64,000 nt of DNA from a virus: positions 1 to 64,000 of IMG/VR virus record IMGVR_UViG_3300032246_002986; one strand, 5' to 3'. Below the pieces are notes generated by a model. It worked only from the letters and a program-made list of their open reading frames with translations, searched no databases and was not told where the DNA came from. A program made the position numbers and the translations under genes. Positions 1-64,000 of this stretch are shown here, in pieces; positions within the stretch are counted from its first letter, which is position 1, and the number at the start of each line of letters is the position of its first letter.

Positions 1-396
1 TATGAAGGAATGTTGGTGGTCAGGAGCGAATTGCGTAGTGTTTGTAGCCACCATCATCAACCTGTCAGTGGTGTTGCTTACATCGGTATTATTGCTGCCG
101 ATCGCCTTATTGGTCTCAGCAAGTATACCCGTATTGCTCAGTGGTGCGCTCGTCGTGGAACTCTACAGGAAGAGCTGTGCAATGATATCGCGAAAGAGAT
201 AATGAAGGCCACTGGCAGTAGCAATGTGGGTGTGTATGTACAGGCTGAGCATGGCTGCTGTACAAATCGCGGCATCATGGCCAAGAGCAGCCTCACACAG
301 ACTACTGTGCTAAAGGGTAGTTTCTTCAGCGATCCCGGTACAAAGAAGGAATTCTTCGACAACATCAAACTACAGCAGGATTATTCACCACGATGA
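1..396 (+). CDS. folE: GTP cyclohydrolase I, C-terminal part (5' end outside window)
   Basis: Converts GTP to dihydroneopterin triphosphate, the first step of both folate and 7-deazaguanine (preQ0) synthesis. The frame is open from base 1, so the start lies upstream; the ATG at 10 is internal. Visible signatures are the zinc-site stretch VCSHHH (family form C-E-H-H), the IGLSK motif followed by RI-Q-ARR, and a second zinc cysteine in EHGCC, then the RG loop. These are the order and spacing of the FolE catalytic half. The stop overlaps the next ATG (ATGA). With queD and queE close downstream the likely role is feeding a 7-deazaguanine pathway for DNA modification rather than folate; that role is inferred. 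The family call is secure. Confidence 0.9.
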   Translation, partial: YEGMLVVRSELRSVCSHHHQPVSGVAYIGIIAADRLIGLSKYTRIAQWCARRGTLQEELCNDIAKEIMKATGSSNVGVYVQAEHGCCTNRGIMAKSSLTQTTVLKGSFFSDPGTKKEFFDNIKLQQDYSPR

Positions 397-758
397 GCGG
401 GCCATATATTTCAATGCAGGCAGTACCTGAAAGATTCCAATCTAAACCAAAGAAGCTGGGATGGTTCAAGCGTTGGTTTTTCCGTATGAGCGCAGAAGCC
501 CGAGATCACACATTATCAGAGTCCAAATCAGCACCAAGTGATATAGTGTGGGCTGGACCTATCGGTAAACAGGCCTCTATCAACACTCGCAACAGCATCG
601 ATATGAGCCTGGTCAGAGCAGACGGTGGTTGGATTGTCCAATTCCAATCCTATGATGATCGCGCCGACCGCACCAATGTTAACCATTATGTGATCCCAGA
701 TAGCGAAGATTTAGGTCAACGCCTGAGTGAAATAATCACACTACAATGCATGAGATGA
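393..758 (+). CDS. Conserved small phage protein, unknown function (121 aa)
   Basis: Starts in an ATGA overlap with the folE stop, so it is probably translationally coupled. The N-terminal third is basic and aromatic (KKLGWFKRWFF, about residues 21-31). The C-terminal half, from about residue 72, reads like a compact beta/alpha domain with a GGWIVQF strand and a final helix. No catalytic motif is recognisable and no signal peptide or membrane segment is present. I do not recognise a function. Its place between folE and queD may reflect only operon packing. Confidence 0.6.
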   Translation: MSGPYISMQAVPERFQSKPKKLGWFKRWFFRMSAEARDHTLSESKSAPSDIVWAGPIGKQASINTRNSIDMSLVRADGGWIVQFQSYDDRADRTNVNHYVIPDSEDLGQRLSEIITLQCMR

Positions 759-1039
759 CAATGACGGAAAACAAACATAATTTTTTCCAAGTCGATTATG
801 AATATGATACCGGACACCTGATACCAGACTGGCGCAACAGTGCGCCGGCCGGAACATACCTGGTAAACAGTGGTGGACCCAAAGACAGTCCAGGATGGAT
901 ATCCTTCCAAGACAGACACCTCCAAGCTAGCGGCGGTGTGGATTTAATGCGTCAAGCTGAATTACGCGAGCAACACCCTGCATTACAGGAAGCGTGGCAA
1001 CAATACCTGGCTTTGTTACACGTTTGCAATGATAAGTAA
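755..1039 (+). CDS. Small phage protein, unknown function (94 aa)
   Basis: Three in-frame ATGs lie at 746, 755 and 761. The one at 755 is chosen because it forms an ATGA overlap with the preceding stop, the pattern used throughout this region. The protein is acidic at its N-terminus (FFQVDYEYD), has a DWRNS-APAGTYL segment resembling small phage proteins of unknown function, and ends in a helix rich in Gln, Leu and Ala. No enzyme motif, signal or membrane span is visible. Confidence 0.6.
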   Translation: MTMTENKHNFFQVDYEYDTGHLIPDWRNSAPAGTYLVNSGGPKDSPGWISFQDRHLQASGGVDLMRQAELREQHPALQEAWQQYLALLHVCNDK

Positions 1040-1069
1040 CCTACAGCGGCGCTCACGGCTTCATCCCGC

Positions 1070-1098
1070 TTTACAAATTCTGCAGCCTATGCTATATT
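1070..1098 (+). promoter_or_regulatory. Probable sigma-70-like promoter for queD operon
   Basis: TATATT at 1093-1098 is preceded, 16 bp upstream, by TTACAA at 1071-1076 (or TTTACA at 1070 with 17 bp). The 77-base gap 1040-1116 holds this promoter and an AGGAG ribosome binding site at about 1106 for queD. The -35 is weaker than in the other promoters of this window. Confidence 0.5.
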
Positions 1099-1116
1099 AA
1101 AACATAGGAGAATAAT

Positions 1117-1611
1117 ATGCAACCAATCACATACAAATATACCAGCACCAAGGAATACGTGGATGCGTTTCCCTGTGCTTATCGTCAGTGGCGAGCAGAC
1201 AGCCATTGCAACATGATCCACGGCTATGCTTTCAGTATGAAGTTCTATTTCGGCACCAATGATCTGGATGTTCGCAACTGGGCGGCAGATTACGGCGGTC
1301 TCAAGGAGCTCAAGAAGATCCTGGAAGATCAATTCGACCATACACTACTGGTAGCCGAAGACGATCCCGAGCTGGCGACATTCAAACTGCTACAGGAAAA
1401 GCGGTTAGCCAAGCTGACCATCCTGCCCAAGCTGGGCTGTGAGAGCCTGGCAGATATGCTGTACAAATACATCAACACAGTGTACATTCCAGATATGTGG
1501 GGGCCTGGTGAAGCAGAACGCTTGTGGTGCTATCGTGTGGAAGTGCGTGAGACGCAGGCCAATATGGCGTTCCGCGAAGGACATCGCGAATGGAACGAGG
1601 ATTTAGATTAA
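1117..1611 (+). CDS. queD: 6-carboxy-tetrahydropterin synthase (QueD-like)
   Basis: Predicted to convert dihydroneopterin triphosphate, the FolE product, into 6-carboxy-5,6,7,8-tetrahydropterin, the second step towards 7-deazaguanine. At 164 aa it is slightly longer than the usual 120 or so. Motifs: C20-A-Y-R-Q-W, S-H30-C31-x3-H35-G-Y, the D-Y-G-G-L-K strand-helix (about 58-64), D74-H75 and a terminal V-E-V-R-E-T acid. The canonical zinc ligands A-H-R and H-G-H appear as A-Y-R and H-G-Y, so metal binding must differ (C20, H30, C31 and H35 are candidates). A good AGGAG site precedes the ATG. It stands between folE and queE. Family confident; exact reaction inferred. Confidence 0.82.
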   Translation: MQPITYKYTSTKEYVDAFPCAYRQWRADSHCNMIHGYAFSMKFYFGTNDLDVRNWAADYGGLKELKKILEDQFDHTLLVAEDDPELATFKLLQEKRLAKLTILPKLGCESLADMLYKYINTVYIPDMWGPGEAERLWCYRVEVRETQANMAFREGHREWNEDLD

Positions 1612-1919
1612 TGGCACTATCTAAAAGAAAGAATGATGTAAAGTTTTTCAACTTGGAAACAGGTGAGGTTGTTTGCACATTCAACCAATGCCTACATAAA
1701 TTTACCATAATTGGTTCCGAAGATATAACACGGACACCAATTGTAGGTGTAGACGATAACGATAAGTTTATCAGGACGGAAGTTGTGAGCAAAACATACT
1801 TTCATCAATGCAAAGAATGTGGTCGAAAGGTTAGTGATAAAACTGACAAAAAGAAATCTTATCACAGCTATCGAGATAACAAAATGGAAAAGATTGTTTC
1901 TAATAAGGAAACATTATGA
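1611..1919 (+). CDS. Small Cys-rich protein, possible zinc ribbon, unknown function (102 aa)
   Basis: Begins in a TAATG overlap with queD; an in-frame ATG at 1590 lies inside queD and is less likely. It contains two Cys pairs, C-T-F-N-Q-C near residue 22 and H-Q-C-K-E-C near residue 67, which could form a zinc ribbon. The tail is very Lys-rich. Its base composition is more AT-rich than the flanking queD, which may mark a later insertion. No known function is recognised. Confidence 0.55.
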   Translation: MALSKRKNDVKFFNLETGEVVCTFNQCLHKFTIIGSEDITRTPIVGVDDNDKFIRTEVVSKTYFHQCKECGRKVSDKTDKKKSYHSYRDNKMEKIVSNKETL

Positions 1920-2113
1920 ACAGTCTAGAGCGCATCTGGGCTAGAGCAACAGGGCACGTGATGGGCGAGACCGATCACGATCGCCCTGATGTACCTATCT
2001 TGACTTTGCGTGAAGCAAGGATAGCTTTGTTCTTGAAGACCTTCTGGGTGGTGATCCACGTGATAACCTGCTTCTTCATCATCGCTGGAATAGTGAGGCA
2101 CTGGAATGGGTGA
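1916..2113 (+). CDS. Small single-span membrane protein (65 aa)
   Basis: ATGA overlap with the previous stop. Residues 1-33 are polar (amphipathic start, then DRPDVP-L). Residues about 36-60 form one strongly hydrophobic segment (FLKTFWVVIHVITCFFIIAG) ending in a short charged tail. This suggests an inner-membrane protein of unknown role. It sits two genes upstream of the iron permease, so an accessory function is conceivable but not supported by any motif. Confidence 0.55.
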   Translation: MNSLERIWARATGHVMGETDHDRPDVPILTLREARIALFLKTFWVVIHVITCFFIIAGIVRHWNG

Positions 2114-2279
2114 GAATAACTGGACGGTGGAAATAGAAGAAGATAAAGAAACGGGAGATCTGCTTCTGCCGTTTCCTCCAGATCTGCTGGCCCAGATGGG
2201 TTGGGCACCTGGAACAGAACTTTGGTGGGAAGATAACCACGATGGTTCATACATAATAAGAGAGAAAAAACATGAGTGA
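2106..2279 (+). CDS. Small AbrB/SpoVT-like protein (57 aa)
   Basis: ATG at 2106 overlaps the end of the preceding gene, and the stop at 2277-2279 overlaps the start of the permease gene at 2272, so it fits the tiling exactly. The sequence reads as a short swapped-hairpin domain: a TVEIEED strand, then GDLLLPFPPDLLAQMGW, then PGTELWWED and a SYIIRE strand. This resembles the AbrB/SpoVT DNA-binding half-domain found in antitoxins and in small phage proteins. It could be a DNA-binding regulator; function is inferred only from this resemblance. Confidence 0.6.
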   Translation: MGENNWTVEIEEDKETGDLLLPFPPDLLAQMGWAPGTELWWEDNHDGSYIIREKKHE

Positions 2280-2868
2280 TATCCTAAGCACCATACTGGT
2301 TGTTTGTAGGGAAGGTTTTGAAAGCGTCCTGCTCACAGCTTTGATTTTAAAATTTTTACCAGAAGATTTGAAGCCGCAATATTATATCAATTTCGCACTG
2401 TGTTGGATAATAAGCCTGGCGCTGGGTCTGTACGCTGCAAGCGAATTCCACGAGCTCGTGGAGCAGTGGGAACCCGTGATTAATATAGTGACAGGACTGG
2501 TATTGATTTATATCTTCACCACCAGCAAAGCTGTCTATGAGCACGCCAGAGAACACGCAGAGGAAATAACCACAGCCACGTGGATCAGCACACACATCAC
2601 TATATCATTCATAGTATTGCGCGAAGCTGCCGAAAGCACCATATTCCTTGCTGGTAATATCAGCAGAGGATGGGACAATACCCTAGTGGGTTTGGTTTTA
2701 GGTAGCGTGTTGTTAGTGGCATTATTGAAATCAGCCAATCGATTGGGACAGGCCCTGGTCAATAAAATTATCTTCCGTGTAGTTGGATTTAGCTTGCTTT
2801 TGTTAGGCGCTTATTATATAATAGATGGTATAAACGACATATTTGCCAGAATAGTAGAGTACATTTAA
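2272..2868 (+). CDS. FTR1/EfeU-like iron permease
   Basis: Predicted inner-membrane iron permease. Two R-E-x-x-E motifs, the hallmark of the FTR1 family, lie in hydrophobic helices: REGFE at about residues 13-17 and REAAE at about 117-121. About six membrane segments are evident over 198 aa, shorter than the usual 260-280 aa and seven segments. No periplasmic EfeO/EfeB or ferroxidase partner is seen here. It overlaps the AbrB-like gene upstream and queE downstream (TAATG), so it is co-expressed with the 7-deazaguanine genes. An iron transporter in a phage is unusual: it may supply iron to Fe-S radical-SAM enzymes or be a host-derived auxiliary gene (inference). Metal specificity cannot be read. 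Confidence 0.8.
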   Translation: MSDILSTILVVCREGFESVLLTALILKFLPEDLKPQYYINFALCWIISLALGLYAASEFHELVEQWEPVINIVTGLVLIYIFTTSKAVYEHAREHAEEITTATWISTHITISFIVLREAAESTIFLAGNISRGWDNTLVGLVLGSVLLVALLKSANRLGQALVNKIIFRVVGFSLLLLGAYYIIDGINDIFARIVEYI

Positions 2869-3710
2869 TGTTTGGAAAAAACGAAATCGTAGGACAAAAA
2901 TACTTCAACGAAGCTGCTGAAGATCAGCTGTACGTCACAAGTATCTTCTATACACTTCAGGGAGAAGGTCCCTATCGCGGGGAACCAGCAGTGTTCGTCA
3001 GATTAGCCAAGTGTAATCTGGCCTGTAGCTTCTGTGACACCTATTTCGATGGGGGCGATTGGCTCACGTTTGATGAGGTATATGAACGCGTCATGGCAGC
3101 GGCAGTGGATTATTTTGGTGGTGAAGTACCTGGATGGTTCGAACAGAAGGTGGGATTGGTCATCACTGGTGGCGAACCTATGTTGCAAAAGAATCTGGGA
3201 ACATTCTTGCACAAGGTGAAAAACTTTTTTGCTTGGACACAAATCGAGAGCAACGGCACTGTATGGCAGGACATCCCGTCAGAGACTACATTGGTATGCA
3301 GTCCCAAGTGTCTGGAAAAGAATGGACAACCAGTAAAATATCTCAAACCTAACACTGATGTCATGGAACGTGCAGATTGCCTGAAGTTTGTAATGAACGC
3401 AGATCCCGATAGTCCCTACAGCAGCATACCAGACTGGGCGCAGGAATATGCGTCAGCTGGTAAAAAGGTGTTTGTGAGCCCAATGAATGTTTACAATCGT
3501 GAGCCCCAAAAGAGCAAGCAGATGCGTAGCACCAAGAACGACATCAGTATGGAAGAACGCAGTGCTGTGGATGAAGTCATCAGCTTCTGGGAAGAAGGAC
3601 TGTTAAATATGACAGAGAACCAGAAGAATCACGAATACACAGCACAGTATTGTGCTCGTAACGGGTACACACTGAATCTGCAGATACATTTATATGCTAG
3701 TCTAGCTTGA
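2868..3710 (+). CDS. queE: 7-carboxy-7-deazaguanine synthase (QueE-like radical SAM)
   Basis: Radical-SAM enzyme converting 6-carboxy-tetrahydropterin (the QueD product) to 7-carboxy-7-deazaguanine. Motifs: the QGEG-YRGEP substrate/N-terminal signature (31-40), C49-x3-C53-x2-C56 followed by D-T for the [4Fe-4S] cluster, G-G-E-P at 101-104 for SAM, and E-S-N-G-T near 127. At 280 aa it is longer than many bacterial QueE proteins because of a C-terminal extension. It starts in a TAATG overlap with the permease. QueC and the DNA transglycosylase that would complete DNA modification are not in the window. Confidence 0.9.
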   Translation: MFGKNEIVGQKYFNEAAEDQLYVTSIFYTLQGEGPYRGEPAVFVRLAKCNLACSFCDTYFDGGDWLTFDEVYERVMAAAVDYFGGEVPGWFEQKVGLVITGGEPMLQKNLGTFLHKVKNFFAWTQIESNGTVWQDIPSETTLVCSPKCLEKNGQPVKYLKPNTDVMERADCLKFVMNADPDSPYSSIPDWAQEYASAGKKVFVSPMNVYNREPQKSKQMRSTKNDISMEERSAVDEVISFWEEGLLNMTENQKNHEYTAQYCARNGYTLNLQIHLYASLA

Positions 3711-3717
3711 GGCTTAT

Positions 3718-3945
3718 ATGGAAGAACAACTGGAATTGACCGAAGAAGAAGTGTCGTTTTTGGTGATAAAATACTTGTATGACCAGAAATTACAAGGTAG
3801 GGATCAAATATCATTAAGCGAAGTTTACCAATATCTAGGCAATGATCTGCCCGATGACGAGGAAGATGTATGGCTATGCATCAATGAAGACGGTGAAGGA
3901 ATCGTGGCTTTCCAGGACGAACAGCGTAAAAAGCGTTTAAATTAG
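3718..3945 (+). CDS. Small acidic protein, unknown function (75 aa)
   Basis: Strongly acidic, with an N-terminal helix (EEQLELTEEEVSFLVIKYLYDQ) and a second acidic stretch (DDEEDVW), ending in a basic RKKR tail. No known motif. It lies 7 bases after queE and ends just before a strong promoter, so it is probably the last gene of the folE/queE unit. Confidence 0.5.
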   Translation: MEEQLELTEEEVSFLVIKYLYDQKLQGRDQISLSEVYQYLGNDLPDDEEDVWLCINEDGEGIVAFQDEQRKKRLN

Positions 3946-3948
3946 CAC

Positions 3949-3976
3949 TTGACAGGTTTGATAAATAGTATATATT
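3949..3976 (+). promoter_or_regulatory. Early-type promoter, TTGACA-16-TATATT, with embedded GATAAATA
   Basis: TTGACA at 3949-3954 and TATATT at 3971-3976 are separated by exactly 16 bp. A GATAAATA octamer, like the late-promoter motif before the virion genes, overlaps the spacer at 3960-3967. Transcription would start near 3983, leaving a short leader with an AGGAGGG ribosome site at 3992-3998 for the secreted protein. Confidence 0.7.
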
Positions 3977-4002
3977 AATAGTATACAGACCAGGAGGGTC
4001 AG

Positions 4003-4317
4003 ATGCGTAAACTAATCCTAGCTTCCGTAGCAGTTGCAGCAATTTTCTCAGCAACAGCAGCAAATGCTGATTATTACCGTAATCGTGGTGGGTACCATCA
4101 CGGTGGTAGGGGTGGTGGCTGGGTAGCACCTTTAGTGGGTGGAATGGTTTTGGGAGGAGTCCTATATGGACTGAGCCAACCCAGTTATGCCGCTCCCCCC
4201 ACATATTATCCTGCGCCGCCTGCTTATCGTACCGAATGCCAGATCGTGCCGGTGTATGATCGTTATGGTTACTATCGCGGAGAACGCCGCGAGTGTTACC
4301 AAGTTCCTAATTATTGA
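4003..4317 (+). CDS. Secreted glycine/tyrosine-rich protein (104 aa)
   Basis: A clear Sec signal peptide: basic MRK start, hydrophobic LILASVAVAAIFS core and an ANA cleavage site near residue 22. The mature part begins YYRNRGGYHHGGRGGG, then has a small-residue hydrophobic segment (VAPLVGGMVLGGVLYGL, glycine-zipper-like), a Pro/Tyr-rich stretch and two cysteines near the end that could form a disulfide. It should be exported to the periplasm or outer membrane. It resembles host envelope proteins more than phage proteins. It has its own strong promoter and a perfect ribosome site, implying high expression. Role unknown. Confidence 0.75.
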   Translation: MRKLILASVAVAAIFSATAANADYYRNRGGYHHGGRGGGWVAPLVGGMVLGGVLYGLSQPSYAAPPTYYPAPPAYRTECQIVPVYDRYGYYRGERRECYQVPNY

Positions 4318-4324
4318 GGTATAT

Positions 4325-4774
4325 ATGTCAATCATCGATTCACTGTTCGGCTGGGCAAAACCCAGAGAGTATAAGACGCCCGAGCAGCCTACGTTTACCA
4401 CGGTCACTGTGACCACAGAGACCAAACCCAAGAAACCTCGCAAGCCTCGTGCCAAGAAACCAGAACCAACGCCAGAACCTGTGGCAGAAAAACCACAGGT
4501 CAACGCAGAGGTGAAAGTGCTTAAATTGGATTTCGATCCTCAGAATCCCCGATTGGGTAGTCTGGAATTGGATTGGAACGACCAGTTTATCGACTTGCTG
4601 GCAGAGCACGGATATCGTGGCAACAGTGCCGAAGAATTAGTGGATGCGTGGCTCAACGACATCTGCAGGAATATCCTGGCTAACAGCTATCCAGGCGCAA
4701 ATGTGACAAATATGGACGGTAGTCGTTACGTTAAACAACGTGACATCGGTGATGGCAAGACAGAAGTCAGTTGA
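4325..4774 (+). CDS. Phage protein with Lys/Pro-rich linker, unknown function (149 aa)
   Basis: The start at 4325 is chosen over upstream in-frame codons inside the previous gene because GAGGT lies just before it. Layout: short N-terminal segment (MSIIDSLFGW), a basic AT-hook-like linker (KPKKPRKPRAKKP, about 34-46) with PEPTPEP, then a folded C-terminal domain beginning LKLDFDPQNP. The basic linker suggests nucleic-acid contact; this is inference. It ends directly at the promoter of the RNase H gene. Confidence 0.6.
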   Translation: MSIIDSLFGWAKPREYKTPEQPTFTTVTVTTETKPKKPRKPRAKKPEPTPEPVAEKPQVNAEVKVLKLDFDPQNPRLGSLELDWNDQFIDLLAEHGYRGNSAEELVDAWLNDICRNILANSYPGANVTNMDGSRYVKQRDIGDGKTEVS

Positions 4775-4798
4775 CATCCTGTCAGAAAGTGTTATATT
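4771..4798 (+). promoter_or_regulatory. Early-type promoter for the RNase H gene; predicts leaderless mRNA
   Basis: TTGACA at 4771-4776, a 16-bp spacer, then TGT-TATATT at 4793-4798 (extended -10). Seven bases downstream of the -10 is the A of the ATG at 4805, so transcription and translation probably start at the same base. No ribosome site lies upstream of that ATG. Confidence 0.75.
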
Positions 4799-4804
4799 AC
4801 TACT

Positions 4805-5806
4805 ATGAAATATTTACTCGTAGATACAGCCAATCTGTTCAGTCGTGCGCGGCACAGTACCCCTCGCGGTGCTGATACCTGGAGCAAACTGGGTCTGGCC
4901 CTGCACATCACTTTCAACGGTATCCTTAAAGCTGACAGGCTACACAAGCCTGATCACGTGATCTTCTGTCTGGAGGCACGTAGCTGGCGCAAGGATCACA
5001 CCGGCAGTTATAAAGCCAATCGCAAAGAAACCCGCGATAAGATGACCACCAAGGAGGCCGAAGAAGATGCAGAGTTTTGGGCTTGTTTTGATGATCTCAG
5101 CAAGTGGCTTGCTGAGCGTACCAATGCTACTGTCATTCGCGTGGAACGAGCTGAAGCAGACGATCTTATTGCCCGATGGATTGCACTACATCCAGAAGAT
5201 CAGCACACTATCCTTAGCAACGACAGCGACTTTTTGCAGCTATTGGCACCGAATGTTGACATCTACAATGGACTTACCAACCAGCTGATCAATCTGAACG
5301 GTTACTTCGATGACTGGGGCAAGCCTGTCAAGGACAAGAAAACCAAGGAAATCAAGACAGTGCCTGATCCCGAATGGTTGCTGTTTGAGAAGTGTATGCG
5401 TGGCGATGCCAGTGACAATGTCATGAGCGCCTATCCTGGTGTACGTACCAAAGGCAGTGCCAAGAAGGTGGGCCTCACAGAAGCCTTTGCTGACAAGGAC
5501 AAGAAAGGCTGGGCCTGGAACAACATGATGTTGCAGAAGTGGGTGGACCACAATGGTACAGAACATCGGGTGTTGGATCGTTATCTGGCCAATCGTGAAC
5601 TTATCGATCTCACACAACAACCGACAGAGATCCGCGATCATATCGACAGCCATCTGCTAGCTATCCAAGCCAAGAACAACAGCCAAATCGGTACGCATCT
5701 GATCAAATTTTGTACCAAATACGAGCTGGTCAAGATGACCGACAATGTGAAATATCTGGCTGAGGTACTCAGCAAAGCATTACCCAAGGAGATTGTCAAT
5801 GCTTAA
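4805..5806 (+). CDS. rnh: T4-type RNase H / 5'-3' exonuclease (FEN family)
   Basis: Removes RNA primers and 5' flaps at the phage replication fork. FEN/PIN-domain features: first metal aspartate in LLVDTAN (D7), a basic R-x-x-Y-K-x-x-R helix region (about 62-73), E117-A-D119-D120, and S-N-D140-S-D142 with FLQLL. A later R-G-D-A-S-D-N-V belongs to the helix-hairpin metal/DNA site. Length 333 aa compares with about 305 in T4. The first ATG sits at the predicted transcription start and has no ribosome site. Its stop overlaps the next small gene. Confidence 0.88.
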   Translation: MKYLLVDTANLFSRARHSTPRGADTWSKLGLALHITFNGILKADRLHKPDHVIFCLEARSWRKDHTGSYKANRKETRDKMTTKEAEEDAEFWACFDDLSKWLAERTNATVIRVERAEADDLIARWIALHPEDQHTILSNDSDFLQLLAPNVDIYNGLTNQLINLNGYFDDWGKPVKDKKTKEIKTVPDPEWLLFEKCMRGDASDNVMSAYPGVRTKGSAKKVGLTEAFADKDKKGWAWNNMMLQKWVDHNGTEHRVLDRYLANRELIDLTQQPTEIRDHIDSHLLAIQAKNNSQIGTHLIKFCTKYELVKMTDNVKYLAEVLSKALPKEIVNA

Positions 5807-5993
5807 GAAGTTAATGTTTTGGTCGCCATTGTTTGTCCTGGCATCTATTGTTTTAGACACTTATATCCATTGGGACGATGTGGCATATCGTACCCTGGCA
5901 ATCACAGCCAGCTTAGGTTGGTTGATGTATTGGGACGCACTAAACGACCTGCATAAAATCGAAAAGGAACAAGATACTGATGTTAAAAGCTAA
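5799..5993 (+). CDS. Small membrane protein (64 aa)
   Basis: ATG at 5799 overlaps the end of rnh; a TTG at 5793 is less likely. Two hydrophobic segments (about 3-20 and 33-47) flank a short polar loop (DTYIHWDDVAY), and the C-terminus is charged, suggesting a two-span inner-membrane protein. No function recognised. Confidence 0.55.
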   Translation: MLKKLMFWSPLFVLASIVLDTYIHWDDVAYRTLAITASLGWLMYWDALNDLHKIEKEQDTDVKS

Positions 5994-6456
5994 AAATATA
6001 GTGGAGAACCGTTTCTGGGTTCTGGAAAATGATGCAGGAGAACGCATAGGTACTATCGCTGCGAAAAAAGATGCAGTGAGTTATCGTGTGGATGGTCAGA
6101 CAGAAGATTTTCCCACTATGGCAGAAATGATGCAGAAAAAAGGCATCACTATGTCACGTAAAACCAAAGATCTCAAGCCCAAGATCAGTACCAATACCGA
6201 TGTATACGGTTATCCCACAGGGCATACACCACATAACCAGATCTGGAATGTGCAGATGCGGTTGCCAATGTACACTAAGACAGCCAAGAGCAGCAGTTAT
6301 CATTGCGCCGGTTATTATATAATAAAATTCGATAAAACTTGGTGCAAGAGCCACACACCCAAGCTGATCACATTGCAGCGTTATCCGTATCTGGGCCCGT
6401 TCAAAACCAAAGAAGAACAAGCCATTAGCCTGAGAAAAACCCTTGAGACCGCCTAG
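5980..6456 (+). CDS. Conserved phage protein, unknown function (158 aa)
   Basis: Starts inside the previous gene with AAGGAA as ribosome site. The N-terminal half is a small beta-rich domain (WVLENDAGERIG); the C-terminal half has a tight run of aromatic and polar residues (YGYPTGHTPHNQIW at about 77-90, LPMYTKT, CAGYYIIKF). From memory this resembles a conserved unknown family of large T4-like phages. No catalytic signature is evident. Confidence 0.6.
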   Translation: MLKAKNIVENRFWVLENDAGERIGTIAAKKDAVSYRVDGQTEDFPTMAEMMQKKGITMSRKTKDLKPKISTNTDVYGYPTGHTPHNQIWNVQMRLPMYTKTAKSSSYHCAGYYIIKFDKTWCKSHTPKLITLQRYPYLGPFKTKEEQAISLRKTLETA

Positions 6457-6670
6457 CACTTACTGGATTCGCAAATTCAATGAACGGGTGAAATCAGCTT
6501 CTGGATCTGGCAGACAAGTGCTGGATAATGATGAAATCCGCGGTGTGACCACAGAATTACTGGATGTACTGTGTTATATCACAGAGCTGGAAAACAAGAT
6601 AGACGATCTAGAAACACAGGTCAAACAGAACGATCTGATAAAAGTGGAAATATTAGGAGATAATTTTTAA
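6443..6670 (+). CDS. Small conserved phage protein (up to 75 aa, TTG start uncertain)
   Basis: The only upstream start is a TTG at 6443, overlapping the previous gene; a GTG at 6488 is the alternative. The coding signal is clear from STYWIRKFNERV onward. The C-terminus is a helix with heptad-like spacing (LLDVLCYITELENKIDDLETQVKQ), probably a short coiled coil. Function unknown. Confidence 0.5.
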   Translation: MRPPSTYWIRKFNERVKSASGSGRQVLDNDEIRGVTTELLDVLCYITELENKIDDLETQVKQNDLIKVEILGDNF

Positions 6671-6684
6671 CTGTTTTGTTAACA

Positions 6685-6692
6685 GATAAATA
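6685..6692 (+). promoter_or_regulatory. Possible late-promoter octamer GATAAATA
   Basis: GATAAATA in the 33-base gap before the gene at 6704, only 12 bases from the ATG. It matches the octamer found upstream of virion genes on the other strand, but its spacing is shorter. It could also be a chance AT-rich match. Confidence 0.35.
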
Positions 6693-6703
6693 ATATATCG
6701 ATT

Positions 6704-7012
6704 ATGTCACGGCCTAAACCTCAAATCCTAATGGAAATAACTAACAAAGCCACATATAAGTCAGATCAGGTTCTGGCCAGTGAAGGTATATGGGCGGTTT
6801 ACTTCGATAACAAGCCTATCAATCTGAAAACCAGCAGTCTGTTAGCCCAATACCCTGGGCCCAAATATAAGAAAACCAGCTTCAGTAATCCAGGCCACGC
6901 TATAAATTTGTGTAAGAAACTCAACATCCAATACAAAACGACCAAATTCAGTGTGGTGCTGTTGAACCAGGGCAGCCAGGTATTTCCTGTCAAAAATGAA
7001 AAGCAAATCTGA
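6704..7012 (+). CDS. Conserved phage protein, unknown function (102 aa)
   Basis: Basic protein with an MSRPKPQILMEI start, a YKSDQVL-A-EGIWAVYFDNKPINL region, and YPGPKYKKTSFSNPGHAINL in the middle. It looks like a single alpha/beta domain that I remember as a conserved but uncharacterised T4-superfamily protein. No enzyme motif. It overlaps the next gene by 17 bases. Confidence 0.6.
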   Translation: MSRPKPQILMEITNKATYKSDQVLASEGIWAVYFDNKPINLKTSSLLAQYPGPKYKKTSFSNPGHAINLCKKLNIQYKTTKFSVVLLNQGSQVFPVKNEKQI

Positions 7013-7364
7013 ATGGACCAGAGAAATATATCTGCTCTATAACTTCAGTAATGATGCTGTGGAGACTATTCCTGCCAGCATAAAATTGATGCTGTGGTAT
7101 AATCTAAATGAAAATCGCGGTCTGAGGCTTACCACGGTGGCTGCTGAATTGTTGAAAGTAAACAATTACAAATTATACGAACATCGTATGGATATAAAAA
7201 AATACCCTATAAGCAGTGGTATACTGGTAACGATGGATCGCATATTGAAGATGCCCTGGTATTGGGATAATAAAAGCAATCTGACACTATTGGACGGCGA
7301 GGTCAGCAGTATGCTGACCTTGTGCGATGGCAATCTGGACCAGACACTTAAAACTCTGGGTTGA
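6996..7364 (+). CDS. Phage protein, unknown function (122 aa)
   Basis: Overlaps the previous gene by 17 bases and ends inside the next promoter (stop in GGTTGACA). Mixed alpha/beta composition, rich in Leu, Trp and Tyr (MLWYNLNEN, MPWYWDN). No signal peptide, membrane span or known motif. Confidence 0.5.
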   Translation: MKSKSEWTREIYLLYNFSNDAVETIPASIKLMLWYNLNENRGLRLTTVAAELLKVNNYKLYEHRMDIKKYPISSGILVTMDRILKMPWYWDNKSNLTLLDGEVSSMLTLCDGNLDQTLKTLG

Positions 7365-7388
7365 CATCAGTGGTCTTTGTGCTATCAT
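7361..7388 (+). promoter_or_regulatory. Early-type promoter, TTGACA-16-TATCAT
   Basis: TTGACA at 7361-7366 overlaps the stop of the previous gene; TATCAT at 7383-7388 follows after 16 bp. The leader then carries TAGGAGGGA at 7399-7407, a near-perfect ribosome site for the ATG at 7413. Confidence 0.65.
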
Positions 7389-7412
7389 AATTACTTGATA
7401 GGAGGGATCGCT

Positions 7413-7670
7413 ATGTTCGATATGCAAACACATTACAACGAATACAGCAAAATCCGCAATGCAATCAACACATTACCTGTGCAATCCAAAGCAGATTTCC
7501 AGAGGATGCTATTGACCCAAGAGCAATTAGTGTCGCATATCTTAAGAGAACAAGTTGTTTGCAAGCAACGTCGCAAGGTTACCAGAGACTACAACGAGCT
7601 TTTGGTCTTGTACGATAAACACAAAGAACATCTGGAACATCAGCTGGTTTTAGCTGTATTAAGTGCTTGA
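7413..7670 (+). CDS. Small helical protein, unknown function (85 aa)
   Basis: Start set at 7413 by the strong TAGGAGGGA site; an upstream in-frame codon at 7377 lies inside the promoter. The protein is mostly helical and charged, with a probable coiled coil over its last half (REQVVCKQRRKVTRDYNEL and LYDKHKEHLEHQL). No function recognised. The strong promoter and ribosome site suggest abundant expression. Confidence 0.6.
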   Translation: MFDMQTHYNEYSKIRNAINTLPVQSKADFQRMLLTQEQLVSHILREQVVCKQRRKVTRDYNELLVLYDKHKEHLEHQLVLAVLSA

Positions 7671-7694
7671 CACATCAGATATCTGTGTTATATT
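7667..7694 (+). promoter_or_regulatory. Early-type promoter, TTGACA-16-TATATT
   Basis: TTGACA at 7667-7672 overlaps the stop of the previous gene; TGT-TATATT, with the -10 at 7689-7694, follows after 16 bp. Predicted start near 7701, leaving a leader of about 17 bases before the ATG at 7718 with only a weak GAGAG ribosome site. Confidence 0.7.
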
Positions 7695-7717
7695 GAATTA
7701 TAAACAGAGAGCAGCGA

Positions 7718-8065
7718 ATGTCAGATTTTTTGGAAAGATTACCCAGCACTTTAGAGTTTCGCGATGCATTTCGCCAGGCTTTGAAAAATAATGGTGTGCA
7801 GATAGACAACACCAAGACTACCAATTTCAGGGGTAGCTTTTACAATCTCATACGCAATATGCGGCTATTGGGTTATCCTTCTAACCTGATAAAGCATACC
7901 AGATCGGTGCATTTCGGTTTTAAAACTGATGACGAAGCTGCTGTAAAACGAGCTATGGATGAGATCAAGGTATGGTTTAGTCTTGCAGACAAGCATCTGG
8001 AAATAGACCACAAATGTAGCTATAACAACGAATATCGCATTTCTTGTATTTGTGTCCTTAACTAA
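7718..8065 (+). CDS. Phage protein, unknown function (115 aa)
   Basis: Soluble alpha/beta protein: an N-terminal helical part (SDFLERLPSTLEFRDAFRQAL), a basic middle (RGSFYNLIRNMRLLGYPSNLIKHTR), an acidic helix (DDEAAVKRAMDEI) and a C-terminus with three cysteines. No recognised motif. First gene after its own promoter. Confidence 0.55.
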   Translation: MSDFLERLPSTLEFRDAFRQALKNNGVQIDNTKTTNFRGSFYNLIRNMRLLGYPSNLIKHTRSVHFGFKTDDEAAVKRAMDEIKVWFSLADKHLEIDHKCSYNNEYRISCICVLN

Positions 8066-8074
8066 GAGGCTGAT

Positions 8075-8722
8075 ATGACCGAACAAACTAGCGTTACCCA
8101 AGTACCATTGACCGAAGCATTGAGTGCTGCCTGTGCAGCCCTGCGTATCAATACCAAATATGTGCGCCGAGAAGAAGCAACGGAAGTAGTCAAAGCCAAC
8201 AGCTGGCTGATGTCCGATATACTTCTCGGCAAGACGGAAATGACAGATGCAGACCGTGAAGAAGGGGCCAACCTGTTGGCCTTCCTGCAAGGCAAGTTGC
8301 CAGATCTCATCGCAGAGACGCTGGAAAGCTACTGGCAGAAATGTGTGCTGATGACCGAGATGAAGACCATCCGCTTGGATGATTACAAGAACATCGCTTT
8401 CATAGCCAGTATGCCCAGCAGCTATTTCAATGCCCAACAGCGTGAAGAAATGATCACGCAGATGAATACACTGGCAGAGAACAGCACCTGGTTCGGCAAC
8501 AAGGGCGATGCTTTTCCTGCACAGCGTGTAGAGATCGTGGGTGCGGTCTACAGCCGCAATTACTTCAAGTGGTACCACACTGCTCTCACGGAGCAGAAGA
8601 ACATGATCCGGTTTCCCATGACCGATAAGATCGAGCCAGGAACATCGGCAGTTATCAGTGGCAAGATCCACAAGCACGGTGACAGCAACACGACTATTTT
8701 GCATTATGTGCGAAAAAAATAG
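8075..8722 (+). CDS. Phage protein, unknown function (215 aa)
   Basis: AAGAGG precedes the ATG. Residues 1-90 are helical and contain an acidic DADREEG stretch; the C-terminal half contains FPAQRVEIVGAVYSRNYFKWYHTALTEQ, a beta-rich region that could be an OB-like or nucleic-acid-binding fold, and ends in a basic GKIHKHGDS segment. It lies directly upstream of the promoter for the MoxR-type ATPase. No function can be assigned. Confidence 0.55.
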   Translation: MTEQTSVTQVPLTEALSAACAALRINTKYVRREEATEVVKANSWLMSDILLGKTEMTDADREEGANLLAFLQGKLPDLIAETLESYWQKCVLMTEMKTIRLDDYKNIAFIASMPSSYFNAQQREEMITQMNTLAENSTWFGNKGDAFPAQRVEIVGAVYSRNYFKWYHTALTEQKNMIRFPMTDKIEPGTSAVISGKIHKHGDSNTTILHYVRKK

Positions 8723-8750
8723 TTGACTGTACAGTTATATGTGTTATATT
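8723..8750 (+). promoter_or_regulatory. Early-type promoter for the MoxR-type ATPase gene
   Basis: TTGACT at 8723-8728 and TGT-TATATT with the -10 at 8745-8750, spacer 16 bp. The predicted start near 8757 gives a 25-base leader with GGAG at 8768-8771 before the ATG at 8782. Confidence 0.7.
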
Positions 8751-8781
8751 AAATTATAATTTGATGATGGAGAAACTAAAA

Positions 8782-9909
8782 ATGGCTAAGAATACCGAAA
8801 CTTTTACCGAAGTCCGTAGCGTTACCCTGCAAGCCGCCAAGCGCGAAATCATGGTGTGCGCTCGTCGCAAGCGTCCTGTGTTCCTGTGGGGCGCACCGGG
8901 TATCGGCAAGTCCGAACTTGTGGAACAGATCACTAACGAACTGGGCGGCAAGATGTACGACCTGCGACTGGCACTCATGGATCCATCGGATCTCAAGGGT
9001 GTGCTTTATTACAACCCAGCCGTGGGTAATGCTATGTGGAACGCTCCACCCGATCTGCCCAGCGCAGAAGATGCTGCCCAGTATCCAGTGGTTGTGCTGT
9101 TCTTGGACGAAATGAACAGCGCCGCACCTGCTACACAAGCCGCTGCCTACCAGCTGGTTCTCAACCGTCGTGTGGGCACTTATGAACTGCCTGACAATGT
9201 TGTTATCGTTGCCGCAGGTAACCGTGATACCGACCGCGGTGTCGTGTACCGTATGCCCAGCCCGCTTGCCAACCGCTTTGTTCACTTGAACTTGCGGGTG
9301 GACTTCGACAGCTGGAACGACTGGGCACTGAACAACGGCATCAATCCCGACGTTGTGGCTTACGTTACCTGCAACAAGAACGACCTGTTCAACTTCGATC
9401 CACGTAGCAGCGGCACCAGCTTTGCTACACCACGTAGTTGGTCGTTTGTTAGCGAGCTGTTGCAAGAACAACTCACGGACACCGAACTCAACGATCTGGT
9501 ATCAGGTACTGTGGGCGAAGGTGTCGCACTCAAGTTTGCAGCACACCGCAAGGTTGCCAGCCAGATGCCCAATCCCACGGACATCCTCAACGGCAAAGTG
9601 CGCGAGCTCAAAACCAAAGAGATCGGCGCCAAATACTCTTTGACTGTCAGCACCTGCTACGAGCTCAAAGACAGCTTCGTGCGTCGCGGTGCCGAACAGA
9701 TGAAGGAAACTGACAATGCTGCTTGGCACCAGGAATTGGACAATGTGTTCCGCTTCTTCCTGGACAATATGGACACTGAGTTGCAGGTCATGATGTTGGC
9801 TACGCTGATGCGTACCTACAAGCTGCCGCTCAAGACCAGCAAGATCACCAACTACAAAGAATACCATCAGCGTAACGGTGACTTCATCCTGAGTGCTGTC
9901 AAAGACTGA
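8782..9909 (+). CDS. MoxR-type AAA+ ATPase
   Basis: AAA+ ATPase of the MoxR/RavA-like group, which act as chaperones that remodel or activate a VWA-domain partner. Walker A GAPGIGKS at 37-44, Walker B VVLFLDE at 104-110 followed by MNSA, and a sensor segment VVAAGNRDTDRG. Length 375 aa. The start at 8782 is favoured by GGAG ten bases upstream; in-frame ATGs at 8764 and 8767 are possible. Base composition is richer in G and C than the flanks. It is followed, after a hairpin and its own promoter, by a VWA/metallopeptidase gene, the standard MoxR pairing. The target in infection is unknown. Confidence 0.88.
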   Translation: MAKNTETFTEVRSVTLQAAKREIMVCARRKRPVFLWGAPGIGKSELVEQITNELGGKMYDLRLALMDPSDLKGVLYYNPAVGNAMWNAPPDLPSAEDAAQYPVVVLFLDEMNSAAPATQAAAYQLVLNRRVGTYELPDNVVIVAAGNRDTDRGVVYRMPSPLANRFVHLNLRVDFDSWNDWALNNGINPDVVAYVTCNKNDLFNFDPRSSGTSFATPRSWSFVSELLQEQLTDTELNDLVSGTVGEGVALKFAAHRKVASQMPNPTDILNGKVRELKTKEIGAKYSLTVSTCYELKDSFVRRGAEQMKETDNAAWHQELDNVFRFFLDNMDTELQVMMLATLMRTYKLPLKTSKITNYKEYHQRNGDFILSAVKD

Positions 9910-9946
9910 TGCCCCCCGGCCCTCCATCATCAAAAATGGGGGGCAT
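9909..9946 (+). other. GC-rich hairpin after the MoxR-type gene
   Basis: A perfect 9-bp inverted repeat, ATGCCCCCC (9909-9917) with GGGGGGCAT (9938-9946), encloses a 20-base loop. It begins at the stop codon of the ATPase gene. No T-run follows, so it is not a standard intrinsic terminator; it may stabilise or process the mRNA, or pause polymerase. The remaining bases to 10006 hold nothing else I can identify. Confidence 0.5.
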
Positions 9947-10006
9947 AGGAAAGGGTCTGATCACAGCAGATCCAATTGGTAGGCGAGGCGGGGGCCGTAT
10001 CAATAC

Positions 10007-10034
10007 TTGACATATCAGATAGATATGCTATTAT
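10007..10034 (+). promoter_or_regulatory. Early-type promoter for the VWA/metallopeptidase gene
   Basis: TTGACA at 10007-10012 and TATTAT at 10029-10034, spacer 16 bp. Predicted start near 10041. The leader carries AGAGGGG at 10049-10055 ahead of the ATG at 10064. Confidence 0.7.
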
Positions 10035-10063
10035 GGTATTATGATGATAGAGGGGTCATAATT

Positions 10064-11323
10064 ATGTCAAAGAAGAAAAAGTTACAGAGTTTCATTACCA
10101 CAGAATTTGATGCCAAAGCCGATGCACTAGCTCGTGAGAACATCTTGCGGGCCCGTATCGCTCTTGTGCTCAAACAACCGTTCTTTGGTAACCTAGCAAT
10201 GCGGCTTAAACTAGTGGCTGCTGACAGCTGGCTGGAAACTGCCGCCACGGACGGTCGCCATTTCTATTACAACAGCAAATTCATCAATATGCTGGACACG
10301 CATCAGAACCTGTTCCTGTTCTGCCACGAGCTTTTGCACTGTGCCTACGATCATATGACTCGCGGTGCTAAATGCAAATACCCCAAACTGGCTAACATCG
10401 CCATGGACTATGTTGTGAATGCCGATTGCATCAAGTACAGCCTGGGCAAGAAGATCACACAGGTGCCGTTGCTGTACGATAAGAAGTACGAAGATTGGAG
10501 TTTCGAGCAGGTGTACGAAGACCTGCTCAAGAATGCCAATGTGATCGATATCGAAGATCTCATGGAGCAGTTGCTGGACGATCATCTTGAAGATGATAAA
10601 GAAGGCAATGGCAACAACAAGGGTAACAAAGAAGGCAAAGGCGGTGGCCGTCCTAAACTCAGCGATGAGGAAAAGGCTGCTATCCGTGACGAATTCCGTG
10701 AAGCACTGTTGGCTGCTAACCAGGCTGCTGGTGCAGGCAATATGCCCGGCAACATCAAACGCATGATCCAGGAATTGACCCAGCCCAAGATCAACTGGCG
10801 TGAACTGATTACCCAGCAGATCCAGAGCACTGTCAAGAACGATTACACCTGGGCTACGCCCAACAAGAAACACTTCAGCCAGGGTTTTGTGTTGCCCAAT
10901 ATGCGTAAGGACCAGGCTATCGATGTTTGTGTGGCTGTGGATACATCAGGTAGTATCGGCAACGATCAGCTCAACAACTTCTTCGGTGAGATCTCGGGCA
11001 TCATGCAGAGCTTCGACGATTACACCGTGAACATCTGGTGCTTCGATACTGCTATCCACAACCCACAGGTTTATACCCTGAGCAACGGCGATGAGCTCAT
11101 CAATTATGAGCCCAAAGGTTTCGGCGGTACCGACTTCGATGTCAACTGGCATTGGATGAAGGAAGAAGGCGTGGAACCCAAACTGTTCATCGTGTTCACC
11201 GACGGTGAACCCTATGGCAGCTGGGGCGATGAAAACTACTGCGATACGGTGTGGATCATCCACAACAAACACAACAAGAACATCGTACCGCCGTTCGGTG
11301 TCAGTGCTTACTACGAAGATTGA
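10064..11323 (+). CDS. VWA-like metallopeptidase protein (DUF2201-type)
   Basis: Probable partner of the MoxR-type ATPase. Start set at 10064 by the AGAGGGG site; the longer open frame to 10007 runs through the promoter. Layout over 419 aa: N-terminal domain with a zinc-peptidase-like H-E-L-L-H at 88-92; a Lys/Gly/Asn-rich acidic linker (about 168-215) followed by a helical region; and a C-terminal VWA-like domain with MIDAS motif D293-T-S295-G-S297 and a later F-T-D-G-E. This combination is the architecture known as DUF2201 (predicted metallopeptidase plus VWA-like). Whether it is an active protease is not known. Family fit is good. Confidence 0.82.
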   Translation: MSKKKKLQSFITTEFDAKADALARENILRARIALVLKQPFFGNLAMRLKLVAADSWLETAATDGRHFYYNSKFINMLDTHQNLFLFCHELLHCAYDHMTRGAKCKYPKLANIAMDYVVNADCIKYSLGKKITQVPLLYDKKYEDWSFEQVYEDLLKNANVIDIEDLMEQLLDDHLEDDKEGNGNNKGNKEGKGGGRPKLSDEEKAAIRDEFREALLAANQAAGAGNMPGNIKRMIQELTQPKINWRELITQQIQSTVKNDYTWATPNKKHFSQGFVLPNMRKDQAIDVCVAVDTSGSIGNDQLNNFFGEISGIMQSFDDYTVNIWCFDTAIHNPQVYTLSNGDELINYEPKGFGGTDFDVNWHWMKEEGVEPKLFIVFTDGEPYGSWGDENYCDTVWIIHNKHNKNIVPPFGVSAYYED

Positions 11324-11363
11324 TTTTAGATCAGGTTTTTTAAGCACCTAGTTATTTTTAATT

Positions 11364-11394
11364 AAATATCTCCGGTATACCAACGGAGATATTT
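11364..11394 (+). promoter_or_regulatory. Hairpin that hides the ribosome site of the next gene / possible terminator
   Basis: A perfect 11-bp inverted repeat (11364-11374 with 11384-11394, 9-base loop) ends three bases before the ATG at 11397. The only Shine-Dalgarno-like sequence, GGAG at 11385-11388, lies inside the 3' arm. T-residues follow (11392-11396), so it may also terminate transcription from the VWA gene. In phage T4 similar hairpins silence late genes on early transcripts; that parallel is inference. Confidence 0.65.
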
Positions 11395-11396
11395 TT

Positions 11397-11609
11397 ATGA
11401 CAGACTCGACAGAGCCAGTACAACCTGCAAGCATCACTATTCAGGACATTGGATTCTTGCTGCAAATCGTAGAAACTTGCAGCCAACGGGGAGCATTTCG
11501 TGCAGAAGAACTCAGCAGTATAGGCGCGATTTACGACAAAGTTAGACAGTTTTTAGCTGCCAATATACCGCAACCCGAAACAACCCCAGAGGAAGGAACA
11601 GAACAATGA
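11397..11609 (+). CDS. Small phage protein, unknown function (70 aa)
   Basis: Acidic protein with a central helical segment (IQDIGFLLQIVETCSQRGAF and ELSSIGAIYDKVRQFL) and Pro/Glu-rich ends. No motif. Its ribosome site is buried in the hairpin just upstream, implying regulated translation. It overlaps the next gene by ATGA. Confidence 0.6.
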   Translation: MTDSTEPVQPASITIQDIGFLLQIVETCSQRGAFRAEELSSIGAIYDKVRQFLAANIPQPETTPEEGTEQ

Positions 11610-12232
11610 CATTTTTCAAACACGTAGGCAAAGTTAATAGCAAGAAGGTAATTATCGTACAGAGAGCGATGGCTGATGAGAATCATATGGCCTGCGTGAT
11701 CTACAGCGATATCATGCCCAGCAAATATCACGACGATGTGATGAAGCTACTGGAGTCGCACGAAGGTCAGGATTCATATGAATTCAAAGACATCCTGGAA
11801 CGTCGTATGATGGCCGAAGGCACCAATATGCTACAGGCTCTCAGCAGCGAAGGTTATCTCAAGAGAGTGCCAGCAGCAAATGTGATGGTCACACCCAACA
11901 GCAAGAGTGCTATGCGCCTGAGCGAATTGGTGGAACTATTGGCCAGTGTGGGCGGCAAGGGGCCTGATGCGGTCAGTAGACTGGAGCGTATGGAAAACCA
12001 ACAGGGTTTCGCCGACGACGCCAAAGCTAGGAAGACCGATGCTATGGTAGCGGAATCGGTCAAGATCGAAGAGCTGGTACCAGCACCCGCAGCCCCAGTA
12101 GATACCAATGCGCTCATGATGCAGATGATGCAGACTATGCAGTCTATGCAACAACAGATCAACGAGCTGGCAGGCACTAAGACACCTGTTAAAAAGACAG
12201 TGACCAAGGCAAAAGCAAAAACCAGTGCCTGA
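11606..12232 (+). CDS. Conserved phage protein with helical tail, unknown function (208 aa)
   Basis: ATGA overlap and an AGGAAGGA site upstream. Residues 1-100 form an alpha/beta domain beginning FFKHVGKVNSKKVIIV, followed by a VPAANVMVTPN segment. The C-terminus has an Ala/Pro linker, a Met/Gln-rich helix (MMQMMQTMQSMQQQI) likely to be a coiled coil, and a Lys-rich end that could bind nucleic acid. I remember similar proteins in T4-like marine phages, without a known role. Confidence 0.6.
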   Translation: MTFFKHVGKVNSKKVIIVQRAMADENHMACVIYSDIMPSKYHDDVMKLLESHEGQDSYEFKDILERRMMAEGTNMLQALSSEGYLKRVPAANVMVTPNSKSAMRLSELVELLASVGGKGPDAVSRLERMENQQGFADDAKARKTDAMVAESVKIEELVPAPAAPVDTNALMMQMMQTMQSMQQQINELAGTKTPVKKTVTKAKAKTSA

Positions 12233-12533
12233 GGATAAATTCAGTGACGAATTTTATGAACGCTGGGATCATCTGATTTCCGACGTGGAAATAACCGATG
12301 TTCCCATGCGTTTTATAAAAGAAGTCAACATACTTTTCAATGATGGCAACACTGTGGTTTTCGACGTACAACAGATGCTATTAAATGACAAGCCCGGCCA
12401 CATAGAAGAGTGTATAGAAGTTTTTCTGGATGATCAGGCTGATGACATAATGACAGTGGACTTTCACATCAACGTGGGCGCACTGGCTAGTGAAGTAGAA
12501 ACAAAAACCAATCGTTTATTAGACAATGATTAA
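12225..12533 (+). CDS. Phage protein, unknown function (102 aa, GTG start)
   Basis: The GTG at 12225 overlaps the previous gene; no ATG gives a better start. Acidic alpha/beta protein with FYERWDHLISDVEITDVPMRF, VVFDVQQML and a FLDDQADDIMTVDFHI strand. It precedes, and overlaps by 8 bases, the dihydrofolate reductase gene. No function recognised. Confidence 0.55.
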   Translation: MPEDKFSDEFYERWDHLISDVEITDVPMRFIKEVNILFNDGNTVVFDVQQMLLNDKPGHIEECIEVFLDDQADDIMTVDFHINVGALASEVETKTNRLLDND

Positions 12534-13017
12534 AGCTATCTTTGCAGTCGATTTGGAAGGTGGTATGGGCAAAAACGGCTCATTGCCCTGGCCTCACGAT
12601 CGCGAAGATATGCTTTGGTTTAAAAATGCCACCACTGGGCACGTGGTAGTGATGGGGTCGAATACCTGGATAGATCCAGCTATGCCCAAACCTTTGCCCA
12701 ACCGACACTGTGTGGTAGTCACCAATCAAGATGTCAGTCAATTTCCTAAAGCACACGACATCATAGCCGGAGATGCGCTGATTCCCAGCCTGCAGGTACT
12801 GGAACTGAATCATCATAAAAAAGACATCTGGATCATAGGAGGTGCCAAATTGATACACAGCACAAAACACCTTTTCCGTCAGATCTACCTCACTTCTTTT
12901 TATGATAATTACGAGTGTGATGTTATAATAGACGTACAAGAGCTTTTATCTGATTATAATTTTCAGTATGAAAGTTACGGCAAAAACAAAATATTCAGCG
13001 TGTGGCATAGGAAATGA
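12526..13017 (+). CDS. folA: Dihydrofolate reductase
   Basis: Reduces dihydrofolate to tetrahydrofolate with NADPH, regenerating the cofactor consumed by thymidylate synthase. Family features over 163 aa: AIFAVDLEGGMGKNGSLPW (cofactor/substrate strand and Met20-like loop), the catalytic acid region in HDREDMLWFK, a GHVVVMGSNTW turn, VVVTN, and WIIGGAKLI (the conserved Gly-Gly). The stop overlaps thyA by ATGA, so the two enzymes are translationally coupled. Confidence 0.92.
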   Translation: MIKAIFAVDLEGGMGKNGSLPWPHDREDMLWFKNATTGHVVVMGSNTWIDPAMPKPLPNRHCVVVTNQDVSQFPKAHDIIAGDALIPSLQVLELNHHKKDIWIIGGAKLIHSTKHLFRQIYLTSFYDNYECDVIIDVQELLSDYNFQYESYGKNKIFSVWHRK

Positions 13018-13874
13018 AAAATTATAACGAGCTAATTAGCAAGGTATTATGTGAAGGTGCAGCAAGTGCGGATCGCACTTGCGTAGGCACCATAAGCCTG
13101 TTTGGCGAGCAATTACGGTTCGATCTCAGCGAAAGTTTTCCAGCAGTGACTACTAAAAAGTTGGCCTGGCGAGCAGTTGTGGCTGAATTATTGTGGTTTA
13201 TAGAGGGCAGTAGTGATGAAAGACGATTGGCAGAAATCCAATTTGGAAGCAGAGACCCAGCTAAGAAGACTATCTGGACAGCTAATGCGGATGCTGATTA
13301 TTGGAAAAGCAAAGCATTATTTCCAGGCGATTTGGGCCGTGTGTATGGCGTACAGTGGCGTGATTGGCATAGTCCTAGCTTTAGTGGCACTTACAGCTTT
13401 ACGAGCACAGACCAATTAAAGAATCTGATTGCAGGACTTAAAGCAGACCCCACAGGCAGACGCCATATACTATCAGCTTGGAATCCAGGAGAGCTGTCAC
13501 AGATGGCATTGCCGCCCTGCCATATGATGTGCCAGTTTTATCTGCGTGATCAAAAGCTCAGCTGCCATATGTATCAGCGTAGTGCAGACCTGTTCCTGGG
13601 AGTGCCTTTCAACATAGCTAGTTATGCACTGTTCACACATCTGATCGCCAAGGAGATAGGTGCAGATGTGGGCGAATTAATCATCAGCTTTGGCGATGTC
13701 CACGTGTACACGAACCACATGGAACAATGTAAACTACAACTAAGCCGTGAACCGTTGCATCCTTGCCAGCTGGACATCAGCCAAGTGGCAAGTATCTATA
13801 CAGCAACAGTGGATCAGTGCCAGCTGATAGAGTACCGAAGCCACCCTGCCATAGCGGCTCCAATGGCGGTGTGA
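13014..13874 (+). CDS. thyA: Thymidylate synthase
   Basis: Methylates dUMP to dTMP using methylene-tetrahydrofolate. 286 aa, near the usual 264. Catalytic Cys169 in LPPCHMM, the phosphate-binding R-R-H region (149-151), Q-R-S-A-D (188-192), and Asn200 in PFNIASY. Retention of Asn at that position argues for dUMP rather than dCMP as substrate, so this is not a hydroxymethylase. Directly coupled to folA; together they raise dTTP supply for phage DNA synthesis. Confidence 0.94.
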   Translation: MKNYNELISKVLCEGAASADRTCVGTISLFGEQLRFDLSESFPAVTTKKLAWRAVVAELLWFIEGSSDERRLAEIQFGSRDPAKKTIWTANADADYWKSKALFPGDLGRVYGVQWRDWHSPSFSGTYSFTSTDQLKNLIAGLKADPTGRRHILSAWNPGELSQMALPPCHMMCQFYLRDQKLSCHMYQRSADLFLGVPFNIASYALFTHLIAKEIGADVGELIISFGDVHVYTNHMEQCKLQLSREPLHPCQLDISQVASIYTATVDQCQLIEYRSHPAIAAPMAV

Positions 13875-13875
13875 T

Positions 13876-14775
13876 ATGAATATTGTCATCACCGGCGGTA
13901 TGGGTTTCATTGGTCATAATCTGGGACGGCAACTCAAAGCCGAAGGGCACACTGTGACCGCACTGGATGATCTGAGATTTGTCACAGACAGTCTGTACAA
14001 CTACCGCAATGTACACAGTTACGATGAGCTAAAGATTGCGGACTGCACCAGGCACAATTTCAATCCTGACACAAAAGCAGATGTTGTGATACATTTAGCT
14101 TGCCATCCCAATCAGGCGGCTTTCGACAATGCTGGACTTCGCACAGCCTGGAGCAACACCACTGTAAGCACCAATGTAGTGGCACGATGGGCTGTGAAAC
14201 AAAAAGCAAAATTGATATACTTTAGCAGTAGCATGGTTTACGGCAACTGGAATGGAAAGATCAGCGAAGATGCCGAGCTGGCACCGATCAATGATTATGG
14301 TAGAGCCAAAATGTTCTGTGAACTAGCCATACCAGAAACAGTCACAGATTACGTGATAATCAGACCCACGGCGGTTTATGGTCCAGGAGACAACCCCCGT
14401 CGGTTGATATCCAAATGGATCGATCTGGCCAAAACAGGTCAAGACATACCAGTGGTAGATGATGTCACAGCACTGGATCTCACTCACGTATATGATGTAT
14501 GCCGTGGCATAAAGCAAATCCTTATGTATATGCCTGCTCAACAGACATACAACATCAGTGCAGGCACCAGCGTCAAATTGGCAGAGGTTGCAGATTATAT
14601 TATCTCATCCACTGGCAGCAGCAGTAAAATCGTATACACTGGTAAAGAGACAAATATGCCAGATAGAGGCAGCTTGGACATCACAAAAGCCAACAAACAT
14701 TTATTGTATACCCCGTCTTGGGATTGGACCAACGGGTTGAAAGAAATGATTGAAACACATGATAAACTTCTATAA
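13876..14775 (+). CDS. NAD-dependent sugar epimerase/dehydratase (extended SDR)
   Basis: Predicted to act on a nucleotide-sugar. Rossmann motif G-G-M-G-F-I-G at 7-13, Asp31-Asp32 after the second strand (NAD preference), V-I-H-L-A-C (71-76), S-S-S at 117-119, and catalytic Y141-x3-K145. Length 299 aa fits the family. Substrate cannot be read. It begins one base after thyA and overlaps the DegT-type aminotransferase, so together they probably make an amino-sugar nucleotide, plausibly used by the leftward glycosyltransferase genes. Confidence 0.85.
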   Translation: MNIVITGGMGFIGHNLGRQLKAEGHTVTALDDLRFVTDSLYNYRNVHSYDELKIADCTRHNFNPDTKADVVIHLACHPNQAAFDNAGLRTAWSNTTVSTNVVARWAVKQKAKLIYFSSSMVYGNWNGKISEDAELAPINDYGRAKMFCELAIPETVTDYVIIRPTAVYGPGDNPRRLISKWIDLAKTGQDIPVVDDVTALDLTHVYDVCRGIKQILMYMPAQQTYNISAGTSVKLAEVADYIISSTGSSSKIVYTGKETNMPDRGSLDITKANKHLLYTPSWDWTNGLKEMIETHDKLL

Positions 14776-15841
14776 TGTACAAGAGCAATATGCAGATTGC
14801 AAAGCAGAAATAGATCACGCAGTGCAGGGCGTGATGGCTGGTGGTCAATTCTTCCAGGCAGACTACAACGTTCAGTTGGCAAACATCATCAGCAACAGAT
14901 ATGGATATGCCAATGTGCAGTTGACGAGCAGTTGCACAGCAGCACTACACGCCAGCTTGCTAGCACTAAAACTGCCTGCTAACAGCAACGTAGCTGTGCC
15001 TGCTCTCACATATGTGGCTACAGCACAGGCAGTGATAGCTGCTGGTCACAATCCGGTGTTCATAGACGTGGATAAACATTGGTTGATGGATGTGAACGAT
15101 CTGTACTGGGCTATGTACAGAGAACATAAGATAGCCGCTGTGATAGCTGTGGACTTGTACGGACAGGGCCCTGACATAGAAAAGATAGCGGCCCTGTGTC
15201 GCGATCGTGGCGCCAAACTGATAATAGACGCTGCTCAAAGTTTCGGTCTGCACAGCAAAAAATATAATCAATTGGCAGCAGATGCCATATGTCTCAGTTT
15301 CAATCCCCTGAAAAACCTGGGTGGTATGGGCGGCGGTGCTATTGTCAGCACCCAGCTGGATCCTGTGTTGCTCAGAGCCATATGCCACGAGGGAAAAACC
15401 AGCAGTGGCCCAGCAGGGCAAGCTGAATATCACGGATTAAATTACCGTATGGACAGCGTACAGGCTGCTATGTTGACAGCAAAGTTGCCCTACTATGACC
15501 GTATGAAACAACGTAAATTCGACATCTGTGAACGCTATTACGCAGAGTTTGCAGGGCTTGTGGAAATGCCAGACAGAGCTGACAGCGGGCATCAACATTA
15601 CATCTTTGCTATGGCACCTGACAATGCAGACACAGTGCGACAGAGCCTCAGCAATGCTGGTATAGGCACAAGCAGCCATTATCAGAGACCGCTCACGAGC
15701 GAACCAGCGTTCAGCTGGTATTACAGGACTTGTCCCAAAGCAGATAGATTGGAAGGCCGTATAATCAGCTTGCCAGCTCACTGGCATCTGAGTGATTCAG
15801 ATGTGGACACAGTGGTCAAAGTGGTTAAATCTGCGCTGTGA
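14759..15841 (+). CDS. DegT/DnrJ/EryC1-type PLP aminotransferase
   Basis: PLP-dependent aminotransferase acting on keto-sugar nucleotides. PLP lysine K185 in SFNPLKNLG, I-I-D157-A-A-Q160 binding the PLP ring, and a TSSCTAALH phosphate loop near 56-64. 360 aa, normal length. The ATG at 14759 is preferred over the TTG at 14750. Its last 64 bases overlap, tail to tail, the 3' end of the leftward repeat-containing gene, so the two operons converge with no room for a terminator between them. Confidence 0.88.
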   Translation: MINFYNVQEQYADCKAEIDHAVQGVMAGGQFFQADYNVQLANIISNRYGYANVQLTSSCTAALHASLLALKLPANSNVAVPALTYVATAQAVIAAGHNPVFIDVDKHWLMDVNDLYWAMYREHKIAAVIAVDLYGQGPDIEKIAALCRDRGAKLIIDAAQSFGLHSKKYNQLAADAICLSFNPLKNLGGMGGGAIVSTQLDPVLLRAICHEGKTSSGPAGQAEYHGLNYRMDSVQAAMLTAKLPYYDRMKQRKFDICERYYAEFAGLVEMPDRADSGHQHYIFAMAPDNADTVRQSLSNAGIGTSSHYQRPLTSEPAFSWYYRTCPKADRLEGRIISLPAHWHLSDSDVDTVVKVVKSAL

Positions 15842-18072
15842 CGCTGACTGAAATATTCATCTAACCATCGCCATTCCACGGTTTTCAGCAGTTCGTCGTG
15901 GTACACCAAGCTGCCATAATATTCTATGGCATCTGCTGCGCCCATCAACTGCCAATCTGCATCTGATCCCATGGCATTATGTTGCCACTGATGCAGGCGA
16001 TATTGGCTTTCGATGGTCATTTCACTTATATTGGCATCCAATAATTTGATCACTTCACGAAAAGCGGTACGCCAGCTGATAACCGGATCGGTCAACATTG
16101 TTTCGCTGACTACTTCAGGCACCACCGTGTGTTTTTGTGCCAGTGTTATATCCAACCCACCACGATTGTCCAACATCAGTCTCGCATTATAAGCGATGGG
16201 AGCCATATGCCCATATGTCAGTCCAGTGTTGAGATTACGATTGTGGAATATGTAGTGTTTGGGTTCCTGCCAATAGTCTGGTGTCCAGTTCATCTCGACC
16301 AGGCTGGGCAAAACCTGGCACTTGGCGAATACTGCTATGAACCAGGGCGTGGTGCTCATACTGCTTGCTGCCTTGTAAGCAGCCAATCTGCCATTTACAC
16401 CTGTGAGCAACTTGGCATCAGGACAGATGCTCAGTAACCGCTGGTAATTCGCATCAGCATCTGGTTCGCCATTGCTGATGAAGATAACATCTGTTTTTTC
16501 ATCTGGCGCACAGTATTGTTTTAACAGATATGGATATTGATATATTTCTGTGGCGCAGACACAGTCCCTGGGTACCAGACTGATGCTGTGGCTTTTATTG
16601 AGTGCCATCACTGGTCTTTTTTCCCACAGGCACACGATAGGTTGCTCAGGCACAGATAGACCGCTGGGCACGAACAGGCTATACAAAGCGTGATCGCGTT
16701 TGATCAATGCCTCAGATAGACTGTCATTGTCATATGATACCACTGGCCAGGGTTTACGTTTCACGCTGCTGTGATCGAAATTGAATTCCATCTTGTCGGG
16801 GTCGAAACTAGGCACGTGTATGAGGAACGTATCACCTTTCTCACAATCGCCACTGGGCCAACAATGCACCTGATGCCTCTGATCCAGGTCGGGCAACCAG
16901 TGGAAATCGAATCCAGTATAGTCACAACAGTCTGCTATGATCCACAGCCATTCCTGTTCAGCTTTGTTCACAGCATTACGGATGCTCTGCTGCATCGTGG
17001 TTATCAGTTTGACGTTATAATCTGCGGTGTGTGGTTGCAGGCCCGTGTCCAGGTTACACACATTGGTATGGTGCTGTAATTGTTGCTGGGTATGGTAATA
17101 TTTGTACCCGGCGAAATCTGAGATGGCGTCCTGGTGTATCAGCCAGGTATAACTCAACTGTTGTTTGTCTCTGAGAGCGAAGCAATGGATGTATCTGGTG
17201 TCCCAGGCATCTGGTAACCAATCGAACGCTGCATCATCATACTGTATGCGTCGGTCTGCTATCCAGGTCCACTCCCTGCCTTGTGCTAATTCACAGGCAG
17301 CGTGGTAATCAGGCTTCTGTTTGCTGTGATCCTGCCAATATAACACAGGTGTCACATCGGCTTTGAATCTCAGATCGCTTTTACGGTATATGGTATGGTC
17401 CAGGCCGTCCCTGTTTACTAGCCTGGTATAACTGAGGCTTTCTGTGCCAGCTAGGCAGAACGCCTGTGTGCTGTACTGATCCCAGGCATCTGGTAACCAA
17501 CTCCAATCCCAACCAGTGTAGTCCACACGGTTATCAGCCAGCCAGGCCCATCGGACATCTTCAGGTATGGTGTCAGTGTCATAATAGATGGGCGTGTATT
17601 TCAGGCGCAGATCGCTTTTATGGTATTTCTTTATCTTGCTACCACGTGCCAGCCTGGTATAGCTCAGCTGCTGTGTGCCGGCCATTGCGAATTCGTGATC
17701 CTGATCCCAATCATAGATGCTGGGGAACCAAAGGAAATCGAATCCTTCATAACTGACTTCCTGATCAGTGTGCCATTGCCATAAGCCAGATGCCGCTCTT
17801 CTGACCGGTATCAGTGTATCATAAAAATGTTCGCCACTGCTGTCAGCTGTCAGCAACCAAGTGGTATAACACTCTGGATTGTTGTGGCTGGGCCAGGCGT
17901 GATTGAACTTGGTTTGATGCCTGTGTGGTATGAATCTTAGATCGAAATTGGTGTAATCTACGGCACGATGTAGCAACCACACAAACTCCGTGTTGGCTGC
18001 TGCTAATGCACTGGCTTTTAATTGTTGTATATCGGTACAATCGTCATAATCGTACCAGTAGATGTCAAACAT
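15778..18072 (-). CDS. Large repeat protein with degenerate glycosyltransferase-like C-terminus (764 aa)
   Basis: Last gene of the leftward operon. Residues about 30-420 hold five related units (near 30-75, 98-145, 175-220, 268-313, 375-420) with a core W-x-W-I/L-A-D-x-R-x-D-Y-T-G-F-D-x-x-W-L-P-D and a trailing L-S-Y-T-x-L strand. Residues about 510-680 match the GT-like protein at 27867-28799 (an F-I-S-N-G-E-P-D-A-D-A-N-Y segment against F-L-S-Y-D-E-P-D-A-D-E-N-F). Where that protein has the metal motif D-G-D, this one has F-A-K-C near residue 580, so catalysis by this domain is doubtful. The repeats may bind sugar or protein. Function unknown; the repeat and the GT relation are read directly. 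Confidence 0.75.
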   Translation of the reverse strand: MFDIYWYDYDDCTDIQQLKASALAAANTEFVWLLHRAVDYTNFDLRFIPHRHQTKFNHAWPSHNNPECYTTWLLTADSSGEHFYDTLIPVRRAASGLWQWHTDQEVSYEGFDFLWFPSIYDWDQDHEFAMAGTQQLSYTRLARGSKIKKYHKSDLRLKYTPIYYDTDTIPEDVRWAWLADNRVDYTGWDWSWLPDAWDQYSTQAFCLAGTESLSYTRLVNRDGLDHTIYRKSDLRFKADVTPVLYWQDHSKQKPDYHAACELAQGREWTWIADRRIQYDDAAFDWLPDAWDTRYIHCFALRDKQQLSYTWLIHQDAISDFAGYKYYHTQQQLQHHTNVCNLDTGLQPHTADYNVKLITTMQQSIRNAVNKAEQEWLWIIADCCDYTGFDFHWLPDLDQRHQVHCWPSGDCEKGDTFLIHVPSFDPDKMEFNFDHSSVKRKPWPVVSYDNDSLSEALIKRDHALYSLFVPSGLSVPEQPIVCLWEKRPVMALNKSHSISLVPRDCVCATEIYQYPYLLKQYCAPDEKTDVIFISNGEPDADANYQRLLSICPDAKLLTGVNGRLAAYKAASSMSTTPWFIAVFAKCQVLPSLVEMNWTPDYWQEPKHYIFHNRNLNTGLTYGHMAPIAYNARLMLDNRGGLDITLAQKHTVVPEVVSETMLTDPVISWRTAFREVIKLLDANISEMTIESQYRLHQWQHNAMGSDADWQLMGAADAIEYYGSLVYHDELLKTVEWRWLDEYFSQRHSADLTTLTTVSTSESLRCQ
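16813..17985 (-). repeat. Five imperfect protein repeats within the 764-aa gene
   Basis: Five tandem copies of a unit of about 70-105 residues, sharing the W-x-W...D-Y-x-G-F-D-x-x-W-L-P-D core and a later S-Y-T strand. At DNA level parts remain near-identical: CCCAGGCATCTGGTAACCA occurs in two neighbouring copies (around 17203 and 17484), showing relatively recent duplication. Confidence 0.75.
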
Positions 18073-19156
18073 GACTCTGATAACCTGGCATCAAGTATGC
18101 TATCTGACGCTGTTCATAGTCTGCATCAGCCCAGTTATAATCGTATACAGCCACATCTGTGCCCACTTGCAGGCTATAGATGTCAAGATGACGGCTCATG
18201 GTATTCCAGATGCTTTCCACGTCGGTTGTACCGAAACTACGTTTAAAATCTATCCGGCCTATTTCCAGATAACCAAGGCTCAATTCCGGGTCAGCAGGAT
18301 CATATCCCTGGCGTTCCAACCAGATGTTGAAATCATCTATTTCCTGCGTATGCCAGGGTTGATTGCCATAAGTTATGTCACGTCCCCATTCGATGTCGAA
18401 CTCACCGCTGTAGTATTGCAGGTGCGTGATGGCATCGCAAGTGGCTGCATCTATATCTGGTGCGCCTTCGTCTCTGAACACTTCCATAAGTGTCTTGCCT
18501 ATCTGTGTCCAGTGCATATACACGTGGCCAAACTTGCGATCGAAACCGTTGGCAGCAAATCCTTTACGATGTTCTCGATTGAGTTTATATCTGCGAGCAT
18601 TCAGGAATGTGGTTATCTGGCTGGGCCTGACCCACTCGGGTGTGTAATGTGCTTTACGCAGGCTCAGACATAATGTCTCTATTTCGTGACACAGATTGTT
18701 CAGTTGTCTGATGCTGTACTTGGTTGCAGCATCTACTTTCTTGTAGTAATCACTGAGATTTTCCACAGTGCCTTGCAGATGCTCAAAATGATTGTGTATG
18801 AGATTCATAATATCATGGTTGGGTCCACCACCGCGCTCACCAGGAATATTAACATCAGTAAAAGGCACCATCACTTGATCCGGAGCGATCAGATCTATTT
18901 GCGGATAATCTGGTATACCTGTATTGATCTGCTGGATATGTCTGTTCAATTGTTCACACAAGTATGATAGATCACGCTGTGTCCTGGGCCAACCGTGCCA
19001 GCAGTAATTCTTTTCCAGATGGCTATTTTTCTGTATTTCTTGTTGCAAGGCACACAACCAGTCTGCTGCCAGTTCTGTGCCATTGCCATTGATATGTATG
19101 GGTAATAATTCCAAGGGAAACAGTGGATTTCTAACCGTCATTATTAAATCATTCAT
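18065..19156 (-). CDS. Unknown protein of the radical-SAM/glycosyltransferase operon (363 aa)
   Basis: Overlaps both neighbours by 8 bases and has GGAG before its ATG. No enzyme motif recognised. It is rich in Trp, His and Tyr, with a polar N-terminal domain (LELLPIHINGNG at about 16-27), PGERGGGPNHDIMN near 105-118, a long helical segment (about 120-175), and a C-terminal region with GYLEIGRIDFKRSFGT and DIYSLQVGTDVAVYDYNW. No signal or membrane segment. Placed between the radical-SAM genes and the repeat protein, it is a candidate substrate, scaffold or a new enzyme of this system. Confidence 0.6.
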   Translation of the reverse strand: MNDLIMTVRNPLFPLELLPIHINGNGTELAADWLCALQQEIQKNSHLEKNYCWHGWPRTQRDLSYLCEQLNRHIQQINTGIPDYPQIDLIAPDQVMVPFTDVNIPGERGGGPNHDIMNLIHNHFEHLQGTVENLSDYYKKVDAATKYSIRQLNNLCHEIETLCLSLRKAHYTPEWVRPSQITTFLNARRYKLNREHRKGFAANGFDRKFGHVYMHWTQIGKTLMEVFRDEGAPDIDAATCDAITHLQYYSGEFDIEWGRDITYGNQPWHTQEIDDFNIWLERQGYDPADPELSLGYLEIGRIDFKRSFGTTDVESIWNTMSRHLDIYSLQVGTDVAVYDYNWADADYEQRQIAYLMPGYQSHV

Positions 19157-20434
19157 CGATGCTTCTCCACCAGTCTTGAGCTGGCTTGTATGCTGATAAT
19201 ATACTATCCATAGTCAGATTGCAAGTTCTTATTTGCTCTAATTTCTGGATATGTGCTTTGCCTCGGCGAGCAGCCTGCTGATACTCATCTGGCCACTGCT
19301 CTGCGAATGTTGGTCTGGTTTTTAGATGCTGTAACACTTCCACGATGCTGCGATTACGATCAGATATTTCCGATATTATCTGATCTACCCAGGGTTCCAG
19401 GATGTGTCTGGGTAATGCCAGTGGGCTCATCATTATGTCTGGTGTGAAGGCGAATACAACCTTGCTCAATATGCCAATATCAAGATCAGCACCAAGAGCC
19501 ACAATACCGGCAATATCGGCAAGGCCAGGTAGAGTAAGAGTATGATCAAGACGAATTTGAGCAGGTCGTCGTTGGTGTTTAATGCCCTCTCTAATATTAC
19601 GAACAAAAGTATCATAATCAAGACCAGTTCTAACATATTCGCCTATGGCTCCTGTTGCGTCCAGACTGGCACATATCTCCCAGTGTGGAAAATTATCCAG
19701 CAGTTGATAAAGGTTACCCTTCTTGTCGTTTATATAGCTGAGGTTGGTGTTGTACCTGATGCGAACCTGATCAGCATATCCCAGCTCTACGATACGATGC
19801 ATGAATTCCCAGTGTTCTTCATACAGCAGTGGTTCTCCACCCACCCAGTATATTTCTCTAACTGATTTATTTTCGATGGCGTTGCGGAATTCTGGTATCA
19901 CAGTATCGCGAACAAAGTGTCTGATCTTGTGACGATTTTCTGGTCGCATCCAATGGTTTTTGGGATTGGCCAGATCCACCATATTGTTCTTTTGAACTTC
20001 TATCTCCCATTTGCTGCTGAGCATATCACCACACATACGGCAACTGAAGTTGCAAACGTTACTGTAACGATAGTCCCAGCTTATGGGGCTCAGACTGGTG
20101 GTGCCGTCGGCTGCGGTATGGTTAAGGATATCATCTCGCAGGTGACCGAACAGGTGTCCGAAATAATCGCGGTAAACACTAGTGTTGAGAAGTTTTTTAT
20201 CGCACACTTGACATTCGTCAGGTACTTGGCCACTGAGCCATTTGGTACGTACCTGTCTCACGTGCTCGCTGTTCCACCATTGATCCAATGCCAGCGGACG
20301 GAATTCTCCGTCACCGCCTGCCGTGTCTATGTATTGACGAAAATTTTGGGCAGGTTCTCTGCTCGCACAACATAGACGGCGTTCTCCTTGAGGACTGATG
20401 TAAGTGTGTGTCCAGGGTGCGACACAAAAATCAT
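19149..20434 (-). CDS. Radical-SAM protein 1, with apparent frameshift near its start
   Basis: Core C-N-F-S-C-R-M-C (Cx3Cx2C) and V-G-G-E-P, so a [4Fe-4S]/SAM enzyme. The uninterrupted frame has no good start: its first candidate is a TTG at 20288, which cuts off a conserved N-terminal F-C-V-A-P-W...L-C-C cluster that is readable upstream. The ATG at 20434, in an ATGA overlap with the preceding stop, is one frame off; a single extra T in the TTTTT run at 20426-20430, or a -1 slip there, would give M-I-F-C-V-A-P-W and a protein of about 428 aa like its neighbours. A D-E-C-Q-V-C pair completes the N-terminal cluster motif. Substrate unknown. Confidence 0.78.
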
Positions 20435-21678
20435 TTGCAGAGATGACCGTAATCCTTTTCTAACCAGGGAAATATTTGCCGCCAATCGGTATTACGACGC
20501 CGATCTATTTCATTTAAAAATATCAATAATTTTCTTATCTCATCCAGATTCTGGTTGTTGCTGTATATTTCCTTTATCAGACCAACAAAATAATCTTTTT
20601 GTCCTAGATAATTGATTTTATCAAATTTAACCAAGCTGCGATTTAAATCTTTGCTGAAATATTTTCCAAAGATGTTGGGAGCCAGATAGGATGGTTTAAC
20701 GATGGGCATAAACCAAAAATAAACAGGATTTATTTTGTTCCAGGTGTTGATCTTTTCTATAAGATCAGGTAATGTTTTCAAACCGATGTTGGTCAAAGCA
20801 GCATTGACAGTCACAGTGATTGATTTCTGTTGCAAGATGTAAACGAAATTTTCTTCCCACTGTTTCAGATCCAGACCAGTGCGGATGTATTCTGCTTCAG
20901 GTCCCCAGCAATCCAAACTGCAGGTTATCTGTAGGCTGCCTATCTGCTTATCGGTTATCAATTGATTGAATTTATCTATATACTTCTGCAACTTCCATTT
21001 GCTGGTTTTCAAATTAGTGAAAATGACTATTTTTATTTCTGGGTTGGAGTGTTTGCGGAAAAATTCCAAACACTCGTCCATCTCTTTCTGGAAAAATGGT
21101 TCTCCACCCAATATCTGCAATATCTTTATGTGCTGGTAATTTTTTTCCAGATATATCCATAACTGTTGTTTCAATTGATCATAATTTTTACCGTTGGCCA
21201 TGTCATTACTTTTGACTATTTCACTGTCTATGCGGATACTGCCGAATTTTTTCAATTCCTGTTCCCATACACTGCTGTAATAGGGCCCACAATAGATGCA
21301 ACTCATGTTACAGATATTATTGAAATATATTTCCAAGGTAGTGGGTGTGACGTTTGTAGCCAGGGGATTTTCTGATAATTCATGGGGAGTGTGTTCTCCT
21401 GAAAAATCTTGTTTGATGACTCGCTCACTTACACCCCCGGCCTGTTCGATATCTCGACAGTACTCACAACCATTTCCGGGCCATTGGCCCTGTAACATAG
21501 CTTCTCTATCTCTTATCTTTACAGGTAAATTATGAAAATCCTGGAAATTTTCCACAGTAAGGTCTGTCTGCTTGCAACGATGACAACTACTGGTGGTCTC
21601 CCTGTGCAAGAACACCGTGCTCCAGTTCCATTTTAGCCTGCAGGCAGTGGCGGTTTTGATGGGAAATTCTGACGTCAT
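20431..21678 (-). CDS. Radical-SAM protein 2 (415 aa)
   Basis: C123-x3-C127-x2-C130 (CNMSCIYC) for the SAM-bound cluster and L-G-G-E-P for SAM binding. Upstream of it lies a second cysteine set (C13-R-L-K-W, S-C32-H-R-C35, G-C71-E-Y-C74), arranged as in proteins 6 and 7, so it may carry an auxiliary Fe-S cluster in an N-terminal twitch-like domain. More AT-rich and Lys/Asn-rich than proteins 4-7. ATGA overlap with protein 3's stop; the overlap at its own stop leads into protein 1. Substrate unknown. Confidence 0.85.
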   Translation of the reverse strand: MTSEFPIKTATACRLKWNWSTVFLHRETTSSCHRCKQTDLTVENFQDFHNLPVKIRDREAMLQGQWPGNGCEYCRDIEQAGGVSERVIKQDFSGEHTPHELSENPLATNVTPTTLEIYFNNICNMSCIYCGPYYSSVWEQELKKFGSIRIDSEIVKSNDMANGKNYDQLKQQLWIYLEKNYQHIKILQILGGEPFFQKEMDECLEFFRKHSNPEIKIVIFTNLKTSKWKLQKYIDKFNQLITDKQIGSLQITCSLDCWGPEAEYIRTGLDLKQWEENFVYILQQKSITVTVNAALTNIGLKTLPDLIEKINTWNKINPVYFWFMPIVKPSYLAPNIFGKYFSKDLNRSLVKFDKINYLGQKDYFVGLIKEIYSNNQNLDEIRKLLIFLNEIDRRRNTDWRQIFPWLEKDYGHLCK

Positions 21679-22715
21679 AGGTTGTTCACCGGTAAGTTGG
21701 CAACGTTTTTCAGATAATCGATATTATCTAAATATTGTTGGTGTCTGGGATGTGCGGGTTTCCATACTGCTTGATCGTCGAAATTAGGATAGGTGTTCCA
21801 GTCCAGGATTTTAGTAAAGTTGATCTTCCACCTGGGATATTCAGACATAAATTGTTTTGCCAACAATAGGTCATCCAGATTAAGAGCTTGCACTACATAG
21901 GAAAAATTTACCTGTAGCTCAGGTTTGGTATCCCTGAGCCAATGTAGATTTTCCAGGAGATTTTTATAATTTCCACCACGTCTGACCTGCTCATATACAG
22001 GTTTACTGAAAGCGTCGATGGATATTTCCACCTGTTTGATTTTATCTTCCATATGTGACAATTTGTGCCATCTGTCTTTCATCAACAGTCCATTGGTCCG
22101 CAATTTTATCTCACTCTCTGGATGATTCAACTGGAATTTAGTCACAAAGTCAATGTACAGATTGCTGGCAAATAAATCGCCATCGCCAAATAAGGTAAGT
22201 TTCAAAGGATGCTGGTATACATTGATCAACTGCGCCAGCTTGTCCAGTATTCGTTGTTTCTTGTCATATTCAGGACCGGATTTGTAGTACACGAATTCAT
22301 TACGACAACTGGGACAGGTCAGATTGCAACTGCGATCCACTGCTATCTCGATGATATAGGGTCTAGCTACTGTGGGCAATGATGATAAACCAGTGCGATT
22401 GCCTTTTAAAAAACTACAGATATTCAAAGCACAGTATCTGTAACTGCCATCCGCTACGCCGGATTGGATTTCTTTGGCTCTGGGACTGGCCATTATTTCT
22501 TCCAATGAGCCAAAGTCTTGCAGATTGCCCACGCTTATGGGCAACCATTCGCTGCAACCACATACAAAGCAGCGTCCCTGATGATCTATGTTTAGGCTAT
22601 TCCAGGGATATTCACATATGCAATCTAATTTTAAATCTTTATCGAAATCCATTTTGTGTACGCGATACTTGAATCGCATATCTGGATCAAGATCTTTGAA
22701 AGTTATCTTACTCAT
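21675..22715 (-). CDS. Radical-SAM protein 3, divergent (346 aa)
   Basis: Cluster motif C130-x3-C134-x2-C137 (CNLTCPSC), but the usual G-G-E-P is replaced by G-D-G-D-L. The N-terminal cysteine set (C32-I-C34-E-Y-P-W, C49-F-V-C52-G-C54, Y-C95-x4-C100) is richer than in the other six and resembles a SPASM-type cluster domain placed before the core. It lacks the extra C-terminal region of its neighbours. Probably a different reaction or substrate. Overlaps protein 4 by 8 bases. Confidence 0.83.
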   Translation of the reverse strand: MSKITFKDLDPDMRFKYRVHKMDFDKDLKLDCICEYPWNSLNIDHQGRCFVCGCSEWLPISVGNLQDFGSLEEIMASPRAKEIQSGVADGSYRYCALNICSFLKGNRTGLSSLPTVARPYIIEIAVDRSCNLTCPSCRNEFVYYKSGPEYDKKQRILDKLAQLINVYQHPLKLTLFGDGDLFASNLYIDFVTKFQLNHPESEIKLRTNGLLMKDRWHKLSHMEDKIKQVEISIDAFSKPVYEQVRRGGNYKNLLENLHWLRDTKPELQVNFSYVVQALNLDDLLLAKQFMSEYPRWKINFTKILDWNTYPNFDDQAVWKPAHPRHQQYLDNIDYLKNVANLPVNNL

Positions 22716-23856
22716 AACTTATCGCCCGTGCCATCTCAGGATGATGATCACTGTATTTTTGTTTACGTTGGCGATCGCTCTGTTTCAAGACCCTGACTAA
22801 TTCCCTGGTGCGATCAGGATAGGCCATCTGCATGAATTGTATCACTCCGGCGATATCTTCTTTATAAGGGCCCTGATACTCTGCAAATTTATCTGAGACT
22901 ATTTTTTTAGCACTGGCATTAAGAGCTTTTACACTGAAATGATCTGCGCTGTGTAACACGTTGAAATAGACGAAATCGAAATGCTGTTGTTGTATCCAAG
23001 GTGCTATCTGGTCCAGATAATAGACATTCAGTGCGTTCACAGTGATGCACAGTTGCAGAACGATGTTGCTGCTGCCATCTCTGAGCTGACGAAACTTATC
23101 CAAGTTAGTTTGAGTATCTGCCCATTTAGCACCATAACGCTGGTACTCGAATCGCTCATACATATCATCCACGCTCACCGCTATCTCCACTTTCTTGAAG
23201 TGCGGCCATAATTCCAGGCCTTTTTCCGGCACTATGGTGGTGTTGGTGTTGTAATGTATCTCTATATTCTTGCTGTGACCATTCTGCACTGCCAATTCCA
23301 GTAATTCGAAATGCTCGTCAATCAGGAAAGGTTCGCCACCTGTGAACTCGAAGTATTTGACCTTGTGCAGGTTGTCTCGGAGATCCGACCAGAAATCCCG
23401 GCTGTCCCTGGGCCAGTTGCCGCTCTTGAGGTTTGCTCGTGCAGTGGTATTTTTTGGGCTTATGGCTATCTCTTCGGCTGCCCACTTGCTGCTGCTGAAA
23501 CTGCCACAGATGCGACATTTGAGATTACATATATTGCCCAATTTAAGATCTATGAATTGCAGTTGGTTGACACCTGCATCTATACTGACGCTGCGTAGCT
23601 TGTTGATGCTGTGCATACGCTTGCTGGTCCTGCCAGCTGCTTCTTCATCCCAGCAACGCACACAGTTTTCTGGTTTTTCATTCTGTAGGAATTGCTGCCT
23701 CATCTGGTTCATATAATCGCTGTGAAAAGCATCAGTGAGGGTATGGCTACGCAGATCTATGTCAGGTATGGTCTCTGTGCTGAGACAACAAACCTTGCAC
23801 TTGCCCATGGGATCTGCTTCTATGCTGGTAAACGGTAGTGGACAAAAAGTGTTCAT
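22708..23856 (-). CDS. Radical-SAM protein 4 (382 aa)
   Basis: N-terminal F-C-P-L-P-F and K-C20-K-V-C23-C24 followed by N-C65-V-R-C68, then the core C110-x3-C114-x2-C117 (CNLKCRIC) and T-G-G-E-P. Same layout as proteins 1 and 5. The N-terminus starts directly with M-N-T-F-C, a useful template for the restored start of protein 1. ATGA overlap with the stop of protein 5. Substrate unknown. Confidence 0.86.
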   Translation of the reverse strand: MNTFCPLPFTSIEADPMGKCKVCCLSTETIPDIDLRSHTLTDAFHSDYMNQMRQQFLQNEKPENCVRCWDEEAAGRTSKRMHSINKLRSVSIDAGVNQLQFIDLKLGNICNLKCRICGSFSSSKWAAEEIAISPKNTTARANLKSGNWPRDSRDFWSDLRDNLHKVKYFEFTGGEPFLIDEHFELLELAVQNGHSKNIEIHYNTNTTIVPEKGLELWPHFKKVEIAVSVDDMYERFEYQRYGAKWADTQTNLDKFRQLRDGSSNIVLQLCITVNALNVYYLDQIAPWIQQQHFDFVYFNVLHSADHFSVKALNASAKKIVSDKFAEYQGPYKEDIAGVIQFMQMAYPDRTRELVRVLKQSDRQRKQKYSDHHPEMARAISYE

Positions 23857-25133
23857 AGCAGGTCCTTGAATTCAGGTATGACATCCAGGATGTTTTCTCC
23901 ACGTATCTGATCCAACTGATTGGTTTTTTGCCAAAACTTGGCCAGCAGATGTGATTTGTCCTCTGCGTTCATGAATTTGATAGCACTCTCGAATCCCACG
24001 GTGGCCCGGGTCAGTGTGTCGTGTGGACGCAACCATTCCAGATGTTCGGTGTATAAATCGGTTATCTGTTGTTTGGATTTCACAGGCAGCACATCCAATC
24101 GATACCTGTCAGGATTTTGTAGGATGTTGATATTAAGATCCTGGTGCTTGATGAAACCTTTGCTGACCCAGTCTTTGTGGAACTCTGGCAGATGCCAGGC
24201 GTTCATTATACTGAGCGTGGGACTGATGTAGAAATCCACACCAGGACATATCTTGAGCATCTGTTCTCTGTTGGATTCCACATTGGCCCACTTGGTGCCC
24301 TTGCGTATGTATTCTGCTGTATCACCCATAGCATCCAGGCTGGCACCCACGCTGACACTGCGAAACTCTCGCCACAATTCAAGCACATTGGTCTTCTTGT
24401 AGACCAGTTCGCTGAAATTGGTGTTGTAGATCAGCCTGACATTGGTCCTGCCTCTGGCTATCAATTCCTTTAACAGGCGATAATGTTCTTCCATTATCAG
24501 TGGTTCGCCTCCAGCAAAATACACCTGCTCCAGATTATCGATCTGGGGTTCCAACTGATTCCATATGTCATCGGGATCGCGTCCTGCGAAGTTGATGCGT
24601 TTGTTTTTGCTTTTCCATTCTTCTCCGGCCAGCTTGACCTGATCATCATACCAGTTACTACTGAAGATATGTCCACAGCTACGGCAACGCAGGTTACACA
24701 GGTTACTGAATCTGATGTCCCAGTAGATCAATCTCATCTGTTCCACGGTACCGTCGCTCAGCGTGTCATCCGTCAGAGCGATGTGATGTCCGAAATGCTT
24801 GTTGGCGCTCAGTCGCATACTGAAGAAACCCGACTGTTCCTGTTCATAACATCTGGTACAGCCAGCAACAGGTTCGCCATTCAACATCTTCAGTCTGACA
24901 TCACGCAACGCCGTGTCATTCCATATTTCTTTTATGGTTTTATCACGGGTATTGCCTATGACATCGGCATCGTTGGTGTTACAACAGGGATATGCTTCTC
25001 CAGTGGGAAAAGCGTGGATGTGTATCCAGGGGTACATACAAAAACTGTCGTTGTTGTATATGAGATCCTTGTGTTTTTCAGAGAAATTCTTGACAGGTAC
25101 GAGTGGGTCTTTGCTGTTATAGTTGTACTTCAT
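23853..25133 (-). CDS. Radical-SAM protein 5 (426 aa)
   Basis: N-terminal extension of about 30 residues, then F-C32-M-Y-P-W, P-C50-C51 and G-C92-T-R-C95, and the core C146-x3-C150-x2-C153 (CNLRCRSC) with A-G-G-E-P. Closest in layout to proteins 1 and 4. The N-terminal cysteines probably hold an auxiliary cluster, an arrangement known for N-terminal-twitch radical-SAM proteins. Overlaps protein 6 by 17 bases. Confidence 0.86.
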   Translation of the reverse strand: MKYNYNSKDPLVPVKNFSEKHKDLIYNNDSFCMYPWIHIHAFPTGEAYPCCNTNDADVIGNTRDKTIKEIWNDTALRDVRLKMLNGEPVAGCTRCYEQEQSGFFSMRLSANKHFGHHIALTDDTLSDGTVEQMRLIYWDIRFSNLCNLRCRSCGHIFSSNWYDDQVKLAGEEWKSKNKRINFAGRDPDDIWNQLEPQIDNLEQVYFAGGEPLIMEEHYRLLKELIARGRTNVRLIYNTNFSELVYKKTNVLELWREFRSVSVGASLDAMGDTAEYIRKGTKWANVESNREQMLKICPGVDFYISPTLSIMNAWHLPEFHKDWVSKGFIKHQDLNINILQNPDRYRLDVLPVKSKQQITDLYTEHLEWLRPHDTLTRATVGFESAIKFMNAEDKSHLLAKFWQKTNQLDQIRGENILDVIPEFKDLL

Positions 25134-26472
25134 GATACCATTCTGTTAATAGTGGAAAGGCTGACATAAAATCCTTGCCACGCCTGCGATCATACTGTAT
25201 GATGAATGCACGTAGATCTAGGTCTAATGTCATACCATCACTGGAATTGTTATGGGGTGTGGTAGCTGTATTTAAGTATTCGATCAGGCGCTTTACGTGT
25301 TCTCGCTCCATCTCGTGCAATAGATCGCTATCAGCATAAGTGTCCAAGAACAGTCGCAACCTATCACAGCACTGTTGTTTGATAGTATCAGGCATTACCA
25401 CGGGAGATTGGAAGCTGGGAAATCTCAGGATGTTTAATGTGAATGTGGGTTTGCTTTTGCCATACTGCCTTTTGAAATCCATACACTGTTCCAGGAAATC
25501 TGGCAGTGTGGGTAAACATAATCCGTTGATCGTACACATCATATGGAAGGCTTTTACGTTGCCGTGTGTGAGTAATTTGTGTATATTGTCGATATAATCA
25601 GTGTACACCAGCCCATCGCGTATCCATTCGGCCGCTGAACCTGTGGCCTCGCAGCTGGTGTATATCTCCATATTGTCTATGTCGTGGGTGGCCTGTATCA
25701 ACCTATCGATCAGATCGGGTTTAGCACCCAGGTTGCTGTTGACAGCCAGCCTGACATCGCTCTTGTTTTGCCGGAACCAATCGAACAATCTCCAGATATG
25801 CGGACTCATCAAGGGCTCGCCACCTGTGATACGCAACTCACGTAGCGAGTTGTGTAGATCCGTGTCCCACCAACGGAAAAATGCTTCCACATATGGATTG
25901 GTTTCATCCAAAGCATACAACTGGCTGGCACTGTGCTCGTGAGTATAATGATTGCGACCGTCGCTGGTCAGATTGGTATAAGCACCATTCTGTTTGATAT
26001 CTTTGACCCAGGTTGTGCTGAAAGCTGGATTACAATAACTGCAAGCGAAATTACAGGTCCTGTCGAAAGCTATCTCGAGTGTACGCAGATTGAAGTCGCT
26101 GTGAGGATCGGCGAAAGCATCCGATAGTTCTTTTTCACTATAGATCATACTTTTATAAGGACGATCACTGATGGCATTAGGACTATTGTCTTCGATGCGC
26201 CAGCAGTATTCACATCCTGCAGGACGCTGCCCTTGTGCCATCATCAATCGTTCTGTTTTCTTTTGGACGGTATTGTGCAAGGCACGTGGATTGATGGCGA
26301 CTTGCTCTGCACTTACTTTATGCGGCAGAGGGTGATGGCAGCTGGTGGTCTGTCCGGATCCCAACCACACTGTAGCATTATACCATTTGGCACCACAGAA
26401 GCTGGCGCTTTTTGTATCTAATACTCTTTGTTTGTATTGTTGGAAAGATTCGTTGGATTTTTTGCTACGCAT
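25117..26472 (-). CDS. Radical-SAM protein 6 (451 aa)
   Basis: N-terminal F-C26-G-A-K-W, T-S-C45-H-H-P and G-C87-E-Y-C90, then the core C140-x3-C144-x2-C147 (CNFACSYC) and T-G-G-E-P. Closely parallels protein 7 along its length, including an S-D-R-x-Y segment after the C-x2-C pair, which points to tandem duplication. Overlaps both neighbours. Substrate unknown. Confidence 0.86.
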   Translation of the reverse strand: MRSKKSNESFQQYKQRVLDTKSASFCGAKWYNATVWLGSGQTTSCHHPLPHKVSAEQVAINPRALHNTVQKKTERLMMAQGQRPAGCEYCWRIEDNSPNAISDRPYKSMIYSEKELSDAFADPHSDFNLRTLEIAFDRTCNFACSYCNPAFSTTWVKDIKQNGAYTNLTSDGRNHYTHEHSASQLYALDETNPYVEAFFRWWDTDLHNSLRELRITGGEPLMSPHIWRLFDWFRQNKSDVRLAVNSNLGAKPDLIDRLIQATHDIDNMEIYTSCEATGSAAEWIRDGLVYTDYIDNIHKLLTHGNVKAFHMMCTINGLCLPTLPDFLEQCMDFKRQYGKSKPTFTLNILRFPSFQSPVVMPDTIKQQCCDRLRLFLDTYADSDLLHEMEREHVKRLIEYLNTATTPHNNSSDGMTLDLDLRAFIIQYDRRRGKDFMSAFPLLTEWYHEVQL

Positions 26473-27892
26473 TGTCTGCCCTGTACTTACACTCGTCCCA
26501 CCACTCTGTCATTTCTGGGAATGTATTTAAAAAGTTTGTACCACGTCTATTATCGTGTTCTGTAAAAAATCGGTAAAAGTCTGCTTTGACCACAGGATCG
26601 TCCCGGCGATTGGCTCGCATCCAATCCACAACACGTTGTAGCCGCTGTATCTCATAATCTTTGAACCCTTGGAAACGCCGGGTTTCCGTTTCAGGAGTCT
26701 GTCTCATCCAGTCTGTGATCTGTTGCAGCTTCCAAGCATAGGCTTCGGGCATGATGTCCAGGCACTGCCAAGTTGGGCTGCGTAGTATAGGGGTATCGAA
26801 CCACACACGTTGATAATCAGTGCTGAATTCCTGTCTGAGTTTCAGGATGGTATCCAATAAATTTTGTAAACCACCTATGCTGAGATTGTTCATTGTTATG
26901 ATGAATGTTATGCTGCTGCGTTTGTCCACATCAGATAAGAACTGGCCCACGTTGGTTATCATATGGTCATAATCCAGTCCGTGCCTGATATAATCTGCCT
27001 GCTCGTATGCGCTGTCCACACTGACAAACTGCATGAAGTGTTCCACAGCACCAGTGTCACATATCTTCTGCACCGTATTGATATACTTGAGCATCAGATG
27101 ATCTTCTACACTGAAGTTGCTGGTGACATTCAGATGCAGATCAGGTTTGGGATTTGCTATCACATAGTCCAACACACGAAAGGTGTTTTTGTCCATAAGC
27201 GGTTCACCACCGGTCATACGGAAATGTTTCAGTTTAGGATACAGATCCGGCCACCAACGCCAGAACGCTTCTACATAAGGATTATGGTCACGAACAGGAA
27301 TAGGCTTACGATCACTAGCAAAATATTGTGGATCGTTATGTCTGTTGGACGTGGGGTACGCTCCATACTCTTTGATCTCCTTGGCCCAAGTGCTGCTGAA
27401 CTGGGGGCTGCAATAACTGCAACGAAGATTGCAAGCACTGTTGAAATTCACTTCCACGTAACTGGGGATCACATCCCAGGTCAGTGGGTCTTTTGTGGTT
27501 ATGTCTGCATAGGCTTCTGCTGCCCAGGGTTCACCACTGCGGTAATGCCTGTCGCTCAGGTTACCCGTGGCTTCCACTTTCCAGCAATAACTGCAACCCT
27601 GCGGTTTCTGGCCTTGGAGCATCTGTACTCGTTCGGATTTTTTATGACTGGTGTTATGTAGCGCACTGGGGTTATCTTGTAAATCATCTGCATTGATCCT
27701 GTGTAATGGTGGATGATAACAACTGTTGGTGTGTCCAGTTGTCAGGTGTAGGCTGGTCTGTTGCCATTTGGCCAAGCACAAGGCTGGTCCGAGCTGGGCT
27801 TGCATCTGCTCAGCACTGCTCATGAACTCGCTGTTGAGTGTGCCGTCGGTATTTACTGTCACTTTATCACCGGAATTTTCTAGCTGCGTCAC
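26465..27892 (-). CDS. Radical-SAM protein 7 (475 aa, GTG start)
   Basis: GTG start at 27892, with AGGAG nine bases upstream, inside the end of the previous gene. N-terminal C39-L-A-K-W, N-S-C58-Y-H-P, G-C100-S-Y-C103, and the core C154-x3-C158-x2-C161 (CNLRCSYC) with T-G-G-E-P. Paralogue of protein 6. First radical-SAM gene reached by transcription from the 31 kb promoter. Confidence 0.86.
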   Translation of the reverse strand: MTQLENSGDKVTVNTDGTLNSEFMSSAEQMQAQLGPALCLAKWQQTSLHLTTGHTNSCYHPPLHRINADDLQDNPSALHNTSHKKSERVQMLQGQKPQGCSYCWKVEATGNLSDRHYRSGEPWAAEAYADITTKDPLTWDVIPSYVEVNFNSACNLRCSYCSPQFSSTWAKEIKEYGAYPTSNRHNDPQYFASDRKPIPVRDHNPYVEAFWRWWPDLYPKLKHFRMTGGEPLMDKNTFRVLDYVIANPKPDLHLNVTSNFSVEDHLMLKYINTVQKICDTGAVEHFMQFVSVDSAYEQADYIRHGLDYDHMITNVGQFLSDVDKRSSITFIITMNNLSIGGLQNLLDTILKLRQEFSTDYQRVWFDTPILRSPTWQCLDIMPEAYAWKLQQITDWMRQTPETETRRFQGFKDYEIQRLQRVVDWMRANRRDDPVVKADFYRFFTEHDNRRGTNFLNTFPEMTEWWDECKYRADNA

Positions 27893-28799
27893 GCAGGAAA
27901 CTCCTATACAAGTGTTCTGGCATCATTATATCTATATTCTCATAGGGTTGTTGGTTGCGTTTGAACCAGGCGCTTTGTTCTGGTGTGAGTTCCACGATAT
28001 CCAATGCTAATCTTTTGGTCAATACCTCTGTGTGGAAATCTTGATTCTCTTGTGTCCAGCAATCATCGTACAGTTGATCCAGTTTATGGAAATCACGCAC
28101 CTCAGTATAGTCCCAGTCTGGCTCGAACATGACTTTATAGGCACCGTGGCGAGCTCCTGCGATAGCCCAGTTGCCGTTCTCCACATCTGCGCCCACGCTA
28201 CACCATATGGCCAGATTATCACGATTACCCACCCAGGTTTCAGATTCGAAATCTTCTGGATCTATGCGCCTGCCACGAGCCAGACACAGCTTGACGCCTT
28301 CGCGGAATCCAGCTCGCCAGGCCTGGTGTGATGTGGCATTGGGATATGTGGTGCTCCACACATCGTGCATCGCCCAGTAATCGTCTGCAAAACAAAACTC
28401 CACTAGGGTCTCATCGGTACCGTCCGTGGCTTCGTGTGTTTTCATATTCTGCACGAATGTCTTGGTCCAGCTACTGATGCCACCATTGCCATAACACAGG
28501 CCGTTCACGATGTTGCGAGCCCGCCAGCGGAATACTTTGCTATCGTTGGTATGATCTATGCGTAGCGTCTGATTGAAAAATTCCGGATCGGGACGATTGT
28601 CGCCGTCTATCAAGATGAAGCGTTCTGTACTGCTAGCTGCGGCTGCTGCCTTGTGTGCAGCATCTGAACCTTCCACACCGTGTACACGTTTGGCCCAGGG
28701 TGCGATGCTCTTTAGATATATGAAATTTTCATCAGCATCAGGTTCATCATAGCTGAGGAATACACAATCCAGATCCGAAACGTCAACTAACTCGACCAT
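27867..28799 (-). CDS. GT-A-type glycosyltransferase-like protein (310 aa)
   Basis: Start at 28799 is chosen because AAGGATGGGG precedes it; the longer frame to 28880 lies within the neighbouring gene. Features of a GT2-like nucleotide-sugar fold: strand C-V-F-L-S-Y, an A-H-K-A-A-A-A-A helix, and a D-x-D metal motif I-D65-G-D67-N. Shares its catalytic-domain segment with the C-terminus of the 764-aa protein, but keeps the metal motif. Donor and acceptor unknown. Overlaps neighbours by 17 and 26 bases. Confidence 0.7.
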   Translation of the reverse strand: MVELVDVSDLDCVFLSYDEPDADENFIYLKSIAPWAKRVHGVEGSDAAHKAAAAASSTERFILIDGDNRPDPEFFNQTLRIDHTNDSKVFRWRARNIVNGLCYGNGGISSWTKTFVQNMKTHEATDGTDETLVEFCFADDYWAMHDVWSTTYPNATSHQAWRAGFREGVKLCLARGRRIDPEDFESETWVGNRDNLAIWCSVGADVENGNWAIAGARHGAYKVMFEPDWDYTEVRDFHKLDQLYDDCWTQENQDFHTEVLTKRLALDIVELTPEQSAWFKRNQQPYENIDIMMPEHLYRSFLRDAARKFR

Positions 28800-29139
28800 A
28801 ACCCCATCCTTGAGCGCCTGGATAATCAGCTGACACTGCAAACTGATTATCGTTATGTAAAGTATAGTACACATTGCCACCTGTTTGCAATCTAATAGTT
28901 GCTGTCGGTCGCATATCCACCGGTTTTCCGTCTATGACTTTGTAATCAGCAGCTCTGTTGAATATGAAACTATTGTCGACCACGACAAAAACTCCTGGCA
29001 GGTCCTCATAGGTTACCACTGTGCCAATTAGAGTGTGGGGATCATAGTATAATTTATAAACCAATTTAACACTTGGTTTGGTCTGTTGTTCAACCAATCG
29101 GAAAACTTCAGCCCAGTACTCTTCGAAATTCATACTCAT
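28783..29139 (-). CDS. Small protein of the glycosyltransferase operon, unknown function (118 aa)
   Basis: Tightly overlapped on both sides. Soluble, mostly beta (VKLVYKLYYD, TVVTYEDLPGVFVVVDNSFIF, TIRLQTGGNVYYTL) with a helical start. No motif recognised. The position inside the operon argues that it takes part in the same process. Confidence 0.6.
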   Translation of the reverse strand: MSMNFEEYWAEVFRLVEQQTKPSVKLVYKLYYDPHTLIGTVVTYEDLPGVFVVVDNSFIFNRAADYKVIDGKPVDMRPTATIRLQTGGNVYYTLHNDNQFAVSADYPGAQGWGYGRVS

Positions 29140-29935
29140 ATCTATCTATCAATTCATCAGTAGCGAATGTTTTCTGTTGGTAATGCAGGGGCCTGTGCTG
29201 TTTATAACCGCCGATAACAGGGCTGTGATCATCTTGTATCTGCCAATCCAGCTGTTCTGTCCACATCTGTTTGCCAGGTAGATTTTGCACCTCTGGTTTC
29301 ATATGCACAAAACCAAATTTGGTATCTGCTGTGTGAATCTGTAAGATATTGTAAGCCAAGGCATATACTTCGTCCGTCCTGGCCGTATCATATCTACAGT
29401 TGATCAGGTAATGATCCCTGTACCAATTCCAGTCCAATACGATCTGGTTACAAGTATCGTAAAATTGTTTTGCTGTGAGATCATATTCGAAATAAGTCCA
29501 AGCACTATAGATATCTGGCAACATATTATCATCGAAAAGTTTACGTTGGCTGCGATCTGTCGCAATACGATGATCATATGTGTAAACTGTATGAGTAAAA
29601 TTTAAAGCATTTTGTCCATATATGTTCCACATATGGCTGTAGTCGCTGGTAAAAAGCATATCTGCTTCTGTCTTGATAGTGCGTTTATATGGACTCAGAT
29701 TGAAAACATTCGTTTCGTGCATTATGGGATGCAACACGTGGCTCACGACGATTATTTTATCGAACGTGTTATTCTGTTTTTCTGTTATGCATTCACTTGT
29801 TTCGGTATCCACTATGACACTGAAGTTTGCATTTTTTTTCTGCGTGAGTTTACAACTCAGCGCCTGCAAGTAAGCCATCCGCAGATAATCATTGCTGTCT
29901 GTATTGGTCGCCACACACAAAAACCCTGCACTCAT
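29108..29935 (-). CDS. GT8-like glycosyltransferase, variant metal motif (275 aa)
   Basis: N-terminal strand GFLCVATNTD, V-I-V-D-T at 40-44 and the T-I-K-T-E90-A-D92-M-L-F segment in the place of D-x-D of GT8-type enzymes, preceded by S-P-Y-K-R. Resembles the next protein (ATNTD/AFNTD start and -PY-RT- before the acid motif), so the two are paralogues. E-A-D may still bind metal. Ends inside the 118-aa gene. Confidence 0.65.
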   Translation of the reverse strand: MSAGFLCVATNTDSNDYLRMAYLQALSCKLTQKKNANFSVIVDTETSECITEKQNNTFDKIIVVSHVLHPIMHETNVFNLSPYKRTIKTEADMLFTSDYSHMWNIYGQNALNFTHTVYTYDHRIATDRSQRKLFDDNMLPDIYSAWTYFEYDLTAKQFYDTCNQIVLDWNWYRDHYLINCRYDTARTDEVYALAYNILQIHTADTKFGFVHMKPEVQNLPGKQMWTEQLDWQIQDDHSPVIGGYKQHRPLHYQQKTFATDELIDRYEYEFRRVLG

Positions 29936-30687
29936 TTGCTGCCCTTGTTCATCAGATGCAGATCGGTATCTTTGAATCTGTTGCGATATAATTTGTCGCC
30001 TATACTATACTCATAGGTCAAACTATTGTTTTTGAATTTATCATAATTTACCCTGCTGTCCATATTGATCAGCGGATAATTGGCAAATCCATAATCTGCC
30101 ATACCATAACCTCCAGCTATATGGCAGGCAATGGAAAATATGTAATCGTTTCTCACAGGCGTGGGATAAAATTTATACAGAGCGGAGTAATAGTCGTAAT
30201 GTTGCTGTACCATTTTAGCACATTCGAATACATTATGAGCAATGTTGCCTTTATTGAATAACATCACAGTGGCCCAACACAGGGGTATGGCTGTTTTAGC
30301 CAGTTGCTCTTTACGTATTGTTCCACTGATAGGGTCATATAATTCGGTAGTAATGACAAAGTCAGTGTTGCCGTTTATATGATTAACCAGTGTATCACTA
30401 CAGATGAAATAATCGCTGTCTATGACAAGTGTGCGATCATATGGTGTAAGATCGTAAGCCTGTGTTCTGGCTAGATTGAACCATTGTTTTTTTAATCTGC
30501 GATTATGATCTGGAGCATCTATCACTATGTTATCGTGTTCCGATAACACTTCGCGATCGCTTATGATAGTCACCGGTAAATCCAGATATCTGTTGACCCG
30601 TTCGCCAGCTAATACAGCGTCAGATATGTAATCTATATCATCTGTATTAAAAGCAAATATGCAGCAACCTTTAGAGTTGTTGGGCAT
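29932..30687 (-). CDS. GT8-like glycosyltransferase (251 aa)
   Basis: Strand CCIFAFNTDD, then V-T-I-I-S-D (39-44), and T-P-Y-D-R-T-L-V-I-D90-S-D92-Y-F, a classical D-x-D motif of glycogenin/GT8-type enzymes that bind a UDP-sugar and Mn. A terminal H-L-M-N-K-G is near the usual second His. Donor and acceptor unknown. ATGA overlap with the following gene. Confidence 0.75.
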   Translation of the reverse strand: MPNNSKGCCIFAFNTDDIDYISDAVLAGERVNRYLDLPVTIISDREVLSEHDNIVIDAPDHNRRLKKQWFNLARTQAYDLTPYDRTLVIDSDYFICSDTLVNHINGNTDFVITTELYDPISGTIRKEQLAKTAIPLCWATVMLFNKGNIAHNVFECAKMVQQHYDYYSALYKFYPTPVRNDYIFSIACHIAGGYGMADYGFANYPLINMDSRVNYDKFKNNSLTYEYSIGDKLYRNRFKDTDLHLMNKGSK

Positions 30688-31003
30688 TTCTTACCTGTGT
30701 TTGTTCTTGGTATTGCTGTTGCCATTCGTTCATTACTTCTACATAACGTCGTTTAGCCAGCGTCAGTAGTTCCATCCTGTTAACCATAACTGGAGTGTCA
30801 TACATATCCAAGATTATCATTTCATCGTTCCAACCATCATCTGGCAGGAGATTCAGCAACACAAACAATTCCGTATTGACTGGAAACACACCATCGCGAT
30901 GTGTCACCGTTAATCTGCTGGTCATCAGAGTCTTGAGATTTTGTTTTGCCAGCAGACGGTCGTAGGTTGCACGGGCTTGATCACGTAATTGTTCTTGATT
31001 CAT
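30671..31003 (-). CDS. First gene of the leftward operon, unknown function (110 aa)
   Basis: Its ATG coincides with the predicted start of transcription, so the mRNA is probably leaderless, with no ribosome site. The helical N-terminus (EQLRDQARATYDRLL), a central beta part (LTVTHRDGVFPVNTELFVLL) and a long C-terminal helix rich in Gln and Glu recall small proteins found beside tail-fibre genes in large phages. It may be a fibre accessory or a member of the modification system; unresolved. Confidence 0.6.
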   Translation of the reverse strand: MNQEQLRDQARATYDRLLAKQNLKTLMTSRLTVTHRDGVFPVNTELFVLLNLLPDDGWNDEMIILDMYDTPVMVNRMELLTLAKRRYVEVMNEWQQQYQEQTQVRNAQQL

Positions 31004-31009
31004 CTTGTA

Positions 31010-31038
31010 ATTATAACAGATAGGTTTAATTTTGTCAA
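31010..31038 (-). promoter_or_regulatory. Perfect-consensus sigma-70 promoter for the leftward operon
   Basis: On the minus strand, TTGACA (31038-31033), a 17-bp spacer ending in TGT, then TATAAT (31015-31010). All 12 positions match consensus and the -10 is extended. It sits exactly between the stop of the virion gene at 31039 and the ATG at 31003, and the expected start base is that ATG's A. It should make the string of 13 overlapping genes an early, host-polymerase operon, unlike the late virion genes behind it. Confidence 0.85.
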
Positions 31039-31995
31039 TTAAGCTACAGTCACGTTGCCCACATTAGTAAATGCGCCCCAAGTATTGGCCAAATATGTGG
31101 TGATAGGGGGATACACTGTGCCTACGGTTGCTGTGGTACCTACTACTGTGTCTCCAAAGTCAGATGCAGTTTTACCTGTACCTGTGGTATCTGCAGCCGC
31201 ATCCACAAAGCTGACTTTGATCAAAATCCTGTTGCCAGTGTCGCCATTGCCATTGATGTTAGTGCCACCAGTTGTGCTTGCTTCTATTTGTATATAGTTA
31301 GATGTGTAATCTGCTGCGCTGGGACTATCAAACACTTTAAACCAAATGGTGGGTGTACTTGTCAACTGATAATAACCACTGGTTGTCAAGTTAGTGCCTG
31401 GTGTGAACCCAGTGCCAGTGTATCCGCTAGTACTAGCTCTGATATACCAGGTGCCTAAACCAGTATTTAAAAAACTGTTCCAATAAGTACTTTTGTTATT
31501 ACCAGATAAACTAGTTCCACTGGCGTTAATTTGAATTTGACCGCCAGCATTAAAGAAATATCTAGCAGCATCACCTGATGGAAATGTTACCAGATAATAA
31601 AAAATAGCGTTGGTGGTCCAGGTGGTGCTACTGGATGTCGTACCTGTATTGAGAGTACCAGTACCAAAATTCGCATAATTTGTCAATTTGTTAGATTGTA
31701 AAGTAGTGATACTGCTACTCAGTGAGCTGAGATAAGTCACGATACCGCTAGCAGTCGGCCCAGTCAAACCAGTAGTGGTTCCACTGCTTTGATGTTGACT
31801 CATTGAGTTCATTCTGCTTATCATAGTTGCCCAGTCACTTGCGGCAACCACAGTGCTAGTACCTAGGTTAGTGCTTAGATTACCAGTTTGTCCATATCCA
31901 CTGGAACCACTTCCTGCACTCCATAAAGTGTTTACACTGGTTGCAAAACCATTGTAATCCGCACCCTGAATCAAACCACCTGATGAATATGCCAT
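31039..31995 (-). CDS. Virion structural or fibre-associated protein (318 aa)
   Basis: Ser/Thr/Gly-rich throughout, with short beta-forming segments and few charged residues, typical of phage fibre or decoration proteins. The N-terminus (MAYSSGGLIQGADYNGFATSVNTLWS) resembles small structural proteins of T4-like marine phages; a short helical region (DWATMISRMNSMSQ) follows. GGAAG precedes the ATG and a GATAAATA octamer lies 20 bases upstream, so late expression is likely. Exact place in the particle unknown. Confidence 0.65.
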   Translation of the reverse strand: MAYSSGGLIQGADYNGFATSVNTLWSAGSGSSGYGQTGNLSTNLGTSTVVAASDWATMISRMNSMSQHQSSGTTTGLTGPTASGIVTYLSSLSSSITTLQSNKLTNYANFGTGTLNTGTTSSSTTWTTNAIFYYLVTFPSGDAARYFFNAGGQIQINASGTSLSGNNKSTYWNSFLNTGLGTWYIRASTSGYTGTGFTPGTNLTTSGYYQLTSTPTIWFKVFDSPSAADYTSNYIQIEASTTGGTNINGNGDTGNRILIKVSFVDAAADTTGTGKTASDFGDTVVGTTATVGTVYPPITTYLANTWGAFTNVGNVTVA

Positions 31996-32014
31996 AACTT
32001 CCTATCCTTGTACC

Positions 32015-32022
32015 TATTTATC
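32015..32022 (-). promoter_or_regulatory. Late-promoter octamer GATAAATA
   Basis: Reads GATAAATA on the minus strand, overlapping the stop codon of the upstream fibre gene and ending 20 bases before the ATG at 31995. Close to the T4 late consensus TATAAATA. Confidence 0.6.
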
Positions 32023-33406
32023 TGACGCCAACAACCACTTGTATTAATTGTATGCTGTTGTCTTCTATGCTTTCCAAGGCCTTGCCTAGTATGCATCCTG
32101 GCACATATTTTTTGGGGTCCATTCTTTGACCAACTCCGGGATTAGTGCTTGTGACGATACAATCACCTTGAGCTACAGGACCTTGCACATTAACGGGGAC
32201 CTTGCCGGTTAGTGCTATGGGTAGTCCTGCGCTTTCCCCGTTGTCATTCATCAAGAATGCAGGGTAATCACTGAGCACCCCAGCTACTCTGGGATCGTAT
32301 TCTTTGTCGGTCATCTCCACTTCCGCTTGTCCACCGAATACCACGATTGCGTAGGGATGCAAGGGACTGCTGGGACGATAACATTCGGCCAAATCGGCGT
32401 ATTTTGCTGTGGTACTAGTACCATAAAAATTTATACCGTAGATGCTATTAAAGCTGCTGGTTGTGCTACCAATGTTTGCAGTTACATTGCTTAATGGCAC
32501 AACGCTATTTGCCACACGATAATTTGTAGCATACATATCACCAAACATAGTACTGGCTGTACCTATACTCTGGCTGTTGTTGCTACTAGGAACAACTGCG
32601 CCAGCCATTGTTAGACCAGTAAGTGTGCCTAAACTTGTTATGTTGCCCTGTGCTGCACGACTAACGGCAACCGCAGTTCCTAACAAATCACTATTAATTG
32701 CGCTGCTGACAGTCAAACCGGTCAATGTGCCTACGCTTGTCACATATGGTTGGTTATTTTGTGTCAATGTACCATACAGATTGGTACCTGATCCGCCAAA
32801 GATAGTGCTATTGACATTGAAACCAGGTTTAACAGTGCTAAATCCAGTGGTGTTGATGGGCGGACTAGCCGGTGTGAATTCCACATCCTTGCTGATGATA
32901 GCAGTGAGGATACCGTTGGCATACATAGCCAACACTACTCTGGGAGTACCATTGCTATCTATGATATCCAGCGGACGAGCTTGTGTCTCTTGTTGTGTGG
33001 TAGTATATACTGGACCAACTGTCTGCCACGCACTACCTGTGTATATTTTCAGCTGATTGTCGTTGGATTTATACCAAAGATCGCCCTGTGTCAGGCTATA
33101 GGTGGGCGCACTGCTGTCACTGTAGATGGTAGTGATGTTGCGCCACTGTGTACCAGTGTATACCAACAGGTAACCGTTGTGGATAGTCCCGTCCAGGCCT
33201 GTGGGATTGTAATAAATCTGCCCTTGCTGGGGGTTGCTGGGTCTGCTGGTACCAGCAAAATTTGTCATTATACTGACTAGATTTTGTTGCATCAACTCCC
33301 CATAATTTGGGTAGTTTTTACCAATCAAAACAAGACTGGTCGTGGTATTTCTTTCACCTGTACCAATCGAAAATGTGCCACTGGGTGCAACTATATTATA
33401 TGACAT
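32018..33406 (-). CDS. Tail-fibre-type protein A (462 aa)
   Basis: N-terminal module shared with three neighbours: S-L-V-L-I-G-K-N-Y...N-L-V...N-F...P-x-x-G-Q-I-Y-Y (about 24-67), followed by short W-containing beta repeats (W-Y-K-S-N-D). Then a repetitive Thr/Gly/Val middle resembling a trimeric beta-helix. The C-terminal 120 residues (from Y-A-D-L-A-E-C-Y) are clearly homologous to those of the next fibre gene and contain V-V-F-G-G, D-x-R-V-A-G-V and G-C-I-L-G-K. This end may be a self-processing or trimerising domain. Probably an adhesin of the tail. Confidence 0.75.
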   Translation of the reverse strand: MSYNIVAPSGTFSIGTGERNTTTSLVLIGKNYPNYGELMQQNLVSIMTNFAGTSRPSNPQQGQIYYNPTGLDGTIHNGYLLVYTGTQWRNITTIYSDSSAPTYSLTQGDLWYKSNDNQLKIYTGSAWQTVGPVYTTTQQETQARPLDIIDSNGTPRVVLAMYANGILTAIISKDVEFTPASPPINTTGFSTVKPGFNVNSTIFGGSGTNLYGTLTQNNQPYVTSVGTLTGLTVSSAINSDLLGTAVAVSRAAQGNITSLGTLTGLTMAGAVVPSSNNSQSIGTASTMFGDMYATNYRVANSVVPLSNVTANIGSTTSSFNSIYGINFYGTSTTAKYADLAECYRPSSPLHPYAIVVFGGQAEVEMTDKEYDPRVAGVLSDYPAFLMNDNGESAGLPIALTGKVPVNVQGPVAQGDCIVTSTNPGVGQRMDPKKYVPGCILGKALESIEDNSIQLIQVVVGVR

Positions 33407-33426
33407 GATCTCACCTTATACAAGTA

Positions 33427-33434
33427 TATTTATT
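33427..33434 (-). promoter_or_regulatory. Late-promoter-like octamer AATAAATA
   Basis: AATAAATA on the minus strand, 21 bases before the ATG at 33406 and overlapping the stop of the next fibre gene, the same geometry as the exact octamers at 32015 and 34851. Confidence 0.5.
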
Positions 33435-34830
33435 ATACACGACCAACTACTACTTCTATAACTTTTATAGTGTTTTCCAGATGATCTTCCAGACTTTTTC
33501 CTATTACACAACCAGGACAGTAAGAAATAGCGTCCATTCCTTGCCCTACTCCGGCAGTGCCGCTTGTGACGATTTGCTGGCCTTTCTGGACCGGTCCCCA
33601 TACAGCGCAAGGCACACGCCCCTGTAGTGCTATAGCCAGGTATGTTTCATCGTCGTTTTCGTTCATAAGATAAGCAGGATTGGTACTCACTACGCCGGCC
33701 ACTCTAGTATCGTGGCTCATATCCGTGGTAGTTATCTCTGCGGTACCACCAAATACTACTATGGTACCTGGAGGATAGTGCTGATCTGCTTTATATCTTT
33801 CAGCCAAATCTCCATATCTTGCAGTAGTACTGGTACCAACGAAACTGACGCCGTATACAGTGGACCAATAGGCAGTGGCATTGCCCAGCGTGATACTGTT
33901 GTTGCTGCTGGGTATGACCTGACCAGCTGATGTCAGCCCAGTCAAATTGCCCACGCTGGTGATGTTGGTTTGAGCAGCGGTACTGATAGTTCCCGTAAGT
34001 GTTGCACCAGTATTGCCTATCAATGATGCGTTGATTGTAGCCGCATACAATGTGCCGTTGACATTGGCTGTGCTGAATGTGCCAGTATTGGCTGTGTTAG
34101 CGCCAATGGCGCCGGTGAAATAACCTGTAAGTTGACCACCCGAACTTGTTGTGACACTTGTAGCTACCACACTGTTAGGTGTGTTGGCACCCAGTGCACC
34201 AGTTAGATATCCATTGACCTGACCGCCCGAACTTATGATAAGGTTGGCGGCTTGTGCCGTGCCGGTGGTTAAAATCGTACTGGTTAGAGTAAGGTTCGCC
34301 CCACTGAAAGTTGTGCCTGCGTTACCTATAGTCGCTGCATTTAGTGTTCCGGCAGTCAGTGTACCGTTTACTTGTGTGCTGCCAGTTGTGATACTGGTGA
34401 ATGATCCAGTGTTGGCTATGTTGGCGCCGACTGCACCGTTAAGATAACCGTTAACTCGACCACCGTTACTGGCATAGAGATTAGATGCAGTAAAGCTACT
34501 TGTAGCTGTTATGGTACTAGCAGTGATACTGGTGTTTACAACTAAACTACTTAGATGCCCGTAGACTGTCTGCCAGGTAGTACCGTCCCAGACGCACAGG
34601 TAATTGTTGACATTATCCCACCACACTTGTCCAGTTATGGGGTTGGCTGGGCCTGGGAAAGGACTGCTGAAATTTTCCAGCAGATACACGAAATTTTCGT
34701 TCAATGCTGTGCCATAAGTGGCATAGTTCTTGCCTATTAGCGTGAGGCTAGTTAAGGACGTGTCAATACTGTTGTCGTTCACTGTGCCCAGAGTAACTGT
34801 TTGGGCGTAATTCTTTATCGTATAGGCCAT
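33433..34830 (-). CDS. Tail-fibre-type protein B (465 aa)
   Basis: Same N-terminal module (S-L-T-L-I-G-K-N-Y-A-T-Y-G, V-W-W-D), a long region of short repeats of the type G-Q-V-N-G-Y-L-x-G-A-x-G-A-N and I-x-N-T-G, and a C-terminal domain beginning Y-G-D-L-A-E-R-Y, homologous to protein A (A-G-V-V-S-T-N-P-A-Y-L-M-N; C-P-G-C-V-I-G-K). The repeats predict a fibrous trimer. Preceded by an exact GATAAATA. Likely host-recognition fibre; paralogue of A. Confidence 0.77.
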   Translation of the reverse strand: MAYTIKNYAQTVTLGTVNDNSIDTSLTSLTLIGKNYATYGTALNENFVYLLENFSSPFPGPANPITGQVWWDNVNNYLCVWDGTTWQTVYGHLSSLVVNTSITASTITATSSFTASNLYASNGGRVNGYLNGAVGANIANTGSFTSITTGSTQVNGTLTAGTLNAATIGNAGTTFSGANLTLTSTILTTGTAQAANLIISSGGQVNGYLTGALGANTPNSVVATSVTTSSGGQLTGYFTGAIGANTANTGTFSTANVNGTLYAATINASLIGNTGATLTGTISTAAQTNITSVGNLTGLTSAGQVIPSSNNSITLGNATAYWSTVYGVSFVGTSTTARYGDLAERYKADQHYPPGTIVVFGGTAEITTTDMSHDTRVAGVVSTNPAYLMNENDDETYLAIALQGRVPCAVWGPVQKGQQIVTSGTAGVGQGMDAISYCPGCVIGKSLEDHLENTIKVIEVVVGRV

Positions 34831-34850
34831 TGCTATCCACCGGTTAATAA

Positions 34851-34858
34851 TATTTATC
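34851..34858 (-). promoter_or_regulatory. Late-promoter octamer GATAAATA
   Basis: Exact GATAAATA on the minus strand in the 50-base gap before fibre gene B, ending 21 bases upstream of its ATG at 34830. Confidence 0.62.
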
Positions 34859-34880
34859 TAGGATGGAAAAATGATATTTT

Positions 34881-35999
34881 TTAATCTAAGCCGGTGCCGC
34901 TGCCGTCCGTGCCTGTTGCACCCGTACCACCAGTTCCATTGGGGTCGCCGGTGCCCGAATCATTTCCCGTGTCTATCACAGGACAAGGATCTGGCACATA
35001 CACACGTGGAGCGTGTGTGGTCGCAGGGCAAGCTGTGTAACCCATATAAGTGCTGTAACTAAGTTGAGTGAACAGGCAATTAAGGCCGGTCTTGTATCTT
35101 CCGGAATTGTCCGGATTGGCCACATAATATCCCGGACCGTTTTCTATGTACGGACCCTGATTTTGTATAGGTCCTGCACCCAACGGGTTCCTGGGACCAG
35201 ATCCCACACCAGGAAATATTGCTGCTCCACATATACCCATGCTTATGGTGTCGCTGAATATTCCACCATAACCCCAAGCACGGGCCACAGGTCTGGCAGT
35301 ATATCCGTCCCATTCCACTTCATAAATGTGTTGGAAACTGGTATCGGTAGTTCCAGCATCCCACTTGACCAATGCCGCTTCATTCTGAAAAAAACTGAAA
35401 TTTTCAGGAAAAACTCTGCCAGTCAACTGTTCTCTACCGTCGTATCTTAATCCTGTATTTCCAGCGCCAAAACTTATAGCATCCGAATACGGATGGGGTA
35501 TATTGTAAGGCACATTATATACGCCGCTGGCATTGGGTAAGAGATAATGTGAGATATAATTTGCAGGTCTGCCTATCTGCAGATATACTTCCACCACTTG
35601 ATTGACTGATAAGTTGTTGGTAAAAAATCCCGGGCTATCCTTGCCATAATTATCAGGTGTACCGAAATATACTGGTATCACTACCCAGGTTCCCGCAGCA
35701 GGCCTATCCAATGCTTCGAACACATCCATGGGTATACCTGGTAGATAATATGTGTTGACACCAGGACACTGGCGTTGTTGGCCTATTATCTGTACAATTC
35801 CTGTTCCGCAAGCGAAGGGCGGTGTGAATCTTTTACCATAGAAATACTCGAAATTTAACGTATTCTGAATGAATCTACCATAACCACCGTCATCTGTCCA
35901 CCAATTCTGGTAGTAATAGGATCCTAGATCCGATCCATAACTGTGCGGTTCGTCAATGATATCTTGGAAACTGAGCACACCGCTTGTTTTAATTGTCAT
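34881..35999 (-). CDS. Virion structural protein with Gly/Thr-rich tail (372 aa)
   Basis: N-terminus MTIKTSGVLSFQDI is a short motif I recognise from phage fibre or tail proteins. The middle is rich in Tyr, Pro and Gly (YYYQNWWTDDGGYGRF, FYGKRFTPPFACGTG) and predicted all-beta; several cysteines are spread along it. The last 35 residues are a low-complexity run of Gly, Thr, Asp and Ser. It overlaps the S74-type fibre gene by 11 bases and so is co-transcribed with it. Exact function unknown. Confidence 0.62.
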   Translation of the reverse strand: MTIKTSGVLSFQDIIDEPHSYGSDLGSYYYQNWWTDDGGYGRFIQNTLNFEYFYGKRFTPPFACGTGIVQIIGQQRQCPGVNTYYLPGIPMDVFEALDRPAAGTWVVIPVYFGTPDNYGKDSPGFFTNNLSVNQVVEVYLQIGRPANYISHYLLPNASGVYNVPYNIPHPYSDAISFGAGNTGLRYDGREQLTGRVFPENFSFFQNEAALVKWDAGTTDTSFQHIYEVEWDGYTARPVARAWGYGGIFSDTISMGICGAAIFPGVGSGPRNPLGAGPIQNQGPYIENGPGYYVANPDNSGRYKTGLNCLFTQLSYSTYMGYTACPATTHAPRVYVPDPCPVIDTGNDSGTGDPNGTGGTGATGTDGSGTGLD

Positions 36000-38007
36000 T
36001 TAGCTTATCCTGCAGGATGGCTACCTTTTCATTCAGCGTTTTGATAGCTTCTATCAACAGCGGAACGATCTTTTCGTAATCCACTGCCAGTTTGCCATTA
36101 GTTCGTTCCACCACCGCTTCAGGAAGGATGTTCTGTATTTCTTGTGCTATCACACCCACATCGTGTTTACGGATAAAATGGCCATCTTCGCCGCCATGGT
36201 ATGTCAAATATTCGTCTGACCAATCGAACTCCACTCCGTTTATCTGGCATACTTTAGCCAGTGCATCTGGAATTTTAACGATATTTTCTTTCAGTGTTTT
36301 GTCGCTGGCAGTAAAGCTGAAAATGTTATCTGCTGCACGAATGGTTCCTGGTGCTCCGCTAGATGTGTTTGCTGCCAGAGCAGAACCTGCTATGCCGCTG
36401 CTGCTGTTGATATTGCCGCCAGCAGTGATGCCGTTAACCACGGTGATGCTATTACCAACGTTCAATCTTTTGGTTATGCCTACACCACCGTAAAAAAGAC
36501 TGGGGCCGCTGGAATAACTGGTACTATCTGATGTGCTGCTTACACCCAATGTGGCTGTGGTTACATATCCTGTGGTAAGGAGATTGGTAACACCAGTATA
36601 ACCGCCTGATGTTATTAAATTTAGATTGTTGGTGCCCACGATACTATCACTACCACCAAAAATACTAACATTGCCGCTTACAAGTGCAGGAGTGTATACC
36701 GCCGTATTGGCATAAAGGTTGGTAGAGCTGGGTATGCTCCAAGCACCATTCGTATATACCAAACGATCAGTATTATTGACCACTACAGCAAGACCATTTC
36801 CGTCGGTCCTGCCTTGGATGGCACTGTTTCCAGTTGTGCCTTTGAAATAAATGGTGCTGGTTCCATTCAATTTTTCGTTGCCATTGACTGTGAGCACTTC
36901 ACTGCTGTCGGTAGTAGCTATGCTCACTTGTGTAGCATCTATGTTATTGGCGCTGAGAGTGTCGCTCACTGCCACATTTGCCACATTGACATTCGCTGCA
37001 ATCGTGGCACTGTCGGACAATGTTATGCTGGAGAACGATGCAGCACCGGTGACACTCAACGTGCTCTGTAATGCCGCGGCACCTGAAATGCTTAAGGTGC
37101 CCGTACCTGTTATGTTTTGGGAATTTAAATTCACACTCTCCACTGTACTGATGAATTTAACATAGCCGTTGGAAAAGATTTTTTGTGCCAAGATGTTGTT
37201 ACCAATACTGTTGGTCACATTCACATTGATGTTACTACCGGCAGTATTATTGGTGAGGGTTGTGTAGGTGCTCGTTGTAGCTACAGATAATGTATTGTTG
37301 TTTCCCAGATTTACTGTGTTTTTAAAATTTTGCACACCATAGAAATTATTGTTTACATCCAGACGAGCATAATTTGCAGCAACCACATTGCCCAACTGTT
37401 CTGAATTGGTGGCACTACCATCGAAATTATAACCTATGGCATTGTTTATGCCCGGTTTCAGACTGATGAAACCTGCGATGCCAGGTTCAGGATAAAAAGT
37501 ATCATTAGCGATTATACTGACCAACACGTTATGGTTGTAAATTTTCGTTACCACATAGCTGTTGTTGTTTATATCTGCCAGGGTATCTACTTCGAAACCG
37601 CTTTTTTGTTGTGCAGAACTATAAATGGGGCTGATTATACGGTAACTGGCTGTGTTTTCATCATAATACTTCAGCTGCTGCGTGTTGCTGTCATACCAGA
37701 AATCTCCGGTTTTGTTTGTGGTAGGGGCCACCGTGCTGTTGACAACATTGTTCAATGTCCTGAAATTAGCATCATATACTTTAAGTTGTCTGTGTGTTGT
37801 ATCGAACCATAATTGCCCAGTCTGGGGATGTAATGGACTATCACTGTTAGCGAAATTTTCCATCAGTTTCACAAAACTTTCTGCGATGATCTCGCTGTAA
37901 GCTGTGTAACCTATGCCAACTAATTGCAAGCTGGTGTCATTATTCAAACTGCCGTCCTGGACGGTAGTGACTAGATTATTTGATGAATTTCTTACGCTAT
38001 AGCTCAT
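35989..38007 (-). CDS. Tail fibre with C-terminal S74 self-cleaving chaperone (672 aa)
   Basis: N-terminal module shared with fibres A, B and the C1q-type protein (about residues 20-90, L-Q-L-V-G-I-G-Y and G-Q-L-W-F-D). Residues about 200-560 are a Ser/Thr/Val/Asn-rich repetitive shaft. The last 110 residues begin S-D-K-T-L-K-E-N-I and continue G-V-E-F-D-W and H-D-V-G-V-I-A-Q-E-I-Q, the Peptidase_S74 intramolecular chaperone that trimerises the fibre and cleaves itself off at the Ser of S-D-K. A terminal coiled coil (IKTLNEKVAILQDKL) is typical. Exact late octamer upstream. Confidence 0.88.
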   Translation of the reverse strand: MSYSVRNSSNNLVTTVQDGSLNNDTSLQLVGIGYTAYSEIIAESFVKLMENFANSDSPLHPQTGQLWFDTTHRQLKVYDANFRTLNNVVNSTVAPTTNKTGDFWYDSNTQQLKYYDENTASYRIISPIYSSAQQKSGFEVDTLADINNNSYVVTKIYNHNVLVSIIANDTFYPEPGIAGFISLKPGINNAIGYNFDGSATNSEQLGNVVAANYARLDVNNNFYGVQNFKNTVNLGNNNTLSVATTSTYTTLTNNTAGSNINVNVTNSIGNNILAQKIFSNGYVKFISTVESVNLNSQNITGTGTLSISGAAALQSTLSVTGAASFSSITLSDSATIAANVNVANVAVSDTLSANNIDATQVSIATTDSSEVLTVNGNEKLNGTSTIYFKGTTGNSAIQGRTDGNGLAVVVNNTDRLVYTNGAWSIPSSTNLYANTAVYTPALVSGNVSIFGGSDSIVGTNNLNLITSGGYTGVTNLLTTGYVTTATLGVSSTSDSTSYSSGPSLFYGGVGITKRLNVGNSITVVNGITAGGNINSSSGIAGSALAANTSSGAPGTIRAADNIFSFTASDKTLKENIVKIPDALAKVCQINGVEFDWSDEYLTYHGGEDGHFIRKHDVGVIAQEIQNILPEAVVERTNGKLAVDYEKIVPLLIEAIKTLNEKVAILQDKLNDN

Positions 38008-38022
38008 TATGTTTCCCCTGAT

Positions 38023-38030
38023 TATTTATC
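38023..38030 (-). promoter_or_regulatory. Late-promoter octamer GATAAATA
   Basis: Exact GATAAATA on the minus strand, 16 bases before the ATG of the S74-type fibre gene at 38007, followed by an AGGGGAAAC ribosome site. Confidence 0.6.
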
Positions 38031-38033
38031 AGG

Positions 38034-38954
38034 TTAACCTACGAGACTGATGCTCATATTGCTGTATTTGTAATCTATGACGCCCAAGCTATCAGCACTC
38101 ACTTCCATCTGTAGGATATCACCCTGATTGCAGGTCAATAATCCAGTGGCAGTCATGGGAATACTGACAGAATTGGTATGATATGCACGACTCATTACAG
38201 GCGTAGCTGCTTGATTCTGGTACCAGACCACCTGTTGATTGGTGGCAGTATTATAACCCAAACTATAGACAGTACCAGAGACTTGATATACCCCAGCCAC
38301 AGGACAAGTAAACACGCCTGTACTGGTATTGAAGTAGTTTCCAGTATTGATAGCAACTGTGCTGGGTTTCCAAGTTGTTAATTGGGTCAGTCCAGAGCCA
38401 GTTATCACTGAATTATATACATATCCACTACCGCTGAAGTTAGGATTGTATGGTACACTCATCAGTCCACTTGCCGACACTCTAAACACATTGTTACCAC
38501 CAATCTGGACAATGAAGCTGTTGGTACCACTTATTTTGTTCAGTCCATCATTCGTGGTATTTGGCCCGATAGTGATCCACTGTAAAGTGTCATAAAATTT
38601 CAGCTGCTGATTGGCCAGGTCCCACCACAGGTCGTTCTGTTGGGCACTGGTAGGCGTGGTGCTGCTGTAAATGATATTGGCTAAACTTTGCCAGCTGTTG
38701 CTAGCAGTGCCAGCTCGATAGTATTTCAACTGGTGATTGTAATTGTCATACCAAAGTTGTCCCACCAATGGTGATAACGGAGCACTGACGTTGCTGAAAT
38801 TCTGCAACATATAAACCAGATTCTGGTTTAATAATTGTCCATAAGTGGGAAAGTTCTTGCCCACAAGAGTTAGACTTGTGCTGGTGGTATCTATAGTTCC
38901 ATCTTGTACAGTAGCAAGGGCAGTACCGTCGCTGTTATTAATAAAAAAGCTCAT
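38034..38954 (-). CDS. Tail-fibre-type protein with C1q-like C-terminus (306 aa)
   Basis: Shares the N-terminal module (S-L-T-L-V-G-K-N-F-P-T-Y-G...N-F-S...G-Q-L-W-Y-D, about 28-71) and a W-W-D/L-K-F-Y-D repeat. The last 110 residues read as a C1q/TNF-like jelly roll: N-T-G-N-Y-F-N-T-S-T-G-V-F-T-C-P-V-A-G-V-Y, later G-D-I-L-Q-M-E-V and a closing M-S-I-S-L-V-G. Such domains form compact trimeric heads used for receptor binding. Likely an adhesin. Confidence 0.78.
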   Translation of the reverse strand: MSFFINNSDGTALATVQDGTIDTTSTSLTLVGKNFPTYGQLLNQNLVYMLQNFSNVSAPLSPLVGQLWYDNYNHQLKYYRAGTASNSWQSLANIIYSSTTPTSAQQNDLWWDLANQQLKFYDTLQWITIGPNTTNDGLNKISGTNSFIVQIGGNNVFRVSASGLMSVPYNPNFSGSGYVYNSVITGSGLTQLTTWKPSTVAINTGNYFNTSTGVFTCPVAGVYQVSGTVYSLGYNTATNQQVVWYQNQAATPVMSRAYHTNSVSIPMTATGLLTCNQGDILQMEVSADSLGVIDYKYSNMSISLVG

Positions 38955-38959
38955 TTTTA

Positions 38960-39640
38960 TTATCCTTGGCTACTTAAATTGGTGAGAGTCTGGATTCTCA
39001 CTGTGTAGTCTATCTGTATCAAACGATTCAAACTTTTCTGTATGGGATGGAAGACCACGTGAGTGATCAAATTTCCAGTATTGGGAGTTCCAGCCCAGCT
39101 TTTCAATCCCAGCTCGTCGAATACAAACTGATCATTGAAATTGGTGGTGTTGTCGAACGCCTGCTGCTGACCAGGTTCGCCATAATCCAGGGTACAAGAG
39201 ACGAATATATCGCTGTACACTGTACCCGTAACGTGGCGGATTTCCAATTTGTTGCGTGTGGGATCCAGGTTGTAGGTGCTGTTGCTGTCCACGCTTTTGT
39301 AATATGTCTGGTTATACAAGCTGGCGCTGGAACCTGAAGTATTAGTGGGCAGATAAGTTATCACTCCCGTGGGATCCACACTGGTTCCACCGTTGCCCAG
39401 TGCCAATTCGCTTATGAATCCATATCCAGTATTAGCTAAACTTTGCGCCAGAGCATAACTGAAATTTTCATAATGGATGGCATTCCTTTTGTCCACAAAC
39501 ACTTCTCCAATATCAGGATCAAATATTTTAATGTGTCCTTGCACATATACGCCGGACTTTTCGTTGGTTTCAGACATTTTTTCTTTCCAAGATTGTTCTA
39601 CTGGATTATTTATCTGCACTGTATCTTGTGGTTCATTCAT
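38960..39640 (-). CDS. Conserved virion structural protein, probably baseplate/fibre associated (226 aa; start 39640 or 39577)
   Basis: Conserved core from about residue 30: G-H-I-K-I-F-D, K-R-N-A-I-H-Y-E-N-F-S, L-G-N-G-G-T-S-V-D-P-T-G, I-T-Y-L-P-T-N-T, and a C-terminal F-H-P-I-Q-K-S-L-N-R...I-D-Y-T-V-R-I-Q. I remember this as a structural protein of T4-like marine phages, but its exact role is not known to me. Two starts are plausible: 39640, abutting the giant gene's stop, and 39577, with GGAAAG and a GATAAATA octamer upstream. Confidence 0.7.
   Translation of the reverse strand: MNEPQDTVQINNPVEQSWKEKMSETNEKSGVYVQGHIKIFDPDIGEVFVDKRNAIHYENFSYALAQSLANTGYGFISELALGNGGTSVDPTGVITYLPTNTSGSSASLYNQTYYKSVDSNSTYNLDPTRNKLEIRHVTGTVYSDIFVSCTLDYGEPGQQQAFDNTTNFNDQFVFDELGLKSWAGTPNTGNLITHVVFHPIQKSLNRLIQIDYTVRIQTLTNLSSQG
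39607..39614 (-). promoter_or_regulatory. Late-promoter octamer GATAAATA inside the 5' end of the structural gene
   Basis: Exact GATAAATA on the minus strand, inside the longer reading of the gene and 30 bases before the alternative ATG at 39577. If used, only the shorter protein is made from this promoter. Confidence 0.4.
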
Positions 39641-42600
39641 TTAACTGGTCCTTAGGAAAGCTGCCTGTGTTTTATTGCTGGTTAGAATACTTTCTCCAGG
39701 ATTGACGAACATGACGCCCTGTGTAAACACGGATCCGTTTGCTATCAATCTGGTGTTATTGTAACCATTACTTAATAAAATATCCTTATCAGCTGTGATA
39801 ATAGTGTCTTGGCTGTTGGGTATTTCCATGAAACTGCCGGTGTCTTGCACCAATGTGCCAGCTTGATGTACTGTGGCTGCACCTGTTCCAGCAGTGCCTC
39901 TGCGTAGATTACCCAATCTGTTGTTAATCCTATCGCTATAACCATAGATTATACGTTCGCCATTTACAAATACTATACCAGGCAGGTTATTGCTGGCATC
40001 TGGATTTTGCAGCTTACTAACATCATCCACATACATCCAAGTATCGGTCAGATTCAGATCCTGTTTCAAGTAAGTGGTTTTATTAGGCTTGACTGCATAA
40101 TATTTTGTGTTGTCTTGGATATCCTTGAATATTCTAAATTCCACAGCATTCTGTCTTGTATCGCTGGCAAATATTCTCACAACTATGGTGCTGTTGCTGC
40201 TTACACCCAGGTCGTCACTTAGGATCAATTTAGTGGGTGTCTGCAGATAATATTCACTATAGGGACTGAGATTATAACCACCAGTGGTGTTCGGATCTTT
40301 CAGTGTGATGTACAGCTGGTTGTAGTTGTACACAGGCACAGGCAGTGTGAAAGTGCTGTTGAGGATAGCAACAGTGTTGAGTTCGTTATCGAATGGACTT
40401 TCGAAACCGTTGTTATCGAAACCAAGATCTATCACGGTAGTGGTATTGGTGCTGCCACTGAATATTTTTGTATACAAACCGGTCACGTCGTGATTGCCCA
40501 TTGTTACCGCTGTAACAACGTCATATTGGTTCAAAGTAATCCTGTTACTTAGGATCAATGTGTTGTTACCGTAAATCCTGTAATCAGCACTGCTGTAATC
40601 TCCGATAGTTATTTTACTGTTCAATGCAGGCGCTGTGGTAAAGACCACGTCCACATACCAAGTGGTGACGCTGCCCACTGTGACACTACGTTTGTTCAAG
40701 GTGTAATCTATGGTGTCTACCTTGGTCACACCATCAACCACTACTACGATATCGTCGCTTATCACTATGCTGTAATCTTTCACATAGCTGTCTGTAAGAG
40801 TGAAGGTGGTAGTGATGGCATCTCCGATGTAATAACTCTGTTGGCTGGGAATCAGATCATTCTGGTTCAGTCTGACGATAGTGTAGGCCCCAATGGGATC
40901 AACATATTCGGCAGGGTTGGACAGATAGAAAGTATAATCGCTGGCATAACTGGGGCTGCTGCTATTAACAACAAAGGTCTGCTCTGTTATCTCGGTATAT
41001 GCTCGGGTTCCCAGTGCCAGATTGTACAAGTGTATCTGTACAAAATCATTTTCCGCAGGAGGTGTATCGAATCTCACACTGAGAATTTTCCTACCATTTG
41101 TGAGTTTGTTCACCAACTGCCAGTTGTTGACTTTGGATCCATTGACTTTGACATAAGCCTGTTGCACATCGCTCAGGACGTTGTCTGTAAGATCGAAATC
41201 AGTTTCTGCACCATCCGCATAGAGATTGAGATCATAAACTGGGTTCACACCAGTGCTGCCCAACATTATGAAATATAATCCATCGCCGTCTTGCGGGCTT
41301 GTTGTGAAATCTACGGTTTTATTATACCAATCTATGGTAAAATCGGTATTTTCAGCCTGGGGGTTGCCCTTTGGACCGCTATTATCGTTGAAAACCAATA
41401 TCTTTTCGATGCCGCTCTGTGGCCAACTGACACCTGTGACAGCAGGGTCGAAGCTGTAACTCAGCACGCCTTTGCTGGCACCAGTGCTGAACACTTTTAT
41501 TTCTGGTCCGCCGCTTCCTGCTAGTGTCCTTACTTTGATATCCAATGTATCGCTCATTATGCCAGGCACAAGTTCTTCAGGAGCGTGGCTGCTGTATGTG
41601 TCCACATATTCACCGCCCAGCACGATGATATCTTCTGGTCTCAACCCCAACTTGCTGTCGGTGTAACTACTGATGATGTTAGTGTCTTCTTCATAATTAC
41701 CCGCAGTGTCATACACGCCACTGATATCTTTGGTTTGGACATCGTAAGTTTTTGTGTCGAAATTCACTATATCATAATTTGGTGTCGCAACAAACACAGG
41801 TCCCAGGACATTCACGCCGCCGTAATGGATACCGGTCATCAACTGAGCTAGATCTTTGCCTGCTTGTCCCAGGGTAGGGCTGTAGTAACTCCAGATCCTA
41901 TCGCAAGCATTGTCCAACCATAGACCATTATATGCACTGAGATATTCCATATCGAATACATTTTTGCTAGTAAATACACTGGCAAGTTTATAATTGATGC
42001 TCAGTGTACCTGCAGATGCAGGTGCGGTGAAGAACACAACATTTGGACTATTAATATTATCACGTATGATAACATAGTCTATATTTTCAGTTAACGCGGT
42101 GCTGTTCAAAGTCACTATGATGTTATCATTGGTGACCAGTATGCTGTTGGTGTTGTTTGTTTGATCTATGGGATAACTTGTCTTGACACTATCTGTAGTG
42201 TAGGTGGTCACTTTGTTTATTTCAGCAACATAACTTGCTCTATTATAGATGATGATATCGTGAGCATCATAATCTGTATAGGGATACCATACTTTTACTT
42301 TAAGTGGTAAAAACTTAGTGAAATCGAATTTTTCAGTGCTGGTATGGTTGGCAATAACCCTATATGGTTCAAAATTATTGACTACCACTGTATCTATGCT
42401 ATATGTAGTATCTGCCTGCCAATCCTGTATATTATTGAAGTAGGTATAACGATCAAATTTGATCGTGGTGTCGAAACTACGTGCCACATTGTTACCTAGT
42501 ATAGGCACTACTTTAGCGCCTGTGCCCAGACCATAGACCACGACTTGAGCATAAGTGTAATCTTTGCCCATATTTGTTACATTGACGGTATAAACGCCAC

Positions 42601-45600
42601 CGTTCAAGATCTCGACCGTGGCTGTGGCGCCTGTGCCATCACCTATCACTTTGACTGTAGTGCTGCCTGTGTAACCTGTGCCAGAACTTACCACATCTAT
42701 CCTGATAACCTGATACTTGTGATTGTTATTCCAAGGCTGATATATGGCTTTGGTTTCGATCAGGTTGGTGTCCAAGCTATTTCCCAGCTGTGGACTGCGA
42801 TATGTTTTGCTAGTGGTATTGTAGTAACTGGGCAAATCGAAATCGCTCACACCAGTATTGGCGTAATCTGGACTGTTTTTATTGTCGTACTTGGCCACAT
42901 ATTGCTTCAACTTGGTGTGGAAAGGTTTGACTTCTTGGAAGAAGTCCGTGACAATGGTTTCTGGTTGTGGCAAGTATACTGGCAGTTTGTCCAGACCTCG
43001 GACACGGTGATAGATGTCTACGAAACTGGTTTTAAACAACCAATCATTTTGCAGATGTTGATTAGCGGCAGTATCTATCATTATCTTGATGAGATTCTTG
43101 AATTTGCTGCGATATTCTGCAATCAGCAGCTGGTTTTGTACCACTTCAAAAATATGTCTGAATTCTATGTTATTGTCGCTAGCGAATCCTGAAGCTTCCA
43201 GGCTTGCAGTCTGATAACCAAATCCCGCTGATACCTGATCATATAGACTGGTGGCAAATTCGATAGTTCCATTTTGTTGGGCTATCAATTCTATGTTGTT
43301 ATTGTTTATCAGCACGATTTTCCAACCATTGCTGGTGCTGTTCTTGATATAGATTATCTGGCCAACTTTAAGGTTTATATTGCTTAAATCTCGTTCTGTA
43401 TCCAGGATGTAATCAAAAACGATGCTGTCGTTATACTTGGTGCTGTACCAATCCTTATAGGACCAATAATTGTTCACATTGAATTTTTGTACTTTATACA
43501 ATGACCAAGATCTTGTACCCACGGCGTCGCTGACAAGTTTATACACAGCCCATCCTTTAGCCGTGATGTCATCGCTCACTAATGCCAGATCATCTATCAG
43601 ATATTCATTTTTATTAAGGAATTCCAATTCTTCATTGTTGTTTACTTTTACAGTGTATGTGTCTGCGATGGGTTCTGCATCCACATAATCCAGTGACTCC
43701 ACAGCCTTGTTTCTGGTCAATACTATGGGAAACTCTGTGCATATGGCATTCAGTTGCTCTATATAGAACTTTCTTGCAGTGAAGCTATCCTTGAATATGT
43801 TTTGGCGAGGTCTGAGATCTATACCATATTTCTCATTCAAGCTCAGAGCAGGATCCGGTACCATTCTGGTACCGCTGTCTTGGTTCGCCAGACTGTCATT
43901 TAGCTTATTAAGAAACTCTTCTGCTACACCTAGATCTGTTCCATCATCGAACAGTGTCCATTCCACGTGGACAGGTTTGGGGTTATTGATAGTTTTATAT
44001 TCCACTACCACATTGGTGTCGTTATTGATTAAACTAGCAGCGTTGTAAATGGCGAAGCTGCCGGAATTAATGACAGTGGCAAAAGCATCCTGGGTATTTT
44101 TAGGATTAGCTATGGTGTTCTGGATTTCCAATGCAGTGGGACGGGATTGACCTGGTCTCACTCTCAAGCTGTTGCGTACCCAGAAGTAGTACCTGGTCAC
44201 CGGTAATCCAGTCTTGGTATCGATAACCACTTTTGTGCTGTAAACATTGTTTACAGTGTAAAGCGGAGGACTCAGCGGATTCTTAGCAGCATAATCGCTG
44301 GGGATAAGATCGCTTTCGATCCATTCGTAAATGCTCACTGTGCTGTTGGGGAAAGCCAGGGACCAGGTATTGAACTGATCCAGGGTGGATCCCTGAGTGT
44401 AGTCATAATATTTGATACTGTTTGTATCCCACCACAGGCTGCCTACTTTTTCCGGACCCCAGTTATTTTTCTTGTCAAAAGCAAAACTAACTGTAGTGGG
44501 AACGTTACTGTATGTGGCAGGATCATAATTGACACTGTAATCGATATAACTTTCCATGCTGTTTGGCAGCTTATTTTGGAAAATGTCCACTATAGGCAAT
44601 TCTTTTATCAATAAACCAGTGGTAGTGTTATACAGATAGATCCTGGTTATTAGACTGCTATCGTGCTTAGTTTTGGATTGTCTGATAGTCTGCCAATTGG
44701 GTGTGCTAGTTTTATTATAGTAAACGTGCATCACACCAGTGGGATTGCCTAAAGTTTTACCATTCGGTGCCCCCACTACGATATACTGTTTACCTATGTC
44801 TATGCCTGTGCTGAATCTATCCAGACTGGAGATTGTCTTGGTGCTGATAAGACTCGCATATGCAAAGTTTCCGATATCATCTGCAGTCTCTGTGAGGCTT
44901 TGTTGATATTCATACAGATGTGCTGCACCGCTGCGATATATTGTATCGTAATATCTGAGACTGAAACGATCAAAACTGGTTAAATTGTTGTCGAATGTTG
45001 TCGTCAGACGATTGTTGCTCAGTGTGGCGCCGATTACAAGGCTGTTGCCCCAATAATTCAGATTCAACTTTTCACCGAATCTTTCTGTATCCTGATTCAA
45101 TGGACTGAATATTTTCTGGACCAGTTTAACTGGACTTAAACCCAACTGACCCACGGTATTGATTAGTTCTTGTCCTGCGACAGGAACGTTGCGGATATCT
45201 AGTTTGTTGTTGCTTGTGGTATCAGTACTGTCGATCTTGATATAACCGCTGCTGCTTATACTGGCAACTACTCCTCTGATATTTGCCTGGTTGATATCAT
45301 TCACTGCACTGGCTATGGTATTACCAGTGAATGTAACTATGAAATCATTGATACTGATCTTGCTACCAGTGAATTGTTCACTCAATGTGCTGACTGTGCC
45401 GGTCACAGAGCCGTACTGTCTTCCTACATCCACAAATCTATAAACTATACCATTGTTGGTAGTGGTGTTATTGAAGTTAGGTGCGCTGACATAATAGCTA
45501 CAACCAGTGGGACAGACAGCGACTTTCTGGCCAAAATTCATTTTTTCCTGGCCGCTGTCTGGATACAATGTGTTTTTCAATACCAATTGATTGGTGTCGA

Positions 45601-48600
45601 TTTTAACTATGCTGTCTGTGTCAGGAACATTAGCCAAGCTGATGAAATTATTTGCAGCATTATACGTAAAGCCGGACACGACACCATCCACATAAACAGT
45701 GGGATCGCTGATATTGCTCACGGTAGTGAATGTGCTGACGTTACCGTTGGCCACATATTTTTCCGCAGATCTGGCAAATAGATATGCTTGCCCATTTTTG
45801 TTATAGATGACATCTCTGGTATAAGAATGGTCCGGATCTCCCACCAAGAGCAGGCTGCCGTCGGAATTGGTACTGATACTGGTTCCCAGGCTGATGGATT
45901 CCAACTTGTCCTGATCTAACAGGCCAACTTCTTTGAACCAGCTGCTATAAGTGAGGTGGATGGCAGCGGCATTGGCTGGAGGATAATAAAAAGTTATGCT
46001 ATCAGCATCTGGTGTTTTATAATAATCCACATCAGGAATCTGTAAGATACCGTCAACTGTGATTTTCACATCTCTTGCTGTCAGACTTTGGTTCAATGCA
46101 TCGTTAGGAAAGGCAAATTCGCTGGTAGCACCAGTACCTATACGGTAACTGACATTGCTGGTTACTTTCTTGTATTTGTAAGACCAGACATTATTGGTCA
46201 CCACATCGCTGACATACATCCAGCTACCATCGCTGCTCATGATTACATCAGTACCGAATGTACTACCTGGAGCCAGATTGGGATAGATGGTGAGCCTGGT
46301 ACCAGCTGCTATAGTCGCAGTATTATTGATGCCTATGATGCTATACAGATTGGTGCCGCCTGGCCACAAGTTGTTGATATAGGTGTTGGCTGGTATGCCA
46401 CTACCCAGTATAGCCATACCATTGGCCAGACCGGTCAAACTACTGGTGTTGGCCAGCAAGATATTGGCATTGCTGGTGCTTGTGACGCCTGTGGTGAGAT
46501 AGTTATAGTTGTCATAATGTATGACCTGATCCAGAATTATGGCCTGGCTGTTGGCGATGGCGACATATACACTGCCCTTGCTATTATATTTTGGTGCTGT
46601 TATGGCTACCAGATTGTTGTCATTGATATCCAGGTTGGTACCGAAACCGCTGCCACCCACATTGATATTGTTGCTGACCTGGCTGAATATCTTGACGAAG
46701 ATGTTGGCGCCATTGGATACAGCACTGTTGAACACCAGCACGTTGGGACTGTTGATGGTGTAATTGGCTGATGTGACGATGTTTCCGCCCACGCTAACTA
46801 GTGTGTTGCTGGTGCTGGCTCCATTAGGCAATATGAATGTTGTATAAGTGCCGTTACCTGTATTGCCATAGAGTTTAGTAGAGGTATAAGTCACACCTCC
46901 CTGTCCCTGGCCAGGATCTAGACTGCTTATCTCTCTCCAGTTACCGCTCTGATCCTTGTTGTAGACAAACACCTGACCGCCGAATCCTTTATCAGGTGCG
47001 CCTACAACAGTGATGCTTTCACTGGTATTGATTCTTATGCTGGTGCCGAATTGATCTGCTGGTACACTATATGTGGGACTGTGGGTCTCACTGTAGATCC
47101 AATTGGCTTTGTTTTGTTTGACAACGAACTCATCTCCGTTATCGATGTAAACTATTTCCCCAGTCAACCAACCTCTCACAGGTGTCTTGTATGTGAAATC
47201 CTGAACGTTGCTGAATCGTACATTTGTTAACTTGTACACGTTGGCATTCAAGCTGCCGCTGCTGACAGTGCTGTTGTTGGTGATTTTCACAGTGAAGCTG
47301 GTATTGGTGGCTCTGGTTACACGGTAAAAACCGCTGAGATCTATAACGCCGGCAGTGGTGCTACTGGAGCCAGTCTTGGCGTTCTTGAGCATGACATAAT
47401 CCAGCACCACGAGTTTGTGGGGGATATCTGTTATGAAAGTTATCTCTGTGGGACTGGTCTGGTTTACGTTGATAACTTTCACATTGCCATTGGCTGAAAG
47501 TCTATAAACTCCCCACTGGTTGCTGCTGTCAGCAGCTATCCAAATCTTACTGCCTTCGCTCAAGATGGTGTTTAATTTACTAATATTGTATATTTTGTTT
47601 ATATCGAACACAGTGGCATTGACATCTGTCAACTGGACAGGTCCTGCACTTGCATAGTTTTCTTTAGGTGCAGTAATGGCAGTGAATGGTTCCAGTGTGT
47701 AGGATTTGGGTTTGATCAACAGGTCTGTGTACTTCACACTGTTGTAGATATCGCTGCGCTGGTCGGTCTGGGACACAAACTCGAACAAATAATTGTTGTT
47801 TATGACTTTACTGTTGGCAAGACTGAATTCGATTTTTTCTCTGTTGCTGATGCCACCGTAGCTGCCGATCTTCACAGCCCATTGTTCTTTGATCTCCAGG
47901 TCGGTGTTCAAACGATTCTGGCTGTTACGCAGGAAGGCATTCATTACCGCCTGTGTGCCTTTTTGCTTGATCATACCCAGATAGAACTTGTATTGGCTGG
48001 TGCGATCCATACCCAGATCCGTGAAATACTGGCGATCCTGGAATCCGAAAGCGTGTTTGCTTTGTCTATCTGCCGTGGTATTGAGGTCTGGACTGTCGCT
48101 GTCGTAGAAATTGGTGAACTGAGCTGCTTGGCTTGCCATATTTGGCATCAGTTGCTTGTTGAGCATATCGCCGTTTATCTGATACCAGTTACTGGCGGTA
48201 AATTTCTTGTTGCCAGGGATGAAGTTTTGTGCAGCATAATATTGATTCTTATAGAGTACTATATCACCTTTGTAATAATCAGTGAAACTGGCCCATTGTT
48301 CCACTGGCACGTGATTTATCAGGAACCCAGGAGCATAAAGACTACCGTTCCATTCACTGGTTTTAGCACCATCCAGACGCAATCTGAACTGTCTGCTGCC
48401 GATCTTTTCTTCATACAGCACATCGTTGAACACTGTTTTGTTATCGAACACCAGGCAATGTTCATATTGTACCACTGCTATGTCCAGCAGGTGTATGCCT
48501 TTTTGTTGGTTTTTCAGATTGATATTGAAATAATTGTCTTCACGGTATACTCTGTAATCGCGACCCGTCAACACTACCCCGTCGCTGTCTATGACTTTGG

Positions 48601-51600
48601 TATAGTTGTGATCATTGGTTATTTTATCCACGATACCGAAAGGACTGTTGAAACCCAATTTGGTTCCAGCTGGTGTGAGACTGATAACGGTGCTGCTGCC
48701 CCAATTCTGCTGATTCCAGAACAGGAATTCTTTTGCACTCAATGTGAAATCAGATATAGTGGCATTGTCTGGCAACAGGTTATCGAAAACAAAACCCTGA
48801 TTTTCCAGATATCTGCCATAGCTTATCAGGAAGTCCACGACCTGTTGTTGGCTTGTGAAAATGGTATTATAAGGATAGCTGGTGACAGAGTCGTAACTGT
48901 CCTGATAGACGATAGCACGTTCGCTACCGCTGGTGATGGTGTAGTTGTTGTTGGTGACACGGCTGGGTATCACCAGGAAGTATGGTCTTTCTTTATCGAA
49001 TCCATTGATCTGGAAACCACTGGCTGTCTTCTGGATGATCACAGCACTGTAGACGGCACGGCTCACAGGCGCACTCTTGCTTACTATCAGTTCATAATTC
49101 TCAGCAGGTATCAGGATACTGCTGTTGCTGCTCTGTGGGCTTACCTGGTCGGCCACCACTGTGAGATAACTCTTGTCAGTGAAGCCTGCCATCTTATACA
49201 CCAGATTGAATGTGCTGTTTTCCACAACATCGGTCCAGTGGCTCTGGCTGTCCAGGTTCAAATATGTGAGACGTTCTTGTATCCAGATGTTTAAACCTGG
49301 CACATATTCGCTAGGGCTGCTTAATTTGAAATCGAACATACGATTATTGTTGGCAACGTTTATGATCTGATCCAGTTTGCTGTTGTAAACCAGGTCTCTG
49401 GTATTATACTTCAATGCACAATATTCTGCAGGACGAGCCAGCATCCAGGCCAGTTGCACAGCGAATGGATAGTCACTGCTGCGTCTCCAGGCTGTCTCCT
49501 GTGGACTTTGGTCGCCTATCCTCCAATTATCTGCTGCTGTGCTGTCATCATATGATGTCACGATGCTTTGCAGCGGAGGCAACAGGTTACCGTGTTCATC
49601 CACTGGGATTATCTTGGTCAAACCTGGTCTGGAATAACGGGTATCGATATAACTGGCACTGGGATTGCCGTTATACACTTTACCTGCTTCCAGATCTTTC
49701 CACAGGCTCAAATTTTGTCCTGTGTAAGGCGCAGGTCCATAATAGGCTTCCCACCAGGTTGGTTTAATGCTGAAACCCAGCATTTCCCAAGGATGAGTAT
49801 GAGGTCTGTCTGTGTCATAGAAGTACTGATAGATACCTCTCCAATAACCAGGAACCGTATCTTTGAACAACTTGTCCGTGGCTTTGCTGTAATTGAAGCT
49901 GAATAGGTCGCTGGTCTTGACAAGTGCTTGTAGCGTATTCTCGAATACGTTGACCTTATTGTTGCTGGCCCAAGTCAAATAACTGGTGGCCAGCAGTTGT
50001 GTCCACTCAGCAAGGCTGTAATCAGTTTTACGGAAAGCACCTGGCACCACACTGGGCAGATCGAAATTGCTGTTGTTCTGGTATGACACCTCTATGTTGT
50101 TGTAAACACGTTTTTCATATTCCAACAGGATATAGTCTCTGTAGTCGCCGTAAGCAACGGTGATGCTGCCATCGTGTCCCACTATGACCTGCTGTGCGCC
50201 GCTGCTGTAAGTGTCATCAGTGCGTATTTCAGGTATGAACTTGGGGTATAGTCCCAGTTTAGTAGGTGTTGCTGGCACACTGCATCCGGCAGTAGTTGTG
50301 TATTCGTGTACCTTCAATACATCATTACGCACTATCGTCAGGCTGTCCAGTAATGTCAGAGTGTAGTTTACTAGGCTGTAATCCCTGTCTTTAACCAACA
50401 GAACGTCGTTGAGATAAATCAATACTGCCTGATAACCATAGGGTTTGGAAGCATAACTGTTTGTCAGATTAAATGTGCGATAAGTGGTATTTGCTATGGT
50501 ATATTGGTTTATGATGTAACTGTTGCCAAACGCCACCATATCTGTGTAATAGTAGTTGCTGGTAATCATGCTATTCTGGTTGAAATTCTGCAGGATTATA
50601 TCCACACAATCTTTATAATTGCTGCTATTGGGGAATTGGTTGTTATTCAAATAGTCTATGAATTGGTATTTGAAATTCTGGTAACTTTGCGCTGCAAATA
50701 CTATGGCTTTAGCAGGATCAGCATCTTGGTTAGCCAGCATCAGAGCAGCTGGTCGTAGGCTAGCACTGTGCTGTAGCAATTTACCACCGATATTGGTGTA
50801 ATTGATATCACGGAAATTATTGCTACCAGCAGCACTACCAGTCATCTCCAAGCTGTTATTGCCTATTTCGATCAGATGGTTACGCAGATCTCCCAGCGTA
50901 ACTTGTGTTAAATCTTCGTTACCGCTGTTGAAGTTAAGATTTTTAGGTATGCTGTAATCTTGCTTATAATTTAAACTGCTTCCGAATATTTTTATGAAAA
51001 CACGATCAGTAGGCACCAGAGCAGTGGCGAAAGTTATCACACAGCTGGTATTGCTGGTTTTGATGGTGTAATCGGTATTCTGTGCTTTTAATTTACTGTT
51101 GACGTAAACGAACAGATTATTTTCAAAATAGCTGTTGCTGTATTTGACATCCAGATCGAAATTATTTGTCTGTAATTCAGTGACATCTATGGTTTTACAG
51201 ATGTACTGCTTGCTCTTATCTGTAACGCTCTTCCATCCATTGGCGAATTTGTAATTATCGTAACCATTGATGATAGCAGCATAACCCATATTGATGTTTT
51301 TTACTGTATCGGCTTTATTGTAGTTGTAATTGAATAGGTCGGTGTTGTAGTAATTTTCGAATACTATGTCGCCGATATTCCCTATGTTTTTATAGACAAG
51401 CGGAAAACCCAGTTCTGTATCACGACTGCCTGTGCCTATGGCATAATTAAACAGGTAGCTTCCTGCGAAATTACTGCTGGGATATGCACCAGTATCGCTC
51501 AAACTGATGCTGTCATTGTCCAGGATGTCGAAAAGAGGAAACTGTGGACGACTGGTCTTCTGTTGGCAAGCGATGTATTCATTGTTTAGGAATTTGTAAA

Positions 51601-54139
51601 CCTGTCCCTGTCTCACTGTGCCTTCCATTGCAACCACAGTGTCTCCATCAGAAAGTTGTTTAACGGGCACCAGGTTGATTTGGCTAGCTGTGTTGTCCAG
51701 ATAAAATTCGGTGGCTCTGGGAATGTCTACTACCAGGTTGTTGCTTAAATAGACCAGATTATTGACTGTGTCCACGTATTTGACAGTGGCAGTGATGTTA
51801 TTGCCAAAAATATTAGTGATTTCTGTACTGGTATTGGTATCCATACAATAGCTGTATACTTTTTGTCCTTGCACTATGTTATTAACATCATAGACACTGA
51901 TGACATTCGTACCCGCTGTGCTGTAATTATAAGTTGGATCCGTGGTATATGTGGCAGCGTTTACGTTGCGACTATAGTAGCTGGTTATCCGATAGACTGT
52001 CTTCCTTACCTCTGGATCGTGATCATTAGCAAACACCACTGTCAAACCATCCAGCAATTCTATACCGTCGGTGTCGAACACACCATCTGTATTGATGGCT
52101 CCGCTGTTCAAACCTTCCACTTCCAACATAGCATTGTTTATTTTAGTGTCAATTACTGTGACAGGACCTGCAAAGTTATCTCCGTAATTGAACAATTTAA
52201 GATCAGGCAGGAATTCGATGACAGGTCTTTTGGCCTGATCAGCACTGTCGAAAACAAAAACCTGGTTGGAAACATCTGCTGCATATTGCAAAACATCACG
52301 ATGGAACCAGCGATTGTTACGGCTCCAAGGATTGCCGTCTCTGCTGCTGCGATTGATCACCATGTAATCTTTTTGTGTAGGAGCATTGAGAGTGGCATCG
52401 AAGTTACCAGCATCATATGTGGTATCACTGAAGTAGTCACTGATGTTGTTGTTGATAATTTCCGGGGTGACTAGATCTTGCCAAGGTATCAATTTGATGC
52501 CTTTGCCCACTTGTTCTACCACGTACTCATTATCCTGGTAAGACTTGGGATAGACGTTGCCTGTGAATTTAATTTTCAGTCCGCTGGTGAATTTCACACC
52601 ATTGGGACTGATATATTGATCTCTGCCCAAGATCTGGTTGATGTTCAATTGGGCACTGCTGCCGCTATCAACCAGGTTGATCACTCCATATATCAGGGGA
52701 TTATCCGCATCCTGATAGTAAAGCGTATCCACGTTGGCTGTGAGATTGGGGAATGGCAGGACCTGACCACTGCTGTTCTTGTAGCAGTACAGATGCCCAT
52801 ATTTGGTTCCCTGGTTGACGAAAGTCTTATATTCATTAGGCCAGCCCGTTTCATAGGTCAATTTGATTTTTCTGAAATCAGGATTGGGTAGCTGGTTGTA
52901 AAAACCCACGAATACACCTGTGTTGGTCACTGTGGCAGGTTGGCTCAATACCAGAGTGGTAGTTCCTGCCCCGCTCACCACAGTGGTACTTGGCACTATG
53001 CCCTGACCGTATATGGCCTGACCGTTGACGATTCCGGTGCTGCTGGCAACTGTGATAGTGTTTGTGCTCAACAGCGTGGCAGTGGTGCTTGCTATCAGGC
53101 CACTCAATATGGTGGGATTGCTGTTGGTGACTACACGCCAGATTCCTGTGCGTTGTTCCTGTGGCACATCTGCCCAGGTATCCGCATAAGGAACATTGAT
53201 ATAGATCAATTTGTTGTCAAAGCTACGCACACCATCCATATTGTACTGGGTGATGAAATCATCGTAATTTTGATCCTGCATCTTGTTGTAGGGCACATCC
53301 ACGATCATATCGATTGTCAGGATATCAGGTAGGTTTAACAGTCTATCCTGTGCATCTTTAGTAGGCACATTGAAAATCAGGGTACCCTGATCCTGTCCGT
53401 TATTGACCACGCCCAGAACATCACGTGGGTTGATGTTGCTTTGTACAGTGCTAGTGCCAGTGGTGCCTATTTCGCTCTGGATCCAGAATCGGTGCCCTGG
53501 CTGATTCAATGCAAAAGTGTATTTGCCACCTCGTTGTAATGTTATAGTGGGATTGGTGCTGCCTGTGTAGCTGCTGATGTTATAACCGCTTTTGCCGATG
53601 CTTGCGCTCTGTACTTCAGTCTCATCGGTGGTCACATAACTGATGCGGTCCACAGTGAAATTCTTTTCCAGAGGCACACCTGCCGCTGTGACATCCACTG
53701 TGAGCGGGCCATTGGGAACCCAATAATATTGCCTGTAATTGGTCAGCTTGTCCAGATCCACGAAGCCATCATAATTGTAGTACTGGTTAGTGAACAGGCG
53801 GCTGTGATCGTTGTTCAGGCCACCGTTGCTGCTCAACTGGTTCAGCAATTCAGGATAGCTGTATACATTGTCTATCTTGTAGGTATTGCTATTGAATTGT
53901 TTCTTTTTGACTATTACGCCTGGCTCTAACTGGTAAAATTGGCTGTAACTGTCTGCTTCCCCGATGTAATAATCGTTCTTGTCATATATGGTGCTCTGAT
54001 CTTGTTGACCGATATATCCGAATATCTTTTTGAGACTGGGTTCCTGTATCAGTTGATCCACTGTGGCATTCAACAGTCTCTGATTAGTCGCAGTACGAAA
54101 AACACTGGGTAGAAATTCGGAACTTTTACGCTTTGCCAT
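39641..54139 (-). CDS. Giant virion structural protein, probable baseplate/tail component (4832 aa)
   Basis: One uninterrupted frame of 14.5 kb. The N-terminus (SSEFLPSVFRT, then LNATVDQLIQEP and F-G-Y-I-G) matches my memory of large tail proteins beside gp6 in T4-like marine phages; the position recalls gp7/gp8, but identity is not proven. Regions: conserved N-terminus with N-D-H-S-R-L-F and Y-Y-W-V-P-N-G-P; a possible cupredoxin-like beta domain near 190-280; many beta units with a G-x-x-x...D-Y...F...P pattern; seven FG-GAP-like blades at about 2358-3146; and a C-terminal V-D-D-V-S-K-L...N-G-E-R-I-I-Y-G...L-R-R-G-T domain near 4720-4790. No transmembrane segment. It follows the gp6-like gene by 9 bases and must be co-transcribed. 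Confidence 0.8.
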   Translation of the reverse strand: MAKRKSSEFLPSVFRTATNQRLLNATVDQLIQEPSLKKIFGYIGQQDQSTIYDKNDYYIGEADSYSQFYQLEPGVIVKKKQFNSNTYKIDNVYSYPELLNQLSSNGGLNNDHSRLFTNQYYNYDGFVDLDKLTNYRQYYWVPNGPLTVDVTAAGVPLEKNFTVDRISYVTTDETEVQSASIGKSGYNISSYTGSTNPTITLQRGGKYTFALNQPGHRFWIQSEIGTTGTSTVQSNINPRDVLGVVNNGQDQGTLIFNVPTKDAQDRLLNLPDILTIDMIVDVPYNKMQDQNYDDFITQYNMDGVRSFDNKLIYINVPYADTWADVPQEQRTGIWRVVTNSNPTILSGLIASTTATLLSTNTITVASSTGIVNGQAIYGQGIVPSTTVVSGAGTTTLVLSQPATVTNTGVFVGFYNQLPNPDFRKIKLTYETGWPNEYKTFVNQGTKYGHLYCYKNSSGQVLPFPNLTANVDTLYYQDADNPLIYGVINLVDSGSSAQLNINQILGRDQYISPNGVKFTSGLKIKFTGNVYPKSYQDNEYVVEQVGKGIKLIPWQDLVTPEIINNNISDYFSDTTYDAGNFDATLNAPTQKDYMVINRSSRDGNPWSRNNRWFHRDVLQYAADVSNQVFVFDSADQAKRPVIEFLPDLKLFNYGDNFAGPVTVIDTKINNAMLEVEGLNSGAINTDGVFDTDGIELLDGLTVVFANDHDPEVRKTVYRITSYYSRNVNAATYTTDPTYNYSTAGTNVISVYDVNNIVQGQKVYSYCMDTNTSTEITNIFGNNITATVKYVDTVNNLVYLSNNLVVDIPRATEFYLDNTASQINLVPVKQLSDGDTVVAMEGTVRQGQVYKFLNNEYIACQQKTSRPQFPLFDILDNDSISLSDTGAYPSSNFAGSYLFNYAIGTGSRDTELGFPLVYKNIGNIGDIVFENYYNTDLFNYNYNKADTVKNINMGYAAIINGYDNYKFANGWKSVTDKSKQYICKTIDVTELQTNNFDLDVKYSNSYFENNLFVYVNSKLKAQNTDYTIKTSNTSCVITFATALVPTDRVFIKIFGSSLNYKQDYSIPKNLNFNSGNEDLTQVTLGDLRNHLIEIGNNSLEMTGSAAGSNNFRDINYTNIGGKLLQHSASLRPAALMLANQDADPAKAIVFAAQSYQNFKYQFIDYLNNNQFPNSSNYKDCVDIILQNFNQNSMITSNYYYTDMVAFGNSYIINQYTIANTTYRTFNLTNSYASKPYGYQAVLIYLNDVLLVKDRDYSLVNYTLTLLDSLTIVRNDVLKVHEYTTTAGCSVPATPTKLGLYPKFIPEIRTDDTYSSGAQQVIVGHDGSITVAYGDYRDYILLEYEKRVYNNIEVSYQNNSNFDLPSVVPGAFRKTDYSLAEWTQLLATSYLTWASNNKVNVFENTLQALVKTSDLFSFNYSKATDKLFKDTVPGYWRGIYQYFYDTDRPHTHPWEMLGFSIKPTWWEAYYGPAPYTGQNLSLWKDLEAGKVYNGNPSASYIDTRYSRPGLTKIIPVDEHGNLLPPLQSIVTSYDDSTAADNWRIGDQSPQETAWRRSSDYPFAVQLAWMLARPAEYCALKYNTRDLVYNSKLDQIINVANNNRMFDFKLSSPSEYVPGLNIWIQERLTYLNLDSQSHWTDVVENSTFNLVYKMAGFTDKSYLTVVADQVSPQSSNSSILIPAENYELIVSKSAPVSRAVYSAVIIQKTASGFQINGFDKERPYFLVIPSRVTNNNYTITSGSERAIVYQDSYDSVTSYPYNTIFTSQQQVVDFLISYGRYLENQGFVFDNLLPDNATISDFTLSAKEFLFWNQQNWGSSTVISLTPAGTKLGFNSPFGIVDKITNDHNYTKVIDSDGVVLTGRDYRVYREDNYFNINLKNQQKGIHLLDIAVVQYEHCLVFDNKTVFNDVLYEEKIGSRQFRLRLDGAKTSEWNGSLYAPGFLINHVPVEQWASFTDYYKGDIVLYKNQYYAAQNFIPGNKKFTASNWYQINGDMLNKQLMPNMASQAAQFTNFYDSDSPDLNTTADRQSKHAFGFQDRQYFTDLGMDRTSQYKFYLGMIKQKGTQAVMNAFLRNSQNRLNTDLEIKEQWAVKIGSYGGISNREKIEFSLANSKVINNNYLFEFVSQTDQRSDIYNSVKYTDLLIKPKSYTLEPFTAITAPKENYASAGPVQLTDVNATVFDINKIYNISKLNTILSEGSKIWIAADSSNQWGVYRLSANGNVKVINVNQTSPTEITFITDIPHKLVVLDYVMLKNAKTGSSSTTAGVIDLSGFYRVTRATNTSFTVKITNNSTVSSGSLNANVYKLTNVRFSNVQDFTYKTPVRGWLTGEIVYIDNGDEFVVKQNKANWIYSETHSPTYSVPADQFGTSIRINTSESITVVGAPDKGFGGQVFVYNKDQSGNWREISSLDPGQGQGGVTYTSTKLYGNTGNGTYTTFILPNGASTSNTLVSVGGNIVTSANYTINSPNVLVFNSAVSNGANIFVKIFSQVSNNINVGGSGFGTNLDINDNNLVAITAPKYNSKGSVYVAIANSQAIILDQVIHYDNYNYLTTGVTSTSNANILLANTSSLTGLANGMAILGSGIPANTYINNLWPGGTNLYSIIGINNTATIAAGTRLTIYPNLAPGSTFGTDVIMSSDGSWMYVSDVVTNNVWSYKYKKVTSNVSYRIGTGATSEFAFPNDALNQSLTARDVKITVDGILQIPDVDYYKTPDADSITFYYPPANAAAIHLTYSSWFKEVGLLDQDKLESISLGTSISTNSDGSLLLVGDPDHSYTRDVIYNKNGQAYLFARSAEKYVANGNVSTFTTVSNISDPTVYVDGVVSGFTYNAANNFISLANVPDTDSIVKIDTNQLVLKNTLYPDSGQEKMNFGQKVAVCPTGCSYYVSAPNFNNTTTNNGIVYRFVDVGRQYGSVTGTVSTLSEQFTGSKISINDFIVTFTGNTIASAVNDINQANIRGVVASISSSGYIKIDSTDTTSNNKLDIRNVPVAGQELINTVGQLGLSPVKLVQKIFSPLNQDTERFGEKLNLNYWGNSLVIGATLSNNRLTTTFDNNLTSFDRFSLRYYDTIYRSGAAHLYEYQQSLTETADDIGNFAYASLISTKTISSLDRFSTGIDIGKQYIVVGAPNGKTLGNPTGVMHVYYNKTSTPNWQTIRQSKTKHDSSLITRIYLYNTTTGLLIKELPIVDIFQNKLPNSMESYIDYSVNYDPATYSNVPTTVSFAFDKKNNWGPEKVGSLWWDTNSIKYYDYTQGSTLDQFNTWSLAFPNSTVSIYEWIESDLIPSDYAAKNPLSPPLYTVNNVYSTKVVIDTKTGLPVTRYYFWVRNSLRVRPGQSRPTALEIQNTIANPKNTQDAFATVINSGSFAIYNAASLINNDTNVVVEYKTINNPKPVHVEWTLFDDGTDLGVAEEFLNKLNDSLANQDSGTRMVPDPALSLNEKYGIDLRPRQNIFKDSFTARKFYIEQLNAICTEFPIVLTRNKAVESLDYVDAEPIADTYTVKVNNNEELEFLNKNEYLIDDLALVSDDITAKGWAVYKLVSDAVGTRSWSLYKVQKFNVNNYWSYKDWYSTKYNDSIVFDYILDTERDLSNINLKVGQIIYIKNSTSNGWKIVLINNNNIELIAQQNGTIEFATSLYDQVSAGFGYQTASLEASGFASDNNIEFRHIFEVVQNQLLIAEYRSKFKNLIKIMIDTAANQHLQNDWLFKTSFVDIYHRVRGLDKLPVYLPQPETIVTDFFQEVKPFHTKLKQYVAKYDNKNSPDYANTGVSDFDLPSYYNTTSKTYRSPQLGNSLDTNLIETKAIYQPWNNNHKYQVIRIDVVSSGTGYTGSTTVKVIGDGTGATATVEILNGGVYTVNVTNMGKDYTYAQVVVYGLGTGAKVVPILGNNVARSFDTTIKFDRYTYFNNIQDWQADTTYSIDTVVVNNFEPYRVIANHTSTEKFDFTKFLPLKVKVWYPYTDYDAHDIIIYNRASYVAEINKVTTYTTDSVKTSYPIDQTNNTNSILVTNDNIIVTLNSTALTENIDYVIIRDNINSPNVVFFTAPASAGTLSINYKLASVFTSKNVFDMEYLSAYNGLWLDNACDRIWSYYSPTLGQAGKDLAQLMTGIHYGGVNVLGPVFVATPNYDIVNFDTKTYDVQTKDISGVYDTAGNYEEDTNIISSYTDSKLGLRPEDIIVLGGEYVDTYSSHAPEELVPGIMSDTLDIKVRTLAGSGGPEIKVFSTGASKGVLSYSFDPAVTGVSWPQSGIEKILVFNDNSGPKGNPQAENTDFTIDWYNKTVDFTTSPQDGDGLYFIMLGSTGVNPVYDLNLYADGAETDFDLTDNVLSDVQQAYVKVNGSKVNNWQLVNKLTNGRKILSVRFDTPPAENDFVQIHLYNLALGTRAYTEITEQTFVVNSSSPSYASDYTFYLSNPAEYVDPIGAYTIVRLNQNDLIPSQQSYYIGDAITTTFTLTDSYVKDYSIVISDDIVVVVDGVTKVDTIDYTLNKRSVTVGSVTTWYVDVVFTTAPALNSKITIGDYSSADYRIYGNNTLILSNRITLNQYDVVTAVTMGNHDVTGLYTKIFSGSTNTTTVIDLGFDNNGFESPFDNELNTVAILNSTFTLPVPVYNYNQLYITLKDPNTTGGYNLSPYSEYYLQTPTKLILSDDLGVSSNSTIVVRIFASDTRQNAVEFRIFKDIQDNTKYYAVKPNKTTYLKQDLNLTDTWMYVDDVSKLQNPDASNNLPGIVFVNGERIIYGYSDRINNRLGNLRRGTAGTGAATVHQAGTLVQDTGSFMEIPNSQDTIITADKDILLSNGYNNTRLIANGSVFTQGVMFVNPGESILTSNKTQAAFLRTS
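44712..47065 (-). other. Seven FG-GAP/integrin-like beta-propeller blades in the giant protein
   Basis: Seven units spaced along residues about 2358-3146, each with an opening F-G-T/F-G-Q/F-G-E/L-G-T/F-S-T turn, a hydrophobic strand, and V-V-G-A-P or a variant (A-I-T-A-P, L-V-G-D-P, Y-V-S-A-P, V-I-G-A-T, V-V-G-A-P), then an aromatic Y/V-x-V-Y strand. That is the FG-GAP pattern of integrin-alpha propellers, and seven is the standard blade number. Beta units are inserted between some blades. Confidence 0.65.
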
Positions 54140-54148
54140 TTTATTACC

Positions 54149-57100
54149 TTAATACGTGATGCTGCTGAGATTAATACCAGCACTGTTGATACCACTTAGA
54201 ACACCGCTGACAACCTGGACGTTGTCCACAGTAGCACAATTAATGAAGATTTCGTTGGGTAGACATCTGATTTCATACAAGCTACCGAAGTTCGCAGTGA
54301 TGTCCACTGGCACCAAGATGATGCTGCTGAGATGTCCGTCCATTTTTTGATGGATATATGCACTCAATTCGCTGAAATAAAATGTGCTACCGAAGTCCCA
54401 ATTTTCCAATGCGAAGTAGTTATTGATAGTATCGATGACTCGGCTTTTCAATTCCGTGTCACTGATAGTGGTGCCTGGGCTCTTGATGATCTGGAAATTG
54501 GCCTGTAGGCTTTTGGCGGATTTGCTGCCGAACAACAGCTTATACACACCGGCATTCAGGATCATCTCATCGCTCAACATCTTGTACTGGAATAGATCGC
54601 TGTAGCTGTTGTTGAGAGTTGTGGTATCCAGATCTGCTGGTTTGCTAACAGTACCTGTCAGATCCAGAACATAGTTTCTGTATTGCTCGTCATAACTGCG
54701 TGTGAGGATGTAGGTGTCGATCAGATTGCTGGGGGCAGGATCGATTCTTCTTGTGTTTTCTGCATTGTGCTGGTATTCGAATACCAGATTTTGTCTACCA
54801 CTGAATGCCAGATATTCATCAGATACATCTGTGAGGGAGTTCACTGCATTCGTGGTAGTGATCTGCCAAAACTTCTTGTCGGTTGTAGCATATAGCGTTT
54901 TGCCAGCTGAGAAATTATTACGCACAGTCAGGATATCGCTATATGTCTTATATGTGTAATTTACCACACCCAGATCCTGCAGGCTATATCTCACCAAGTT
55001 GTCTATATCCACGTATTTTTTAAAAAATACCTTGCCAGTGCCTGCATTGAGATTGGTGAATATCTCGGGATCGTTGGGCAGGTTACTGAGATTGTTAACA
55101 GGATAGGTAACTTCCACCCTGGTGCTGTCCAGATATCCATCAGATTCTATGATGTTTTTGTACACGTTGACGTTTATGTCGTTGAGCAACAAAGTATTGA
55201 CACTCAAGATCCTCACATTGTCTTTGACCAGAGTATTGGTGCTGCTGTCATACACTTTGGTAGGGTTGGTGTTGATGAAGGCTACCTGCCTGCTGCTACC
55301 GAAAACGAAATCTTGTTGACGGTAAGTCACGGTGTATTTGACACCATCCGTGTTGAATTTGAACAACCAACTGCTGTCGCTGCTGCCATATTGGCTGTTG
55401 AGATCGAAGTTGTTGTCACTGACTTTATTAATGGGGATGATAGTCCAAGGATCTGTGACACTGCTGGTTTTAGCGTAATCGTAAACCAGCGCGAATTCTG
55501 TCTTGTTTATGATGTAATTGGTCAGCGTGTTGATGGTGGTTATCTGGAAATTGGTGCTCCAGGGAGCATATACTTTTTCCAATATAGCACCAGTGGGGAT
55601 ATTATCGCTCAGCGTCACAGCGCCTATGTTACGTCCAGCTACCAGGACAGTAGTGGCACCTGTACCAGTGACGCTCTGTATATTGGTCCAGATGTACTGT
55701 TTGTCGGTCTCCAATGTGATAGCACCCTGAATTAGCGTATTGTTCACATCAAAATAGTAACCAGTGGGCGCACTGAATTTAACCAAACTGCCCACTTTCA
55801 GATATTGTCGCACACTCGTGGTGCTGGATCCTATGGGCATTATAGTTTTACTGGCGTCTAAAAAGAAACCTGTGCAACTGCTTACATCATTGGTACTGCG
55901 GCTCCAAGTAGTGAATGCCAGAGTGGGCATATACAGCGGAGTGTAATTTTCATAATAGAAGTGTTTTGTAGGGTTGCTGTTGAGCAAAGGCATTATGTTG
56001 TTGTCTATAACAGCCAGGATATCGTTCCTGCTGGTATATGTGAAATCGAAGCTCTGCAGATAGTTATTTTTGTAAAACACACCATCCTTGGCATAGATGT
56101 CGGTGCTGCTATATTTTCCAGTGGGATCAGTGATGTCCAATCCACGGCTGACGCCACTGGCAAAACGGTTGACGCTCTTGACTTTAACTATATCGCTATA
56201 AGTGGTGTAGGGCAGGATGTTGTAATCTTCTCCGTTGACCATACGATTCTGGGTATAATAAGCCTGCGGTGCCTTGGCTTTGATCTCATTTGTCAAATCC
56301 CTGCGGCTGCTGTTGCTGACAGTGTATTGCAAGCTGGCGTTGATGGTCAGTGTTTCTGTCCTGCCCAGCTTGCTCACATAAGGTATGGCCACTGTGACGC
56401 TGCTCATATCGCTGGGGCTGATGCGGTATGTCTGTCCATTGCTGATACGGTAATACACACGATAGTTGCCCAGTGGAATGTCAGCGAAACTGCCATCGCC
56501 GAATACCAGATCGATCTGATCGTTGATCCTGGTGTTTACGCTGTACAATGTGCGTATTCCACGAGCAGTGCTGTTGTAGATGGCATTGCTGCCAGCGGTG
56601 CTGGGTACCTGTGTCCACTGGTTACCTATAGTGCTATTATTGATTTCATACATCCAGATATCATTGTTATTGATATTCTGGTTGTTGATGCTGAACACAC
56701 GATTGGCTACTTTTTCCGTGATGCTGAAATCCAGGCTGGTCAATGTGCCTTGTTTGAAATACAAGAAAAATCCAGTGTTGGGACTGCTGTTGCCACGGCT
56801 GTCATTCTGATATACGAAGCCAAATTGTCCACGTGTGCCAGGATCCAATTCGCTGATGGTGTCAGTGGTCAATATGCTGGCACTCAACACTTCGAAATTC
56901 ATGGTGTTCTGGGCTACTAGACTGCTGAATCCGAACACAGGCAGTATGGTAGTGGGCACAGCAACATTATATTGCTCTGTACGCACACCATTGATTGTCT
57001 TGTTTGCATAGGGTTTGCCGATCTTTTGACCGCTGCCCAGTGCAGCATTGAACACTTGGGTCATCTGGCCTGCCCAATTGGCATTGTTGGCATCGTTCCA

Positions 57101-57523
57101 CACGATGTTCACACGGCTCAGATTCTGGTTATTGATGTCTGTGATGCTTTCAGTGGTGTTGATGCTCTGTATCTTTAAAAATCCACTGGCGCTGCGATTG
57201 CGGCTGGGATTATAATTCAACTGTTTTACCAGTTTCAATACACTGTCGCGTCTTTCAGCCGTTTCCAGGAAATTTTCTCTGGCATTCAAATCGGTCCTGA
57301 ACGCGATACTTTGTGCAGTGAATGCTATCAGATCCAACAGTGCCACATATTCTGAACTTTCGATGAAGTCGTTGAAATCTTCAGCATAATAGGTCTTGAT
57401 GTAATCTATCATGACTTTTCTGATAGTTTCAAAGTCATAACTCTGGAAATCTGCTTCACTAAAAGTGGTGTAGATTTTCTTCCAGTCTTCAGTCGCGAAT
57501 ATGTTGGTTTGTCTAGTTGCCAT
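54149..57523 (-). CDS. Baseplate wedge protein, gp6-like (1124 aa)
   Basis: Builds the inner wedge ring of the baseplate. The N-terminus resembles T4-superfamily gp6: IFATEDWKKIY, a Y-I-K-T-Y-Y-A-E-D-F-N-D-F segment, and S-E-Y-V-A-L-L-D-L-I-A-F...A-F-R-T-D-L-N-A-R-E-N-F-L-E-T-A-x-x-R-D-S-V (about 60-98), the wedge helix set shared with P2 gpJ-like proteins. It is much longer than T4 gp6 (about 660 aa), from extra beta domains in the middle and C-terminal half. AATAAATA lies upstream. The gp25-like and hub genes are next to it, as expected for a baseplate cluster. Confidence 0.85.
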   Translation of the reverse strand: MATRQTNIFATEDWKKIYTTFSEADFQSYDFETIRKVMIDYIKTYYAEDFNDFIESSEYVALLDLIAFTAQSIAFRTDLNARENFLETAERRDSVLKLVKQLNYNPSRNRSASGFLKIQSINTTESITDINNQNLSRVNIVWNDANNANWAGQMTQVFNAALGSGQKIGKPYANKTINGVRTEQYNVAVPTTILPVFGFSSLVAQNTMNFEVLSASILTTDTISELDPGTRGQFGFVYQNDSRGNSSPNTGFFLYFKQGTLTSLDFSITEKVANRVFSINNQNINNNDIWMYEINNSTIGNQWTQVPSTAGSNAIYNSTARGIRTLYSVNTRINDQIDLVFGDGSFADIPLGNYRVYYRISNGQTYRISPSDMSSVTVAIPYVSKLGRTETLTINASLQYTVSNSSRRDLTNEIKAKAPQAYYTQNRMVNGEDYNILPYTTYSDIVKVKSVNRFASGVSRGLDITDPTGKYSSTDIYAKDGVFYKNNYLQSFDFTYTSRNDILAVIDNNIMPLLNSNPTKHFYYENYTPLYMPTLAFTTWSRSTNDVSSCTGFFLDASKTIMPIGSSTTSVRQYLKVGSLVKFSAPTGYYFDVNNTLIQGAITLETDKQYIWTNIQSVTGTGATTVLVAGRNIGAVTLSDNIPTGAILEKVYAPWSTNFQITTINTLTNYIINKTEFALVYDYAKTSSVTDPWTIIPINKVSDNNFDLNSQYGSSDSSWLFKFNTDGVKYTVTYRQQDFVFGSSRQVAFINTNPTKVYDSSTNTLVKDNVRILSVNTLLLNDINVNVYKNIIESDGYLDSTRVEVTYPVNNLSNLPNDPEIFTNLNAGTGKVFFKKYVDIDNLVRYSLQDLGVVNYTYKTYSDILTVRNNFSAGKTLYATTDKKFWQITTTNAVNSLTDVSDEYLAFSGRQNLVFEYQHNAENTRRIDPAPSNLIDTYILTRSYDEQYRNYVLDLTGTVSKPADLDTTTLNNSYSDLFQYKMLSDEMILNAGVYKLLFGSKSAKSLQANFQIIKSPGTTISDTELKSRVIDTINNYFALENWDFGSTFYFSELSAYIHQKMDGHLSSIILVPVDITANFGSLYEIRCLPNEIFINCATVDNVQVVSGVLSGINSAGINLSSITY

Positions 57524-57541
57524 TTTTTAATTCACCCAGTG

Positions 57542-57549
57542 TATTTATT
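57542..57549 (-). promoter_or_regulatory. Late-promoter-like octamer AATAAATA
   Basis: AATAAATA on the minus strand, 19 bases before the ATG at 57523, in the 48-base gap after the gp25-like gene. One mismatch to the GATAAATA form, same spacing. Confidence 0.5.
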
Positions 57550-57571
57550 AGCTGAATTATATGCTCAGTTA

Positions 57572-57958
57572 TTAAATCACATACAATTTTTTTGTCTTGC
57601 TATCGAACAAAACATTGAGAGCTGCTTGTTTGTTATCTGGAGAGAATGTCAACTGGAAATTGAGCACCAGTCCACGACCATCCGGAGACTCTTGCACAGT
57701 GGTGTTTTGCACCACACTAAATCTGGGATCATAACTGATTATGCTGTCTATATTGGCTTTTATTTCTTGTTTGAGCGCATTTGTCAGTGGATCAAAAAGG
57801 CGATCCCATATGATACAACCGAAATCGGCTTTCATTAGTTTCTCGCCTTTCTTAATCTGCAGGTGATTCAAAAGGTCTTGTACTATCAGATCGTTATCCG
57901 ATACCCTGTAGCTTCCGAAGTCTCTGTTTACTGTGCTGTAACCGCGATATAATGACAT
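57572..57958 (-). CDS. Baseplate wedge protein, gp25-like
   Basis: 128 aa, the size of T4 gp25 (132 aa). Layout of the GPW/gp25 family: an N-terminal arm with DFGSYRVSDNDLIVQDLLNHL, then G-E-K-L-M-x-A-D-F-G-C-x-I-W-D-R-L-F-D-P-L-T (near 40-59), and a terminal beta-sheet (VLNFQLTF). Gp25 starts sheath assembly on the baseplate and belongs with gp6 and gp53. Directly downstream of the hub gene and upstream of gp6. Confidence 0.9.
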   Translation of the reverse strand: MSLYRGYSTVNRDFGSYRVSDNDLIVQDLLNHLQIKKGEKLMKADFGCIIWDRLFDPLTNALKQEIKANIDSIISYDPRFSVVQNTTVQESPDGRGLVLNFQLTFSPDNKQAALNVLFDSKTKKLYVI

Positions 57959-57970
57959 ATGATATTTACC

Positions 57971-60900
57971 TTAACACGCTGCCTTGCCATTCTGATCGCC
58001 CATCATCATGCTGCCAGGAGCATTGGGGCTACCATTATTGGAACCGTTTGCTCCTGGAGGAGGAGTATTGCCTGTGACAGGAGGTCCAAATCCAGCATCG
58101 CTGCCTGCTGCATCTCTCTGTACATCAGTCTGATCTGCTCTGGCTTCTGTACCACCAGTACCAGTGCCACTGCTGCTGCCGTCCCCAGTCACGCTGCTGG
58201 CCTGAGTTGTTTCACCGTTAGCGCCTTGTTCTCCCTGTGGTGTTGTGGTTGTGGTAGTAACAGGACCGCTGCCATTATCCACAGTTGTTCTTGTCACAGT
58301 ATTGCCATTACTATCGGTGGTGGTAATACTGCTACTACTACTGACCTGGGTTCCTGGGCTACCGCTTACCTGGGTAGTGACAGTCACACTACCGTCAGGA
58401 CTGGTGGTGGTAGTGGTATTATTGACCGGAGTACCGCCAGCACTGGTTGTTTCTTGCTGAGTGGAACCTGCACCGTTTATGTTGGTATTGGTGCTCACAT
58501 TATTGTTGTTGGATCCAGCATTGTTGTTTACGATTTCTTTGCCATCGGCATCTGTGATTTTGACACTGCTACTGCTGCTGCTGACACTGATATTGGTGGA
58601 TCCATCGTTATTGGTCTGCACACTCGTGCTGCTGCTTTGTATGACATTGCCCTGAGGATCAGTGGTCACTGTCGTGGTGTTGCCTTTGTTGTCATTGGTT
58701 GTCACTGTCTTGTTTCCGTCGCCATCATAACTGACTGAGCTAGAGGATTTGTTGGTGGCCACTGGCGTTCCATTATCCAGTTTCACATCGTCCACTTTAT
58801 AACTGCTTGCTTTACCTGTTTGGTCATAAGTGGTTACAGTTTTGGTACCGTTGTTAATATTAGTGACGCTCACGAGATTGCCATCTGCATTGGTTGTCAC
58901 TACAGTGAGACCTTCCTGGCCTAATGTGGTAACTTTGGTGCCACCAAAGTCGGTATTTTTTACATCCAAGATAGTATCTGTCTGTCCTGCATTACCGGGA
59001 TTAGAATATTTGGTGTCATTGGCATTTTCTGTGACATAATTGGTGTTGCGACTGGTTGTTTCAGTCTGAGAATTCACAGTCTGATAGGGGTCGGTCACTG
59101 TTGTGGTCACTCTGGTATCCACAGGTGGGGTATAGTCTACCGCCACTGTTTCAGTACCTGTGTTCGTGGCAGTGCTATCAGTGGCAGGTGGTAGTCCTGT
59201 TACTGGATCTACTACGCCTTCGTTGGTTTTGATATCGGCCGCGGCAGTGGCTTCCTGTTGGGCCACTGCGGTTTCTTTTTCGGCAACCAGTGCAGTCTCT
59301 CTTTCTTTACTTGCTGCCAGATCGGTCGTAGCTTCATTTTCCAATTTACGAGCTTGGTTACCTAAACTTTGGTTCTGACTGGTCAATGCTGCTGTTTGTG
59401 TTTTATAAGTGTCTGCATCAATCTTTCCGGTATCATACTGTTCCTGAACAGCTTCTTGTTTTGCTCTTACATCTGCCTGCTGCGCTCTCAAATCAGCTGC
59501 CTGTGCTTGTTTTTCCTCAGCTTGAGACTGGATTGCTTTTTCAGATTCGATCTTAGTATTAATCTCGTCCACTGATTTTTGTGCAGGCGGATCTAACTTA
59601 GTAGCACCATTTTCCTGCTCTACCTTCTGTGCGACAGTACCTTCGGGTTCCCCTTCCTTTTTTTCCGGATTGAGATCTCTGGCATCAGCAGGATTTGATG
59701 CAGACTTGGCACGATTTGCTTCGATCTCATCCAATTGGCTCTTTTTCATTGTTTCGCCACTGACCGGATCACGTACCATTGGATCGTTGGCATCCAATTT
59801 TTTCTGTGCCTCTTCTTTGAGCCTGATGGCTTCTGCGTTTTCCTTCTGTGCTCGTTCTGCACCTCGGATCATCACACCGTTGGGATTCTTGTCATTTGCC
59901 ACTTGCCTGTAAGCAAGAGCATTATTGCTATCAGATTTACCAGGTTGTTCATAGATCTTATGGGTGGATACACCATTACCTTTAGGCCAGTTCTGGTCCT
60001 GGACCAGTATGTACCTGCCGCGTTCGTCCTGTCCTTGGTCCAGATATACCGCTGCGTGGTTGCCGGTGTCCCTGTTGGCATAGCTGCCTTTGTCTAGTGT
60101 GGCGATGACCGCTCCTGGAGGTGGTGGATTGTCGAATATGTTTTGGCTGCTCGCCGGTCTCCAGGTGCTAACAACACCGCAATCCGAATTATAGAAAGGA
60201 TACATCACACATTGTCCGTTGCCCACGACCTTGCCCATCAGTTCTGGATTGGGAACGGAACCGCTGTATACAGCACTGGGAACGCTTGGGTTTATCCCAC
60301 TGCCACTGTTGGTGTTGTAATCGGTGCTGTAGTTGGCACTGGAACTCCAGTTGCCACCGCCGCTGGTACCCCCACTGACATTGATACTGCCGCCGTTGCT
60401 GCTGCCTCCTGAGAATAGATTGTTGACAGCTTTGTTCACATATCCTGTAGCGATACCAGTAACTTTATTGACTACAGTGCTTATGGCTGCATTTTTAACT
60501 ATATTCAACAGACTGCTGCTGCCTTTTTGGGCACTGGCAGTATAAACCGGACTGTAACCTCCGAAACCAAACTGCCCACTGCCGTTCTGCCAGGGTTTGG
60601 TAGTGGGAGCAATTGACTGGATCAGGTCAGTGGGAGCCACTCCCAGGCTCAGCGCACAACCGCCCAGTATCTGATTGTAGGTGTAAATTATCCTGCCTTG
60701 CACGAATTTTATCATTGCACTGATGAACGCCACACGGGTCTTGCCCTCTTTGAGGTTCACATAATCATTGGGCGCGATACCCACCAGGTTTTGTGTGAAT
60801 CGGGCCAGGCTTTTCACGTTGTTATCAGTGACATTTGCCTGCAGATACTTGGCTATCAGTTGGATGCAGGTGAGTTTATTGCCCGAGTAATAGCTGTCGA

Positions 60901-62977
60901 ACAGGCTGACGAATGCGGCTATGCCCTGTTCAGGCTTGGTATAGATGGCCAGGCTGTTGGCGAATCCCGCAGCGTATTTGTCATCAGGACCATATTGCAG
61001 ATTACCAGGATTGTTTTGCAATTCCCCTGCACTGTATTTGGCTTTATCTGCCGCGCTCTGTGTCTTGAGGCTCACATCGAAGCTGGCACCTGTACCGTAA
61101 CTGACATTCTGCAATGGTGTTGTGGTGCTGTAGTGTTGTGTCTTGGGATATTGTGGATTGCTGGTATTGTAGCTTTGCCCATTGTTGATCAAATTACTCA
61201 CTGCGGTCTTGATGGTTGCAGTAGCGATACCGTTAACCACGCTATTGACCACCTTACCGAAACCGAAGCTGCTGCCTTGGCCTGCGTTGCCGTTGTTGTA
61301 GGCAGCGGCGTTGGTGTTCATATTGCTGCCTGCATTGCCTCCGGTCTGGCCAGTGGCATCAGGGATAGCACTGTCGCGCAATGAACCGGTGCCTGCACTC
61401 GTGCCTATGTTGCCAGCATCGCTGGCTGCTGCCGCTGCCTGTGCTGCATCATTGCTGCTGCTCTGTGCAGTGTTGCTGCTCTGCCCTTCGAAACTGCCTT
61501 GCTGGCCATTGTTATATGTCACAGGGCCTATGTCGTTGGTCATTGATCCATAACTTTGTGGTGTCATACCGCTGCCGAAATTATTGGTGGCACCGAACTC
61601 TCCAGCTGCGCCGTCTGGCTGGCCATTAGTGGCTCCATATGTGGGCTGTGCTGCCGGATTTGCAACACCACCTGATCCGCCTCCGTTGGTGCCTTTGTGT
61701 CCGGTCCAAGGTTCTTTGGTGGGCATCTGCATAGGCATCATCGCGCCGCCAGCGTCCATTGCTTTGGTGGCCATGGTCGTCTGGATAGTGGTACAACTGC
61801 CTTTGACATTGATGATGCCGCCGCTGGCCACCTGCAAACATTTGTCGCCTGTGAGATAAGTGTTCATACCTTTCAGGTGCAAGCCCATCATGCCGCTGAT
61901 CTTGGTTGTGCCACCGCCTTTGATGTTGACATCTTTGCCTTCTATATTGACCGCCGCGTCGGATTTGATATCCACACTAGCTCCGTGTATCTTTATCCCA
62001 GCTTTGCTGTCCAGATTGATACCAGCCTGTGCATACATATTGACCTGTGCGCCGCTGTACACGTTGACATCGCCTTGTCCGTTCAATTCCACCCAAGCCG
62101 TGCCTTTGCTGTTGATGATGTACATGAAATCCTTGGTATCGTTCATCAGGATCATATGGCCGTTGCTGCTTCGCAGGCGGAACATACGGTTGTTGCCCTG
62201 TGCGTCACCATCATCCATCACGAATGTATGACCACCGCGCCTGCCTTTGGTCTGAGCACTGTATGTGACAGGATCCGGACCTTGATCGCTGCTGCCATCA
62301 TTGGGGTCAGGAGCGTTCTGTTCCACATTTTGCTGTATGGGTTGGCCTGGAGTGCTGATACCGAAAACACTGCTGGGTGTTTCGCGGAAAGCACTGCTGG
62401 TTCCTGGTCCACGATCAGGGTCCTGTAACAAGCCCTGTGTGCTCCAGATCTGTTTTTGTATGTCGTGGCTGGCTTTCTTGAGTGTATGTACACTTGCTAG
62501 CGCACTGGGGTCAGCGCCGTTATCATAATATTCTACCACAGGATCAGGACTGCTGTGATCCACACTGGCACTGATGCCTGGCAACATATGCAAGCTGGGC
62601 CATTCAGGCACACAGGCGAAATAATATCCCCTGGCTGGGTCACCATTGACAAACATACACATGACTTTGGTTTCCAGATCAGGAGGGGTGAACCACATAC
62701 CATAGCTGTGGGGCGCACTGGCAAAATCAGCGCCTTCCACTTTGTCTGTGACACCATAGAACGGCGTGCAGTAACTTACACTTCTCCAGCTGCTGTCATC
62801 ATCAGGGTCACCACCCAGTTCCGGGATCCAGACCTGCAATTTACCGCTACGCAGGGGATCGGTATTGCCTTTGACAATGCCTATGAAAGGCCCTGGGGCC
62901 ATCCTGACACCAGCTGCCGATTCGTGTACTGTATGACTTGCGGCTTTTCTAGCTTCTGTGTTTTGTAAGTTTGCCAT
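57971..62977 (-). CDS. Baseplate hub/spike protein, gp5-like, with two candidate cell-wall domains (1668 aa)
   Basis: N-terminal OB-fold (about 25-140: G-P-F-I-G-I-V-K-G...R-S-G-K-L-Q-V-W-I-P-E-L) as in T4 gp5/VgrG. At about 242-400 a spike-like triple beta-helix of short I/V-x-I-x-G/S repeats (V-D-I-K-S-D-A-A-V-N-I-E-G-K). At about 645-790 a lysozyme/transglycosylase-like region with N-N-P-G-N-L-Q-Y and E-Q-G-I-A-A-F. At about 915-1010 a BPSL0067/CHAP-like amidase candidate with G-Q-C922 and G-N-H974-A-A-V-Y. Then an Ala/Glu/Gln-rich coiled coil (about 1030-1260) and a Thr/Ser/Asn-rich tail to the end. T4 gp5 is about 575 aa, so this is a greatly extended form that probably pierces the envelope. 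Confidence 0.82.
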   Translation of the reverse strand: MANLQNTEARKAASHTVHESAAGVRMAPGPFIGIVKGNTDPLRSGKLQVWIPELGGDPDDDSSWRSVSYCTPFYGVTDKVEGADFASAPHSYGMWFTPPDLETKVMCMFVNGDPARGYYFACVPEWPSLHMLPGISASVDHSSPDPVVEYYDNGADPSALASVHTLKKASHDIQKQIWSTQGLLQDPDRGPGTSSAFRETPSSVFGISTPGQPIQQNVEQNAPDPNDGSSDQGPDPVTYSAQTKGRRGGHTFVMDDGDAQGNNRMFRLRSSNGHMILMNDTKDFMYIINSKGTAWVELNGQGDVNVYSGAQVNMYAQAGINLDSKAGIKIHGASVDIKSDAAVNIEGKDVNIKGGGTTKISGMMGLHLKGMNTYLTGDKCLQVASGGIINVKGSCTTIQTTMATKAMDAGGAMMPMQMPTKEPWTGHKGTNGGGSGGVANPAAQPTYGATNGQPDGAAGEFGATNNFGSGMTPQSYGSMTNDIGPVTYNNGQQGSFEGQSSNTAQSSSNDAAQAAAAASDAGNIGTSAGTGSLRDSAIPDATGQTGGNAGSNMNTNAAAYNNGNAGQGSSFGFGKVVNSVVNGIATATIKTAVSNLINNGQSYNTSNPQYPKTQHYSTTTPLQNVSYGTGASFDVSLKTQSAADKAKYSAGELQNNPGNLQYGPDDKYAAGFANSLAIYTKPEQGIAAFVSLFDSYYSGNKLTCIQLIAKYLQANVTDNNVKSLARFTQNLVGIAPNDYVNLKEGKTRVAFISAMIKFVQGRIIYTYNQILGGCALSLGVAPTDLIQSIAPTTKPWQNGSGQFGFGGYSPVYTASAQKGSSSLLNIVKNAAISTVVNKVTGIATGYVNKAVNNLFSGGSSNGGSINVSGGTSGGGNWSSSANYSTDYNTNSGSGINPSVPSAVYSGSVPNPELMGKVVGNGQCVMYPFYNSDCGVVSTWRPASSQNIFDNPPPPGAVIATLDKGSYANRDTGNHAAVYLDQGQDERGRYILVQDQNWPKGNGVSTHKIYEQPGKSDSNNALAYRQVANDKNPNGVMIRGAERAQKENAEAIRLKEEAQKKLDANDPMVRDPVSGETMKKSQLDEIEANRAKSASNPADARDLNPEKKEGEPEGTVAQKVEQENGATKLDPPAQKSVDEINTKIESEKAIQSQAEEKQAQAADLRAQQADVRAKQEAVQEQYDTGKIDADTYKTQTAALTSQNQSLGNQARKLENEATTDLAASKERETALVAEKETAVAQQEATAAADIKTNEGVVDPVTGLPPATDSTATNTGTETVAVDYTPPVDTRVTTTVTDPYQTVNSQTETTSRNTNYVTENANDTKYSNPGNAGQTDTILDVKNTDFGGTKVTTLGQEGLTVVTTNADGNLVSVTNINNGTKTVTTYDQTGKASSYKVDDVKLDNGTPVATNKSSSSVSYDGDGNKTVTTNDNKGNTTTVTTDPQGNVIQSSSTSVQTNNDGSTNISVSSSSSSVKITDADGKEIVNNNAGSNNNNVSTNTNINGAGSTQQETTSAGGTPVNNTTTTTSPDGSVTVTTQVSGSPGTQVSSSSSITTTDSNGNTVTRTTVDNGSGPVTTTTTTPQGEQGANGETTQASSVTGDGSSSGTGTGGTEARADQTDVQRDAAGSDAGFGPPVTGNTPPPGANGSNNGSPNAPGSMMMGDQNGKAAC

Positions 62978-62995
62978 TTTAGTTCACCTATATTA

Positions 62996-64000
62996 TTATG
63001 GTTGTAAATTATCTTCCGAATACCCAGGACTGGTATTAATGGGCAAGGGAGGTAGTGCAGAACCGCCATACCCTGGCGGATTGGGTACGATAGTCTTGTT
63101 GTTGGCTTTTTCTGCCGTGGGATTGGTATTTCTATCAGAACTGACCACGACTTTTTCGTCTGATCTAACTTTAACCGTGGTGCTTTCCGTCTGATTCCTG
63201 GTGCGGACATTCAACAACTTCTGAGTGAACTTGCCTCTCTGGAAATAACTGGTGACCTGTATCACGTTATATGTGCCGCTGAATGTGCTGTAGGCACCAT
63301 CCTGATTGAACAAGCCGCTCTGATCATCGTAGTCGGTATTGGGGGTGCGGAAAAAGAAATTGAAATATGTTTCTCTAGTGAAATTGACGCTGCCGTTACC
63401 TATATAGGGACTGGGTCCGATTTCCGGTCCAAACAACACAGTGTCCTGGTCTATCCAATCGGGATCTCCCACTATGGTTATATCCAGTTGTATCATATCA
63501 GCGTCATTATCGAACAACTTGTTCATCAATTCGCCCACGGCGATATTGCTCTGATTGATAGTGGTGGGACCAGTGTTCTGTTGGTTGGCTAGGCCTCGTG
63601 TGTATAGATATTTGGGCTTGCTCCATCTGGGATCAGTGGAACCATCATATTTGTCAGGCGCTGGTGGTGTATCTGATCCTGGAGTTTCATTGGTCTTATT
63701 GATGTAATTGGTGGGTACACCGTTTTTCAATTCGAAAAACGCCATCTTGTACTCTATGCCCACATTGATGACATCTTTGTTGTCACCAGTATAGATGTAA
63801 TTGTACTGTTTGACGATATCGCTGCTTGCTGGTGGTTTCTGCCCGAAACCCTGTGCATCTTGTCCCAGGATCTGGTATGGTGTCACGACGAATCTCACAG
63901 TGCGCTGGTAATAATTGGTAGCTGGATCCACGGGCCCCCATTTGACCACAGGATTTATCTTGTAAGTATACAAGGGTTGATCCTTATTGGCACCATCTGG
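62996..64000 (-). CDS. Baseplate hub-like structural protein (5' end outside window)
   Basis: Open to the right edge, so the start is missing; a TTG at 63973 is internal. Visible segments: Y-T-Y-K-I-N-P-V-V-K-W...V-R-F-V-V-T-P-Y, a Y-N-Y-I-Y-T-G-D-N-K-D-V-I-N strand pair, L-Y-T-R-G-L, and D-W-I-D-Q-D-T-V-L-F-G-P, with a low-complexity C-terminus. From its place next to the gp5-like gene I take it as a hub protein of the gp27 sort. Sequence match to gp27 itself was not established. Confidence 0.6.
   Translation of the reverse strand, partial: PDGANKDQPLYTYKINPVVKWGPVDPATNYYQRTVRFVVTPYQILGQDAQGFGQKPPASSDIVKQYNYIYTGDNKDVINVGIEYKMAFFELKNGVPTNYINKTNETPGSDTPPAPDKYDGSTDPRWSKPKYLYTRGLANQQNTGPTTINQSNIAVGELMNKLFDNDADMIQLDITIVGDPDWIDQDTVLFGPEIGPSPYIGNGSVNFTRETYFNFFFRTPNTDYDDQSGLFNQDGAYSTFSGTYNVIQVTSYFQRGKFTQKLLNVRTRNQTESTTVKVRSDEKVVVSSDRNTNPTAEKANNKTIVPNPPGYGGSALPPLPINTSPGYSEDNLQP

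Follow-up and report, generated by a model that had tools for sequence, protein, structure and literature searches.

Related systems

The gtrABC serotype-conversion cassettes of temperate phages contain glycosyltransferases that alter surface sugars; they also contain a membrane flippase and lipid-carrier enzymes, which the cassette described here lacks. Radical SAM enzymes of the SPASM/twitch type act mostly on peptides. To our knowledge, no phage system runs multi-step radical chemistry. In NCBIfam, NF033640 (N_Twi_rSAM) is a family name without an assigned function, for proteins in which an N-terminal twitch cluster domain precedes the radical SAM domain. Six of seven radical SAM enzymes in the window belong to this family; the window is the whole stretch of DNA analysed, 64,000 nucleotides of IMG/VR virus record IMGVR_UViG_3300032246_002986.

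Radical-SAM gene cassettes are briefly mentioned in the tail-fibre or host-recognition region of pelagimyophages, and glycosyltransferases beside the tail fibres are read there as altering the host surface (PMC7029224, accessible part). Those T4-like aquatic phages resemble the window in having radical SAM and glycosyltransferase genes next to tail-fibre genes. The comparison is by text only, and the accessible part of that paper describes neither the five-enzyme order, the U18 protein and the linkage to S31 nor the early promoter reported below. The preliminary description knew of no account of such a run. This holds at the gene level, for which no account was found, but tail-region radical-SAM cassettes had been mentioned in that paper; no further account came from literature searches on NF033640 or on runs of this kind.

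Other systems share single features. Nol-like carbamoyltransferases of the cyanophages and pelagiphages S-SSM7, S-CAM8 and HTVC008M belong to the same enzyme family as the carbamoyltransferase in relatives of the cassette; however, these phages yielded no relative of R5 or R7, and the window's clade has no carbamoyltransferase. Vibrio phages K566/K567 have three annotated radical SAM genes and hypothetical genes in one run, like the cassette, but these enzymes have about 23% identity and branch outside the core clades, and no tail-gene context is seen. In Bdellovibrionota, N_Twi_rSAM clusters (L047, L229-L232) bring together relatives of R1, R4, R5, R6 and R7; unlike the cassette, they contain no transferase block, U18 or phage genes, and they lie beside housekeeping or sugar-nucleotide genes.

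Organisation of the cassette

The cassette lies on the minus strand between 15778 and 31003, with tail genes upstream on the same strand. It was first counted as 13 genes; a recount of the gene calls gives 14. The first gene is u30 (30671..31003), which encodes a small protein and is probably leaderless. It is followed by GT30 (29932..30687), GT29 (29108..29935), the small-protein gene u28 (28783..29139) and GT27 (27867..28799). Next come the seven radical SAM genes R7 (26465..27892), R6 (25117..26472), R5 (23853..25133), R4 (22708..23856), R3 (21675..22715), R2 (20431..21678) and R1 (19149..20459), and then U18 (18065..19156) and GTrep (15778..18072). A start for GT27 at about 28799 is preferred to 28880 because pLDDT is under 50 for the first 26 residues of the longer form, and the relatives have a length of about 310 aa.

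An apparent 142-bp gap before the gene at 19149 is not real. The reading frame of R1 is open to 20459 and the stretch up to that point encodes the missing N-terminal cysteine part, with no ATG, GTG or TTG there; the first TTG is at 20288. Relatives have an ATG at that point, which is replaced here at the junction with the inserted R2 (20431). A frameshift was considered as the cause of the gap and rejected, because the frame runs on uninterrupted and lacks nothing but a start codon.

Radical SAM enzymes

Seven adjacent radical SAM genes had been recognised between 19149 and 27892 (minus strand), and family profiles and the CxxxCxxC motif bear out all seven. The curated cut-off of NF033640 (170 bits) is exceeded by R7 (324 bits), R6 (286), R5 (417), R4 (347), R2 (232) and R1 (241). 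R3 fails it (58 bits) and passes PF04055 Radical_SAM (42) and PF13186 SPASM (27). R5 also exceeds the SPASM cut-off (40) while R4 falls below it (19.3); the profile search gave no SPASM match in R1, R2, R6 or R7.

All seven enzymes contain N-terminal auxiliary cysteines in addition to CxxxCxxC. A joint alignment of the seven is too divergent for pattern search; consequently, patterns were sought in single families. In the core families (R7, R6, R5, R4 and R1), the cluster cysteines are intact in 87-101 sequences each, and four N-terminal auxiliary cysteines are invariant or nearly so. Eight cysteines are invariant in 101 of 101 R5 sequences, and the cluster cysteines of R7 are present in at least 97 of 98. 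The core enzymes are predicted from these conserved cysteines to carry a twitch-type auxiliary cluster domain. GGEP occurs in every counted sequence of the five core families; R3 has GDGD instead. The view that these are several distinct enzymes stands, as their divergence is ancient and they are not recent duplicates.

Transferase-like and small proteins

Four genes had been called glycosyltransferase-like. The conserved DxD/ExD motifs and a weak GT-A fold match agree with this, but Pfam provides a family match for none of the four proteins. GT30 has a nearly invariant DxD (D90, D92) and invariant H244/K248; GT29, which is weakly related to GT30, has invariant E90/D92 and H211/K213; GT27 is a conserved transferase-like protein with a DGDN motif. 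For these three, the glycosyltransferase-like assignment is partly backed by the conserved DxD/ExD. The GT27 (27867) model is the only one to match GT-A enzymes, and the fold match is weak (E about 1e-3, TM 0.2-0.3). GTrep (764 aa) is repeated and rich in Trp and Tyr; its C-terminus is homologous to GT27, the basis for calling it transferase-like, and has lost the DGDN motif.

U18 accompanies the radical SAM block. Its predicted structure matches no fold in the PDB, and its BFVD matches are unnamed viral proteins only; on this model, U18 may be a new-fold protein. No useful match came from searching the PDB by sequence with GT27, GT30, U18 or R5.

The small proteins bear on the possibility that the cassette makes a modified peptide, the precursor being u30, u28 or some peptide that was not seen. 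Both are encoded inside the unit, enzymes of this type mostly act on peptides, and one bacterial cluster of homologues holds a PqqD-like protein (PF05402, 28.6 bits). Against this, u30 and u28 are variable over their whole length with no conserved core segment, and the phage cassettes contain no PqqD domain, protease or exporter among the genes scanned. A peptide product is unlikely.

Promoter and timing of expression

A perfect sigma-70 promoter (TTGACA-17-TATAAT with an extended -10, 12/12 match; 31010..31038, minus strand) ends 6 nt before u30 and is the sole perfect one in the window. The same architecture precedes the cassette in 49 of 69 relatives, compared with 0-5 of 65-100 for other genes. 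Tail genes have a different, late-type motif, NATAAATA, just upstream. Early-type expression had been proposed for the cassette, and this host-type promoter, kept in relatives and unlike the tail-gene motif, agrees with it; that the cassette is transcribed separately and early in infection is thus supported at the level of promoter sequence. Because the genes ahead of the cassette on its strand are late baseplate and tail genes, it is the promoter by itself that points to early timing. From its position behind the tail genes, the cassette was also considered as a late unit; this was rejected after the promoter analysis. An early-expressed cassette would fit a host-directed function no less well than tail decoration.

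Conservation and linkage to tail genes

The gene-neighbourhood search found the same string in the viral loci retrieved (n=110, on contigs of up to 347 kb). R7-R6-R5-R4-R1 is complete in 83 of the 110; R1 and R4 are swapped in eight more, and most of the others are cut by contig ends. Since the string is conserved in relatives, a chance origin is excluded. A conserved functional unit had been described as consisting of seven enzymes; it is kept together in related loci with its cluster cysteines intact, but the core is five. R2, inserted between R4 and R1, and R3, absent from most relatives, are accessory insertions. The constant partners are S31, the two small proteins, the three DxD/ExD transferase-like proteins and U18. 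Outside the window's clade, an O-carbamoyltransferase is a further, usual partner. Collection searches matched at least about 600 stretches, so the cassette is present in many uncultured aquatic phages; no GT27, S31 or GTrep homologue was found in isolate phages.

Accessory genes vary greatly between loci and extra radical SAM genes occur elsewhere in these genomes, as would be expected if the radical SAM genes were a loose collection with unrelated roles, gathered at a recombination hotspot behind the tail fibres. This is very improbable: the five core enzymes are recognisable as the same five, in the same order and with their cysteines intact, in phages that have diverged widely, and relatives of all five types also adjoin in one bacterial chromosome.

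S31 (31039..31995, minus strand) encodes a Ser/Thr/Gly-rich virion-type protein and has the late-type motif GATAAATA before the gene. In 76 of 79 relatives, S31 is the gene immediately before u30. When S31 was used as the anchor, with no radical SAM query, the radical SAM block was found in 54 of 56 loci and GT27 in 55 of 56. Anchored on U18, R1, R5 and R6 were found in 73 of 73 loci. In one locus (L260), S31 and the transferase block are present with no radical SAM gene at all; the transferase half and the radical SAM half are therefore separable. The sequence of S31 is weakly conserved and has no PHROG match of its own. Its position among tail genes suggests a virion role, and position and composition make it a candidate acceptor.

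Sugar genes and bacterial relatives

A neighbourhood of sugar-modifying genes is borne out in the window and its relatives. On the plus strand of the window, a DegT/DnrJ sugar aminotransferase gene (14750..15841; PF01041, 210 bits), kept in the window's clade, faces the cassette. It adjoins a gene for an NAD-dependent sugar epimerase/dehydratase-like protein (13876..14775), so assigned from sequence and neighbourhood. The O-carbamoyltransferase (NodU/CmcH; L018:19217-20707, PF02543 113 bits, PF16861 167 bits) is absent from the window's cassette. GDSL genes are also found around the cassette. A bacterial homologue cluster adjoins genes for a sugar nucleotidyltransferase, a kinase and a GDSL protein. 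Among the neighbours of single R5-like genes in bacteria, no common partner was found.

These sugar genes are also consistent with remodelling of the host surface, in which early enzymes would alter the sugar precursors of O-antigen or capsule, mask the receptor and block superinfection. The early-type promoter and the bacterial nucleotidyltransferase and kinase neighbours fit this explanation, and pelagimyophage glycosyltransferases are so read (PMC7029224, accessible part). However, the cassette contains no flippase, polyprenyl-phosphate transferase or exporter, and is tightly coupled to one virion-type protein, S31. A membrane-like stretch occurs in only 5 of 1476 cassette genes, and the proteins look soluble from their sequences. 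Host-surface remodelling is the main rival, albeit a doubtful one.

DNA hypermodification has also been considered. The transferases and the carbamoyltransferase would act on a modified base, and the radical SAM steps on its substituent. Early expression and the transferases fit, and homologues of FolE, QueD and QueE in the window's record make a 7-deazaguanine base possible. Against this, 14 of the 18 large records with the cassette have no gene of PF00303 (the thymidylate-synthase/hydroxymethylase family), and the window's enzyme of this family shows the canonical FNIASYA motif. The cassette is also linked to a tail gene rather than to genes of replication. A Tet_JBP search gave no match, with its control silent too. 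This is the least probable of the explanations.

Proposed function

The cassette, carried by a large family of T4-like phages, is probably an assembly line not described before, which would add a chemical decoration to the phage tail or the host surface. The best reading, with a probability of roughly 0.4, is that the enzymes work as an assembly line in the cytoplasm, glycosylating a tail protein and remodelling it by radical chemistry. The cassette would be made early from its host-type promoter, with the five N-terminal-twitch radical SAM enzymes kept in order alongside the transferase-like proteins, so that the enzymes would be ready by the time late tail proteins appear. The transferase-like proteins would attach sugars to a Ser/Thr-rich tail protein in the cytoplasm, S31 being the first candidate. 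The radical SAM enzymes, aided by U18, would act next, and may carry out dehydrogenation, epimerisation, deoxygenation or C-C/C-S bond formation on the sugars or the protein. The carbamoyltransferase, or in the window the DegT, epimerase and GTrep set, would finish the decoration. The decorated tail may alter receptor binding or protect the virion.

It is tentatively proposed, with the odds somewhat against it, that aquatic T4-like and jumbo phages carry a system of a kind not known before, in which at least five radical SAM enzymes in series build a chemically new virion decoration with transferases and U18; some phages hold at least 12 members of the family.

The cassette is likely to matter for infection, since many uncultured aquatic phages have retained it, its early-type promoter is strong and it is linked to S31. 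If the tail is decorated, radical SAM chemistry would be added to virion modification. The cassette would then offer a set of five different, co-evolving enzymes in which new radical reactions on sugars or proteins could be sought, with S31 as a concrete candidate acceptor.

The radical SAM cassette and its genome

The IMG/VR record totals 86,540 bp, with the window as its first 64 kb. The phage is a T4-like myovirus; it encodes baseplate wedge and hub proteins at 54-63 kb (minus strand), and the portal and head protease farther along the record. Within the tail region, 39641-54139 (minus strand) forms one uninterrupted reading frame of 4832 codons, which is kept in relatives. The leftward run from 31003 to 15778 contains 14 genes rather than the 13 of the preliminary description; they overlap nearly throughout, mostly by 4-32 bp. 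The seven consecutive radical SAM proteins described there are borne out by profile search: six exceed the curated NF033640 (N_Twi_rSAM) cut-off, while the accessory enzyme R3 (21675-22715) scores 58, below the cut-off, and passes Pfam Radical_SAM and SPASM. R3 and the second accessory enzyme, R2 (20431-21678), are insertions between the core enzymes R4 and R1 in the window and are rare in other loci. The R1 frame is open at 20288-20459 (minus strand), yet no canonical start codon is present where it meets R2; R1 relatives have an ATG, which the window's R1 has lost there.

The record has two other radical SAM genes. An eighth N_Twi_rSAM gene (L010:1453-2763, record 76974-78254, at about 77 kb; minus strand; 245 bits) adjoins head and portal genes. 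The other is a QueE homologue (2868-3710, plus strand). Genes for GTP cyclohydrolase I (1-396, plus strand) and a QueD-like member of the 6-pyruvoyl-tetrahydropterin-synthase family (1117-1611, plus strand) stand close to it; this clustering (1-3710) suggests a 7-deazaguanine pathway. At 8761-11323 (plus strand), a MoxR-like AAA protein is followed by a DUF2201/VWA metallopeptidase-like protein. Genes of a tripartite tricarboxylate transporter, TctC- and TctA-like, occur in a phage record (L009:9026-11292, record ~73.0-75.3 kb; TctA 186 bits).

Conservation of the gene string

IMG/VR searches with R7 and with an R5 alignment gave 31 loci and at least 80 further loci, respectively. The same string was recovered in the order S31 (a virion-type protein; 31039-31995 in the window), u30, GT30, GT29, u28, GT27, R7, sometimes a 375-aa accessory family, R6, R5, R4, R1 and U18 (18065-19156), followed by an O-carbamoyltransferase or the repeated protein GTrep (15778-18072). 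The R7-R6-R5-R4-R1 order is complete in 83 of 110 loci; R1 and R4 are exchanged in 8. In testable loci, R6 is present in 105/105, R1 in 86/86, R4 in 98/99 and R7 in 99/100.

The cassette is conserved, and it is linked to S31 and U18. With the 80 loci nearest the window kept per search, so that rates describe the window's kin and not all homologues, S31 is accompanied by radical SAM genes in 54 of 56 loci with sufficient downstream sequence and by GT27 in 55, and U18 by R1, R5 and R6 in all 73 with sufficient upstream sequence. One S31 exception (L260) retains the transferase block but has no radical SAM gene; a second (L290) has neither. In a related phage region (L039), radical SAM, transferase-like and SGNH-like genes alternate; it includes a cytidylyltransferase-cupin fusion and is adjoined by tail-fibre-like genes.

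Core enzymes and their ancestry

In all five core families, with 87-101 distinct sequences each, nearly every sequence retains the three SAM-cluster cysteines and the four auxiliary cysteines of the N-terminal part. The motifs are intact, and the enzymes appear active. In the tree, every viral core type falls on one side of a branch (R7 and R4 are strongly supported, R1 fairly at 88, R5 and R6 weakly at 63 and 39); the five types are therefore ancient paralogues rather than products of recent tandem duplication.

These radical SAM types also cluster on Bdellovibrionota chromosomes (L047, L094, L229-L232). Relatives of all five core types stand together on a Bacteriovoracaceae chromosome (L047), adjoining rplU-rpmA-obgE-like genes. 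Sets of the form R1-R4 or R6-R1-R4-R6 are found in further Bdellovibrionota; the neighbours of one such set (L229) include a sugar nucleotidyltransferase, GDSL proteins and a choline-kinase-like protein. In L094, a PqqD domain is fused to a Peptidase_S74 domain near such radical SAM genes. Large cassette phages have additional N_Twi_rSAM genes elsewhere in the genome: a 347 kb record (L127) has 21 matches, at least 13 above the cut-off, and a 156 kb record (L130) has 19, at least 14 above it.

Promoter and timing

The sigma-70 promoter at 31038-31010 reads TTGACA-17-TATAAT with TG, its -10 box ending 6 nt before the start codon of u30, a small protein. It is the only perfect sigma-70 match within the window; sites with at least 11 matches number 8, compared with a mean of 1.25 in shuffled windows, and five of these are in the rightward region at the window's left end. 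Among relatives, 49 of 69 have the promoter in this position ahead of u30 (score at least 9, spacer of 17 nt, start codon 5-7 nt away), against 0-5 of 65-100 sequences in each of eleven other families. A GGGCC...GGCCC hairpin-like element with T-rich sequence after it often lies between S31 and the promoter. Several tail genes instead carry NATAAATA, a T4-type late-promoter-like motif, some 23-28 bp upstream (57549, 38030, 34858, 33434 and 32022; minus strand); the cassette is therefore its own early-type transcription unit, in agreement with the early expression proposed previously. Transcription of its first message would probably begin right at the start codon. Early expression fits equally well the main rival explanation, a change of the host surface by the cassette.

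Partner proteins and proposed function

No Pfam families were found for GT27, GT29, GT30, GTrep or the 375-aa family. A DxD motif is nearly invariant in the glycosyltransferase-like GT30 and GT27, and ExD is invariant in GT29. The GT27 model (pLDDT 77) has low-TM matches, at E ~1e-3, to GT-A transferases and to sugar nucleotidyltransferases; the GTrep C-terminus is related to GT27, without its motif. The U18 model is confident (pLDDT 86, pTM 0.84) and has no fold match in the PDB; its fold matches are unnamed phage proteins only, one from Agrobacterium phage Atu_ph07. Among the accessory families across loci are GDSL, epimerase/dehydratase, AMP-binding, hexapeptide-transferase and APS-kinase.

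The cassette lacks membrane segments, with a membrane-like stretch in 5 of 1476 cassette genes. The leading explanation is a cytoplasmic line that would attach and remodel sugars on a tail protein, or remodel that protein itself. Against the main rival, a host-surface change, stands the lack of steps at a membrane or on a lipid carrier. Less likely are DNA modification and a peptide product.

The preliminary description knew of no account of such a run. This holds for the unit, which was not found in the isolate phages of the collection searched or described in the literature found, although radical-SAM cassettes as such have been mentioned for the tail regions of pelagimyophages (PMC7029224). 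If radical steps on a virion protein were shown, this would be a new kind of phage modification cassette.

Follow-up and report, generated by a model that had tools for sequence, protein, structure and literature searches.

A seven-bladed FG-GAP propeller with the predicted fold of an integrin alpha head sits in a small beta-hairpin of a giant phage virion protein. We found it in the window, the whole 64,000-nucleotide stretch analysed here, which belongs to a virus record of 86,540 bases (IMGVR_UViG_3300032246_002986). The hairpin behaves as a socket: most of the sampled uncultivated relatives carry the propeller there, it has been lost twice, and in one of the groups without it a YHYH domain is found instead. 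What is new here is the placement of the propeller, inserted into a single beta-hairpin of a conserved scaffold; a search of the open-access literature returned no paper describing FG-GAP propellers in baseplate proteins of phages. The features are collected in Table 1.

Table 1. Features of the giant virion protein, its propeller and the neighbouring baseplate genes (window positions; aa, residues of the giant protein)
Feature	Residues (aa)	Position	Strand	Basis or remark
gp5-like baseplate hub + tail lysozyme		57971..62977	-	phrog_13211
gp25-like baseplate wedge		57572..57958	-	phrog_261 and phrog_43
gp6-like baseplate wedge		54149..57523	-	phrog_10646, E 1e-274
Giant virion protein, propeller host (4832 aa)		39641..54139	-	phrog_10938 match, 1113 bits
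Conserved scaffold before propeller	1281-2250	47390..50299	-	kept to cultivated jumbo phages
Complete propeller module + both socket strands	2338-3155	44675..47128	-	AlphaFold2 model, integrin alignment
N-terminal strand	2348-2353	47081..47098	-	integrin alignment begins at model residue 31 (integrin residue 1)
Blade 1	2360-2407	46919..47062	-	profiles + model
Insert between blades 1 and 2	2410-2494	46658..46912	-	present in window protein only, of 16
Blade 2	2495-2541	46517..46657	-	profiles + model
Insert between blades 2 and 3	2542-2626	46262..46516	-	7-262 aa in relatives
Blade 3, insert between strands 3 and 4	2624-2741	45917..46270	-	profiles + model
Insert in blade 3, beta module	2659-2732	45944..46165	-	more copies in same protein
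Blade 4, insert between strands 3 and 4	2747-2858	45566..45901	-	profiles + model
Insert in blade 4	2797-2846	45602..45751	-	model, alignment
Blade 5, insert between strands 3 and 4	2864-3010	45110..45550	-	profiles + model
Insert in blade 5	2905-3003	45131..45427	-	model, alignment
Blade 6, 30-aa loop between strands 2 and 3	3016-3098	44846..45094	-	profiles + model
Blade 7	3105-3155	44675..44827	-	profiles + model
Conserved scaffold after propeller	3148-3820	42680..44698	-	kept to cultivated jumbo phages

A giant protein at the gp7 position

The propeller host matches phrog_10938, a family of giant virion structural proteins with homologues in the jumbo phages CBB, 121Q, PA5oct and Atu_ph07. 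Along the minus strand the genes run from the gp5-like hub through the gp25-like and gp6-like wedges to the 4832-aa ORF and then to tail-fibre-like genes. Because gp7 follows gp6 in T4, the ORF, directly after the gp6-like gene, occupies the T4 gp7 position. This term describes gene order only: the ORF is nearly five times longer than T4 gp7, and hhalign detected no sequence relationship to a single T4 gp7 sequence (probabilities of 0.3 and 0.1 percent). The jumbo-phage members of phrog_10938 share the place after gp6 and the scaffold on both sides of the propeller site. Homologues have been found by mass spectrometry in virions of PA5oct, according to its record annotation, and of CBB (PMC5259590).

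Elsewhere in the giant protein, a CBM_5_12 chitin-binding module is matched weakly (E 0.052) at window 48206-48298 on the minus strand (aa 1948-1978), and chitin-binding type-3 is the annotation given to the homologue in phage PAC2. A run of seven neighbouring genes with radical SAM matches lies downstream of the tail genes, at 19149-27892 on the minus strand, two of them with SPASM and two of the seven under the Pfam cut-off; an additional weak radical SAM match lies at 2868-3710 on the plus strand, and Atu_ph07 and Phosso also carry radical SAM genes near the homologous giant gene. On the plus strand, a MoxR-like AAA ATPase adjoins a DUF2201 metallopeptidase/VWA protein (8761-11323), and thymidylate synthase is followed by an NDP-sugar epimerase and a DegT-type aminotransferase (13014-15841), which suggests nucleotide and sugar metabolism.

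Seven FG-GAP repeats in the sequence

A preliminary description of this DNA had proposed seven FG-GAP-type repeats in the giant tail protein, at 44712-47065 on the minus strand (aa 2359-3143 of the ORF). Profiles and models both give seven, with repeats starting at aa 2363, 2498, 2627, 2750, 2868, 3020 and 3108. The limits given for the region, about aa 2358-3146, also held, with the fold reaching slightly past both (about aa 2338-3155, window 44675-47128). FG is exact in five of the seven blades, with LG in blade 4 and FS in blade 7, and AP or DP is found in five (1, 2, 4, 5 and 7).

Each blade was held out in turn and scored with profiles built from only the other blades of the relatives, with 201 shuffled or reversed proteins as decoys. 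Blades 1, 2, 4 and 6 exceeded all 201 decoys (13.0, 19.2, 14.4 and 6.4 bits against best decoys of 7.3, 5.7, 4.3 and 3.2). Blades 3, 5 and 7 did not rise above the best decoy (5.3, 0.5 and 5.1 bits against 9.5, 5.8 and 5.7), yet each was matched in register. Under the full blade profile each of the seven blades reaches 26-43 bits, and no other part of the window gives a match. The Pfam family FG-GAP_2 (PF14312) matches all 16 aligned propeller rows, counted at E up to 0.1 (best E 7e-21), and the window propeller reaches 35.3 bits against a curated cut-off of 23. No single repeat of it passes the threshold alone, and the family entry is silent on function here. A PF14312 search of the 86.5-kb record at E 0.001 returned no match, which we take as a limit of sensitivity because the whole ORF barely reaches 23 bits.

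All seven blades are kept in IMG/VR relatives that are 33-48% identical over the propeller. Further afield, a tblastn search of 50,697 phage records with the propeller gave nothing at 1e-5; with a relative as query and E up to 0.1, matches covered only 63-89 aa in an insert region and no run of blades. A pattern scan of genome contigs returned 112 stretches, none of them a relative, and PDB sequence searches with profiles of the propeller, the middle and the C-terminal part gave nothing significant.

Predicted fold and its relation to integrins

Structure prediction with AlphaFold2 from the 16-row alignment yields the strands of seven four-stranded sheets, matching a seven-bladed fold (mean pLDDT 74.5, pTM 0.78). 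A second model was built for the shortest relative with its flanks (L031, 34% identical, on the same contig as L005). For fold comparison we chose VIA-align, which only re-ranks Foldseek candidates. All 50 matches listed for the window model are integrin alpha heads (Z 34.3-38.0), the top one among those listed being 9t3y, at Z 38.0 and with 351 residues superposed at an rmsd of 2.8 A. The L031 model likewise has an integrin alpha head as its best match (Z 36.6, rmsd 2.5 A, 342 residues), and its list also holds the WD40 propeller 3fm0 (Z 32.3). Used by itself, Foldseek puts generic propellers at the top of its list at low query TM-scores of 0.08-0.31, presumably owing to the inserts. The predicted fold is thus a seven-bladed propeller that is most like integrin and not uniquely so, and the earlier reading of an integrin-like propeller is backed by the sequence profiles together with two predicted models.

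Likeness to the integrin alpha propeller, the FG-GAP/Cage type of metazoan and bacterial integrin-type proteins, extends to the seven FG-GAP blades, the predicted fold and the register of the N-terminal strand, which in the model probably closes the ring as part of blade 7. The last strand of blade 7 (3149-3155) is at the same time the C-terminal socket strand. There are also differences: identity to the window propeller is 14-18%, FG and GAP are not exact in some blades, the DxDxDG calcium loops are missing, and the propeller lies within a giant virion protein for which no beta-subunit partner is known. Metazoan-type integrin alpha propellers carry the Cage motif in all seven blades and DxDxDG in blades 5-7 (4 in some), and bind ligand together with the beta subunit (PMC3192720). 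A loosened Cage pattern finds three of the seven window blades (1, 2 and 5), with a fourth match at 2386 off register. Judged by its sequence against these features, the window propeller appears integrin-like in fold and not metazoan-type.

Calcium binding, which the preliminary description had also raised, finds no support, since none of the 16 aligned propellers contains the DxDxDG loop of integrins. The blades and fold are of the integrin type, as expected of a calcium-dependent adhesin head in the integrin sense, but besides the missing loop a relaxed pattern finds nothing beyond DPDASG, which immediately precedes the blade 4 FG in three relatives. We regard such a head as most improbable.

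Inserts between and within the blades

Blade cores are nearly constant in length among the 16 aligned rows; the insert between blades 2 and 3 ranges from 7 to 262 aa. The window propeller has six inserts of about 30-88 aa each, placed between or within blades, which the preliminary description did not mention. By strand order in the model, two lie in connections from strand 4 to strand 1 (blades 1-2 and 2-3), three between strands 3 and 4 (blades 3, 4 and 5) and one between strands 2 and 3 (blade 6). The blade 1-2 connection counts 88 aa in the window protein versus 5-6 in the other rows, and the model does not resolve this window-only insert (pLDDT about 25). It belongs, like the blade 3 insert, to a module that recurs at aa 991-1040, 3976-4051 and 4432-4512 and, more weakly, elsewhere.

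Half of the human integrin alpha subunits carry a ligand-binding I domain between blades 2 and 3 (PMC3192720). By analogy, the large blade 2-3 insert of the window protein occupies the same inter-blade place in the model, a likeness of place and not a demonstrated identity as an I domain.

A socket in the conserved scaffold

The scaffold on either side of the propeller shows about 23-34% identity to cultivated jumbo phages. Scanning with its C-terminal part returned at least 585 relatives, of which the best 80 of 585 were kept; 75 of these loci have both flanks and were compared, a sample with some near-duplicates and biased toward the nearest relatives of the window. In 70 of these 75 uncultivated loci at least three blades lie at the site. 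At a relaxed threshold, seven blades are counted in 50 of the 75 loci, six in 15, five in three and eight in two, both eight-blade loci including matches of only 1-5 bits. All 409 blade matches fall inside the site and none elsewhere in 458,000 residues. Five compact forms (L061, L066, L071, L087 and L096) fit seven blades, spaced at 42-87 aa, into a site of about 500 aa.

The seven cultivated jumbo-phage homologues examined differ in that none has blades at the site, where other sequence takes up about 80 to 1,400 aa, mostly about 80-300 aa. In Atu_ph07 and Phosso (loci at L008 19482-23492 and L013 19479-23525) glycine-rich repeats fill the socket over about 1,400 aa and match no Pfam family. 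A separate Atu_ph07 protein, annotated as hemagglutinin, has a predicted fold that matches the propeller. A LamG domain suspected by eye in SCTP-2 found no Pfam support. Around loci that lack the module, a search for a separate propeller gene gave no convincing blade match, with one of 7 bits in CBB.

On a midpoint-rooted FastTree tree built on the scaffold alone, presence of the propeller changes three times: at the split between cultivated and uncultivated phages and in two nested losses within the uncultivated group. Under this root, gain and loss across the split are indistinguishable. One loss leaves a clean, empty hairpin. L068 and L079, which group with L061 and L066, read GWAVYTYNGSTWTRTRQQSPSVD, and the same hairpin in L061 reads GWGVYTYK, then the propeller, then TAWQLTRYQQPKVD (aligned, GWAVYTYN-GSTWTRTRQQ against GWGVYTYK-propeller-TAWQLTRYQQ). 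In L102 and L106 a YHYH domain lies at the socket (E 2.5e-31 and 2.6e-29), and the socket stretch of L102 also matches PHROG baseplate wedge families.

Where the propeller is present, it is a real, maintained coding sequence under purifying selection. Between close pairs dN/dS is about 0.05-0.14 for most blade cores and 0.20 for the core of the closest, nearly identical pair. Inserts evolve somewhat faster, with values up to 0.38, and no diversifying selection was found between close pairs (dN/dS at most 0.38, with many dS near saturation).

Platform, enzyme or binding module

These observations bear on whether the propeller is a structural contact platform, serving as hub or spacer to hold the baseplate or fibre proteins next to it. 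Its retention in most loci from the best 80 of 585 relatives means that it is far from freely dispensable within its own clade, and purifying selection on the core and the conserved blade count and insert positions point the same way. Against a platform stand the cultivated relatives, which share the scaffold with a mostly short, blade-less site, the two nested losses, and the substitution by YHYH. Baseplates of the lineages without propeller may have been rewired. Relatives that keep the scaffold but lack the module, or carry another domain in its place, make a load-bearing hub unlikely; the structural hub of the preliminary description is hence disfavoured, and we rate a structural platform as rather unlikely.

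Many seven-bladed propellers are enzymes, and one acting on host polysaccharide would agree with weak Pfam hints of lactonase/gluconolactonase type (SGL 0.0056, and Lactonase 0.001 in L061). These matches, however, stay under the curated cut-offs and span one or two blades, and the best structural matches are integrins, not enzymes, so that we consider an enzymatic role very unlikely.

Since the module can be absent or replaced on the same scaffold, we infer that an exposed binding module is its most likely role; of the readings offered earlier, a host-binding head is the best remaining option, with putative binding, although the purifying rather than diversifying selection seen between close pairs speaks against it. 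Put in full, and with about even confidence, the propeller would be an exchangeable surface-binding module on the baseplate wedge. It would hang off the wedge as an exposed module, and its loop-bearing faces might bind a glycan or protein of the host surface or its surroundings; the variable blade 2-3 insert would be placed like an integrin I domain. As an accessory contact it would aid docking of the baseplate, be dispensable for assembly and act without calcium in the integrin manner.

Propellers on phage baseplates have precedents. The C-terminal domain of phiKZ gp131 (4GBF), cited in PMC4901313, is a seven-bladed propeller at the baseplate periphery of a jumbo phage with unconfirmed function; the resemblance, by description only, lies in blade number and jumbo-phage baseplate, whereas the window propeller is an insert in a giant at the gp7 position. 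In the Staphylococcus phage phi11, the receptor-binding protein Gp45 carries a baseplate propeller for which binding of a cell-wall sugar has been proposed (PMC4901313). It differs from the window propeller in having five blades, in being a trimeric, dedicated receptor-binding protein, and in its best DALI match, a glutamine cyclotransferase.

Implications for jumbo-phage adhesion

A wider proposal, tentative and on present evidence unlikely, is that an integrin-like adhesion head serves uncultivated jumbo phages as a plug-in. It would be an FG-GAP propeller free of calcium, set in a baseplate-wedge hairpin, with exchangeable recognition modules in the blade 2-3 loop, an arrangement that chordate integrins would have reached with the I domain. 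To our knowledge, host recognition is unknown for most uncultivated jumbo phages. Sockets that are empty or filled with a propeller or YHYH, in otherwise alignable giant baseplate proteins, offer one place to test it, and the compact L061 propeller of about 440 aa is small enough to express. The finding extends integrin-type propellers to phage baseplate proteins.
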